Source: Saccoglossus kowalevskii (lineage: Eukaryota > Hemichordata > Enteropneusta > Harrimaniidae). From it: a stretch of DNA of 64,000 nucleotides. The stretch is taken from positions 3,854 through 67,853 of the forward strand of contig NW_003119932.1 in assembly GCF_000003605.2 (NCBI RefSeq). The letters run 5' to 3'. The position numbers and the translations under genes were made by a program. Below are positions 1 to 64,000 of this stretch, piece by piece; position 1 is the first letter of the stretch; each line of letters opens with the position of its first letter. Under the pieces are notes generated by a model. The model was not told the origin of the DNA. It did not search any database and saw only the letters and a program-made list of their open reading frames with translations.

Positions 1-374
1 CTCGTAGGGGTAGTATAACTATCAGGATAATACTCCCCTGATAATACGATAAGTACCTCCAGATGCCCACGTCTCCCGCGAAAATAGACACCACTTTCAG
101 ACAATTTTGCGAAAAATATATTTGTCTGATCTATAATAAATGACTGTTTTATCATTTATTAGGTACGTTACGAAAGGTTTTCTTACTGAAACAGGATTTT
201 AGGCTTTCCAGCGTTTTTTTTTTTTTTTTTTTTTTGTAGGTGCTGAATGTATTTTCATTGGCGCACTCATACAACACTTCCAAATGAAGTATCCGTTTTT
301 GACCACAACCTCAGGGATCAATGAGGCTTGACCAGTACGTGTCACTGACGTCACAAAGTTATTATTGTTGTCAC

Positions 375-4312
<3,938 letters not shown>

Positions 4313-5228
4313 CTCTGTGGATTCCTGGTACGTAATACAAAATATATCATTAGTACTATTATGAGTTCTATATTTCTAGTAATTATGGAATGTTCAAATT
4401 CGTAGCTACACTCATCAAATCAGTAGACTGAATTATAACAAAATTTAAGCATACACGATTACCTGGCGCTACTTGAGATTTAAGATATAAGATTTTACCA
4501 ATTATTAATTTAATAATAAAATCAATTTAAATAAATGCGCACCTTGCCAATCGGTTTGAGATTTATAGCTTAATACATAGTATACCCACCTAATCCTTTA
4601 CCATAATCCTAATGCCTAAAAAATACTGTCCGAATCTTGTATATCAATCTTCAAATGTCAAATCTATATTTGGGGAATACCACGTTTACCCGGTTAAGCG
4701 GACGCAAAGATGACAAAAGATGAGCTCAAACATTTATATAAAATAAAAAAAATAGCATTAGTAAATTAGTTGTAAATTGTAAACGGTATCTTAATCTAAT
4801 TCCGAGGATTCACTCGAATTCTGATTTTGTCTATGTTACTGCACGAGTCACTCACCCATGTAATGTTCCCTGCAATTGTACTGGATATCACGATAGACTG
4901 CCGACATAAACATGGCGGCTCAATGTACCACCTCTCACCAAAACATACGTCTGAATTGCGTTGTTTTGCGTAGTTTTGCTAGAAAGTACGTGCTGTGGAT
5001 TGGTTTGATTGATGCAATCGAATATCAGCCGACTCCGCTTACAACGCTGTGTTATGTCAATTCTTACTTTTCTTACAATTTGGACTTTTGCATATTTGAA
5101 ATAAACAGGTGCACCTGTGTTCTGTCAGTGTCGAGATCAGCGACTTCCGTTGCACCTAATTTGAATATCTGCTGGACTCTTGAAACAGACGTACGCATAT
5201 TCTTTTTCTTCTGAGTTTTGTTATAGCC
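4313..5228. promoter_or_regulatory. Shared intergenic space between divergent loci Z and A
   Basis: About 0.9 kb separates the first recognised parts of Z (minus) and A (plus), so both promoters should lie here. I see no unambiguous TATA box. On the minus strand a start-like segment near 4854-4911 ends in a gtgagt donor (rc of 4851-4857) and could be a 5' exon of Z, but it does not look like a signal peptide. Confidence 0.3.
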
Positions 5229-5285
5229 ATGATTGCAATAGCTGTTCTTGTTTTAGCAACATGTGTACGTACAATCGAGTCACGG
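5229..5285 (+). CDS. Locus A exon 1: signal peptide
   Basis: ATG in the context gccATGA, encoding MIAIAVLVLATC, a short hydrophobic signal. Two phase-0 donors are possible: TGT|gtacgt ending at 5264, which matches the equivalent exon of locus D, and CGG|gtgagt ending at 5285, the stronger consensus, adding VRTIESR. Confidence 0.7.
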
Positions 5286-8200
5286 GTGAGTGCTATTAAC
5301 AGTTCATTTAGTTTAATCATGTGCAAAGTTTGAAACATTCTATCACATAGGTCACCACCATTTGTCGTCCTTGTTTTAACCACGAGTAACTACGTCGATT
5401 AATGTAGGTTACATTATCGTGTATATTCTTGTTACAAACGTAATTTACTGACTGAGATAGTTTGAACATTCAGTTAGAACTGAGTCGCGCATTGCATGGA
5501 GAACCCCGTATCATGCAACCACAATCTCGGGCCAGAAATTAAATTGTCTCCAACTGTGTAAAATCAATTAAATATGTACGTTTTATTTGCATATAGGTAA
5601 TCACGAAGAAGGCGTTATCAGGTGAATATGCAATTTTTCTACCCCTCCCTCCCAATCTTCAATAGAAAATAATTCTACTGCTTTTTTTATGGTCAGTTAA
5701 CCCATGACTCTATAAAATGTCAATACAGTACCAACCTGATATGGATTTAATGCAAAGACCAATATACCATTGTCAACTTAATGATAATATACCCAAACAA
5801 TTCGAAAAAAACTAATTTTAGCACTGATATCACCATACGTTTACAACGTATGCGTTTTACTTAGCATAGCGCATACAATCAATCTCTCCTCTCACCAGAC
5901 AATAAGTGTCTGTATCTGTCAAATAAAATGAATAGTTATATTTCATTCTTCTCCTTCTAGTAACTCAAACAATATCCCTGGAAGATTTTGACATCATGAT
6001 TGTACCACACAAAAAATCATGGCCAGATGCACAGGCGTACTGCGTGATGCAAGGCGGAAAGTTGGCCCAGCCATCAACAAAAGAGCGTAACGACATCTAT
6101 GAGAATGTATTAAGAGGCGCTAATGTCAAAGGAGAATATTGGATAGGATTGAACGACAGGAAAGAGGACTACAAGTTACGATGGACAGATGGTACTCTGT
6201 TGTTGGGGTTTGTGGACGACTGGTATCATGGAACGTTATCCAATAACAACGACAGATTCAACTGTGGAGTTGTCAAGTGAGTACATGTTTTTCACTGTAA
6301 AACAATACGACTATTCAAGAATGACGTCACGCGCCATGGCTATTAATAGTAAATTCAATCTTCATGCTACATGTCAGCTTTAGTTTTATTATTTGATGAA
6401 AACTGAAATGTTGGCTGCCAAAACGATATTTCAATTTCAGAAAAAAATCATATTCCAGATGAAAATTTAATATCAAACACAATTATTTTAAAATGCTAAA
6501 AAAATGTATCCATCATAATGTCTCGTATTGTTTTCATACTACGTGCATGTGAGGGGGATCCCTGTCCTCATGAATTTTGACCTGACATTTGTGCTGTATA
6601 TGGAAGCCCTTTTGTCTGGGTTGTGTAGAACTAAACATGACTTTAATCATAATCTTGTGTGGATATAAAAACGCATATATTGAACTAAAATAATCGAATC
6701 TATCTGCATATCTGTGTGCAGGTCACTTGCCGGTCTTGGTGATTACAAGTGGGCGTTTTCTAGCTGTGAAAAACAAAAGAAGTTCCTATGCGAAATTACA
6801 GGTACGTTTAAACAATTCTTTTTGTAGTTGCTTATGTATCATAAAACTACTGGCTCGATGAAATATCTTTTATTTGCAATATTGTTGTATTCGTCGATCA
6901 ATTTTGTGCTTTTTATTTATTTTTTTCGCCGCAAAAAATAACTTTTCATCCACGCCATCACTGTTCGAGTAAGCATTCCATTCCATTCCTGGTAACTACA
7001 ATGACGAATTCAAGCTTATTTTGAACCAGTACAGCGATATTCAATTTAAGTAAAACCTCTCAAAATCCTTATCAGAAATCTAATCGCCTGAATGTAGAAT
7101 AAAATTCCTTCTATTCTACACAATTCGTGCTCTTGCTGCGACTTTATTTGGCTTTATTGTTCAATTGTAATGCACGATGGACTCTCGGCACGGTCATGTC
7201 CTCGTACATCGCAGGCACTCTTCCTGATGAAATAGTTGTGCAGCTGCGCATGTTCTGACAGTCTCGTAAAACTCTAGTCGAGGCTTATATTTACCCACTC
7301 TGAACTAGTGTTCTTTTCGTCGAGTTATACACCGGGATTTTTTCTGGATATAAAATATCGCAATGAGTCCTAACCTGTCATTTTTGTTAGGACGACTGTC
7401 AATTAACACGTCTCTCACAGTCTACCTATAGTACTGTAGTACTGCTCTTCATCGACTGATACCGACTTCGACAGTTTGTCGACAGATAATTGTAGGGTTT
7501 TCAACAGAAAGGTCTAGAATGCATATATGTATGATACCCAATGCTACTACTTGGTTGTAGTCCATCGACAACTTTTAGAACATTCATCAAACATTGTATA
7601 TTGTGTAGTAAATATCTGAACAAAATAACCAATGATGGGTTTGATGAAATATGCCGATATTCATCTTGTATTTTGTTCAAGTTTGCACTGACTGCAAAAT
7701 AACCGTGACTAATGATGGTATTTTATGCTTATTTGGTGATACTCTAGTCGTACACACATTGTATGGGTCGCATATCATGTGCTTTCAGAAATTGATAGAC
7801 TGTAAGAAACGATTTCGAAAAAGGGCGAAAAGAACATATTGGTAGAACATTTTGCCAAGTTACACTTGCGAGTAAAAAAAACCTAGTCAAAGTAACACAA
7901 ATGGTGAATGGAATAGTTGATGTATATGTTGGCGTAGTAAAACTGAATGTAGTGAATTAGGAATGCGACCCGAGTGACACAGACAAGATTGACATTCCCT
8001 TTGAATAACAAACGCATGTCGCTTCTGTGCAACATAGAAAACACTAGTGACGTGTATTAGTTTGATAGTGTGTTTAAAAGTTGATTGTGTTCAATACGAT
8101 TTTATAGCGGTATATACACGATACATGCCGTGCATGACATTATTAACACAACGTTTTCAAATTGATCATTGTCTATATTGCATTTATTTTTATCCTTCAA

Positions 8201-11200
8201 GTGCGTGTGCAAGGCGAGAATCAAATTTTAGACCTAGTAATTTCGGGAAAGCATTTTTATGGTTATCAATTCATGCGGTCGATTACTATCGGCTCACTCC
8301 CGACTCTTGTTCCTATTACATATCACGCATTCACGTGGCTGCTATACTCTACAAATCTGAAACTTCTGGTACACATTTACTTGTTACAGGACCAATTTTG
8401 TGCGGTACTCGCCCACTTGCACCAGATCACTTGGTCGGTAAATCAGACGCTGCTCTGGAAAGCTGGCCATGGCAAGTGAATATAGAAAAGGAGGGCAACC
8501 ATTCGTGTAGCGGAGCCATCGTCAATGAACACTGGATCCTGACATCGGCACAGTGCGTGTAAGTGATAGTTGCTACGGTTCAATAAATGCTGAATTGAGC
8601 GAATTAAATATGTATATATATAAAAGCCCAACCTATTTAATCTTACTTCTACCACTCATTTTCATCATTGTTTATTTATAAAAGTGACCCCTTGCCTGGT
8701 GCATGAATAATTTCTGAACCATGTTAGTATTTTACCCCCCACCCCCACCTCTCGGAAAAAGTAGAATTCGGATCAAATGCTGCTGAGGATCACACATTTC
8801 ACCTAGTGTGTTGTATTGTGTTAGCACCCTGTATTATATTTTGCGTGATGCAGCCATTTGATCTAAAGAGTATGTTTTATGTTAGTAATTTAACAAGCTC
8901 TTTTTTACTGACACAATTTGTTGTAACGATATCATATCAATACCTGTGCAGATGAATCGGCGTAATTTTGGAGACTCCCTTTTATCTGTGGTAATTCTGA
9001 TTATAGTTTGATTTCAAAAAACAAATTATTAGTTTTGTGTTTTTTTACTCGGAGAAATATTGAAATAATAGTTTACATTAATAGCTCGTCGCTACATAAT
9101 GGTCAGAAATGCGACTTGAAGTAGTTGTTGAAGTAGTTGTTTTCCTCTAAAAGTAAAATTTGAGCTACACAGTGGTTAACTTGACTGTCACATTGTTAAT
9201 TTACTTGTCAAATTTATTTACCCCTTTGTTGAACCTTGCAGATTTGATCCAGACGGCTACCAGCCTAGAGTAGATTCCTTTATCGTGAAGATGGGTATAT
9301 CTACTATCTCCGGGACGCCAGCTGCCCAGGAGTCTCCAGTGAGCTACATCGAGGTGCATCCTTTGAACGATCCTCCAAGCAGAGAATGGGACTTCGCATT
9401 GATGTATTTTGACTCGCCACTTACTTTTACTGAATACATTCGTCCTGTGTGTCTTCCGCCACCACCACCAGAAAGCGAGAGCTCTGATGAGTGTGCCATC
9501 ACTGGATGGGAACTTGTTTCCAATAACGGTAATTAAAACTACATTATTGGTTGCTGTAACAATTATCAGACCTCAAAATGAAGGTGGTACATCGCGATAA
9601 CTTAGGAAATATGTTTAATTTTGTTAAATTATAATTTAATAGCAAACCACCCAATGTCAACTGATGTTACACTACACACTTGATTCAATGTATATTTCCC
9701 AGGTTGATCTTGAATTGTTACTCGGTGAATTGCAAGAGTAATATGTGATTGAATATAGCTAGTTTCTTGTGACAATCTACATTTGTATGTTAGTAGTATT
9801 TGGTAGAATATGACAGGCTTAGTATTTGAAAATCAGTGCTACGCTAGTTAATAGTATACTACGCTCTTGTTTGTTCAAGGTACGAAATATTACAACCATC
9901 TTCAACAAGTTATCCTACACAAAACAGACAATTGCAGCAACACGGAATCATCAATGTGCATTGTCGAACACGATGATGGAAGTAATAAGACGGTATACGC
10001 TGTAAGTGTGTCAGTTTCAAATGTATAACGTCCAAGTCATGAATTAGGAAGATACAAGTAATCACGATGCTCGATTACTACGATTAGATGTCATAAACAA
10101 CTGACTGTGACTACTGATTGTTTCTTTGTAGATTGACTGTTCATCACTCGGCGCACACTTAAAAGCTTCCCCAGGAATGTTCCTTACTATATTTTGTAAT
10201 TGACCAGAGTCGATATCCATCCTGTATTCAATGTGCCAAAAATACATGACGTACAATAAAGAGCATAATAGTGTGGATATTATAAACAAAATATTCATAG
10301 AAATATATTTAAGTAAAATCAGAGGTACATTACTTGGGATTTGCAACGCACATAGTACTGTATTCACCATATCATCATGCCAAGATCCCATTCAAGTCTC
10401 ATCTCGTAGATAGCGAGACTGGTGCTACTACCTTCTGACATGACATAGGCGGTTTGTAATAAAACAATAAAACATGTATTACGACATTCATAGTGAAAAG
10501 AATGTAATACATCGAAAATGTACAGAAAATATAGTTATCGTAATCCGTCATATCGTGAGCAGCTATTTCGATCCACCTGGACATCCCAGTTACCTCGGGC
10601 ATGCGCATTCGCATTTCTCTGAGTTGGAACGCTTATGCGAGAGTGAGATTGTAACGGGATCTTGGTATCATGTCGCTGTAGTTGCAACCCCCAAGTAATG
10701 TACCTCTGGTAAAATACATTTTAAATAAAATACGAATAAATCAAAATGTTAGTATTTAAACTGCCCCATCCTGAATTGGTATTGTGCCATCAACGTTAGT
10801 TCAACAATTATATTTAAATACGTTCGTCATCAAAGCTTTTGTTGTCTGCCTTTCACTGTGAATTTGCCAAATATACAAACCTTTTGGAAAATGCATGATA
10901 TAATAAATAAAATATTCGAACAAAATAAAAGTTGAATTCTGTTTCTGTTAATTGAAAAACATGTTTAATATGTTTTGTTTTCTTGATTAGGGCGACAGTG
11001 GCAGTTCACTGGTATGTCTAACGGGAGTGTATCAATGGTATCTCACTGGATTGCTGGAATGGGAAGAAAGCTCGGCCAATCACTTAAACTATTCTCCAGT
11101 TGCTATGATAATCGATTGGGTAAACAACACAATACACGAAGGTAAGATGAATCATTATTTCGAGTTGTAGTTCGAACCCGTGTGGCAGGTTGTAATTTTC

Positions 11201-14200
11201 CATGGCAACGCAGGGTTTGTACAACATGGGATATCAATATAAATAGCTATAACTTCTAGGGATATAACCACGCTCATTCTGGACGCCACGATAATTCAAT
11301 CGCATTCAGAACATTTTTATTGTTACGGCCATACAACTCACATTTGCAATCTCCAGTTGATTACGTGCGGCATGGATTTAGTTGGTTGTAATGCTAAACG
11401 GCGTTCGGATAGCGTTGCCATGGATTCTTTCAATTAACTAGGTTGATTTTGATAAATAAATGTGATCGTCATAGGGTTTGACGCATGGTGTAAATTGCAA
11501 AAAGTCATCAATATTATTTCATTGTTACTAAATTTCGAAATTTTCACTGACTCAAAAATTCACTACAATTTGTCTTATGCGAATTTCAACAGATTTCGAG
11601 TAATTGCCTTCATAAATAAGTAATCGCCAAATTGAGGCAAAATGCGTTTGCTTTCAACAACGACGTTTAATCTGTTTGACAACATTTGGCCTCAGAGCAT
11701 CTAAAAATTCAAATTTGAATCCCGCTTTGATTCCACTCATCTCACCGGCGCATATACTCATCCGATCTCACAGAACGAATTGCTTGCGGCACAACACCTG
11801 CCAATGACCGTATAGTGGGGGGCAGCGACGCTACCCTGGGAAACTGGCCATGGGATGTGGTACTGTACGTCGAAGATTCCCATAACTGTAGCGGGATAAT
11901 CATTGATGAGCACTGGGTGATGTCTTCTGCCAAGTGCATGTAAGTATTAGTATCGTACGATTTCTAAAAGGTATGCCAGTTAAGCGATTGCAACATGTAT
12001 CTAGAGTTATGAGAAACAGACCTAGAAACTGGTGAAGTTCGCCAAAGACTTGGATTATTTAACATCTGTATTGCATTTCATTCAAAATCCTAATAAGAAT
12101 ACGCTAATAAGAATAAGCTAAACAAAATCCTGCTTTTTTTCTCCCAGGTACAATTATGAGTCGGACCCCCCAGTTCTCGCTGATGTTTCGCAGTTCGAGT
12201 TTTCTGCCCCTCTACAGCTACATGTATCCGGAGTCGATTCTATTCATTTGCATCCGGAATACATTTCGACCGATCTTGCTTTGTTACATACACCGTCGAC
12301 TTTACCCTTCAACGATTACGTTAGACCAGTGTGCATGGCGACGACTGAAAACAAAGATTTTTTCCCGGAAGGCAAGACGTGTTTTATAACTGGCTGGGGG
12401 AAACTGGGTGACAATCGTGAGTATTTTCGTCATTGAACCTGACTGTCTTGTCAGACTTACGCACTATAAACTATTTATGAGAATACGAGTAAGTTTACCA
12501 TGGAAACAATTTAACAATCTCAACTGTGTATAATTTCATTTTTCATTGGACACTTACACTGGCTTAACGCACGTGACGTCATCGATCGAAATGTATTATG
12601 TGATACGGAAATGTGCAGCCATTTAAGTTGAAGCTGATCCCTAATCCCTTGAAGCTTTGTCGGAGGAAATGTCTCATTTCCAATTTTTTTTCGCAATTAA
12701 AAAAAATCAATGTATCCTTGTAAATGTTTGCTGGGAGACTATCCTAAAATATGATTGTCTATTGTTTATATATTAACTCCAAACTCGAAGGAAACAGTTT
12801 TTCAATATGCTGCAATTTTGCCAAACCAATCACTAATCTCCAACACTAGTACTGTCATTACAATCATTCGGCCCACAATCTAAAAACCTACGTTACCAGC
12901 ACAATACTCAAGCATCCACACATTCTCCAACGACAACTACCTAACAACCAACCACTATGATTCACACCTCCAATACCACCCGCCATCAACAGCAGTAGCA
13001 TCAATACACCAGCAGCTTCCACAACTCGGCTGTTTGATGCATTTGCTGAAGTATGACGTAATCTAGTTATCTATCTGATTGAGTACACACTGATTACATG
13101 CCTAATTGTTTTATTCTATTTTAGAAGAATACGCGACGAATCTACAAGAAGCGGAAATGGTGATCATTAATAAAGCTATTTGTAGGTTTGTTTTTTCAAT
13201 GTTTAACCTCCTCATCCCGGACAACAGATTGTGTGTATCGTATCAAGGTAACGTCACCGGACCATGTTTGGTAAATATAACTAAGATTCATCTGTATTTT
13301 AGTTGAAATATTTTCGGCTCTCCAATGCTCTATTATACATCAAATAAAAGTATGTTGTCTATGCAGGCTATGATTTATTATTTGGGCACTATTAATCTAA
13401 GATAAATTGCGAATTGGTGACTGAGCAATATATTACAATGACTCATACTCGAATTAACACTCCATGACAGTCGTCTCACCAAGATACTAGTCCAATGCGA
13501 TGTATACACCGTATGTGCCACTTTTAGACATAGTTTTAAACAAGCTGATGTTGTATTTAAATGACCTTCAGTCGGAAATGTGCATCCTTAATTTCCCTCA
13601 TTTTGCATAGACAATTAGGGTTAATTAGGGTTATCGAGAAACTGTGGCATTCAACAATGGCAATACAAATCCGATTAAACTTGTAGGCACTTTTGATAAC
13701 AATTTACATTGTTTTACACATCGCTGATATAGGGAACATATACATATGAACTATGCTCTGTGGAACACACGGAATGTTTTAGGACCTGAAACATACATAG
13801 CTGTATGTGATTAACAAAATTAATGAGGCCTTCAAATAAATATCAATCCATAAAAGTTCGACTTGACATTAAATATGTTAGGCTATTTGAAAATTGTATA
13901 AAACTAGTGATCATGCAGATTAGTTGTTTATTTTCAAATCTTCTGTTGTTTATCATATTGGGTTTGCATTGGTTACTATCCTAAACAGAACAATATAAAT
14001 GAACCTATAATAAATTTATGCAAAAATGTCCAATTTTGATTAATCGCGATATTGTTTTTATTTTTGTGACAATATTTTGAATGACACAAAAACAGACAAA
14101 ATGTTCCCAGTTCTAAATTATTTTGCTTGATCTATTAGCTCATACAAAAGGCTTTGTTAAACGATATAAAAAGTACATTTATTGTAGTGAGTACTAATGA

Positions 14201-14766
14201 ATTCTTCGAACCTAGTCGTATCTATTTAATATATATTAATGAACGGATATAAATTAGTTTGTCATGTAATTTGTTTTTATCATCATACGAATAAAAAAAA
14301 CTGTTATGATGGAAGTTAACATTTCTGGACACTGGTAGCTCGTTGGTTTGCCAGAAAGATGATGGTCGGTGGTATTTGGCAGGTATTATTTCCTTCTTCA
14401 TTGGCAAGTGTGGAAGTTTAATTCCAGCTGTGTATACAAGTGTAACATCAGAATTATCATGGATTATGGACACGATTCGTAATGGTAAACATTTACATAA
14501 TTTAATTTCAGCCAATAATTCATGCGTGTTTGTACGATTCAAAATTGGCAGTTGTATTTGTATCGCAATGAAATCCCGAAACCCCGCCCAAAGTGATGAC
14601 AATTGTAGTAATATTTAAGGAATCGTTCTAAATCCTCGTACACCGCCAACTAAAATGTACTCAAACTGGAAGGTCACATGGTCATGCACAGACCAATCGC
14701 ATTTTTATTGCTTATCAGGCTTATTGAGTATTCGAACTCTACTTGCATTTTTTTTCAGATAAGTAG
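5229..14766 (+). CDS. Locus A: secreted C-type lectin with two serine-protease-homologue domains
   Basis: Thirteen exons: 5229-5285, 5597-5621, 5961-6276, 6722-6801, 8390-8558, 9242-9528, 9880-10001, 10991-11141, 11774-11939, 12148-12416, 13125-13270, 14316-14484, 14759-14766. They sum to 1965 bases, 654 residues plus stop, with matching phases at every junction and no internal stop. Order: signal peptide (1-12), C-type lectin domain (about 28-160), protease-like domain 1 (160-402), domain 2 (403-652). Domain 1 has Gln214, Asp266, Ser355 at the triad positions and a lost activation site (DH|LVGK). Domain 2 has Lys456, Asp500, Thr602 with DR|IVGG kept. Both lack the catalytic His, so neither should cleave peptides. 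The lectin domain has WIGL but no EPN/QPD or WND sugar motifs. Likely a secreted binding or regulatory protein, perhaps immune; that role is inference. An alternative donor at 5264 would remove seven residues after the signal. Confidence 0.85.
5597..5621 (+). CDS. Locus A exon 2: 25-base microexon
   Basis: Flanked by atatag and gtgaat, it encodes VITKKALS plus one base. Its length (1 mod 3) is exactly what is needed to join the phase-0 signal exon to the lectin exon, which starts with two bases of a split codon. Confidence 0.6.
5961..6276 (+). CDS. Locus A exon 3: C-type lectin domain, main part
   Basis: Between cttctag and gtgagt. Encodes ISLEDFDIMIV, SWPDAQAYC, GGKLAQPSTKERNDIYENVL, YWIGLNDRKEDYKLRWTDG and NNNDRFNCGVV. 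The C-type lectin core (first Cys, GGKLA, WIGL, W-D-G, third Cys) is plain. The usual Ca2+/sugar tripeptide region reads GTLSNNN rather than EPN or QPD. Confidence 0.9.
6722..6801 (+). CDS. Locus A exon 4: C-type lectin domain, C-terminal part
   Basis: 80 bases, phase 1 in and phase 1 out. Encodes SLAGLGDYKWAFSSCEKQKK then FLCEIT, the last beta strand and the final two conserved cysteines of the fold. KWAF stands where canonical sugar-binding lectins carry WND. Confidence 0.88.
8390..8558 (+). CDS. Locus A exon 5: protease-like domain 1, His-loop exon
   Basis: Encodes LCGTRPLAPDHLVGKSDAA, SWPWQVNI and EHWILTSAQCV. The R|IVGG activation site has become H|LVGK and His57 is Gln. The 169-base length equals that of the same exon in locus Z. 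An earlier in-frame stretch upstream (8047-8389) is intronic. Confidence 0.9.
9242..9528 (+). CDS. Locus A exon 6: protease-like domain 1, Asp102 exon
   Basis: 287 bases after a ccttgcag acceptor. Encodes FDPDGYQPRVDSFIVKMG, SREWDFALMYFDSPL (Asp102 kept), YIRPVCLPPP, and ECAITGWE. A poly-proline stretch follows RPVCL. Confidence 0.9.
9880..10001 (+). CDS. Locus A exon 7: protease-like domain 1, Cys168-Cys182 exon
   Basis: Starts after gttcaag. Encodes YYNHLQQVILHKTDNC and SSMCIVEHDDGSNKTVYA, ending in phase 0 at gtaag. Cys191 and the S1-pocket region typical of active trypsins are missing. Confidence 0.8.
10991..11141 (+). CDS. Locus A exon 8: protease-like domain 1, Ser195 exon
   Basis: Reads GDSGSSLVC (Ser195 present, the following Gly and Pro replaced by Ser), QWYLTGLLEWEES and IIDWVNNTIHE. 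Cys220 is lost together with Cys191. Phase-1 donor leads into the second domain. Confidence 0.88.
11774..11939 (+). CDS. Locus A exon 9: protease-like domain 2, His-loop exon
   Basis: Encodes RIACGTTPANDRIVGGSDAT, NWPWDVVLYV and EHWVMSSAKCM. The activation site R|IVGG is kept, but His57 is Lys. Confidence 0.9.
12148..12416 (+). CDS. Locus A exon 10: protease-like domain 2, Asp102 exon
   Basis: Acceptor tttctcccag. Encodes IHLHPEYISTDLALLHTP (Asp102 kept), NDYVRPVCMATTENKDFF and CFITGWGKLGDN. 269 bases, 18 shorter than the domain 1 equivalent. Confidence 0.9.
13125..13270 (+). CDS. Locus A exon 11: protease-like domain 2, Cys168-Cys191 exon
   Basis: Encodes NLQEAEMVIINKAICRF, LLIPDNRLCVSYQGN and VTGPCL, ending phase 0 at gtaaat. 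The cysteines at 168, 182 and 191 are all present, unlike domain 1. Confidence 0.85.
14316..14484 (+). CDS. Locus A exon 12: protease-like domain 2, Ser195 exon
   Basis: Encodes LDTGSSLVCQKDDGRWYLAG, KCGSLIPAVYTSVT and LSWIMDTIRN. GDSGG has become LDTGS, so Ser195 is Thr. The usual AG before GGAGAC is gone; the nearest AG (14314-14315) is in phase and adds three residues (LTF). The acceptor therefore looks shifted nine bases upstream. Confidence 0.75.
14759..14766 (+). CDS. Locus A exon 13: terminal exon
   Basis: After a strong tttttttcag acceptor the split codon completes as Asp, then AAG TAG. Loci B and D end in the same way with tiny terminal coding exons, which supports the assignment. 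Confidence 0.7.
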
Positions 14767-15096
14767 CACGACTTGATGACGTCATAATGGGAATTCTTGA
14801 CAGCCAATCCTTCCGAAGTGAATCCAAATCCTGCTTCATGAATTGCTGACATGAAAATCGTTGTTTTTTTTTCCTGTATCTTGAATTTCACCAATTGAGA
14901 GTAAATAGCATTATTCTTTGTAATGTGCGTGTTCTGATTTGCTAAGTGCTACCAGTAGTTTCTGAACGCCGATTCGGAGTTTTATTAGCAAATTGGCAAA
15001 AAGAGAATTTAGATTTCTTATGCCAATCCATGTTCCAAGCTATTTTAATTATGTCCCAATTGGAATGAAATGGGTGACTCTACTTGACGAATAGTG

Positions 15097-15102
15097 AATA
15101 AA
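15097..15102 (+). terminator. Poly(A) signal of locus A
   Basis: AATAAA lies about 330 bases after the stop codon of locus A, with no further family exon before it. Confidence 0.5.
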
Positions 15103-15641
15103 CGGAGTTTCTTGTGAACAACACAACATAATTAGCGATGTAAATGTTTGTCTGGAGCAAAGAATTTGGATATTGATGTAAATGACGACCAGACATTTCT
15201 AACAATTCGGGAAATCTCAAAAATGGCATTTTGAACTCTTTGAATCAATTTACCTGGCTCATTTTACTTGATGTAGTTTCTAAGCTGATCGTTGAAAAAT
15301 GTTTTTTTTTTTAGTTTCATAAAGCAATTCTTAAATTACATTTTAACCGCCGTAGAAACTGTATTATACACAATGCAAAAAGGCGCAAGGGAACTGAACT
15401 GAAATGAAACCGAAAATGGTAAATTGTTCATGAAACAATAGTAAAGGGGAAATATTAATACGCCCAGCCGTAGATCGTTATACAAACATCGTATAGTATC
15501 ATTTGCAGTTGCGTAACAGGTAATAGCGAAATCTCGCATATACACAAAAAACTATTTTAAATTGTAACAGTCTCGAAGAGATCCTCCATCTCAAAATGCA
15601 GGGTTGCATTGACAGCATATCTGACGTAAGCAATATTGTTT

Positions 15642-15672
15642 AGTGTAACGTCAGAATTATCATGGATTATGG
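15642..15672 (+). pseudogene. Fragment of a protease exon 4
   Basis: Matches 14439-14469 (coding SVTSELSWIMD in locus A exon 12) at 30 of 31 bases. The flanks do not continue the match, so this is a short copied or decayed remnant of the family exon. Confidence 0.5.
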
Positions 15673-15802
15673 GAATTTTATAGTCAGATATGGACTCTAA
15701 AACGTCTAACTACACACTGGTTAGTAATTGTGTTGACATTTCTCTATCCAAACTTTGCAAGGCATTTTGTCTTTAAATGTACGCAGACAATTTCTGTACG
15801 AA

Positions 15803-15867
15803 GACAGTACAGCGGCAGTGTCGACCGACGCGCATCGGAGGTCGATGCGACGGTGTACTGTTTGAGT
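15803..15867. repeat. Imperfect inverted repeat
   Basis: Arms start ACAGTACA and end TGTACTGT, with TCGACC/GGTCGA toward the loop; roughly 22-base arms with several mismatches. Function unknown. Confidence 0.4.
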
Positions 15868-18292
15868 GCATACTTTTAGGTATCCTCGTAATAACCTTAT
15901 TATACATATTATACACATTTTCCTTCCAAGGACACATCATGGGAATGCCGGAATCCAACAAGTTTAGAACGGAATCAGCGAACTTCTTTGTGTGGAGTCC
16001 GGTCAAACCCGGGTGGCAGCCAAGTTTGTTTTTATTATTAGAGGACGTTTACGCGCATAATCATTCCATATTTGGAATTCGCATTTCCTTGTATGGTAGG
16101 ATAAAAATGCCCCGTAAGTTACGGCACTCTGTGACTTGTGGCGTTATGGTGACAGATGTATAATAGTGTTCACGGCGATTAAATGTTTATTCTTAATTCA
16201 CACAAAAAAGTCAATTATATGTGTACCACTGGGGACAATAGAATTACTTAATTTAAAAGTACCAGCAACTGAATCTAACAGCCAATCGCATTAATGCTGA
16301 TTGACTAGGTGCTATTCGAACATACTAGTTTTGAACACGTGATAAATAATAACAGAGTGATGCATGACTATACGGCTTTTCTGATCATGTAAATGTTCAG
16401 TTATTGGTCCTACATTTATTGCAGTGTTGAACATGTGCGCCTTCTCTTTCTCAATGCTCTAACCGAATCAGAAACGAATGAATTTTAAATGTGTTGAAAA
16501 GGCGTTTAAAATTCATGAAAACTCGAGTATAAACCACAAAACACATTTTGAACACGTTTTGTTTGTTTGGTATAATAACACTTGCTGACTAAAAGAAAGT
16601 TTATCGACGCAATATAAATACATGTATAATACATTTAATTTATCTTAGTCTGCAAATCTAGCATGTTGAGCGCATGACTAAGTGTATAACTTCACAAAAA
16701 TACATTTGAAATGCATTTATTCTATTCCATTCCATTTATTCCATAAAGTTAATTGAAAGTAAAATAACCCTACTAGTTTACATAATGTTTTTCAAAAGAG
16801 ACTGGTAGAAATTGTATTAATTTTTAAACGTGCATGTTCATTATTAGAGGCTGTCCATTAGGAATGGCCTACATAGAAAATTTGAAAAAAAATCTAATAA
16901 ATTTGAGAGCAACAAATTTAGACCTTTAAACTATTCGAAAATGTGAACGAAATGTTGGGAAATAGTGAAAATAAATTTCAATCACTGAAATATCATGTTT
17001 ATGCATGGTTAATAGTAAAATAAGTACTAATTAGTTTTATCTGCAAGGTATAAACATAGAACGCCCAGTACAGTTGAACTTGCGAGTCTACATTTGACCT
17101 ATGACCTATGATGTCAAGTTACGTCACTAACAACTAGCTTAGCGATGAAATAGGGGTCGCCTGCTTGTTACTAAAAAAAACTTGTGTGGAAATCTACTAA
17201 TTTGCTCATTGTTTCCATCCTAATTGTTGACTTCGTCTAAGCATCGTTACATTAACTTTGAATCGTCGACTGTTATCTTCTACCTGATTTGGACTTCAAG
17301 TTTGTAATTCTGATTATTTTAGTTGTATAGCCCTGTATAATACAACGTTTGCTACAAACTCCATCTAAAAACTTCAAGGGACCTTTTCATGGCGATTATA
17401 AGGTCAATTAGAACAGTCGTCATTTTCCAAGGTAATGTTCACTGTCGCGTGAATGTGACCGTTCAAGTATATGTCCACGGTTTTTGCTTTCTTTTCCATT
17501 TCCGTTCAATGTATTATCATTTTCATCAATTTTCATCATTTGTTTACTAGTAAACTGTAAATACCAAACTATGCATATTTAATGGTTTATATGATGTATT
17601 TTAATCCCATTGTTGATCTTGGAATGGTAAAGTCATTTTGACTGCAGTGTTCGTTCTGCTGTATGTCAAGTCATGTTCACGGAATTGTATGAATGCATTA
17701 GAATTTCATTTTTGCCAAACTGGTGTCAAGATTTTGTGTAAAATACTGGGAGAGAATTTATCCATAAATTTGTTACCTTAATTTTAAAAAATGGCTAAAC
17801 ACTGCCCTATTTGTTGCAAATGTTAATGTGATTCTTTTTTCCTAAACTGTGCACATGGTTGCCAAAAGTGGAAATCACATATCCAACCATGGATCTTTGA
17901 CAAAATTAGGAGTGGGCACATCCTTTCAAAATATTTTCTTATGCTTTAGCTTGCTAATTATTTTGTGATGATTTTTGAAAATTATTATTGAAAATTATGA
18001 AGTCACATTTTTTTTTGTCCTAAATTATAAATATTTGTTTCTGCTCTAGCGAGTAAATGTTTGGTATTGGTAGGACTATATTTTTTATTTACAGATTCCC
18101 TGCAAGAAAATTTTATAGATGGGACAACAATGAACAATATACTCAACAATATTATGCGTGTCAAATCATAAAGAGTTTTTAACCCTTGAAATTATGAAAT
18201 TATTTATTGTCGAGGCACAGAATTTTCATAATAGCTTAGTCTTATTGAAACTGTGTAATGAATATATCAGGGCACCAAGGCAGTGGAATGGG

Positions 18293-18475
18293 ACCACAGT
18301 CACCTGGTGCACACGTAATGTTAAAATAAATACGATATTTACTATATGGGGGCCGCCATCTTGAATGCAGCATAAAATTAAATTACAGACAAGTTGTGAA
18401 ACGCGTTTTTCAGATTCCTGCAAATGTGGACAAAAATGCCAATCTTTCACAAAAATACGATCCATTGGGGTTATT
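18293..18475 (+). repeat. 180-bp interspersed repeat, copy 1
   Basis: Aligns well with the reverse complement of 45178-45352: shared blocks include CTGGTGCACACGT, GGCCGCCATCTTG, GACAAGTTGTGAAACGCG and AATCTTTCACAAAAATACGA. Neither terminal inverted repeats nor a target duplication is clear. Family unknown. Confidence 0.7.
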
Positions 18476-19305
18476 CTATTCGTATGCAGGGGATTTTTCC
18501 TGACTGTGGATGGGACATTGAGGCAATTGCCAGCCGTCTGTCGCTTTTCAATAGATGACTGTATATGACTGTATATGACTGTGTATATTTGTATAGGTGA
18601 TGGAGATCTCAGAAAAGTACATAGATTACAAAATGAAATATTCTTTAACTTCATTATAAAGTACACTTGTAAGCAACATAGTTTTAAAAATAATAACAAT
18701 GTAATTAGTATGGCAGTGAAAAAAAAATAATCATTTCTGTGTTTCTTGTATTTACACATTGTACATGCTATACCATACCCACTGATTGATCTAGAGGTCA
18801 GATTTTGGGAGGCTTGAAATGTGTTTAGTGTTTTATATCTTCTGCCAATATTTTGAACTTTGATTTTGTGCTTGACAGAATATGGCTGTATTTATACACC
18901 ACTTGCATTTAGTACAAGATAATTTAATTCTAAATAAACTCATTTGATTTAATTATAATGTTTAATTTGTAATAAAGCGGATTATACATAATTTTTTAAA
19001 ATGTGTGTTCATTTTGATTGATGGTTTAGATTGATGATTTAGATGAAAAAAAATTATACTAAGTCATATACAGTAAAATTCATTTTAAAGAGAAACCTTC
19101 CAAGCCCAGGGATTGCACTAAAGAATCATGTGACACTATTGTTTGTTATTCTATCTTATGTTATCCATTGTAATTTTAATCCTGAAAGTAAATTTGTTGT
19201 GAGACTAGACTTAACTGGAAGTTCCCCTTTAAACACATTTATTTATAAATGTGTTTTAAACGTATTTTTTTATAAAAGCATTTAAAAAAAGCATGTCTAA
19301 AAGCA

Positions 19306-19378
19306 TTTATACTGAGCCATACATTGTAAAATGCATTTTAAACGCATTTATTTCCTAACTGATATGGCCCAGTATATA
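19306..19378. repeat. Short inverted repeat in TTAAA-rich region
   Basis: TATACTGAGCCATA and its near reverse complement TATGGCCCAGTATA flank a segment with repeated TTTTAAACGCAT motifs. Possibly a tiny MITE remnant. Confidence 0.35.
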
Positions 19379-20411
19379 TTAAACATGTTTTAAACGCATA
19401 TGCATTAACTTCATCACCCCATGTGTCGAAATCATGGCAGTTTAAAAGGTGTTTTCGCTGCGTAAAACACATTTACAGAAAATAAAAAATACATTTGACG
19501 TTTTTACAGGAAATAAATACGAAGGTTACAGCAAATTCCTAATTATAATATATTTGATAATTTGTGTTTAAGAATCAACAATGGAAATTGCGTACGAATT
19601 CCGACATTTAATGTTTCAAATGCTTTATACGATTAAAAATAATAAAATCTTCATACAAATTACGGACGAAATATAAATATGCAACTTTCAACTTTGTATG
19701 ATTCTCTGTGGTTTCCTTATTAAACGGTTGTTCATTGTTGTTATACGCGTCACACATAGGCTCGATACCGTCTATATGATGCTGTGCCTTGGGTGTACTC
19801 GATGTTGCTTGGTTACAGTCTACGTCACACACAAATTTCAGACAGGCAAGCATGTTGTATAGTAAATCGCACGAGTAGCTGTTCAATGTGAATTCATTTT
19901 TCGGTTACCTCTAGAAAGCCGTTGAAAGAACATACTGGTACAAACACTTCGTTGACATACTATTCTCAGTACTAGAAATCTAGAAATCTCTGCCTTTGTG
20001 TTTTGTTACTGTGTGTTTTGTTATTGGATGTTGAAATACACGAAGTTTTCTTGGCAAATGGTGATGCCGTGTTTATTTTTTATAACGCGCGTTCTTTCAA
20101 AAGCTACAGAAGCAATAATTGGAGGTTCTCCGCAGCTTTCCGTAAAGTTCAAAGTTAACGTGTGATACCATTTCATTAATTTCTAAAATATCCTGTAGAA
20201 TATTTCTCTAGAATTTCATCTACGCTTCATTTTCATTGTTCATAGTCCCATAATCGCCTCTTACAAAAAAGTCTTGCACTTAAAAAGTGTGTCTTTCGTG
20301 AAACAGCTGTTAAAAAATGTTAATGCAGATACTTTCTTTTTCACTCTTGTTGACAAGATAGTCAGTCGTATAATTTCCTTACTAAACAACGTTACAAAAC
20401 AGTTTAATCTG

Positions 20412-20537
20412 AATGACAGGGAGAAAGATTGCACGCTGCGATGGACTGACAATACAAAAGCTAAATGGGTAAAGTGGAAAATTCTCTCCAAAAAACTAAT
20501 CAAATAACGACAACAAAAAAGATTGTGTGTTATCAAT
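20412..20537 (+). pseudogene. Locus B lectin exon 1 remnant
   Basis: NDREKDCTLRWTDNTKAKW matches the NDRKEDYKLRWTDG block of locus A. After a frameshift SNNDNKKDCVLS matches its SNNNDRFNCGV end. Donor AT|gtaag is in the family phase. The N-terminal half (about 20270-20411) is barely recognisable. Confidence 0.65.
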
Positions 20538-21796
20538 GTAAGTGATATAAATTGGTAATATTGTGATAGGCCTGCGTAATTCATACAAGTCGAATATATA
20601 ATATATAATTACCCTATTTAACAAATTCATCATTATTTCAAATCATACAGACATACATACCTTATACCCAATCGATTGTAAGGTACAGATAACTGATTCG
20701 GAAATAGAACACCTCTATTTTGCCGGAAGCTGGTAGCCTGTCACGAGCTTCTTACTGAATTCCCTTCTCGCTAGCGTTGTACTGGAGATCTCGCCCTCGA
20801 TTTGTATTGAGTTGTTGTAGCAGACTATATCCTTTTGTTCTAAAAGGCGTTCAAGAAGTGGATTAACGTCCTTTTCAGGGAAAGCATCTCCAGTGTGATT
20901 ATGTCGTCTTGCTACCCCCCCCCCCTTCTGGCTTGTATGTGCACGAGATGGGCACTCCATTCTATTTTCGAGTTGTCCGTAACTTGCGTTATGAATTGAG
21001 GTGATAAATCAATCTGTCATTTCTACTATATGTATTCAAGTCCGCCCACCGCCTGAGATATGTGATGCATTTCGGTGTCCATTCTATATGTGACCAAGGG
21101 TGGTCTTGTCCATCGTGCTTTGTAGTACACCTTAATAGGTCATACTTAGAGGGTCACATATGAGAACAATTTTCCACATTTCTCGTTCTCGTAGCACTGC
21201 TCACCATTGATTGTGTGATGGCCAGTAATAAAGACGCGAGTATATATTTATTGACTGGCCGTGTAGCCGTGCTATTAGTACTCACAATAATTTTCTGACT
21301 GTCTGGGGCAATTTTAGTTTTCGACATTGTGAAATACTTTCGTTTTTATGCAAACAAATACAATTCCTACACGAGTCGTTGAACACACTACATAGTCATA
21401 GTTTGTAATTTCATTCAGCTTCTTTCATTCATAATTCAAGACAAATAAAAGGCAAAATATAGAGAATATAAAAAAATGCTTCTTGTATTATCTTTGTGTA
21501 ATCGGTAATTACGAAAACTATTTATTAACGCATAGGGAATACATTTCGTTATGAATTATTTTTAATAAAACCTTTCTGAATTATCTTGTCAAAATCAGTT
21601 TTTTTCAGGGTATTTTCTTCCCAAAAAAACGAAAGAATTTCACGATGTCGAAAACGGAAAGTTTTTATCATTTTGTTTGATGGTTCGCAATAGTGTGAAC
21701 AAAGTAAATTTCAAGTTGAATGTGGCCTGCGAATTAGAATCTACTCTACTCGAGTTTTGTCTCATGGGCCTAACATTTTCTTCCCTAAAACTTTAG

Positions 21797-21842
21797 GTCG
21801 ATCAGAGCAGGAAAAGACACTACTTTCTGTGCGAACGTATAG
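21797..21842 (+). pseudogene. Locus B lectin exon 2 remnant
   Basis: DQSRKRHYFLCERIG matches the last strand of the lectin domain (CEKQKKFLCEITG in A). It is 46 bases against 80 in A, out of phase, and lacks the FKW..C part. Confidence 0.6.
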
Positions 21843-21966
21843 GTAAGATGACGGATAATAAGTATTATATGGCAAATTATTTCGTAGTGTCCGTGACATC
21901 GACAATTCTCATATTGTGAACGTTTTATTAAACCCATAATTAATTGTATGAAATTGTATTTTGCAG

Positions 21967-22130
21967 CATGTGGCACTCGTCCACTAGCAGCCAATCATAC
22001 TGAAGAATCAGTTCTTCCGGGTGTGTGGCCCTGGCAAGTGTCAGTACAATCGGAGGACCGCGATTGTAGCGGCGTTGTAGTCAACGGACACTGGATCCTC
22101 ACTTCCGCTTACTGCATCACACTCGCTCAC
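21967..22130 (+). pseudogene. Locus B domain 1 His-loop exon
   Basis: Encodes ACGTRPLAANHTEE, VWPWQVSVQ and GHWILTSAYCI. His57 is Tyr and the IVGG activation site is gone. The position of the usual donor (TGCAT|gt) reads catcac, so the splice donor is destroyed. Confidence 0.75.
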
Positions 22131-22594
22131 AAAGTTAAACTGCGCGTGTGTCGCAATTTACAGGAACAGTACAAACGTCAGACATTCACTTGAATGATAC
22201 AAATGTTCATTCGTATCATGAATTGACGAAATTTATCAAAATGACTGTCGACAGCCCGAGAATCCCGAGACCCCTTCCTCTCACGACACAAAATCCCTAC
22301 TTTCTGGAGGTGCGTAATCCAGTCCAGGTAATTGTACGATTCGGGGAGTGCGTTTTACAGTTACAAAGCTCGCTCTTGTGGGTATCGCGACTAACTAAAC
22401 GTACGCGCGTCTTGAAAGGTGTTGATCATTATTCAACAGGGTTGGACACGGTATATATATACGTACTATGCGCATTACGGTCCCTAATTACCTCCATACT
22501 TGTTGAAATGAACCGGGCATTATTCCACTGGATGGGAATCTATAATGAACATTAATTTCTTTTAATTAACTCCAAACCTGTTATCCTATCCTAG

Positions 22595-22897
22595 GTTCGA
22601 CAAAACTACGTTGAAGTACCCGTTTATGTTAGATGTTAGAATAGGCATGTCATCACTAGCTGCAAACGTATCTGAATACGAATATTTCTCCCAAGTCGGT
22701 CACATTGCGCCTCACCCACTGTACAATTCTAGGCCAATCCAATTTGATGTGGCAATGATTTTCGTTGACTCTTCAATCGTGTTCAATGACTACGTTAGGC
22801 CTATATGCCTTCCTACACTGCACTGCAAGACGATTTCTTTGACCCGACCGGAAGAGAGTGTGTTACAACTGGATGGAAAACCACCCTGACGGACGGC
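22595..22897 (+). pseudogene. Locus B domain 1 Asp102 exon
   Basis: Encodes FDKTTLKYPFMLDVRIG, PIQFDVAMIFVDSS (Asp102 kept) and FNDYVRPICLPT. A frameshift follows, after which DDFFDPTGRECVTTGW matches the family. No recognisable third exon follows. Confidence 0.75.
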
Positions 22898-23365
22898 AGT
22901 ACTTAAGTACTACTAGTATGTGACGTCACGGGTCATGCCTTCTCTGATAGTAACAAATTGAGATTATGTCTTTAAACTCAAACTGGAAGTGCACAAGTTG
23001 GGCTGAAAAATATACTAATTTTCTTCCCACGCTTAGTAGTGTGGATATCGCAGTACTGTTGGCCGAGTGAGGTTTAGCCTGAGGTCTGATATGGCACAGT
23101 TGGTTTCAATACATCTGAAAAGATGGTGTAAACCCTCGCGTCTTGATACTTATTGTAATTGTGGTGAGAAATTCCAAGCCTTAACAATTGACCAAACCAA
23201 ACATTATCCACTTGTCTGCATTTTAAAGTGTGTAATTTACTAAACTGCAGACTCGTGAACTAAACATCTGTTTTTCATAAGCGCGTGAAAAAAGTGAGTG
23301 TTATTAATCAGCAATAGACAATAATATTAATATTTATATGAAATTAGATAAAAGACCAAGTGTGT

Positions 23366-23450
23366 ACCGTATTTATCCGGGTATAAGCCCAGGGTCCTGA
23401 ACATGGAAAATTGCCCAAAACAAGGGGTGGGCGTTTGCCAGAAGATCCCC
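23366..23450 (+). repeat. CCGGGTATAAGCCC-type repeat fragment
   Basis: Carries TATTTATCCGGGTATAAGCC and AACAAGGGGTGGGCGTTTGC. Related motifs (CTTATCCGGGTAAGAGCCC, AACAAGGGGTGAACGC) occur at 63748-63850 and 63984-64000, so this is an interspersed repeat family. Class not determined. Confidence 0.45.
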
Positions 23451-24351
23451 CGGCAAAAAAACAGGAAAATTCGCGAAAATTGACAACACGCAGATTGAAC
23501 TGCGGCAGGGAATAGAACGGCAAATGAAAACATGCAACGGAAATAAATGAACAATATGCAACACTAGAAGTAAAACAAAAATAATGTAATGCTTATAATG
23601 TGACAAATAAACCAGAAATAATAAAAATCGACAGTGAGGAATCATTTGAATTAGGATTTTCCCGCAGACAAACACGCCCAATACGCGTGAACTCAAAATG
23701 AATTAAAATGTCAGGGGTTAAACTGCGTGAAATGATTTCCGGTCTCGACAAATTACGCATCAACCGTCATACAAGATCAATAATAATTTCCAAATTTACA
23801 CAGTAAAAATTATAAAAATTCATAGCTGTTTGAAAAAAACTTCTCAGATATTTATTTGTACGTTCATTGCCATCTTCGTCAAACTCAAAACCCTCAAATG
23901 TTCAAGTCGACGTCACTGTAGCCGTCGAACAAAATCCCTACAACTTATTCCTGAAGTTCGTCGATATTGTCCCACACAATTTGGACTTAGCACTTTTAAT
24001 CCACGGATTTCGCAGTCTGTCAGCTTGGCATTTTTCATTCATGTCTAATCATAATAAAGAGACAAGAAAAATGGGGTCGCTCTGCTGCGATGGCACACGA
24101 TGCTTTTGTTTATAGTCTAGCAATCATCTTTGACCTTTATGCATCTGCTTTACTGATTGGCTAAGAATGGCATCACTACTAGTATTTCATCATAAAGGTC
24201 AAATCGTGACATTGCTTTCTTATCAGACTCGACGCTTATTAATCACGGTGAAAGTTATCATTCAGCAAGTTCCGTCGGTAGGAATGTCTCACTATATGGA
24301 TATCGCGGGGGACTAGTATGGAAAGCCATGACTGTCTTATCCTACTCATTT

Positions 24352-25046
24352 ACATTACATGATAGGCATTCACCATTACATGATAGGCATTCACCATTAC
24401 ATGATAGGCATTCGCCACAACGTGATAGGCATTTATCACAACGTGATAGGCATTTACCACAACGTGATAGGCATTCGCCACAACGTGATAGGCATTTACC
24501 ACAACGTGATAGGCATTTACCACAAGGTGATAGGCATTCACCACGTGATAGGCATTCACCAGTACATGATAGGCATTCGCCACAACGTGTTAGGCATTCG
24601 CCACAACGCGAAAGGGATTTACCACAACGTGATAGACATTTACCACAACGTGATAGGCATTCGCCACAACGTGATAAGCATTTGCCACAACATGATAGGC
24701 ATTTACCACAACGTGATAGGCATTCACCATTACATGATAGTCATTCACCACAACGTGATAGGCATTCGCCACACCGTGAAAGGCATTTACCACAACGTGA
24801 TAAGCATTTACCACAACGTGATAGGCATTTACCACAACGTGATAGGCATTTACCACAACGTGATAGGCATTTACCACAACGTGATAGGCATTTACCACAA
24901 CGTGATAGGCATTCGCCACAACGTGATAAGCATTTGCCACAACATGATAGGCATTTACCACAACGTGATAGGCATTCACCATTACATGATAGTCATTCAC
25001 CACAACGTGATAGGCATTTGCCACAACGTGATAGGCATTTACCACA
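24352..25046 (+). repeat. 21-bp minisatellite, about 33 copies
   Basis: Unit CACAACGTGATAGGCATT plus three variable bases, repeated about 33 times with sporadic substitutions and at least one shortened copy (near 24540). Because 21 is a multiple of three, long frames stay open on both strands: RHLPQRD and GIYHNVI heptads on plus, NAYHVVV on minus. These are by-products of the repeat rather than evidence of a protein. Confidence 0.9.
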
Positions 25047-25463
25047 ACCGATTATCTGTGCTGAGGTCTGTGATTTGGCAAGTTGTTAATGTATATAAAG
25101 CATCACACACATTTGGTAACGCGCTTCTGTGATGTAATAAATGGGTACAAGGAAAGCCTTCAATGTTAATTTGACTATAGTCGTCAACACAAACAAATGT
25201 TGTCAGCATGCGTATCTTGAATGAAATATACGGGTAGGGGTTTACTCTGAGCTGTATGCATTGTTTTTGATGTTTGTCTTTCTCACTCCGACGCGCACTT
25301 AATACATCCGTATCTCGAAGACAATTGCCAACTTGTACTATCCCTATTTACCTACTGTAAGGCGCGGCTGGAGTACTTGCTGTTAGATCTCCCAGTTTAA
25401 AAATAGATTCTTGCAAAAAAACCTTGCTGTACATTAAACACAATTGTCCGTACTCATTGATAG

Positions 25464-25615
25464 AGTGAGTATGGTGCACCGATGGTATGTCAAATGGATG
25501 ACGCAAGATGGCACCTTGCGGGAATCCGTTCATGGTGGCTCTCCTGTGATGAATCCTGCTCTATTCGTTAAAGTTACCTCGACAAATCAATGGATACATG
25601 AAACAATGAGTTCAG
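25464..25615 (+). pseudogene. Locus B domain 1 Ser195 exon
   Basis: Opens SEYGAPMVCQMDDARWHLAG, so GDSGGP has become SEYGAP and Ser195 is Tyr. After a frameshift NPALFVKVTSTNQWIHETM completes the C-terminal helix. Phase-1 donor TTCAG|gtgaaa. Confidence 0.7.
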
Positions 25616-25746
25616 GTGAAATTATTACAATTTCATGTATTTTACAGATTTATGTTCATAAATATTGTCCTGTTATTCCTATGCCAAATATTCTACTAAT
25701 AATCGCCAAACAACGAGGAGTTATTTTATTTGTGTTGTTTTACCCT

Positions 25747-25770
25747 CGACGACGACGACGACGACGACGA
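25747..25770 (+). repeat. (CGA)n microsatellite
   Basis: Eight perfect CGA/GAC triplets in a row. Confidence 0.9.
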
Positions 25771-26119
25771 CATACCTGGGTTGTGTGAGGCGAGCACGAT
25801 ATACAATATTTATAGACTAGCTCATTTTTGCACATTGTATCTATCATTTCTTGATGTACGTCCTCAAAACTCGTAATACTTACCCCAAATACAGATAGCG
25901 AAGTTTTCAATCTCTACACGATAATGTGCATTCGCAGTTAATGGTATAAATTATTCTTGTGCACAATATATTGCAATTTCTGCGTATACACTGCACCTTC
26001 CAAAAAAATAATTTGATATTATTAAGTGTGCTCATTGCTAGAATGTGTGAGCAAATTGGAAAGGTACATTGTAATAAACCAGCGCCACAAAGCAAAAAAT
26101 ACATTCGTTTTATTGACAG

Positions 26120-26293
26120 AACCCACAATATGTAGTACGCCCATACGCCCATTCCCGGTGATCGAATCATTGGAGGAACCGATGCATCGGCTGGTAGTTG
26201 GCCTTGGCAAGTACACGTCGTTGTTGGCGAATCACATACGTGTGGCGGTGTCATAATCGATACTCACTGGATTTTGACTTCGGCTCAATGTGC
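26120..26293 (+). pseudogene. Locus B domain 2 His-loop exon
   Basis: EPTICSTPIRPFP in one frame, then after a one-base frameshift GDRIIGGTDASAGSWPWQV and THWILTSAQCA. His57 is Gln; the R|IIGG activation site is present. The 174-base length is one short of a frame-keeping exon. Confidence 0.75.
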
Positions 26294-27302
26294 GTAAGTA
26301 GTACTAGTGTTTCATCTATTCCCCTGAAATGAAACGAGTAGTACACTATCGGGCATCCGCGGCACGTGTTCCACCGCAATGTCGAAGAAAATGGTCCGAC
26401 GTTAATATTTAGTTTTCATTTAGAAGTTATTTTTGGCGACTAATTATATCTGAAAAAATAACCACGAAAAACGTTACATTAGCAATATGAGCAACCTTTG
26501 TATTCAATTTTACATTCACTTTAACTGTTGTACGAAACATGTATTCGATAATGTGCGATTGGCATCAAATAAACACGCATTTTTAATCGTAAATACAGCT
26601 TCGTAGAAGGAGACAGGGGCGAAATGACGCCATGCATTGAAGAAGTTTGTCTTCTCATTTACAGCTCGTTTTATACCCGATATTTAGGGCATTTCGCAGC
26701 ATATAAAAGTTGTTTTTATCGCCAGATTTCATTCATAGATCCAAAATTTCATGCATGGAGTGACAAAAAACATCTGTTTCCCTTCAAAGTAATGAACTAA
26801 TACGCATTCATCTTTTAGTAAGTACCCATAATTCACTGTGCATGCGAACCGAGTCGCTTTAGTGGTTCATTATTTCACCAATTCAATTTGCAATTTCCAA
26901 CTCAAACTTAATGCTAAAACCATCTTGAATTTTCAAGGTGAATGTTCCGGCGAAGCACTCCACTATCACCTTGAAGTATTTCATTGGGACTATGTGTATG
27001 TGACAATGCCCTCACAGTTTAGAATCAGTTTACCAACAGCCAATCATATTGCTTCTTTCTACAACGCGCTTGTAAAGCTCTCAAAATCTTCAAGGCGGGC
27101 AAAGTCACGAGACGCGCACCACTCTACCATGTATTTCTATGGGCTCTGTGCGAGCCGGTGAAAATAGCTAAAATCGAGGAAACAGCACAAACATAAATTT
27201 GAAGAAATCCTAAACAACCAAATTTAAATATGTTGCATATGTAGGGATAATCTTGTTACACTGTTCAGGGGTGTCAACAACCGTCCCAAATACCGTTTTC
27301 TG

Positions 27303-27483
27303 NNNNNNNNNNNNNNNNNNNNNNNNNNNNNNNNNNNNNNNNNNNNNNNNNNNNNNNNNNNNNNNNNNNNNNNNNNNNNNNNNNNNNNNNNNNNNNNNNN
27401 NNNNNNNNNNNNNNNNNNNNNNNNNNNNNNNNNNNNNNNNNNNNNNNNNNNNNNNNNNNNNNNNNNNNNNNNNNNNNNNNNNN
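27303..27483. other. Assembly gap
   Basis: 181 N characters in a locus B intron. Any reading frame spanning it is meaningless. Confidence 1.
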
Positions 27484-27489
27484 GCACGG

Positions 27490-28353
27490 TGTTGTAGAGG
27501 GAGGAATGTCTAAACGGAGCAACACCGTGCAGGCGGACGATGTGCTAAAACAGACATTCCAACTTTCATTGAAAAAGTCAACTGTTGTGACTTTTCACAA
27601 AATAAAGCAGTACTGTTTAAAGAAAAATATATTGAGCAAAACATATAGCCATTGGCAAATTATGGGCAATGCGACATTTGTATGTGGTATCCTGAGTTAC
27701 CTCCTCGCATTATTCCTTGCAGGCACAATTACAGTGATGTTAGTACTGTCATGAATTTGTTTTTGCGTATCTGTTAACCGACTTAATTAGTTGATTATTA
27801 GCTGAAATGCTGTGTTATGTCTGTCATCGTTTAGGTCTATTTGAAGTTTTGGACGGAACTTGGCTCAGTGATTTGGAACTAATTACGAGATAATCGTCGC
27901 CATTCTGACAGTTTATATTCATAGTTATTAATGTAGTGAACGATTAATCAAAAGATATGACGTATTCAGTACTTAGTGTGATTGGCTTTATGATTGAAGG
28001 TTACGCCCTAGAGTCTTTTACTGTTTTGTAATTGGTTAGAGTTTTGAAAATGAATAAAGAGAGTTTGAGTTGGTCTTGGCGAATACTCCACGACAGACGC
28101 AGTCCGAGAGAGTCCAGGGGCGAGCCTTGAGGCAGTCCAGTCTTGGGCTAGTCTTGGGTCAGCCTTGCGAGAGTCTTGGGGACTTTTCCCCAGGGCGCCG
28201 TGTCTTATAGAGTGCTCGAAAGATCGACTAAGACGAGAGCTGAAACGTATTTCGTTGTGTGTGCCTTATTTGACTGTAAAGTTAAAGTGACTTTCCCGAT
28301 CCCGTACCTCAAGGGGACGCGATAGAGAGACGAGACGAGATTCCCCCCTGACA
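27490..28353 (+). mobile_element. Possible old solo LTR (Gypsy-like), fossil
   Basis: Begins TGTTGTAGAGGGAGGAATG directly after the gap, carries AATAAA at 28053-28058 followed by a G/T-rich stretch, and lies in a locus B intron just before an exon. No gag, pol or primer site is seen. The right end is uncertain (a TGACA at about 28350 is one option) and no target duplication can be checked because of the gap. Promoter-like composition and layout are the only support. Confidence 0.3.
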
Positions 28354-28396
28354 AGTGTGGAGAACCCCGATGAGAAGAGAGTTTTCCCCCTGATAG

Positions 28397-28701
28397 TACG
28401 AGTGTGGCTAATCCGGACCTCATTACCCTCAGAATGGGTATTATGTCATTGACTGTATCATCGCCTCACGAGTATTCCACTACCGTCGATTCTGTTTACG
28501 TTCACGACGATTACGACCCTGTGACTTTTGATTGGGATTTTGCCTTGCTGTTCGTTGCTGTGCCAATACAGACCATCCTCTATGTGAGACCAGTGTGCCT
28601 GGCTACCACAGAATACGATATTTTTTTCCAACCCGATGAGTACTGTATCATAACTGGATGGGATAGGGTTGTCAGCAATCCCAATCCACTTACTCATCAA
28701 G
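28397..28701 (+). pseudogene. Locus B domain 2 Asp102 exon
   Basis: Open throughout, with family phases (305 bases). Encodes SVANPDLITLRMGIMSL, TFDWDFALLFVAVP (Asp102 kept), LYVRPVCLATTEYDIFF and CIITGWDRVV. It is the best-preserved exon of locus B. Confidence 0.8.
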
Positions 28702-30042
28702 GTAAGGCCGTACTTTCTACAAGAGATTTACTAGATAGTTTACTGATTCACTGACGCTCATCAGCTTTAACATACTAGTACTGCTCAAAAATAGGTAGTC
28801 AACCGGGCGACGACGCTACATACCTTTTTGTACCGGCAACAGTAATTTCAAACACTAAATACAGTACGGCGATCGTATCGTCTGACGCGTACTAGTAGCT
28901 CATTACAATTTAATGAAAGGATTATAGCTCAAAATGTCAACAATACACCTTTTTGCGATTTGCGAACGTTTACGCCTCGGATTGCTGAAAAATCTGGCGG
29001 CAATCGTTCGTGTTTTCTGACGTCAACCTAAGAGAACATATCGTGGGACTTTTACACAAGTGTACATCCCGACATAGGTGAACATGCAGTTTTAGCGACC
29101 CGAAGAGCTCATTATCAACAGAGGCTTATTAAACAGAATAAAACTTAAAACGGAAAGTGTGACACTCAGTCGTACATGGCAATCTCGCAGGGTACCCTCA
29201 CAGAGCTGAATGCTAGTATTTGTACGAATATGCTAGTACGTGTACGAATCTATGAGCCACAAAAGCTCATTCAGTTTTATGGACGCGATATTTTATCTCA
29301 ATTATTAGTATAATTTCAGGAGTTTGTGTTTTACAAAAACACGCACATTACGTAACAGACTCGCACACTACATCGCACAGCGACACAATTTCCGATCCAC
29401 TGTCCCCATAGACAAACCGCAGATTAGGAATTCAAAAAGATAGTCAGATAGTGATGACATGTGCGAGAAAATCATCTCGTACATATTGATGTGTGTAACG
29501 TGACGAGTTATATTTGGTGTAAGTCCCAAGCAAAGGTTTCCTGGTGGAGGTAGACGTTGTAACATGTCTCTCTAATGCACGAATTAATCTGGCTGGTGGT
29601 TGTAATACATATTGGGTAAAACGTTAAGGCATGCGATTGTCGTCAATCGCAGTGATTAATGCATTAGCATGTGGCAATTGCATAAATTGAGTCGGACATT
29701 TTCGAATCAAATGTTTTCTTGGAGACTAACTGATGATTGGCGTTTGTTTTAACAGTTAATATTTAATGCATTTATTGTTAAATAGTCATCATAAACAAAA
29801 TCTAGAATTATCTGTCGAATAAGAGGCTACATGGATAACTTAATGGAATGTTTGAATATTTTAGATTGACTGCATCTCGACACACCGGTGTATGAGTCAT
29901 CGTAGTAAATTGTTGATTTGCGAACAGCATATGATTGATAACGCCCGTATCCAAGCGTTCATGTTCTTTGTCGTTTCAATGTCTAAACATAAAAGGCGTA
30001 ACCCACTCGTGTAAACTCATCTTGTAACGTTCAATATTACAG

Positions 30043-30182
30043 AAGAACACCCGAACATATTGCAGCAAGCAAACGTGGAGCTCATGGATACTCAGTAATG
30101 TATTGACGAATACAGCCAAGATAGTATTAATGTAACTGACTCTATGCTGTGTATTAACCAAGATGTGGAAGGACCGTGTTTC
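30043..30182 (+). pseudogene. Locus B domain 2 Cys168-Cys191 exon
   Basis: EEHPNILQQANVELMDTQ, a TAA stop, then CIDEYSQDSINVTDSMLCIN and GPCF, ending phase 0 at gttagt. Cysteines align with exon 11 of locus A. 140 bases keep the frame, so only the stop breaks it. Confidence 0.75.
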
Positions 30183-30915
30183 GTTAGTCACCTCAAGTTC
30201 ATTTGTGACACACATCGTAATATTTACGGGCGAGGTATTTATCACAAATGTCGCATCATTATTTACTTGGAAACAAGTTTTGTTTTCGGTTCTACCCAGA
30301 AGGAGAAATGTTGAAAATAACAGAGCGATGTTTTTCGTAACAGTTTCCATAGAACCTACCTTGAAGTAGTATTTCCAAATTTCCTTACAAGTACCCATCT
30401 TTTATCAACTACATACGATTTTGTCATCTAACGTAACAACATACTTCTAGATATTTTACCTTGTTTTGTGCAAAAATAGTTTGGTAGCCATATACATGTA
30501 TTTATATCAATGAAATGGAATTCGGTACAGTACAATTTGTCGTAGTACATCAGTTGAATCGTATACCATTTTAATGTTCACGGCCTAATCAAGCCTACTC
30601 AAGTATTTAACACTTCTTACGTCATTATGCGAGAATGATAATCATGTAAATTACCTGGATGCTCATTTGTCGATAAACGCGCCTCGTATTTAGTGTGAAC
30701 ATTTCAAATCAAACTGAGCAATTGTTTTAATTTAATTTACTTTAATTATGAAATTCTGACCAACTGAAGGACGGAAACTACGTGTTTAACCACACAAATT
30801 TCATCTACATGATATCTTTTATTGAATACATATAAAACGACGACTAATGTAGTCATTACAACGAGTGGTCTACGTTTTAATCAAATGTACATAATGTGAT
30901 TATTTCCATATGCAG

Positions 30916-31078
30916 GGAGATGGGGGTGGTCCGTTGGTATGTAGAAAGGCTGACATACGATGGTATTTGGCAGGTGTGACGTCTTGGGTGCCGGGGGAAT
31001 GCGGTAATCCTGAATTCGCTTCAGTCTTTGCCCGTGTTACTGCTGCCCAGGAGTAGATTAAAGACACCATCTCACAAC
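30916..31078 (+). pseudogene. Locus B domain 2 Ser195 exon
   Basis: Reads GDGGGPLVCRKADIRWYLAG, ECGNPEFASVFARVTAAQE and then a TAG where paralogues have Trp. Ser195 is Gly. 163 bases, the same length as in locus D. Confidence 0.8.
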
Positions 31079-31244
31079 GTAAAACATAATCAGGTAACAA
31101 TCCTGATAAAACAATTCGGTACATTGATCAATAGACGTGTATAGACGAAGTAACTTAGAATGCGCAAACGTGACTTAACACTCTGTTTTGTGTCAATGAT
31201 ATTGAGAGCTGTAACTTTTACAAACTGTTATCTTTTATTTCCAG

Positions 31245-31250
31245 GTATCT
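31245..31250 (+). pseudogene. Locus B terminal exon
   Basis: After a ttatttccag acceptor the split codon completes as Arg, then ATC TGA. AATAAA follows at 31317-31322. Confidence 0.55.
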
Positions 31251-31316
31251 GAAGTTTATTGTGATGCAAATATTGGACGATGAATTGAACATATAATGCT
31301 GTACAGATAACTCTGC

Positions 31317-31322
31317 AATAAA
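31317..31322 (+). terminator. Poly(A) signal of locus B
   Basis: AATAAA about 67 bases after the terminal stop codon. A 12-bp tandem repeat (CATTCATTGTAA, three copies, about 31344-31379) follows. Confidence 0.5.
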
Positions 31323-34300
31323 CTTTACGTTCCATTGTCACGTATTCATTGTAACATTCATTGTAACATTCATTGTAAATTAAGAAACAATAAATAATTA
31401 CAAATATTGACCACCAAATGTGTGTTTGTGAGGCAGACAGTAGTCTGGTCTGTCGTCTAAACTGATTAATTAGTGACAAAATAATTTGGCACACATTTTG
31501 TAGATTGGGTGTTTTTTTTTGTGTGTTTTTTTTTTTTGCCAAGGATCCTGTGTGATATGCGAGTGCATTTAATCTAGACATATGGCTTGAAATTCGCATC
31601 CAATAAAACAATGCATGTATCGTCCCCCTAATGTTAAAGTATGGATGAACTCAGATCTAGTTTCAAAATTATTGGTGAAATGACCGCCAATTGAACACCT
31701 TTAAGATTTGATCGCAAAACTTACACCAAGATGGTGTGAATGTGTATAATTTGAACGTGATCAGTATAAGCATGTTTTAAATATAGGTATCGACAGTTTT
31801 GTGTATTAAAACAAAAAATTATTAGATTTATTAAAAATGAGGTAAATGGTACATTAGAATGGAACACTTGTTCAACCACTGTATTGTGAATACTGGAACG
31901 CACATCGATGATTACCTGCCAGAATAAATCATTTGATCATGTGACGAAAATGAACCCACTTGCCCCCCCCCCCAACTAATTCTGGATCAAAATCGAAAAT
32001 TTGTCAATATACTAGAAAATGGTCAGAATCTAATGTCCAATGGCGACAACGGAATTGGCGGCCCTCTTGGATTTATGGGAAATTCGGATTATCCCGTCTT
32101 TTGGTGAAACGTACAACAGCTAGTTTTGTTCAGCAACCCCAATATTAGTCGAAACATTCAATGTTTGATAAATATATGGTCACATGACCCATAATATTTA
32201 CCCCAACTATCACAATGTTAATCGTATGAGAATTATAGTTTTTTTTTGCAATTTGGCGGGCATATTGAAAATGTACAAATAAGTAAGCCAACTAATTATA
32301 ACTGAGGCTATGTAAAACTTTATAGTTAAAGCAACTAGTAATTTAGACTGCTATCAATAATTTTATTACTTGGAATTGAAAAGTTTGCTGATTTATACAA
32401 CTTAGTATTTTTTTGTAAAATGTACCCTGCTCCTTTTATTCATGACCCTTATACTACTTAAAAACGACCATCAAACACCTTTTCGAGAAAAGATCAGACC
32501 CAATACAATTGTCCTACTAAAATGAAATATCACTAACATGGCAAATTGTAAATACATTATGTAAGATTTTAAGGGCATCATAATTCGTTCTCCAGAAAAA
32601 AAAATTTTACAAGAAAATCATTGTAGCATCCATGAGCTGCAAATTGCAATAGTAATGATGACGATGCCTTATTTAATGCTATTCCTCAAAAACTATTTCG
32701 TGGATACCAGAGATTCTTTATTTCAATGTCGTACTTGTATGTATATTCATGCATGTAGCCTTGAGACACGACTCTCTAACATCGTTGCTTCCAAAAGATC
32801 CCAAATGCCACAAAACTCGGCTCCCTCTTGCAAACAATGACCGCGAGTTTAATAGTAAGTGGTCAACTGTATGGGGGGGTAAGTAAACTTCCACCTCCGA
32901 AACCAAACTTCGAAAGTATGTTTGAATGACGATTAAGATTTATACCACAACAGGAGATAAGTTCAGCATTTGACGTTTATTAAATAATACTTTCGAATAC
33001 ACGTGTTAAAGGTTAATTTGTAGCAACAAAACGCCCTCTAAAACAGGAAACGAAAAAAATCATGCATTCTATTATATGACATACATTAACAGAATACGTG
33101 AGGCGCAGGTTTCAAATTGGCCCCCTCTCATAACGCAACGAATATTCAGCCATCCTTTGTAAGTCATGAAGTTCTAACATTCGCATTTACTTATTGTGGG
33201 CACCATTGTGACGAACGCCCAGAGACAAACATTGAACTTTATACTTTGTATATCTGATGCATTCACCTGAATAAAGTGCTACAGTTACTACCACCATACA
33301 TTCGATTATCTTGTTGTATTATTTCACCTTCACGGAAATCACTGTATAGCGTACTGGAAAAATAAAACACTAATCCTATTAACCCTCGTGCAGTGTTTTC
33401 TCAACGTGAAATCCAAGTTTTATTGAAATTTACCAACCTGATATTTAATAGATTAATCAAGCACACCTATGTTTTTTTTAGATGAAATGGCCACAATTCT
33501 CAGTGCAAAATATACCACGGTTACGAGAAACCGTGAATGTACGTAGGAGACACAGCCTTGATATCCCACTATTTTAGCCAGTTGTTACTTTTAATTATAC
33601 CAGTGTCACGTACTATGTTTCTATGAGACCTATCATTTTCGCCAGCCAATGGAACGTTCGTTTCGGGTCACCCCTCCAAACTAATTGTTGGCAGATTGAA
33701 CCACTACAGTGTGTATTTAATAGGCGTCCTTAACGACAAAGACAAAAATAAACAGCCAATGATCAGCTCTTTTGTATCAAAATACTGTACAGTAAAGCGG
33801 TTTTTTTAAATGACGACCTAGGCAGAACAGATGATGCAGTTCTTCATAATAAAAAGCCTCACCGATCACCCTAAGCATGCAATTGAGGCATTACGAGCTG
33901 ACAAATATGAGTTTGTTTCAACGAGGACAGGGAGCGGCAAATCACAAAAATTGTGCAAACAGTTCAAATCTCGAATGATCAGTCGAGTAGAGTTTCTGAG
34001 ATTTTCTTTCAGAATTGACAGTTTCATTACTTTGTTAAAACATGGTCCATAAATATGTCACTTTGCTGACGAAGTATGCAACGTTGGCATCACAAATTGT
34101 GGAAAACTTGGTGAAAAATGCGCGCCATTTTGGGGGGGGGTTGGCACTCAACCTAAACACTCTACACGCACGGTTACTAGAACAATTTGGAAGTAATCGT
34201 GCCACACGTCGCTATTCAAGATATTGTGTTCTTTAACTCAACGCGCAATGTTACACGGCGTCTGATTGGATATCTTTCCTTTGTTTAACATAAAATAGGC

Positions 34301-34950
34301 GTTTACCCGGGGGCTGACCTTTCCCGCACGGGTTGGCGGATTCGGCACTAACAAACCGTACGATTCGGACAATGGCGACTGATATGACATGTCTATACAT
34401 CGTAATGAGCATTTTAGTTACTCGTCCTAGCGCTATACGAGTATTTTGAGCACAAACTTCCAGTATGTCAGTTTGGGAATACTGTGTTTTGCATATCACG
34501 TCTATCACATTCATTTGTGAAATAATATAATATAATATAGACATAACAACTCTATTCCTCCATTGCGGTCTGTGGTACGGAATTAATGAAAAAGCTCAAC
34601 ATCTGATCTGGTGTTATACTACGAGGAACGTCGGCGAATCTACTGCGAGTTGTGTTAAGAAAATCTGTGACGAATTTTTGTAAACACTATTCAAAAGAAA
34701 ATGCCTATTTGTGTAGAAAATATAAATAAAAATAGAAAATATTTTTTTTTTTCTAATTTCCAACAAATGCATTCCATTATACGCATATGTAGCAGGTGGT
34801 ACCAATACGTCATTGTCCAACTATGCTGGTGTAATGTAGAATCCGATTCTGTCCAATCAGCAAACAGATGTCTGACCCATCGCGAATTTAGTTTCTGCAG
34901 ATCACGCGCAGACTGCACGGCGTGGTTATTCCGTTCCTGTTTCCACGAGA
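31323..34950. other. Intergenic region between loci B and D
   Basis: No family exon or other recognisable gene. AT-rich with scattered homopolymer runs (poly-C near 31963, poly-G near 34131). Part of it should hold the promoter of locus D. Confidence 0.5.
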
Positions 34951-34992
34951 ATGATTATTACAGCCATCGTCCTCGCCTGCATATTGACATGC
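34951..34992 (+). pseudogene. Locus D exon 1: signal peptide
   Basis: ATG in the context cgagaATGA, encoding MIITAIVLACILTC and ending at TGC|gtaagt. It parallels MIAIAVLVLATC of locus A. Confidence 0.7.
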
Positions 34993-35832
34993 GTAAGTAG
35001 ATCTTAATAAATTTCTGAAAATAAAGCAAAGCGACGCTTTTTCAAAATTATTTGTGTAGTTTCCAGTCGTCAGTATATCGGGTTCTTACTGGCACTCCTA
35101 TGATGTTCTTCTCCTTTCGCTAACAATAGCTAATTATTATGGCACTACTTTAACTAAGAGAAAGTGTAAATACTTTCATAAAACATATTGGTTGATTAAG
35201 TGGACAATTGTTAAAAGGCTAGGGTGGGTGTATTCGTTGCGTAAATTCGTCGGTAAGTAACCATCGATTTGCCGCGCCGACTTAGTAATTTCCTCAATAT
35301 GCAAGTGAGTTTCTTGCCGACACAAAGCTCACCTGTTATATAATTCTACAAGGAACCTGCAGATAAGTACATGTATTATTAAAAATGTACAACATATAAA
35401 TATATATACCCTAGAATTTACTTAATTTATATATGCAGTGTGATAAACGCAGCCTCGTTTATGTTCATATTCACTAGATATTTAATATTTAGATTATGTA
35501 TTTCATACTATTGGAATTATCATAATTCAATCCAAACTCAGTTTGATTTGTTAATCGAAAGGACACTACCAACATTTAAGTATGTGAAACCGTGAGAAAA
35601 AACTAAAGAAGCAAATAAAATATACATCGTATTAATAATTTATTCAGTTCACAGAAGTTGTATGTAGTATATGATCCCTGAAAATAATTTGAAATAAAAG
35701 ACGTGGACATTGCAAGTGTCGGCAAGTTTTCAAGTTTGAGGAGTATATACATGTCTGCCCATGAACCAATTCGTATTTGCTCTGTTAGTGTTTACATACG
35801 CATTGGTGCGAATAACAATACATTATGCTTAA

Positions 35833-35957
35833 AGGGCGGCAGTCGTCGTGTCGCGTCCTGTTCGATATGGGACTCATAGCGACGTATACAACGCGTGTAA
35901 AATACATTGTTTATTTACATGAAATTCGAACACGCGCTACGCGACGACCACCGCGCT
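35833..35957. mobile_element. TTAA MITE, subfamily I copy 2
   Basis: 125 bp flanked by TTAA on both sides. Ends AGGGCGGCAGTCGTCG and CGACGACCACCGCGCT are inverted repeats. Interior closely matches the copy at 1341-1439 (blocks TGGGACTC.TAGCGACGTA and ACGCGTGTAAAA). Confidence 0.75.
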
Positions 35958-37057
35958 TTAAATAACCTCAGATGTTCGTATTATATTGCATTGATCATAT
36001 CTATGAACATTGAAACAGCTAGTTATCCTTTGCGTTCTTTGAATACGAGTCAACGAGAAATTAATGGAACGAATTTCGGGTATTGCACAGTTGATTAAAA
36101 CAATAAAAAATGTAGTATTGAAATTGTTTTTTTAATGAACAACTGGCAAATTTCATGAGCTCGATTTGGCATGAGTTTCCAAACCTTTATTATTTTTTAT
36201 TTCATTATACATATGGATGAGTCAAAATTCTGTATTTTAAGCCCCAACTCCACCTAAATATTGTTTTAGGAGTAAACTCCGTAGATAGAACAGATTCAAC
36301 AATCTTGCCACTTGAATAAATGAGAAACTTTCTTGCATATTGTGTAACGTGCTACGTCACCGAGGAAGTTAGTTACATATCGACGAATGACGGTATGGGT
36401 CAATTTTCAATAGTCATGTTGGTGAATATTCAACGCCAACTTATTCTTATAATTTTCTGTCATTCGACACTCAAGTGCAGGCATGTTCATCAGATAAGAT
36501 ACACTTGTATTATATTCTCAATGTATTCCCTTTATTGTTAAACTTTTGGTAATTGCAGACGTTTTAGAATGTTTTTCATGAGTAGACTAATCAGGAAAAG
36601 AATCTACCCGGGAAACATGTGCATCAAACTTAATAGCTCCAATAGAACTCGTTTATTCTCAGGGTACTACGGCCGGAAATACAAATAAAGGTATTTGTTA
36701 TATTTGCTTTATATTCCAACAGATGATACAACCTAATGATACTTGCTAGTTTATTTTTCAAATAAGCCACAACCATCAAATTGTTTTTGTCAAATAATAC
36801 TGCAAGAAAGACGCTGTGATAAAATATATTGAAGAAACATTATCGGACATTCTAAATGAGAGGAAAATAATTGCGGAAGAGGTTGTAGTCATCTGAAAAT
36901 ATTGTCATGTTTGTGACTGTTAGTTTGTTTTACACAATTGCTGCATCAAAACAAGACGTTGTTCACACTACAAAATCTGTACGCATTTATCTTTGACACC
37001 CTTCCCCCACTTCAGATGGTTCGATTATCCTTTAATATATAATTTAAAGATTTCCAG

Positions 37058-37362
37058 TTACTTGAAGTTGGCCAGTTTAACATTTTGGTTGTGACTGTTA
37101 AGAAATCTTGGCACGCTGCGCAAAAGTTCTGTTCAAATCGAGGAGGAAAGCTGGCCCAGACGTCAGACGAATATACAAATGTGATCTATGAAGATGTGTT
37201 AAGTAACCATGGTAACAGTATAGGACCATTTTGGATTGGTCTCAACGATATTGAGAAAGAGTAAAGTATCCGATGGTCTGACTATTCAGAAGCGGAATTC
37301 ACAGATGACTGGATTTTAGGGCGATCAAGAAATAGTAAAAATAACGATTGCGTTTTTATGAA
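37058..37362 (+). pseudogene. Locus D lectin exon 1
   Basis: Encodes GQFNILVVTVKKSWHAAQKF, GGKLAQTSDEYTNVIYEDVL, FWIGLNDIEKE, then TAA at 37262-37264 where locus A has Tyr, then SIRWSDYSEAEFTDDW and NNDCVFM. One nonsense base is the only defect. Confidence 0.85.
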
Positions 37363-37670
37363 GTGAGTTTTTTAATGGAATATAATTCTACATATCTTCG
37401 AATCAGGTTTTGCATCTGTATAAATAGAATATTTACTTTTCAAGTCTGCTTTGTGATATCCGCCTTATTGTGAATTAACAACAAACTAACCAGAAGTTAT
37501 TCTTTAAAATCAGCTCTTCAGTAAAATATATTAATGTAAACAACTTGAATATAATCTGGCATTATCAATGAAAATGTCTCGATTGTTTGTCATACACTAA
37601 CTAAATAGAAAGAATCTTACTTGTTACCATTGTTATCGGTCGTGACTTGACTTGTATCTCATTCTTGTAG

Positions 37671-37753
37671 GTCATTTCAAAGAAGAACACAGTTCAAATG
37701 GTCATTCACGAAATGCTCAAAACGTCACCAGTTTCTTTGTGAAATTCCAGCAG
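37671..37753 (+). pseudogene. Locus D lectin exon 2
   Basis: 83 bases, encoding SFQRRTQFKWSFTKC and HQFLCEIPA. Aligns with locus A exon 4, with three more bases. Confidence 0.85.
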
Positions 37754-37949
37754 GTACAATTCTTAATGGGCTGTTAGGAATTAACAGAACAGATGCTATC
37801 AGTCTAAATTAATGAGTTTTCTGATTCATTAAAATCTGAGGGAAAATGAGGGGGGAGCTCTTGCATTATTTAGGCGAAACTTTAAAAATGATAAAAGCCA
37901 GCGATTGCCAATGTATTAAACAAACACACAATTGCTGTCGTAGTTGTAG

Positions 37950-38127
37950 GTTGTGGTACAGAGCCCCTTGGTGCAGGTCGCATCGTGGGAGGCACGGATG
38001 CAGAATTGGGTAGTTGGCCGTGGCAAGTGGCTTTGTTCATTACATACAAGAACAACACACATTTCTGTGGTGGTGGAATCATTGATGAACACTGGATTCT
38101 GACAGCCGCAGACTGTGTAGTACAGGA
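37950..38127 (+). pseudogene. Locus D His-loop exon
   Basis: Encodes CGTEPLGAGRIVGGTDAELG, SWPWQVALF, CGGGIIDEHWILTAADCVV. The activation site is intact, but His57 is Asp (TAADC in place of TAAHC). Confidence 0.88.
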
Positions 38128-38672
38128 GTAAGTTGTATTCGTTATATTCTATAGATCATTGATAACTCAGTGGTTGACAGTAATATAAAACTTCATAAAT
38201 TGTATTTGCAGATACTTGCATGTACATGTCACTTTATTCGAATGTCTACACAATTCAATGTGCAAAACGTGAACAAATCAGAATGACACTACATACGATG
38301 CAATACGACTATTTACTATTACTTCGTAAAGTTGAGGCAAACTGCTAGGCCGAGATACAATAATAGTATTTTTTGGATTACGGCTGGGCTTATGAGATCC
38401 ACCATGTGCAGGTGACCGGGACTGCTCGGGCAACACGTTAATGATCAAATGTATTTAACAGATTAAGGAATGGCCAGAATCATTGTCGATTTCTTGTTAC
38501 CTAACACTACTAATTTTACAAAATATTACATATTAAAAAAAGCACCGATATTTCTATCGCACGAGTTGGAGTGCAATTACAGCTCTCGATGCCATAGTTT
38601 TTGTCAGCATTTTGTTAACGAACGAGGCCAAAGGCATTTACATGGTTTGTTTTGATAATCATTTGATTTCAG

Positions 38673-38926
38673 GAACGATACCTTATCTGAGCCGGAAGAT
38701 TTGCACGTTAAGATGGGTGTACTCTCTGTGATAGATTTAGAACCACAAGGCTACTCTCGTGATACGATTCGAAGACCTATAATTGGGACTTAGCATTGTT
38801 GTATTTAGATGTGCCTATTCCGTTTAGTTGTTACGTATGACCGATATGCGTTATGCAAAATGACTTTCTCCGACCCTGTTGGGAGGGAATGTGTTATCTC
38901 GGGATGGGGAAGTTTTGAGTACAATG
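38673..38926 (+). pseudogene. Locus D Asp102 exon
   Basis: NDTLSEPEDLHVKMGVLSV in frame, then after a frameshift YNWDLALLYLDVPIPF (Asp102), a TGA where paralogues have Arg (Y-V-stop-P-I-C), then back in the first frame FSDPVGRECVISGWG. Total length still fits the family phases because the two shifts cancel. Confidence 0.8.
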
Positions 38927-39990
38927 GTAAGTTAGTTTCAATGTATTGTAATTATTACGTTGGGGGATTGATTGAAATTTGCTTAATCGTTCACCCAGTG
39001 CATTTTGAGTATAGTTGCTACAACTCTCTCATATACAGAGAATCTAACATATTTTCACGGCCGAATTATACTTTTCATTTGAAAAAAGTTATTTGAGTGT
39101 TTTTAATGTTCTATTTGTGCTAGAGATCCGAAATTACATAAGTGAGACTAAGATTTTCTACATATAAAAATGCAAAAACAAATTGATGGGCTGCATCTTC
39201 ACTATAATGACTTTTTAATTATTAAGTATATTCGTACTTTTTCCTTTTACACTTTTCGACGATTTTTGGTAGTTTGTTTGGTACTTTTTTTTTTTCGGTG
39301 ACGTATATACTGACCAAAATGTTGTGGACCTTTTAGTTAATTCACAATCAGATTATGTGAATAACCCTAATTACTTTTTAGAATAATCAATTACTTATGA
39401 TATTGCATTTATGTAATACAGCATGGTAGATTCATCGCAAAATGACGTGACATTTTCTTGTCCTGTAGCTGAATGGATAGTACCTATTTTTGTTAAAATG
39501 ACAAAACTTGTTCACAATCGATGTGCGTTATCTATCACCGGGTGAATTAGAGAGCGTTCTAATTACGTGATTACATTCCCCGATGATTTAGACTATTATT
39601 AACATTCATTTAAATCGCTTTTTTCAGCACTTCAGCCAAATTTGATATCTTGTCCACATATTGCAAAACAATGTTAAACAAATGTAACTGAATTCTTTGA
39701 AATTTAATCTGGGCCAACATATATTGTGCATATGTCCTAGTATTGAACAGATTTGAAAAGATGTTTACAATTCGTGCATTGAGTCAAATTGGCTATAATG
39801 ACAATTTTACAATAAATCAAGATCATTTCGAAATGTTATGTGCCGTGTTCTTGGGACGTTGTAGTCGTAATATTAAGTATTTACTCGTATTTAACTAAAA
39901 ATTATCATTTCTTTGTTTCCGAATATATTTGTGCACATTTTAAATTTTAAAATTACAAGAACTTTAGTACGTGGTATGTTTCTATTGCAG

Positions 39991-40142
39991 CTGAAATATC
40001 ACAGATTCTGCAGGAAGTACAACTGACCATTTTGGATGCAAACGACTGTTATGAATACTTTGTGCATAAATATACCAGCGAGGCAACAGCGTACTCAATG
40101 ATGTGTGCTGGGAATACTGGTAACTGCACAGGAATATGCTTT
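39991..40142 (+). pseudogene. Locus D Cys168-Cys191 exon
   Basis: Clean exon, phase 2 nt in and phase 0 out. Encodes EISQILQEVQLTILDANDCY and AYSMMCAGNTGNCTGICF. The S1 base residue is Gly, not the Asp of trypsins. Confidence 0.85.
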
Positions 40143-40508
40143 GTAAGTTTAACAATGGAATTATTTTCGGGACAATTGTGTATAAAAATAGGCAGATACT
40201 ATGCATGCAAGCATCATCATGTTCCATGATGTACATTCTTTTGCGATACTTAAAAGTAATGACCAAATAACTACCCCGCCCGAACGGATAGGCACGACAA
40301 ACACAATATTTAGACAGGAATTTTTATTTGTACAAATTGTTCGGTTTGGATTTTGTAAAGCTATACAAATTTTCCAACTCATTTGTCATTGAATTACACC
40401 GTATGCTTCTCACTATGCAGCGTAGTCTCGTACATGCCGATATATGCAGTATTAATCGTGTGTAACCTTCGGTCAAAGTTCAATGATGCATTATACGTTT
40501 ATTTACAG

Positions 40509-40671
40509 GGAGATTCTGGGGGACCATTAGTTTGTAACAAAATTGACGGTCGCTGGTACCTGGCAGGAATTAGTTCATGGATGTATTGTGGATGTGGCGA
40601 CTCGAAATATTCATCAGGCTTCTCGCGTGTCACTTCTGCGCATGCCTGGATACAAGAAATTATTGCGAATG
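40509..40671 (+). pseudogene. Locus D Ser195 exon
   Basis: Clean 163-base exon: GDSGGPLVCNKIDGRWYLAG, SSWMYCGCGDSKYSSGFSRV and WIQEIIAN. Ser195 and the GDSGGP loop are intact. Confidence 0.88.
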
Positions 40672-41497
40672 GTAAGAATTTGATTGCAATTTTAAAAATT
40701 ATTGGAAATTAATAGTACGGTGGACCCAAATCACAAACTCGCCAATATTACACGACTGGTTCCGTGATACATATATGATTAATGATTGTTGTACGATCAA
40801 TGTGCTGTAAATCAAAATAAAAGTAGTGTTATGCAAAAATGTATTCTGGAAAGGGCACAAAGGGGTTATCATGATTTCTAAACAAATTTGGGCTGAGTTG
40901 ACATTCTTGAAAACTACTATAAGTGGTGTGAACTTCCGAGTAATATGAACGCCCGGATCTAATTTCAAGTTTCTCGTACACAATTTTAAGAAGTAAATGA
41001 AAGATTAACTACTTTTATATTTTTTTATATGGACAATTACTAAAATAAAGCTTGGTGTCAAAGCCAGTCAAGTGTATTTTAATCGAAAGAGCGAGTATAC
41101 AGTGGCGTTTTTTTTTTTCTAATTTAATTTTATACTTCATTATTCGTGAACAGTTCAAACACAAATTAACTGATGTATGGCATAGTTTCTTGAAACCAAT
41201 GTTGATGAACCATTGCCATCACGTGATTCAAGTATGGCTTACACCATACGTGTTGATGACGTTGATACGTGAATATCGCGGAAGTAACTATACTAAACTA
41301 TGGTCAGGGTGATTTTCATTAAAGAATTTGCTACATGGTGCATTGCAGTTTCGACATTGTAGTCTTTCAACTTCAAAGTTCTATTTATCAGCCATCACCC
41401 CACGACTACACCTTATATTCTGTTCAGCCAGTGTGTATTCTAGTATTTTGCTTTATGTGCGTTGCTATGTGGTACAACAACCAAGATATTGTTTTAA

Positions 41498-41651
41498 AGC
41501 GGGAGGGTCGTCAACTGTGCACGCGGGGGAATTGAGTCCCAGGCGACGATAATACGCGCTAAAAACGCAAAGGCTCGTGGATAGACGTTTGTTTGTAAAC
41601 AATGATACGCGATGGCCATCTGACGCATGCGCAGGTGAAGACTCCCCCGCT
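41498..41651. mobile_element. TTAA MITE, subfamily II copy 1
   Basis: 154 bp flanked by TTAA, in the last intron of locus D. Starts AGCGGGAGGGTCGTC and ends GACTCCCCCGCT. Shares TTTGTTTGTAAACAATGA and GCGCAGGTGA blocks with copies at 51547 and 52683 (this copy is in the opposite orientation). Confidence 0.8.
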
Positions 41652-41792
41652 TTAAATGCGTCGATTCTCAATGGAAACGCAAATATTCCGCAAATATATA
41701 ATGAATCCCGATGCAAAATATTTGTGAAATATTTTATTTGGTGCTTAATATCTGCGCATACATTATAAACTGTTATTTCTATTGTTTCACAG

Positions 41793-41809
41793 ATTCGGAG
41801 CAAGAATAG
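41793..41809 (+). pseudogene. Locus D terminal exon
   Basis: After attgtttcacag the split codon completes as Asp, then SEQE and TAG. ATTAAA follows at 41881-41886 as a possible poly(A) signal. Confidence 0.6.
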
Positions 41810-41886
41810 TGGAAATCTATATATAGAATTATTGCAGAATTTATCGAATATATATTATACGTGTTAGTATTTGAATGGAAATTAAA

Positions 41887-44800
41887 TGTTAAATTATATT
41901 TTGTCTTTGTTTCCGGGTCTGTTATTGACAGTCTTGAACTGTCAGGTATACCTTTCCAGAGTAGCGCCCTCTAACAAGGTAATTATTCTTCGACATCAAA
42001 ATTACTAGTATCATTATTGAAAATTTATTTTGACATATTTGTATCCCGGATCGTGATTGTCATCACAAATCGTTATACCCATATATAAATAATACAAGTG
42101 CTCTCTCCCAATTGTCGTTCAATTTGACAGCCCTGTTAGTTTTTGAAGTCAAACCCTGTTTGTCAGACGACCAGAAAAACCGCATCGTAGAAGCGAGAGA
42201 ATGTGATTTATCGCGCGTGTCGAATGGTACAAGTGTCGTGATTGGGAGACCGTCATTACCGTCGTTTAATGGTTCCAGACAATTTGCATGGACTATTGTT
42301 TTCGCAAAGAATGGTTTTAGTAGGAAGTGATGGAATCGTGTCGGTAGTGAATAAAAATACACGCAAGCGACACGAGAAGTTGAAGATAAACGAGTGACTT
42401 TCAAACGACGGATGTGAACAAATTATACGATTATGTTTCGATGTTTCGCTACGGGTGGCGACTCTCTGGGAAACCTGAAACTTTCTCGGTTCGCTCTGGA
42501 TGATCACTGCTAAAGCATGTTGACGTTTGTTTTACAATGTATACAAGAAATATGCAATTTAGAAACCCGGGATGGAAAAGTGAACACTGATTTTTTAATT
42601 ATTAACTGGGTTTTTGAGATGGCACAAGATGAAATGCGAGGCCGTAACATTTTATTGGGGGTGACTTCATACAGAGAAGACTGATTCGTACTAAGAGGGG
42701 TTTTCCGTCTGCATGTTTTTTTTTCGGGGGGGAAAGTCTCGTAATTTTAGCGGCCTGCCAATTCCACGCGATTTAAGAAATAGTGCGAAAAAGGGACAGT
42801 GTTTTATTTTTCAAGTCTGAAAATTTATTGCGCAATGCGTGAATGCAGTAAACGTTTACATTAACTACATGGCAGGTGGACCCTAAGCTCTATAATGATC
42901 AAATAAATATTCATGATCTAACTCGGACATCTAGTCCAATAGCCAATGACAGACATCTTATCATGGGCTATTCTTTTGCATCGCCCGCCGTGTAAGTTCA
43001 GAGTTGGGGATTTAACACTGCAAGATTTGATCGGGGTTTTCCACATTGATGTTACATGTTGTATATCAACATTTTATTTCAAGCTGTATTTTCTTGTAAA
43101 ATCATTGTTTTCAGATGTCCATAACATCCCACCTATCCCAGTCTCGCCAGACGAATCTGTTCATGTAAATTGAAAGTGTCTTTAGGGTATGACTCGAATA
43201 CCACTGTGGGGTCGGGTCATATTCATACGTTCACTGCGTGTGGAATTCTTCAGAACTGAACACATTTGAGTGTTGAGTTCATTGCATTTGGTGTATTTTG
43301 CTTGCATGCGTGTCCGAGCAACATTCAGATATATCCGAGAATCACAAATGAATAGTAATAATCAGTATTGTAATGATATATTGAAATTGTCGCTTGTTCC
43401 ATTTTTACCGCCTCCGCAAACGGGAACGTACGAGTTCCGGGCGGAGTTGTTATTAATTTCTATCGACTAATCTTAAATTACAGTACAAATTAGCAATTCG
43501 AGAACAATCGTTCAATTTATTGCTCAGACCGGCGCTGCTTGTTGTCATCCAGCTGTTGCAACCAACACATGGAGAATGCCTTGCCTGATCCGGTCACGAC
43601 AGTTCACGCATAGCTGGCATTGAAGTCGCAAATGCTATGGCTGGAATGGCCCGATTCGTCTTCCCTCGAGTTACCACACTAGCCTGTCCACCCTATATAT
43701 ATATATATTGGGAGTTGTTGGGATTACACTGTCTCCGTTGGAACGTATTATTTAAACGAACTGACTGGATATGTTCAAGTACATATTAATGCCAGGCATG
43801 GCAATTTTTATCGAGAAAATTCACCAATCGTTTCATTAAAAATTAAACTATTTATGAACGAGTGGAATTCGTGATTTGGTGTATACTGTATAGGGTTTCA
43901 GGATAAATAGTAGAAAATTAAGTTAGCCGAAGTGTGGTGAACCAACCCCTATCAGATAGTCGTGTCGTCCTCCGTTGTCTCTCCGGGAAAAGAAACTGCA
44001 ACACGTCTGGTACAACTGTACTTCAACTGCTTTACATTGTTTCGCTGTGGTATGGTGTTAATTCAAGATCTCGGACACGTGCCTTGCCTGAACGTGTTGG
44101 TTTCAGGATTCCTGAAAGGGTTACCGTAAGTGAACACTCAATTACGCTTGCCATAAAGGTTAGTATGTCATCCAAGTACTGTAATGAACAGGATGCATGT
44201 AAAATGCCACAATCTTTTGGGGAAAATCGATATAATTCCCGCGATAAAAATACAACTTAAACGATTGAGTTTGAATTAACGATTATCAATATATGGATTT
44301 AGAGTAGACAATGGAAAAGTCTACAAATCAATCTCGGTATATGGTTTGAAAATCGCGTAAACTATACAACAGAATGTCACTTGTTGGTTGAAAGACGATA
44401 GTTGGGCGAGTTTATGGGAGACAACAGGTGCAGTATGTAACTCGATGACAGAAGACGCTGTTAAACACTGTTGAGACAGATGACTGCTACATTGATTGAC
44501 AAGAACAAATAAATAAATCCTGATGTCTCGTTTTAAGTTCACGTTTACTGGTGGTCCTTTTCACGTCATTTGACAAGGCAGGGCAGGGCAGGGGTCATGG
44601 GTTGTTAAATCCTCCATATGCGATTTGCATACAGTTTTCTCCATATATATTGAATCATTTTTTCATAAAATAAAAGAACACAATTTGAGTTTGTGAAAGA
44701 TGGACTATGTATCATGCTTCAGTGATTTTATAGCTCATTTGCATATTTGATAAACTGCTTGTAAACGGTGTATCCCGACAGATTCATTCATATTGTAGGA

Positions 44801-47800
44801 TGGGTACTGTCGTGCTGAGTTGCAACTTAATCGATACGTTTGTTCGCATATGTGATAACTAGTTTGCATGAACTTGTACGACTGTTTGAACTAGTTTCGG
44901 AATATTAACCATGCAATGAGTTCCTGGGCTAATTTTAATGTTCGATTTAATTGATTGCGGTCATGCACCCACTGGGGCGATGTATAACGCTTGTATTTGA
45001 AAACCACAAATTGTCATTCCAGCTAATCAGCGACGGCCTTTCAGTTAGATGACAATTTCGGTTTCAAATACCCCGGCTTAGTGTTCTAGGTTTTTCGTGT
45101 AATTAGGTGTTCGTATGCAAGGGTTTTTTCACACAAAAACACCGAATTCGGTCGAATATTGTAATCGGTTGGCTTAATATAACTCCAACGGATCGTATTT
45201 TTGTGAAAGATTGGTATTTTTGTCCTGATTTGTAGTTTTCTGAAAACGCGTTTCACAACTTGTCTCTTATTTAGTTTTATGCCGCAAGATGGCGGCCCCA
45301 TACAGTAAATATCGCATTTATTTATTATCACGTGTGCACCAGCTGACTGTGTTCTCGTGCCACCAATTAGCTATCAGCAACCAAATCACATGGTTGTCGT
45401 TGGCCAATGGGATTCACCGCGTTTTTTTTAAACTCGATGTACGAGGGCGTATTTCAATTACGTCAGCTGTTAGACTTGTATGTGCAGCCACAGTACCTCT
45501 GTCCTCGATAGAGGGACTATGGTGTAGCTTCATTTATTGACAAGTATCGATGACCTGTGGATCTGGGCAATTTGCGATTAGACACTTCAAAACTAGCTAT
45601 TTTTCTGAGAATATTGAAGGTAGAAAACCTAACAAATCTGTTTTGTTTACATCCATTTTACAAATTAAAACAATATTTTGATCGCCCAATCGCTAACGGT
45701 GTCGACTATGGAGTTATAATTAGTGTTATGGGCTATATACATGTATGTAAATTGTAGCAAAATGGCTGCAAGTATGACACAGCTGAGTGTTGTGCAAGAA
45801 GTAGTGGCGTTATTTATTGGCAACGAATGTTGCATCTTGGCAACTGTCGTTTTGGCAGGGCACACACTGCAATGGAAGTATTTTAATGCAGAATTCAACT
45901 ACGCATGCGTTTTGAATTATTTGTACGTACTCTAGGGAGCATGTGCATTTGACGCTGTATGTACATCAAAATACATCACCGACCACGAAATGAATACATG
46001 CGTCATTAAACAGATTGTATATGCATAATTTACGACTTCAAATTTGTACTAGACTCGCATCGGCTTGTGCTTGGTTTTCTGTTTTAAAACAGGTGGGCTA
46101 GAGGGTTTAGTGAAAATAACAATTTTGTCGTGGGTTAAGACAAACGCAACATTTGAGGACTGAATACTGAATAAAATGATATATAAACACAATAATTTTC
46201 ATCACGTGTACGTGAATAAAATGTTCGAAAAAATCCGTACCCCCCAATACCAATGAAAACGCCTAAGATGCCTCTATATGTAGCAACTTGGATTTATTTT
46301 ATCGTGAACACGGGGGACATCGTGGGGTTTTCGAGTTTTTACCAAATTATCCAATCCGAGTGCGAGTCGTGAATCGTCACGGTGTGTTCTAGTACTGGTG
46401 TCAAGTACACCAATAGTGGCGAATTAAATAAGTAAATCCGCGTCAGATGTACGGGCGGATGAAAGCCGTGTTGAATAGCTCGTATTCGACACGTGGTATT
46501 AGATACAACTCCCTAATGTTTTATTGTATTGTTATTTGGGTATTAGTAATCGCTCTGCTACAAACTTGGACTGGTACAAGCAAATGCAATACGTACTGCC
46601 CGGTGTGCCGCCAGTCGAAAAAATTTAATGCGTCCATTGCGCACGTGTCGGCGCATATTAAAGCCTATAACCAGTTGACCAGAAAAGTCTATGTATTGTG
46701 TTGTTTTTGAACGCTAGGTGGCGCTATATTAAATTTAAGTTCAAATTTGTTATCTCAAAAATTTAAAAAAATATTTCATGACGCAATTAAGATCGTGCTA
46801 ATAATAATACGCGATAATCACCTTGTATACGAACGAATTGTCATGTCTAATTAAGTCAGAAAATAAGATTTAATCAATGAAGGCAAGTAGGGAGTAGGAT
46901 GAACCTCGGACAACTAATGAACTATTACTATTAGATGTCTGAGGATGAACCTACAGCGAAAGAAAGGGACACAGGGCGGCCACAGTCTCGGAGAGGCCGG
47001 AGTTTGCATAAATTAATATTCATGAGGTAAAAATGAAAAAAAATGGCTCTTCCTTTGTTACGTGAAGCGAATTGTTATAAAACAAATTTTACGAAATTCA
47101 TGATTATGCCAAATTACTTGAGTTTTCACTGTAGTAACATTGCTTCAAAATATTTACCAGTTAATCAGTTAAGACTGGTTATGTCAGCTAATCAAAATAT
47201 TGCTTTGATTTTTGCAATGAAAACAACAATTTGAAACAATCAATTTGAAAAATAATCAAAAAACTTTAGCGCCAATTCTTACTATCAGTTGTAATGGTGT
47301 CGTCATAACTTCTGTTAGCCAATATGCAGACTAGGGCTGTATTGCCCACCATTTTCATACAGTAAATCAAAATTGGTTATTTTTTTACTGTTGATAAATT
47401 TTACTTTCATTTCGATTGTTCTGTTTAAGATATCAAACAATACTAAAACGCGACACAACTTCATGTGTGCTGCGTGGATAAATAACACAACTCGTTGGCG
47501 GGACACGTGATCCTCGTTTGTCTGGACGCTAAGTTATTGGCGCCTGGTAACAAGTAATCAAAAACAGCTGAACACCCAATCGTTGGCCATTGTCTTTCCT
47601 TCTTTTTTTTTTTTGACTTGCATGTACGTGAAATCATTGAACGAGGAATTCCGACCAACAAGTGAATATGACGGAACCGTCATAGCCAGTGTTCCTAGCT
47701 ACCTTTCATCACACTGAAGTCGTAGAAAAAAAAATCAGTGAAAATAAATATTTCAAATATTCTCATTTCATGAAATCCCCGTGTGCCTCTTTGCGTACGA

Positions 47801-49627
47801 AATGTTTATTGTAAGAGAAAACAAACTCATCTTGATTTTCACTTACGGGCAACTGGCCACATCTGGTTAACACAATCATGTGTAAAACCTTTGACGTTCA
47901 GAATGTTTCATTACAGGTGGGGGGGGGGGTAACTTTTAATTGCACACAATTATGTCCACATATGATGCGAGCACATTATTATTAATTGAGTATCAAAGTT
48001 GTCATCATCCATCGATTTGTTAAAACATGCACTCGGGAATCAGGTACAAGTCTTTGGCCAAACGTTTCCTCCCCTGACAAATAGATGCATTAATTGTTAG
48101 TGGATCATTCCTCTATGACACGACCATTCGGATATTACAACGATTAAGGTAATACTGCCTGTGTAACAGTTCGGTTACTCGGACCAATGACGTCAGTGTC
48201 TGTGAGTATTACTGAGTTTTATCTGTGCAACCGTCGAACATTTAAAATGTTTATTTTTCTGGTAAATTGTGCATTGATTTGTGGGACATATTTGGAAACA
48301 ATATCACGGTGTGCCATGCCTGTGTTTCACTTTTATCTTATATATACTGATATCCGGGTTATCGAACCGACCACCAAGGTTCAATAAACCCTGTTACGTC
48401 AATGATACAGTTCGTTCCTAGTTTGGCAATGGCGCGCTCGGTCGCAGATTTGTGCATAAAGCCAAAAGAATACAAATTTTTGTGGATTTCGTGATGTTTC
48501 AAATGAAACATTTACCTGCTATGCTGTGATGTGATAGATATTTAGAGGATTATTTCATTGATTTAATGCATGACTGGCAACGAGACAACACATTGTATGA
48601 CGTACAGTTTGTACTTCGATAAAAAAAATACCACATGCCCCCTGAATGTGACGTATTTATCTTATCTGAATTCGATGTTTTGTGTTGGGGGTATCAAAAT
48701 GGAGCTATCAAATCACGTGACTGTCAACTTGATGTAGGGATATTAAGTATGTCGACCCAGATGTGAACACGTGAACCGTGGCGCCACGTTGAAATTATCG
48801 GCCAGAATTTTGGAATTTAATTTAATTTCTTCTTTACGCATAAATAGTTCTTTTTACTGGGAATTTATCCATTGGCAATTTCTTTCAAAAAGCTGGGGGC
48901 GTTTAATAAATTGGCACATTTTTGAACGTCTTACTTTCCTACGTTATATCTTTACGTATATATCATATGTGTTACAAGTCCGGGCAATAATAGCTTTACT
49001 GTTCTGTGTTGTTTTTAACTCTTGCATACAGCACGCGTATTGATTGTTATACACCATACTATTTTCACACTTATTTGGGATCTGGATGCATGACTAAACA
49101 CTATTCATTCGATGGATATTTTATTTTAAAAAGTATTGTTAGTTATTCTACGTACGTAAACAATTGTTGTACATGCGTATTAAAAACTGATGTGTTATAT
49201 TTAGTGGGGTGTCGTACAACTTTTAGTTCGTGTTAAATGATAATCAAATGAAATCATTAAGATGCAGTATCAAACAACAATATCAAAATTACACGTTCAC
49301 ATTCACGTTCAATCGTCTGATTCACGTGGCTGACGGAGATGATATTCAATTTGCAGGTGCAGCCAACGGGCCAAATTTTCCAAAACCGTCATTATTAATA
49401 ATTGTCCATCATGTACATACTTTTTATTGATATTTGACACGTTTTTAAATTTGGAGGGGAGAGGTTAAGCTGTTCGTAATTCCCCTCCCACTAACGTCAA
49501 AAAAATGCCCTCCCACTGCATCTTGGTTCCCGCTGCCCTCTCCCCACCCATCACCCCTCTCACTACATTCCCTCCCACTAGTGCCTGCAAAAAGGGCAGA
49601 TTCAGGTGGCAAACACACTCAAATAAA
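41887..49627. other. Gene-poor region between locus D and the CARD gene
   Basis: I recognise no coding gene. It holds the inverted copy of the 180-bp repeat (45178-45352), a short GGGCA tandem near 44577, a (TA)n tract near 43692, and several unassigned frames of 60-110 codons with no family resemblance. Confidence 0.5.
45178..45352 (-). repeat. 180-bp interspersed repeat, copy 2 (inverted)
   Basis: Reverse complement aligns to 18293-18475 over nearly the whole length (see that entry for shared blocks), with scattered substitutions and small indels. Confidence 0.7.
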
Positions 49628-50280
49628 ATGGCGGATTATACCGACGTTAGCGACCGAGAATAACACGGCTTTTCGGTAAGTTTATCATTGTCAAATGCAA
49701 CGAAAGTCATTTTTATGTTAATATTGTGACTCGAATGGTTCGAGTTTAGATTGTTATTTTGCGTAGTTATTCTGGGAGTGACGATTTTGTTTCCACCGGT
49801 TCGACCGAACACCGGTGTCTTTTTCCAGTCGCTTGCCCTGGAGACGGGTGATGTTTTGTTGACGATCGGGCCAAAGTATGTATCAAAATTTTGTACATTA
49901 TACAATAACTCTTTATTAAAGTAATTGAGCTGATTTGGACTGGGATAAAATATTTTTTTATTTGCTCCAATTTTCTGCGTCGATGCCGTGGGCCGGTGAC
50001 CGTTATACAATTTAAAATCAGTTTGGATTGTTTACTATAGCTGTTTACAGTGTTCTAATCATTACGATTTACTTATTGCTTTGCTTCTATTCTAGATAAT
50101 TATGCTCAGTTTTTGGTGTAAAGTTGAAGCGATGACTGAATGAACGAACCTTGGCTGGCGAAGATGTATCAGGAAGTGTACACATTTGTTGGAAGTTAAA
50201 AAAGTATTCAATGTAATGACAAAAATTGTAAAATGCTGTGGAATTTCTTTTGTAAATAAAAATATACTAGCAATTTTCTA
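49628..50280 (+). other. Candidate small three-exon transcription unit
   Basis: Exon 1 ends at a good donor (TTTTCG|gtaagt, 49675), exon 2 is 49829-49875 (tttttccag acceptor, AAA|gtatgt donor), and exon 3 starts at 50096 after ttctattctag and ends near AATAAA at 50255-50260. ATGGCGGAT at 49628 is in good context but opens only MADYTDVSDRE before a stop. It could be a non-coding RNA gene, a 5' untranslated leader, or chance splice sites. No snoRNA or other structured RNA was confirmed in its introns. Confidence 0.3.
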
Positions 50281-51064
50281 TTAATGGTTTATTCAAGTGG
50301 GCAAAATATAATGTACAGACAGATTGCCCGTGGAGTATCGCTACAATGAAAAGTAAGCAACCGACGGCCTGTATAAAAGGGGGGCTGTGATTGGCTGTTA
50401 TTTACGCGAGATTTGAACGGGACTTACATAGGCGTCGGATCAGATGTAGGTAGGGCGGAATTAAAAAAAAAAAACACAAAATCAAAGTAAAATAATAATA
50501 AAATAAAAAATACATTAATAACAAAAGTAAAAAAAATAAAATAAGTTTATAGCCAAAATAATTAAAGCCCGTACACTACATCAGATTTTAATCAGATTGA
50601 GACACAACTAACCTCGCTTGACCCAATCTGGCAACCTGACGATTCATCGGTATTCTACGGGTATTATCTCTATATTCTCCCTCCCGATATTGTAACCACA
50701 CGTTCCCCTTTACCCACTGATAGCTCTAGTTACATTCAATCATATATAGCCGGTAAGTCTAAACTCTCGGACTTGTTTTAGACGTATACATACAGTATTT
50801 ACTCGTAATACGCCGTTCATGTAAATAGCGCCCTCTAGCTATAATATAATGGTCTTTATGTGACGTAAATCAGTGAACGAAACGCCCACTCTCCACGCAA
50901 GATGGCGCTTCTACAAATGTTAGCCTGCCTGCGCTAAGAACTCTGGGCTGGAGAGTGCGTAACGGCGTTCATAACGTAGATATTATTTTGATACCTGCGC
51001 AGCTAAAAAATTAATCATCAAATCGGATACGGAATCGTTGTCATAAATATGAGCAAAAGATTAA

Positions 51065-51369
51065 AGCGCGGTAGTCGTCACGCTGCGCAAATTCGACATT
51101 CGTGTTGATGAACATTTATTTTCCCACAATCCAATAAGCTCTTCAACTGGAAATCACAAGTATGAGGTTTGGCCTGGGCGAGACTTGAACTGATTACCGC
51201 CGGTGACTCCTTCAATATCTTCCAATCACATGAAAATTACCAGATTAAAGCTTGGAAACGTGTAAGTTCGTACTAGTACTCGTTGATCTGCGCAACAGTC
51301 AAAGTCGCTATCTTTGTTTATATGAGACCCATATATCTCGCACATGCGCAGCGCGACGACTACCGCGCT
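51065..51369. mobile_element. TTAA MITE, subfamily III
   Basis: 305 bp flanked by TTAA. Ends AGCGCGGTAGTCGTC and GACGACTACCGCGCT are perfect inverted repeats of 15 bases. Interior unrelated to the other subfamilies. Confidence 0.8.
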
Positions 51370-51546
51370 TTAAGGATTGATCATTGGAAATCGAGTGGTG
51401 GTCTTTTTGACACACACATGTAACCGGAAATTTCTTTACACTTTTTTTTCCAATAATATATTTCATTACTACTTTAAAAAACTCACTGAATTTAAATATG
51501 ATTTTGACAAGCAAGCGGAATCTTCTACCCGTCCCCTTTAGTTTAA

Positions 51547-51720
51547 AGCGGGGGGGGGGGGGAGTTGTCACCTTCGCTTGCGGCAGATGGCCAGCAAGCG
51601 CATGGCGGGTCGTTGTTTACAAACACGCATCTACCCATGAGCCTTTGTGTTTTTAGCTTGCGTTGTCATCTTTGCTTAGGACTCAATTCCCGCGCGTGCG
51701 CAGGTGACGACCCTTTCGCT
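51547..51720. mobile_element. TTAA MITE, subfamily II copy 2
   Basis: 174 bp flanked by TTAA, with a poly-G expansion just inside the left end (AGCGGGG...). Right end GGTGACGACCCTTTCGCT. Shares TTGTTTACAAAC and CTACCCATGAGCCTTTG with the copy at 52683. Confidence 0.8.
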
Positions 51721-52130
51721 TTAAAGTGTCACTGTTGAACCTTATCTGTATTAAATAGGATTTTTCTCGCCACAATGATGGCTTACCTGATTTACATTGG
51801 TCATGAGACCATAGCTAAACAAGTAAAAGACGTGCCTACAATCTATTGGACGTGAAATTAGAGATCTACAGTCAAAAAAGACGTAGCTTTCTACAAACGT
51901 AAGTGGTTGTGGTGTTTTGGGCGGATGAAGACAGGATATAGTTAGTGTTTATGAATACATTATTTTCTAGATGAAGTGTATAACACATTGTTTACCCGAC
52001 CCATTTCAATTCTAAAACTCACATAATGAGACTTATTGGTAGTTAATAATTTTTCCAATGATTTATTCGTCAAATTAACCATTAAAATGTGAGTTGTCTA
52101 ATCAAAAGTGTTGTTTCTAATTCAATTACA

Positions 52131-53490
52131 GTGTCCCATGTACACTGAGATATTGTGGTACCGACAATCTGTATAGCAACGACTCACCATGGATGCTGCA
52201 AGCCTCCAGGCCTTCTTGACTGCTTCTAATCTCATATTGGACCATAAACTGGCATCAAAGTTAAAAGCTATGGACATTCTACCCATACTTACACAGTTCA
52301 ATTCATTGACGCCACAGGAAGCGCAGTATGTGTACAACGGTGCAACAGATAAAATCAAGACAGAGCGGTTACTCGCGAAAATCAAACAGAGAGGTGCACA
52401 GGGGTATTGGAATTTGCGACGAGCATTGGAACTATTTGGGGCTAAGTACAGTGATCTCGTGGAGGCAATAGATCTGGCAATGCCACCACAAACACCAGGC
52501 TTTTAGTTGGAATTCTAAACTCTGTGCTGTTCTAGAAAGCTGCATTTCGAATGGCGGTATACGCCAAGTGACAATAATTTTGGTTATGTAAGAAAGACAG
52601 AGAGTAACAAGGTCTTGAATATTAATACGGTCATGTTGTTTTTGATATAATTACATGCACTAGTAACTGACTGCCACATTAAAGCAGGGGAGTCATCACC
52701 TGCGCATACGTCAGATGGCCACAACGTGTCATTGTTTACAAACAAGCGTCTACCCATGAGCCTTTGCGTTTTTAGCGCGTGTTATCGTCGCTTGTGTCTC
52801 AATTCCAGCGTGTGCGCAGGTGACGACCCTCCCGCTTTAATTGTGTTGTGTGGAATTATTTATAAACATGTTTTGGGTGCACGCTGTCGAAATATCGTTT
52901 ACGCAATATTTGTCTTCCAGTTTTACTTATTAGGATACACTCGTGCCATTTGGGGGGGTTAATATTTTGCCATGTCTGCTTTCATTTTTGTCAATTCAAA
53001 TCCTTGTATCCTTCCTTCAACGGTATGTGTTTGAACTAAGCTTGGCGCCAGTGTCGTAGATGATGGTGTAACTTCATTGCCTGACATCACTTGTGGCGAC
53101 CACCAAGTAAAATTTCATTAATTTAGATTTTGTGGTAATTATGCATTTTCCGAATCTGTACTTGTTTCCCCTCTTTAGTTTTTATTGTGAATTTCATTTA
53201 ACAGGAATTGTATCTGCGTTTTTTGACATTTTTTTAATAGTGAGCCAATATAACGTTTCTAGTACTTCAAAACACAGAAAAAATGTCTAGCCATGCCAAT
53301 GTTAGAAATTCAAATTTGGGTGAAGAACTTTGTTTTACATCTGTGAATTAAAAAAGAATTTGTTGTAAAACATCTTTGGAATGTTTGGCTATTATTTGCA
53401 TTCCATGTCAAGGAAAATAACACATGAAACAGCAATATATTAGCTAATGTATAAGGCCTTCTGTTGAAAATAAATTAGAATTACTCATAG
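52131..53490 (+). CDS. CARD gene: last exon with UTRs
   Basis: Exon starts after a ttcaattacag acceptor and includes 58 bases of leader, the coding region 52189-52506, and a 3' UTR to AATAAA at 53469-53474. An ATTAAA at 52678-52683, partly formed at the insertion site of a MITE, is an alternative poly(A) signal. The 5' non-coding exon was not identified with confidence. Confidence 0.55.
52189..52506 (+). CDS. CARD-only protein, 105 residues
   Basis: ATG sits in an ideal context (caccATGG) and the frame runs uninterrupted to TAG. The chain is almost entirely one death-fold domain of the CARD type: LDHKLASKLKAMDILPIL, QFNSLTPQEAQYVY, KIKTERLLAKIKQRG and FGAKYSDLVEAI follow the CARD pattern of six helices with the conserved D-I-L-P...L, the K-x-x-x-L-L helix and the final L-x-x-A. 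There is no caspase, NACHT, TIR or membrane segment, so it would act as an adaptor or decoy in CARD-CARD assemblies in the cytosol (inference from vertebrate CARD-only proteins). Only the C-terminal MPPQTPGF lies outside the fold. Confidence 0.85.
   Translation: MDAASLQAFLTASNLILDHKLASKLKAMDILPILTQFNSLTPQEAQYVYNGATDKIKTERLLAKIKQRGAQGYWNLRRALELFGAKYSDLVEAIDLAMPPQTPGF
52683..52836. mobile_element. TTAA MITE, subfamily II copy 3
   Basis: 154 bp flanked by TTAA, inside the presumed 3' UTR of the CARD gene. Starts AGCAGGGGAGTCATCACC and ends GGTGACGACCCTCCCGCT. Confidence 0.8.
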
Positions 53491-53869
53491 AAGCTATAAA
53501 TACTACAATGTTTGTATTTGGGTACGGTTAAATTTAATGCACAGATATATATGCTATGACCTACAATAACACAAATATTCATGCTACCCGACTAAGTAAA
53601 AACAAAACGATCTGGGAGTTCTATTCATTGAAAAGTATGTGTTTTTTATCCTCAATATTACTTCAACTGTGTTAATCCCAGTTGTCCCTCATGGAATACA
53701 TCCAAGTTCCCAAACAATATATATATATATAAGCAACATTTGACCCTGGAAAGGGGGGGGCGACTAACATTTGATAGACCAAAATATTGTAAAAAATTAT
53801 TTATACATCCCATTACAGGCAAGATAACAAACTATAAACTAAAATGTAAATATGTGGCTTGCAGCCTGT

Positions 53870-54746
53870 GGTTTAACCATGGAAGGTACTAACGAAAGGA
53901 GCCACGACGCCAATCAAGTGGCCACTTAAGCCTCTTAACTGGCTTATTTCCTTTTGTTTCAACCCAACGCCATTGTCTAGCTCATCTTTGATGTCCATGA
54001 TAGTTTGCGATTGTTTACACAGGTGACGAGTTAGCGGAGTATGATACAACCCCGCCATTTTTTTAATGTGACTATAAAATATATGTGTATTATGAAACTA
54101 CGGTCATCACACATGCGCACTGGGTTTGTTTAGGTGTAAAAGGTCAAAATACGTATTTCACAACTGGAAATTCAACTGATGAACGTTTGACTTCACAAAT
54201 TTCCCATGTTTTAAATATTAGCAACTGTAACTAGAACAAGATTTCGAGTGCATACAACAATTCCTAAGGATTCCTAAGAAATATTATCACAGAGAATGTG
54301 TCGAGGCATGCTCTTCTTTCGATACTATCTTTTCTGTTGGTGTTCGCCGATGTCCGGTGGTCAAAAATTTCGACAGTTTCGGGCGCCAAACCCACGCACT
54401 GACAATGGTACCATTGAATAATGCAATCGTCACAAGAATTCATTGATTAACTCTCATTACCATTACAAAATTCACGATATTTCATCAGAGTTTCTTCAAT
54501 CAATGTTACATCTGACAATTTTCCATTAAAGTTCGCCTTTTTCAATATTGTGCATGCGAGGTACGACTATCGCTTCCGAACATGCTCCGAATATTACCGA
54601 ATGCTCGAGATTAGCATAACCCATTGTACGAAGGTGTTAAAAGCTAACAAGAACAATGTTTGTGAACAAACACTAACAAACGATCATGGGGTAAAGTTAA
54701 AACAATAGCGTCGTGGCTCCTTCCGTTAGTACCTTCCGTGCAAACC
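53870..54746. mobile_element. DNA-transposon-like element with about 40-bp inverted ends
   Basis: Left end near 53870 carries GGAAGGTACTAACG then AAGGAGCCACGACGC. The right end (54711-54746) is its reverse complement with two or three differences. 877 bp in all. The interior has a 61-codon minus-strand frame (53873-54058) of unknown nature and no transposase that I recognise. No clear target duplication. Likely non-autonomous. Confidence 0.7.
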
Positions 54747-57700
54747 TATTCATAAAGTTTAAATTGAGTAATTGAAATTGCCTAATTTATGTAAATTAGG
54801 TATTTAATATCCATGGTTTCAACCTCAAACTGGTCATGAAAGAGGATTACCACCAGAGCACCTACGCACTCACTGTTGAGTGGTTCCCAATAGGAATCAA
54901 TTTTACCCAAAGAACACAATTCTTTAGAATCAGTTTCTTTTATTGCAAACTGATAATTTACCAATACAGATAGTTTCTTACTTTACCTTCACTGGTCAAT
55001 CAGGCAGATTCTCTTTTGATAAACATGTGTCAGAATGTTACTACTTTCTTTTTAATAAGTCTAGTGGGAATCAAACCACGCTTCTTGATCATCCACTCTA
55101 TATCGACTGAGATAAGTAGCTGATTGATGATGGAATGCAATGAATGGCCCATGATTATACATGCATTACATCAGGTGTGCCATGTACATGGGGGTTGAGT
55201 TTTCTGAACTGATTGGTCCATTCATTATTCATCCGCACAAAAGGAGAAACATAACATATGCATGCAGCAACCACGAAGGACTTTGTAGAAAATTCACCCA
55301 AAACTGGTGATATTGATTATAAAAACTAGTAAAATTCACCAAATTTGTGGTACAACTTAGTATCATACTTGTATTCAAAGATTTACGGGAAAGCATTGTA
55401 GCGTTTTAGGTGAAACTCCTCAGCCCTGCATGCCTGGACATGATTTTATTTCCATAAATATCCTCACACTTCTATTTTTATTATCGACAATACTACTTTT
55501 TGAATTGTCACTTTCTAACAGCCCTCTAACAAATGGTAGTAGATGATTTTTCTTCATTATTTACTTGGAAAATATTTATTTTTTTTGTTCTCAACAATGC
55601 CAGTATACTTGGAAAGTACTCTTTCTTTGTTCCATACAGCACCCAGTTTCATTGTTCTCAACAATACCCATTTATTTGGAGAAGACTGAACTAGGTTGTC
55701 ACGCGACTCAGATGCAGAGCATAATTTTCCCTTACTATTTAACACATTTTTTATGCAGAAACACCTTTGATTCATACAGACCCTGTACATAACACACAAC
55801 CTGTGATGGGACTGCAAAAAGCTATCTAAATCTCACCAAATATGCAGTGTGCTGACTCACAAAAATAAATCTGTTTGATTAAAATCGCATTTCCTATGCC
55901 TCCTTAATGCCACTGTGTTGAATAATAATTCTATCAATCATTATTTTTACATTGTTAAACAAATCCATCAATCTATGAAATGCTATCACTTTGCTAGATT
56001 TGATTCTCCGCCAAAGTTTTACACGAGACAGGTTTTAAGAATACAAGTTTTTGAGTTACGATATTTAAATTTGTACTGGACCAGAGACAGTAAGTGTATT
56101 TTGTTGTACATCAAAAGACCCAAGAACAATAACGACGAAGAAGACTATATTGGAACCCTATTTGGTACGAGTAAACGTATACTGCATTCCCAACTAAAGA
56201 TGGAAAAAAAAACACCCAGCAATTTACATAACTTTTGTTTATTTGTGATTAATCATAGTACTGCAACCTTGAATTTTGAAAAGCATGAATCTTTCCAACA
56301 CTTAGAAATTATGATTTATCATTGGGGGGGGGGGGGGGGGAGAGCAAGCAGTACCTTAAAGGGTCACCTTCCAGTTAAGCTTAATTTCACAACTAATTTA
56401 CTTTCTGGATTAAAATAACAATGGATAACAAAAGATAGATTAACATTGTAAACAACATAAACAATAGTGTCCCATGATTCTTTGGTGCAATCCATGGGAT
56501 TGAGCGGTTTCCCTTTAAACATCTTAGAAAATATATTATCCATTCAAAAAAATGAAAATCCCATGCCCTTTATCGCTGTCACTACACAGGACAGCACAAT
56601 ATTTTTTTTATAAATGGGACAATATATAAAATTATTTTTATATTTCTCATTGCCGTTAAATCCCATTACTAACCGTACACTTTATTGAAAGTCATATGAG
56701 CAAAAATTAAAAACTACGATCTATTCAATATAAACCATGTGGATTGGTGGAATATTTTCAGAGTGAGATGGTAACGCAAAACACATCCCTCCATCCCCAT
56801 GAACACTGATCATACTGGCAAGTCATTTGATGATTTCAAGATGTTGGCAGATGTTGTTCCAAGTTGGCAGTGATTCTCCCTTCAAATTTAATGTCATTAA
56901 ATCATGAATGAATAATCTTATCAAACTTCAAAATTTGTAATTTTCTGTGTGGAAATTCTAGTTTGAACTTAAATATTATCAATAAGAAACCACACCCAAA
57001 CTTTAAACTCACTTTTGTCGTTGCAATAAAAATGGGGTTAATAATAGGATTTTAACGCAACATCAATTCAAATTTTTGTACCTTTTATATATATTCTAAG
57101 TGTATTACATTTCGTAAGTTGAGGCACATGTACATTTCATAAAATATGATGGCAGAAATGTACCAGTAAAGGATATTCTGGAGTATATATAAACAGAAAA
57201 TATTTTTTGATCAAATATATACCGATAGTTAAATTTGTACAAAGTAGTCAGTGCTACTACCTCGCTAATATCATTGTGTTTCAGCTGGTAACATGTCACA
57301 GGTAGAAAAGTACACCATTGAGGATAACTACAATTGGAATACACATACAAAGGAGAAGTAATATCTTCGCAGATATTTAATGAATACAAATAAAGCAAGT
57401 CCTATTTTATATTGTTAGCAATTCTGAAGAAGAAAAAAAGTACTTGAATCAGTCAAATTTATGGATATACTAGTATTTTGTGCTGCTTGTCTGAAAAACA
57501 GGAATAATCCAAACATGAGCACAGCCAACTTTTCCCTTACAACCATATATATTTTACATTCGGTGGGATATTTGCAAATCAGAATTATAAACACCCGTTA
57601 ACATTATTACCACACGTTATCATCCATCACATGCCACAGACCCATAATATACACACACCACTGACAAAATAACAGTCCACAGGTTGCTAGGTAATGGTAG

Positions 57701-59135
57701 GAATGATAGGAACAATTCAAATTCTGGCCATCCAGTATAGAATAGTTATTTTTCTTATAAGATGACCTCTAAGATTTAATTACAATGTTGGTTTTTGAGA
57801 AATGACATATTTGGATAACCATTCCCATTTACCATAGTATAACTATGTGCAGTTCAGTGGTGATACAGTGAATTGGAGCGACAGTCAAAAAGTTATCTAT
57901 TATGAAACACGCTACAGTAAGAGTTTACCCATTCCTGCACTAAACCACAGTCTATAGAGGGACTGTGACTAAACGCAAACCAGCTCTTTAGCAGTCAGGG
58001 AAACTCGAAACTATTTTTTTTCCAAAAATTGAACTGAAGAAAAATAAGATAGCTTTTTATCATATCTGATTTGTGTGTTTTGAATAACAAATTTAGATAT
58101 ATAAATATTTGTACATTTCAACAAATTCCCAATACCATTTGTCAAGAGAGAAATATCAAATACTGTAAAGGGGGTAATTATTCACTGTGTTTTAATTTGG
58201 CTTATTTCGCTGACTGGAAAATACGCTAAATTAAAACTCAGTGAATTAGTAAAATTTAGCATAGAACACACTATCTAAATGATAAAACCGTGAATTTAAA
58301 ACCCACTGAATATGCCTGAAATGGCAAATCAGTGAAATTTAAACCCAGAGAAAATTAGTCATATTACAGTATCAGCCAGTTTACATAAAAATATAGATTT
58401 CATTCCCAACCAAACTACACATTATTTAGAACAAATAAAATAATTATGTCGATTAGAAAATAAAAAAATTTACCTTCCAAGCACATTACATCAAAAAAAA
58501 ACATTGAACTTAACTGATATAAGAACAATGGTATATCAAATTAAGAATATCTGCTGTTTGATTCACAAAAAAAACAGTCCAAACAATCAAGCCCTGAATA
58601 ACCAGTACATTCACTATAAATTATTGAAGTGGCATTTTCACATCACGGACTAACGCTAGTGGATAAATACAGGCAGGTAGAAATGCAGCCAATGAGGAAT
58701 ATTTTGGTATTGGAAAAGTGAATTCAATATTCTTAATTGCTCTACAAATTTTGCATAAAAATAATTATCAAATTTGCATTGTGATTTGTTCTTCTCTGTG
58801 CACCAGTTCAATTTGGAAGAAACAGATTCTGATTCAGGCAGAGTGGGCGTCAAGGCTATATTAAATAATTTTTTTAGATAAATTACTAAATTAATAACTG
58901 TTATTTGGATTTCAAACTAAGAACCTCCAAATCTGAGTAACAATTAAATTCTCAAAGCATATGTAAATGTCACTGATTTCAAGTAACCCCCAGTATAAAA
59001 ACTTTCAACATCAAAGTAGACCCACACTTCTTGTTTAAAATTAGTTCATCTACTAATATTACTTTCTATGAGTTTTCAAACTGGGTGTATCCAACATCAT
59101 CTTTCATTAGGCCTGTAAGTAAAACAGGACGCATT
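54747..59135. other. Region between the 0.88-kb element and PTTG1IP stop codon
   Basis: Part of this is probably the 3' UTR of PTTG1IP (minus), but its end is not fixed. A loose direct repeat with CTCAACAAT cores occurs at about 55585-55685, and a poly-G run at 56324-56341. A 167-codon plus frame (55915-56418) crosses that G-run and resembles nothing I know. No other gene seen. Confidence 0.4.
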
Positions 59136-59164
59136 TTAGTCATCGTCGTCGTCTTTAATAAGTC
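59136..59164 (-). CDS. PTTG1IP: PTTG1IP last coding exon
   Basis: After a ttcacag acceptor the split Gly codon completes and LIKDDDDD plus TAA follows. The Asp run is encoded by GAC/GAT triplets. Confidence 0.8.
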
Positions 59165-62100
59165 CTGTGAAAGTAAATGGAGGGTGGGATTTGACTTTAT
59201 TGATGACATGCAGCAAGCAATGCAAGATGATCAGTTAGTATTAGGTACATACACCATACAATTAGTAACATGCAAGTAAAATGGCACCTAGAAATCAAGA
59301 ACTCTGGTAACACACATGGCCAATACTAAGCTTTCACCACCATGTGTCAGAAAAACACATTCACTTTAGTAGATTCAATTTCATATCATTGATAACACTA
59401 ATTCTGAGCCGTCTCAATTCCTATACATTTTTCTGTAAGATAGCCAAATTGTGACATTTTGTCAAGCCGAGATTGGTGGTGAAATTTGTCATGGGTGTTA
59501 CCAGCAGAATCTTTCATTTTAACTGGTCTGTGATTGATCAAATGGGTTGTCTATCAAACTGTCACCATGATAATTATCTCACTATTAGAGTAGAGTAGTG
59601 GTACTTAAACTGTAGCTGCATGTATACTACCCTCATGTTTTGTACAAGAGTGACTATTACAATGTAAAATGAATTACTTTTACTGCATTCACTAATCATG
59701 CTACATTAACACCAAAACTAACTGCAGCACTGTGATTTGAGGAATGGTTTGCAACATGCAGCAATTGTTATAATGTAGGCTACAAAAAACTCACCATATT
59801 TTTTTCTGATTTCATCATTCTTGGCCTTGCGTTCAGCACGTCTACACAGAAACACAAATAAACATTAATGAAAATATTATCTGATCATAGACGCATACAA
59901 ATGGTCAGATTAACCATACATAGTGAATACATAGTTACATGCAACAATTTCAGTAAGAGAATTTCTGATTGGCCAAACAAGATTTTCTATATCACAGTTG
60001 ATCAGATCTAGCTATGTTGCACATTCTTTTAACAGATTACACATACCCATACCTTTCTTCTTGTCTCATTTTTCTTTCTTCTCTTTGGCTTTCAAGTTTA
60101 GCATCTTCTCTGGCATATCTACAATTAAAGCAATTAGGGCAAAAATAAGTAAAGTAGGATCAGTTTTTCATTTCTCCGGCAGTCATGCACAACATAGACT
60201 ACTGTAATCTGTTGAATTTTTTGAGGCAACCAGTTCATTTTTATATATGCATTCTACATGAGCACCAACCACCCAACCATGGTTAAGACTTGTACTCACT
60301 CTATTTTGCTATACCTGCTTGCAAGAAAACAAGAAAAAACCTATCATCGGATTATGTCTTGTGACCATAATTGAAATGTACAAAAAAACTAGATGCATGC
60401 ACCATTACCGGCAACAGAACTATTTCTGTATTTAAACCAACCTGTACAGCGACATATAATTGGATAAAAAAAGGCTTCAGAGTACAATATGATAAAAGCT
60501 ATTACTTAATATCTAAAAATTCAGCTCGTGAACAGAATTGGTTCATTTCACACAAAAAAAAATTTAACCTTCATCTAAAAAGCCTGCCAGATGCCAAAAA
60601 TGGTTGATTTTTAATAATAAATAAACAATTTAGACCAGAGTGATGGACAACAGACTACATGTCACTTAAAATTATATATCAGTAATATATCAATACAGTT
60701 ATTATGCAATGCTAATGTACAAGCCCCATTGGTGTTTTGTGAAAGGAGGGTTTAGGATAGGATATGATTGCTAGATAATTCATTTAAATTGATGGAAGAC
60801 AATCAAAATCAGCATTCAGCAATAGTACCGGATTCAGCTGATACCCCGCCCATCCTAAACCCCACCCATGGGCGATGTTTCAAATAGTGGGCGATGTTTT
60901 GGTCCACACATTGCCTGACTGAACCTACAAACATTTTTACAGACCCAATTTTCCTGTCAGACATCTTGTATCGAGCGTACTATTTCAAATATGACGCTAA
61001 AAATAATTCACTGTGAAGTCTAAAAGCATAAAACTCCAATAAAACCAATTATTGTTGCGTATTATTACTCGTTAAAATAATTTCACTTATGTTTATTAGA
61101 CTCGAATAAAGTCTACGCTTGAAAAGAATGTTATTTACGAAGTTTAAAATAGCCAAGCCTTCCTGATTCGAGCCTCTTGGTTGTTATCAGTAATGTTTAA
61201 TCTTTGTCTGTATCGCATTCCAGACAAAAAGTTCAAGATCGGTAAACAAGAAATGGGTGAACTGAAATGTCTCCTGCATTTCACATGCGACATGATTATT
61301 AAAAAAACACAGAGTTAAGCGATCAAGTACGTTCTATAAATCTAATGTGCACACATAATCTTGTATTTACGTGTTTTTTGTCCAAAAAAGATGTTTCCTT
61401 TCAGTTAACCCCCAGTTAACTCTTTGCGTTCATGGTATTTGTGAGAGTTGAAAGATTTTTTGAACACATGACAAGTAACTATATTGATTTGCGTCAAGCT
61501 GGATGGCCCGAATTTAAATATCAGTGCGTGAACTCTGGAGGTCATTGCCCAATGTCGCACGTAATTCAAACGCGTGGTTATTAGAGTTCAGACTAAATGT
61601 ACGTGAATATTGCGATCGAAGTGCGCTGTCCAGAGTTTATTATATTATAGTAAAATTTAACTTGACACATAGTATGGTTTATATTACATGTTCACTTCAT
61701 TTCGAATAAAATAATTCACCATTGGAACATCGATGAATCACAAGTATTTAAAATATTTTCTTGACTTTCCGTAGATACGAGACTACTATCCTTTTTAATG
61801 ATTTAAATGCGCCCATGTTTATGTTTGCGTAATTATTATGAATGCAACGCATTATCAAGTCATTAATATTGAAATATTCACAGACTCAATACCCCGGGTC
61901 AGCATCCTAACAATAGTAAAAAATAACTTTGCATAATTATCATGAAAGCAATACATTACAAAGTTGAAATATTTAAAGCCCGTGAAATATTGTAAACAAA
62001 TTTGCGTAATTAGAAAAGCAGTGAACTAAGTAAACGACGTTGATATATTCAAAGCCAGTACAGAGTTGCATACAAGTTGCGTAATTACAGTACCGTCGGA

Positions 62101-63186
62101 TATAATAACAATTTTACTAGATCAACGCGCGGAACACAGAAGAAAAAGGTAAGCTAAGGTAACGCGCCAGTTCAGTGCGTGACTTGGGGTCAAACATCGG
62201 TCAACACACACTTGATGTCAGCATCGCCACGCACAGCAAATTTCGCAAAGAAGTACTTGAAGTTCAATTGCGTCCCAAAATGATGTCGCTGATCACTCAG
62301 TTGTCGCAGCTTGTGTTGTGTCATGTCTATGATGCACCCCGTTTCGACTTTGGCTTGCTTTCCCTTCTTAGTGCATGTTCTTGTTCACGTAAAATGCGAC
62401 TTCTCACCAATGTATTAAAACACTTTGAATTTATACTTTGCATGATTATATTTGGTCAACGCGAAACATTATTTTTTCTAAACATTTTCTGAGACTATTT
62501 TTATCAACGCAGGATTATTTTTCCAGACAATATGGGCTTCGTAATATCTGCCAAAACATCGCCCGGGCGATCTTTTGGTCCACATTTTTCTATAAAAAAA
62601 ATGGAATCCTCCATAAGATCGCCCAGGGCGGGGTATCAGCCGAATTCGGTAGTACTGTAATTGTGCTTTATCAGAAGTGTTTAGGATTACATCAATTACA
62701 TATCCAGTAAGACAACACACTGGAGATGAGCAAATACAGTAGTTTGTTTGTTTGTTGAACACTTACTTTCTCTTATTTCTACCAGATCTACAACAGCAGC
62801 AATAAACACAGCAGCAACAGCTGATCAAAAGTACACCAGCAATCACTCCCATAGATATCAACAGGGCTTCGAAATTCACTGTCAACAAAAAAAAAAAAAT
62901 GTATATCTCGTTATTGAAGTTAATAATTTTAATTAGCAAATAAGGGTGCCTGATTTCACACTTGCAATCAATATTAAGAGATATGCAACATTTGTAGTCT
63001 TTATAATACATATTATATTTATAATAAATTATAATACAAAGTTATTGGCCAAATACTTGTAAACATTATCTACTCACACCAACATACAAGCCATCTTGCA
63101 TCTGAAAGAGGACATTGTTTGGTTGGAAGAATATCACCCTTGGGGTAATCTCCACATCCTGTATCGTCTTTATTACACCAGTAACA
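59136..63186 (-). CDS. PTTG1IP: PTTG1IP (pituitary tumour-transforming 1 interacting protein) homologue, 3' part
   Basis: Five consecutive exons on minus: 63078-63186, 62767-62878, 60053-60118, 59795-59841, 59136-59164, all phase-compatible. They encode the last part of the cysteine-rich extracellular domain, one membrane span, a charged coiled coil and the C-terminus. Key blocks: CYWCNKDDTGCGDYP, DARWLVCW, NFEALLISMGVIAGVLLISC, REERKMRQEER, NDEIRKKYG. Vertebrate PTTG1IP is a small type I membrane glycoprotein that binds securin. The vertebrate tail after KKYG carries a tyrosine-sorting type motif; here it is LIKDDDDD and stop. The signal peptide and first exons lie beyond 64000. A 1.8-kb inverted-repeat element occupies the intron between 60119 and 62766. 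Confidence 0.9.
59795..59841 (-). CDS. PTTG1IP: PTTG1IP coiled-coil exon 2
   Basis: 47 bases, ending TATG|gtgagt. Encodes RAERKAKNDEIRKKYG, matching the conserved RHDEIRKKYG segment of the family. Confidence 0.88.
60053..60118 (-). CDS. PTTG1IP: PTTG1IP coiled-coil exon 1
   Basis: 66 bases. Encodes YAREDAKLESQREERKMRQ then EER, the highly charged cytoplasmic helix of the family. Confidence 0.88.
60826..62651. mobile_element. 1.8-kb DNA-transposon-like element with inverted ends
   Basis: Left end TACCGGATTCAGCTGATACC and CCGCCC; right end is the reverse complement (GGGCGGGGTATCAGC...CGAATTCGGTA). Further in, both ends share GGGCGATGTTTTGG and TTTTGGTCCACA blocks, so the inverted region is about 90-110 bp with an insertion. 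The ends abut TA, a possible target duplication. The interior holds diverged tandem subrepeats (61823-62090) and a 105-codon frame (62175-62492) not recognised as a transposase. Lies in a PTTG1IP intron. Confidence 0.7.
61823..62090 (+). repeat. Diverged tandem subrepeats, about 70-100 bp
   Basis: TTTGCGTAATTA or TTTGCATAATTA recurs at about 61823, 61930, 62000 and 62075. The first three are followed at similar distance by a GAAATATT or GATATATT block. Confidence 0.5.
62767..62878 (-). CDS. PTTG1IP: PTTG1IP transmembrane exon
   Basis: 112 bases from gttgacag to gtaagt. Encodes NFEALLISMGVIAGVLLISC followed by CCCVYCCCC and RSGRNKRK. Eight cysteines in ten residues at the cytoplasmic edge of the span suggest palmitoylation (inference); vertebrate PTTG1IP has a similar but shorter cluster. 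Confidence 0.9.
63078..63186 (-). CDS. PTTG1IP: PTTG1IP ectodomain exon
   Basis: 109 bases from gtttcag to gtgagt. Encodes CYWCNKDDTGCGDYPKGDIL, PTKQCPLSDARWLVCW. The human protein has CVWCNEDKKCMDYP and SSARWGVCW at the same place. Confidence 0.9.
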
Positions 63187-63351
63187 CTGAAACAACAATT
63201 TGATGAATTGTTAGAGATAGTGCATGTACAATAGTATCATAGAGTTGCTGTCCAACATTCTCTTAAGACTACAGTGAATAAAAATATGTGAGGCCAAATA
63301 AAATGTATGTAAAATGCATTGAATAAATATACGGTATGTATACCTGGTACA

Positions 63352-63371
63352 TGTAGGTAGGTAGGTAGGTA
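63352..63371 (+). repeat. (GTAG)n microsatellite
   Basis: GTAGGTAGGTAGGTAGGT, four to five copies, in the 5'-most visible PTTG1IP intron. Confidence 0.85.
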
Positions 63372-63747
63372 CAACTTGTATTTATTGCTACACTAATTGC
63401 TCCTTCAGTAGTGCATGCATTTAAATAAACTACAAAAAGCAGCCATTTTGGAATATTTTGCAAAAGAATCCATGTAAATACATTATGCCATAGATATCTT
63501 ACATATTAATATTCAAAATTCTCCAATTTTTGTGACCCTTATAACACTACAAAACATTTTTTTAGCGTAGGTTACCAAACATAATTTTGAGATATAATGG
63601 AATGTTTCTGCCATAGGAACCAATTGTAATCATTCAACAAATTTTTGACAATTTTTCCAAACTTGGTGATCATGTATTTCTATTTCAAAATGTTGAACAT
63701 TACAGTAACCCAACCCTCTGGCTGAGATTTTCCAAGTATTTCCACTA

Positions 63748-63850
63748 TTATCGTACTTATCCGGGTAAGAGCCCATGCCTGGGCAAACGCCCACCCGCCA
63801 CTTTAGACACATTAAAGAAGTTGAGGTCATATCCGGGCACACGCCCATGG
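63748..63850 (+). repeat. Second CCGGGTA-type repeat fragment
   Basis: CTTATCCGGGTAAGAGCCCA, GGGCAAACGCCCACCC and TATCCGGGCACACGCCCATG are internally related and related to 23366-23450. A further piece (AACAAGGGGTGAACGC) touches the window end. Intron of PTTG1IP, 63187-64000, otherwise without recognisable content. Confidence 0.45.
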
Positions 63851-64000
63851 GGTCTTTTCCTACACAAAAAATAAAATAAAACTATTTTCTATTCGTTGAC
63901 TATGGTTGTATTAACAGTTGACTTTCTTGAAGTCTGTCGTGATGCTTATAACAATTATTTAAATATAATTGTTGATTGCGTAAAACAAGGGGTGAACGCG

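What the first reader, a model, noticed from the sequence alone, without database searches (positions are those of the whole stretch)
5229..14766. Complete secreted C-type lectin fused to two catalytically dead protease domains
Thirteen exons assemble to exactly 1965 bases with every phase matching and no internal stop, while both sister copies (B and D) are broken. Both protease-like domains lost the catalytic His (Gln, Lys), and the second also lost Ser (Thr). The lectin domain lacks EPN/QPD and WND. Selection has kept the frame of a protein with no visible enzyme or canonical sugar site, which points to a scaffold, decoy or recognition role. Serine-protease homologues with regulatory roles are known (clip-SPHs of arthropods); I do not know a described lectin-SPH-SPH architecture.
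Basis: partly seen in the sequence, partly recalled or inferred. Interest (0 to 1): 0.85.

Follow-up and report, generated by a model that had tools for sequence, protein, structure and literature searches.

The report
Lectin joined to two dead proteases
An invertebrate genome carries a small family of genes that join a lectin-like domain to two protease domains which have lost their cutting residues, so the proteins probably act by binding rather than cutting, although the copy reported here has one damaged splice site and may not make the whole protein.

Summary
Thirteen exons give 1965 nt and 654 aa, with one Lectin_C and two Trypsin domains. His57 is Gln and Lys, and the second Ser195 is Thr. 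B and D are broken. One correction matters: the exon-12 acceptor (14316) scores at the 29.8th percentile of all window AGs, the other eleven at 91.5 or above. The AG that stands right before codon 193 in 17 of 20 protease copies is gone. The end of the second protease domain is therefore not secured.

A is not unique. The same genome holds CLECT-SP-SP relatives on three more contigs. One, E on C176, is open in the ten exons found and dead at both sites. Of 14 lectin-linked protease domains, 13 lack His57, yet 5 of 6 second domains keep a cleavable Arg|Ile/Val site and 6 of 6 keep Asp194. Codon models show purifying selection on A's two dead protease domains. Broken copies show it too, so this does not prove A alive today.

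Best reading: secreted lectin-pseudoprotease proteins, perhaps switched by cleavage, working as non-enzymatic cofactors. A is a member or just starting to decay.

The parts
5229..5285 (+). A exon 1, signal-peptide-like N-terminus (MIAIAVLVLATCVRTIESR)
   Evidence: hydrophobic start by inspection, no signal-peptide program run
5597..5621 (+). A exon 2, 25 nt
   Evidence: acceptor 98.3rd percentile
5961..6276 (+). A exon 3, main part of the C-type lectin domain
6722..6801 (+). A exon 4, end of the C-type lectin domain (WAFSSC...FLCE in place of WND)
8390..8558 (+). A exon 5, first protease-like domain, His57 replaced by Gln; activation site reads H|LVGK
9242..9528 (+). A exon 6, first protease-like domain, Asp102 kept
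9880..10001 (+). A exon 7, first protease-like domain
10991..11141 (+). A exon 8, first protease-like domain, Ser195 kept (GDSGSS); Cys191 (end of exon 7) and Cys220 both absent
11774..11939 (+). A exon 9, second protease-like domain, His57 replaced by Lys; R|IVGG activation site kept
12148..12416 (+). A exon 10, second protease-like domain, Asp102 kept
13125..13270 (+). A exon 11, second protease-like domain
14316..14484 (+).
14759..14766 (+). A exon 13, 8 nt with the stop codon
   Evidence: acceptor 99.6th percentile; so short an exon is uncertain
382..3412 (-). Neighbour U: broken lectin piece and a protease domain with His, Asp and Ser present
20406..31071 (+). Neighbour B: CLECT-SP-SP relic with frameshifts and a stop; His57 is Tyr and Gln
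37055..40664 (+). Neighbour D: CLECT-SP relic with stops; His57 is Asp, Ser195 kept

Best explanation
Locus A belongs to a small, locally duplicated family of secreted proteins built from one non-canonical C-type lectin domain and two trypsin-fold domains that have lost catalysis. Shown by sequence: the architecture, the dead triads, the existence of a second open copy (E), and long-term purifying selection on the dead domains. Inferred: the proteins work by binding. The lectin-like domain would bind a partner or surface without the usual Ca2+/sugar residues. The second trypsin-fold domain would be cut at Arg|Ile-Val-Gly-Gly by an active protease and change shape through the new N-terminus and Asp194, as in an activated zymogen, but would then act as a non-enzymatic cofactor, competitor or docking surface in an extracellular protease cascade. 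For A itself two states remain open: a full protein made with a cryptic exon-12 acceptor, or a gene whose last protease exon has just failed.
For: Architecture in A and E and in relics B, F, G, H. His57 absent in 13 of 14 lectin-linked domains against 2 of the 11 other protease genes whose His exon was fetched (Fisher p 2.4e-4, not phylogenetically independent). Cleavable R followed by I or V in 5 of 6 second domains (A2, B2, E2, F2, H2; not G2), and R or K followed by V in 2 of 5 scorable first domains other than U (E1, G1; H1 not covered). Asp194 kept in 6 of 6 second domains. A-branch omega 0.236 for the first domain (2dlnL against omega = 1: 12.5) and 0.035 for the second (20.3; branch length at the limit of the search, so only 'well below 1' can be said), against null-simulation maxima of 3.43 in 32 and 7.57 in 45 runs. 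A2 and E2 are sisters (97.2/98), both dead, and share GSSLVCQK.
Against: The exon-12 acceptor of A is lost. Five of the seven other CLECT-SP copies (B, D, F, G, H) carry stops or frameshifts, and U's lectin piece is broken too, so the family is decaying in this genome. Broken copies also have low omega, so omega says nothing about the present. Synonymous sites are saturated, which makes point values of omega loose. The lectin branch test is not significant for A. No expression data. U, with an intact triad, falls inside the first-domain clade, so His57 was lost more than once or the tree is wrong there.
Confidence: 0.5

Rival explanations
1. A is a pseudogene in its first stage of decay. The family worked until recently, the neighbours went first, and A has now lost the acceptor of its last protease exon, so no normal second domain is made.
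For: Acceptor at the 29.8th percentile; AG right before codon 193 in 17 of 20 protease copies but not in A2; A1 is the longest branch of its clade (0.885); A1 has lost both Cys191 and Cys220; neighbours B and D broken, U's lectin piece broken.
Against: No stop or frameshift in 654 codons, while 0.05 neutral substitutions per site already give a stop in 98.4% of 500 runs; in-frame alternative acceptors at 14355 and 14409; the other 11 acceptors are well formed.
Confidence: 0.35
2. The proteins are still enzymes of another kind or with weak activity: the first domain of A keeps Asp102 and Ser195 and might use another residue in place of His57.
For: Asp102 and Ser195 present in A1 and D.
Against: Cys191, Cys220 and the cleavable activation site are lost in A1; E has lost His and Ser in both domains; residue 57 takes six different identities in the 13 domains, as expected of an unconstrained site.
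Confidence: 0.05
3. The lectin domain and the two protease domains belong to two or three separate genes that lie next to each other and were joined by the reader.
For: In A the lectin and first protease domain are separated by an intron of 1588 nt and the two protease domains by one of 632 nt (coordinates); no transcript is available; the introns were not searched for further starts or signal exons.
Against: The same order with phase-1 domain junctions occurs in A and E, and the same order in relics B, F, G, H, in all on four contigs; the joined frames of A and E hold no stop between the domains.
Confidence: 0.06

Closest known systems
Mosquito CLSP1-3 (CTLD-SP group, Aedes aegypti; depletion of CLSP2 increases melanization)
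   Same: Fusion of a C-type lectin domain with a trypsin-fold domain; CLSP2 is cleaved on infection into its two parts (passages of PMC6070988; PMC4461313).
   Different: Order is protease first and lectin last; one protease domain, called elastase-like; QPD or EPN is kept in the lectin. Here lectin first, two protease domains, dead triads, no EPN/QPD.
Polyserases (human polyserase-2 and -3)
   Same: Tandem trypsin-fold domains in one chain; [quoted passage not shown]
   Different: No lectin domain (recalled); polyserase-2 keeps an active first domain; here both are dead.
Serine-protease homologues such as clip-SPHs (for example SPCLIP1 of Anopheles)
   Same: Non-catalytic trypsin-fold proteins with regulatory roles; SPCLIP1 regulates complement recruitment (title and start of abstract of PMC3764210 in the listing).
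   Different: They carry a clip domain; none was found here.
Hepatocyte growth factor / MSP (recalled, no call)
   Same: Pseudo-protease with a kept activation-cleavage switch; HGF has Gln at 57 and Tyr at 195 by recall.
   Different: Kringle/PAN domains and receptor ligand role; no lectin domain; one protease-like domain.
Horseshoe-crab factor C (recalled; named as a composite immune protease that is cleaved, in a passage of PMC4461313)
   Same: C-type lectin and trypsin domains in one secreted immune protein (recalled).
   Different: Has further domains and an active protease (recalled).

Membership tests
Serine-protease homologues (SPH) | Trypsin (S1) fold by sequence profile | tested here: met
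   Two Trypsin stretches in A and in E
Serine-protease homologues (SPH) | Loss of at least one triad residue | tested here: met
   A1 H57Q; A2 H57K and S195T; E1 H57L and S195G; E2 H57R, D102N and S195V
Serine-protease homologues (SPH) | No protease activity | not testable with these tools
   Needs protein
clip-SPH | Clip domain | tested here: not met
   Pfam lists no clip domain at E up to 0.001 in A or E
C-type lectin domain proteins | CTLD by profile | tested here: met
   PF00059 E 2.6e-16 in A, 1.5e-15 in E
Canonical sugar-binding C-type lectins | EPN or QPD and WND motifs | tested here: not met
   GTLSNNN and WAFSSC in A, GKISNNN and WKFTQC in E, by inspection; motif rule recalled
Mosquito CLSP (CTLD-SP) | N-terminal protease, C-terminal CTLD | tested here: not met
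   Order reversed and two protease domains; order of CLSP from passages of PMC6070988
Polyserases | More than one trypsin-fold domain in one chain | tested here: met
   on the gene models; that one transcript spans both is not shown
Polyserases | Closer to polyserase domains than to other trypsins | not tested
   No polyserase sequence was compared; the tree holds only this genome's domains
Pseudogene | Stops or frameshifts in the reading frame | tested here: not met
   None in A's 654 codons
Pseudogene | Damaged splice site | tested here: met
   Exon-12 acceptor, 1 of 12
Pseudogene | Neutral evolution (omega near 1) | tested here: inconclusive
   Rejected for A1 and A2 branches, not for the lectin branch; low omega also in broken copies

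The most novel reading that the evidence does not exclude
A family of lectin-linked double pseudo-proteases in which the cleavage switch of a zymogen (Arg|Ile-Val-Gly-Gly and Asp194 in the second domain) has been kept while the catalytic residues were lost, perhaps several times over. These would be cleavage-activated, non-enzymatic recognition proteins: a lectin that reports a protease signal by changing shape.
Probability: 0.25. Interest if true: 0.75.

Novelty: new variant of a known kind. Interest (0 to 1): 0.5.

Why it matters
Lectin-protease fusions and dead proteases are each known in animal immunity. This family joins them in another order and number, in what is probably a non-vertebrate deuterostome, and with both protease domains dead. 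If the second domain still switches shape on cleavage, it gives a clean system for asking what a trypsin fold does once catalysis is gone. It also warns that one open copy among broken sisters needs its splice sites checked before it is called complete.

Tried and rejected
Rejected: that A is a lone oddity (relatives on C176, C2174 and C4527). Rejected: that U, beside A, is also dead at its triad (His, Asp and Ser are present), although its lectin piece is broken. Rejected: using dN/dS to show that A is alive today (broken copies score as low). Led nowhere: lectin branch test (117 columns; A 0.445 with 2dlnL 0.10, unstable fit for E with omega 215, while G and F reject omega = 1). Literature searches and passages of three further papers on immune repertoires (PMC11312191, PMC11797021, PMC6321704) showed me no CTLD-SPH-SPH protein; they cover only an open-access library, and the amphioxus immune-repertoire paper is not held. 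Taxon: the mitochondrial contig (17,037 bp) has the order COX2-ATP6-COX3-ND3-ND4-ND5-CYTB with ND6 and COX1 reversed, which looks deuterostome-like by recall, and its COX1 reads best, against residues I recall as conserved, with ATA = Ile and AAA = Lys; hemichordate is my guess, not a result. Structure prediction was not tried, because a spliced protein is not contained letter for letter in the window.
Full report
What is there. The window lies in a 572 Mb genome in 4830 contigs, by its genes that of an animal. The 13 exons sum to 1965 nt, read 654 codons and a stop, and every intron is GT-AG. Pfam gives Lectin_C at residues 45-157 and two Trypsin stretches. The triad reads Gln/Asp/Ser in the first protease domain and Lys/Asp/Thr in the second. 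The lectin domain has GTLSNNN and WAFSSC where canonical sugar binders have EPN/QPD and WND (motif rule recalled). Simulated neutral change of 0.05 substitutions per site leaves no stop in this frame in 1.6% of 500 runs, without counting indels, so the open frame is not luck.

The weak joint. I scored all 2903 AG dinucleotides of the window with a simple acceptor matrix whose weights I set by hand. Eleven of A's twelve acceptors lie between the 91.5th and 99.9th percentiles. The exon-12 acceptor at 14316 lies at the 29.8th. In 17 of 20 protease copies examined, the last large exon has AG directly before codon 193 (15 with a Gly codon there; B1 and H1 with Ser). F1 has AG before a start two codons shorter. 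Only A's second domain and one isolated exon (L018, 7023) have none there. So A is open everywhere, but its last protease exon may be spliced badly or not at all.

Not alone. Searching the whole genome with protein A and reading the loci shows relatives. E and F lie on C176, G on C2174 and H on C4527, all lectin followed by two protease domains. In the window, B has the same plan, D has a lectin and one protease domain, and U on the minus strand has a broken lectin piece and one protease domain with His, Asp and Ser present. B, D, F, G and H carry stops or frameshifts, and U's lectin piece is broken. E is open in the ten exons found, with fitting phases, nine GT donors and one GC donor. It has a candidate signal exon upstream (not proved) and the same Pfam domains.

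Catalysis. His57 is missing in 13 of the 14 lectin-linked protease domains (U keeps it); the replacements are Gln (6), Tyr (2), Leu (2), Lys, Arg and Asp. Among the 11 other protease genes whose His exon was fetched, 9 keep it. Fisher p is 2.4e-4, but the copies are related and so not independent. Of the 13 dead domains, Asp102 stays in 11; Ser195 stays in 2 (A1, D), is replaced in 10 and cannot be placed in 1 (F1). E's second domain has lost all three residues. In contrast, a cleavable Arg followed by Ile or Val at the zymogen site is kept in 5 of 6 second domains (A2, B2, E2, F2, H2), and Asp194 in 6 of 6. Among first domains other than U the site is kept in 2 of 5 that could be scored (E1, G1; not A1, B1, F1; H1 not covered). 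This points to a kept cleavage switch in the second domain. It is an inference from few sequences.

History and selection. In a tree of the protease exons, first domains (with U) form one group (95.2/87) and second domains (with D) a weaker one (80.3/56); A2 and E2 are sisters (97.2/98). If these groups are right, the double domain predates these copies. U sits inside the first-domain group, so His57 was lost more than once or that node is wrong. Pairwise A-E omega is well below 1 in all three parts (2dlnL 37, 66, 92 against omega = 1), but synonymous sites are saturated: dS is 2.2 for the lectin and beyond measure for the protease domains. A branch codon model that I wrote gives omega 0.236 on A's branch for the first domain and 0.035 for the second, the latter with a branch length at the limit of the search; omega = 1 is rejected with 2dlnL 12.5 and 20.3, while 32 and 45 null simulations reached at most 3.43 and 7.57. 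The same test on 117 lectin columns is not significant for A (2dlnL 0.10) and was unstable. Broken copies also show low omega (B2 0.10, G2 0.11, F2 0.15, H1 0.19, F1 0.24, B1 0.34; H2 0.43 not significant). So the dead domains were constrained for most of their history, and the breaks are recent. The test cannot tell whether A works now.

How it may work. The simplest reading is a secreted, non-enzymatic binding protein. The lectin-like domain would provide recognition. The protease folds would provide docking, and the second could change shape when an active protease cuts before Ile16, as hepatocyte growth factor and clip-domain homologues are thought to do (recalled). Close works in print are mosquito CLSP proteins, with the domains in the opposite order and one protease domain (passages of PMC6070988, and PMC4461313), and polyserases, where inactive tandem domains are known (passages of PMC1435904). 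Seven literature searches showed me no lectin-SPH-SPH protein; they cover open-access papers only and I saw listings and passages, not whole texts.

Verdict. The most useful single test is RNA across exon 11 to 12 of A and across E.

Noticed in passing
window 382-3412 (-): Neighbour U: a protease domain with His, Asp and Ser and R|IVGG next to a frameshifted lectin piece; it falls inside the dead first-domain clade.
   Followed up: partly
window 24360-25048: Array of 33 copies of a 21-nt unit between exons of relic B, with two overlapping frames open over 250 codons; only Pfam matches below the cut-offs.
   Followed up: partly
window 15588-15689: A fragment about 1.1 kb downstream of A resembles the end of A's exon 12 (31 nt at 97% identity): a local partial duplication.
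   Followed up: no
window 52189-52503 (+): Open frame with a weak match to CARD (E 0.0041, below Pfam's cut-off).
   Followed up: no
window 41494-41655, 51559-51724, 52679-52840; 18283-18474 and 45179-45363: Dispersed repeats of about 160-190 nt at 77-88% identity, perhaps short mobile elements.
   Followed up: no
L010 and L011 (contig C4830, 17,037 bp): Mitochondrial genome with COX1 on the opposite strand to most of the genes tested and a COX1 that fits ATA = Ile with AAA = Lys (judged against recalled conserved residues).
   Followed up: partly
L024 (C1728) and L025 (C4262): Two more trypsin-fold genes without His57 (TSVLC, TSARC) and without GDSGGP, no lectin domain found in the stretch fetched.
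   Followed up: no
G000:C4110: Lectin_C exons recur at a spacing of about 8 kb along this contig, five on the minus and four on the plus strand, with near-identical scores: a tandem array.
   Followed up: no
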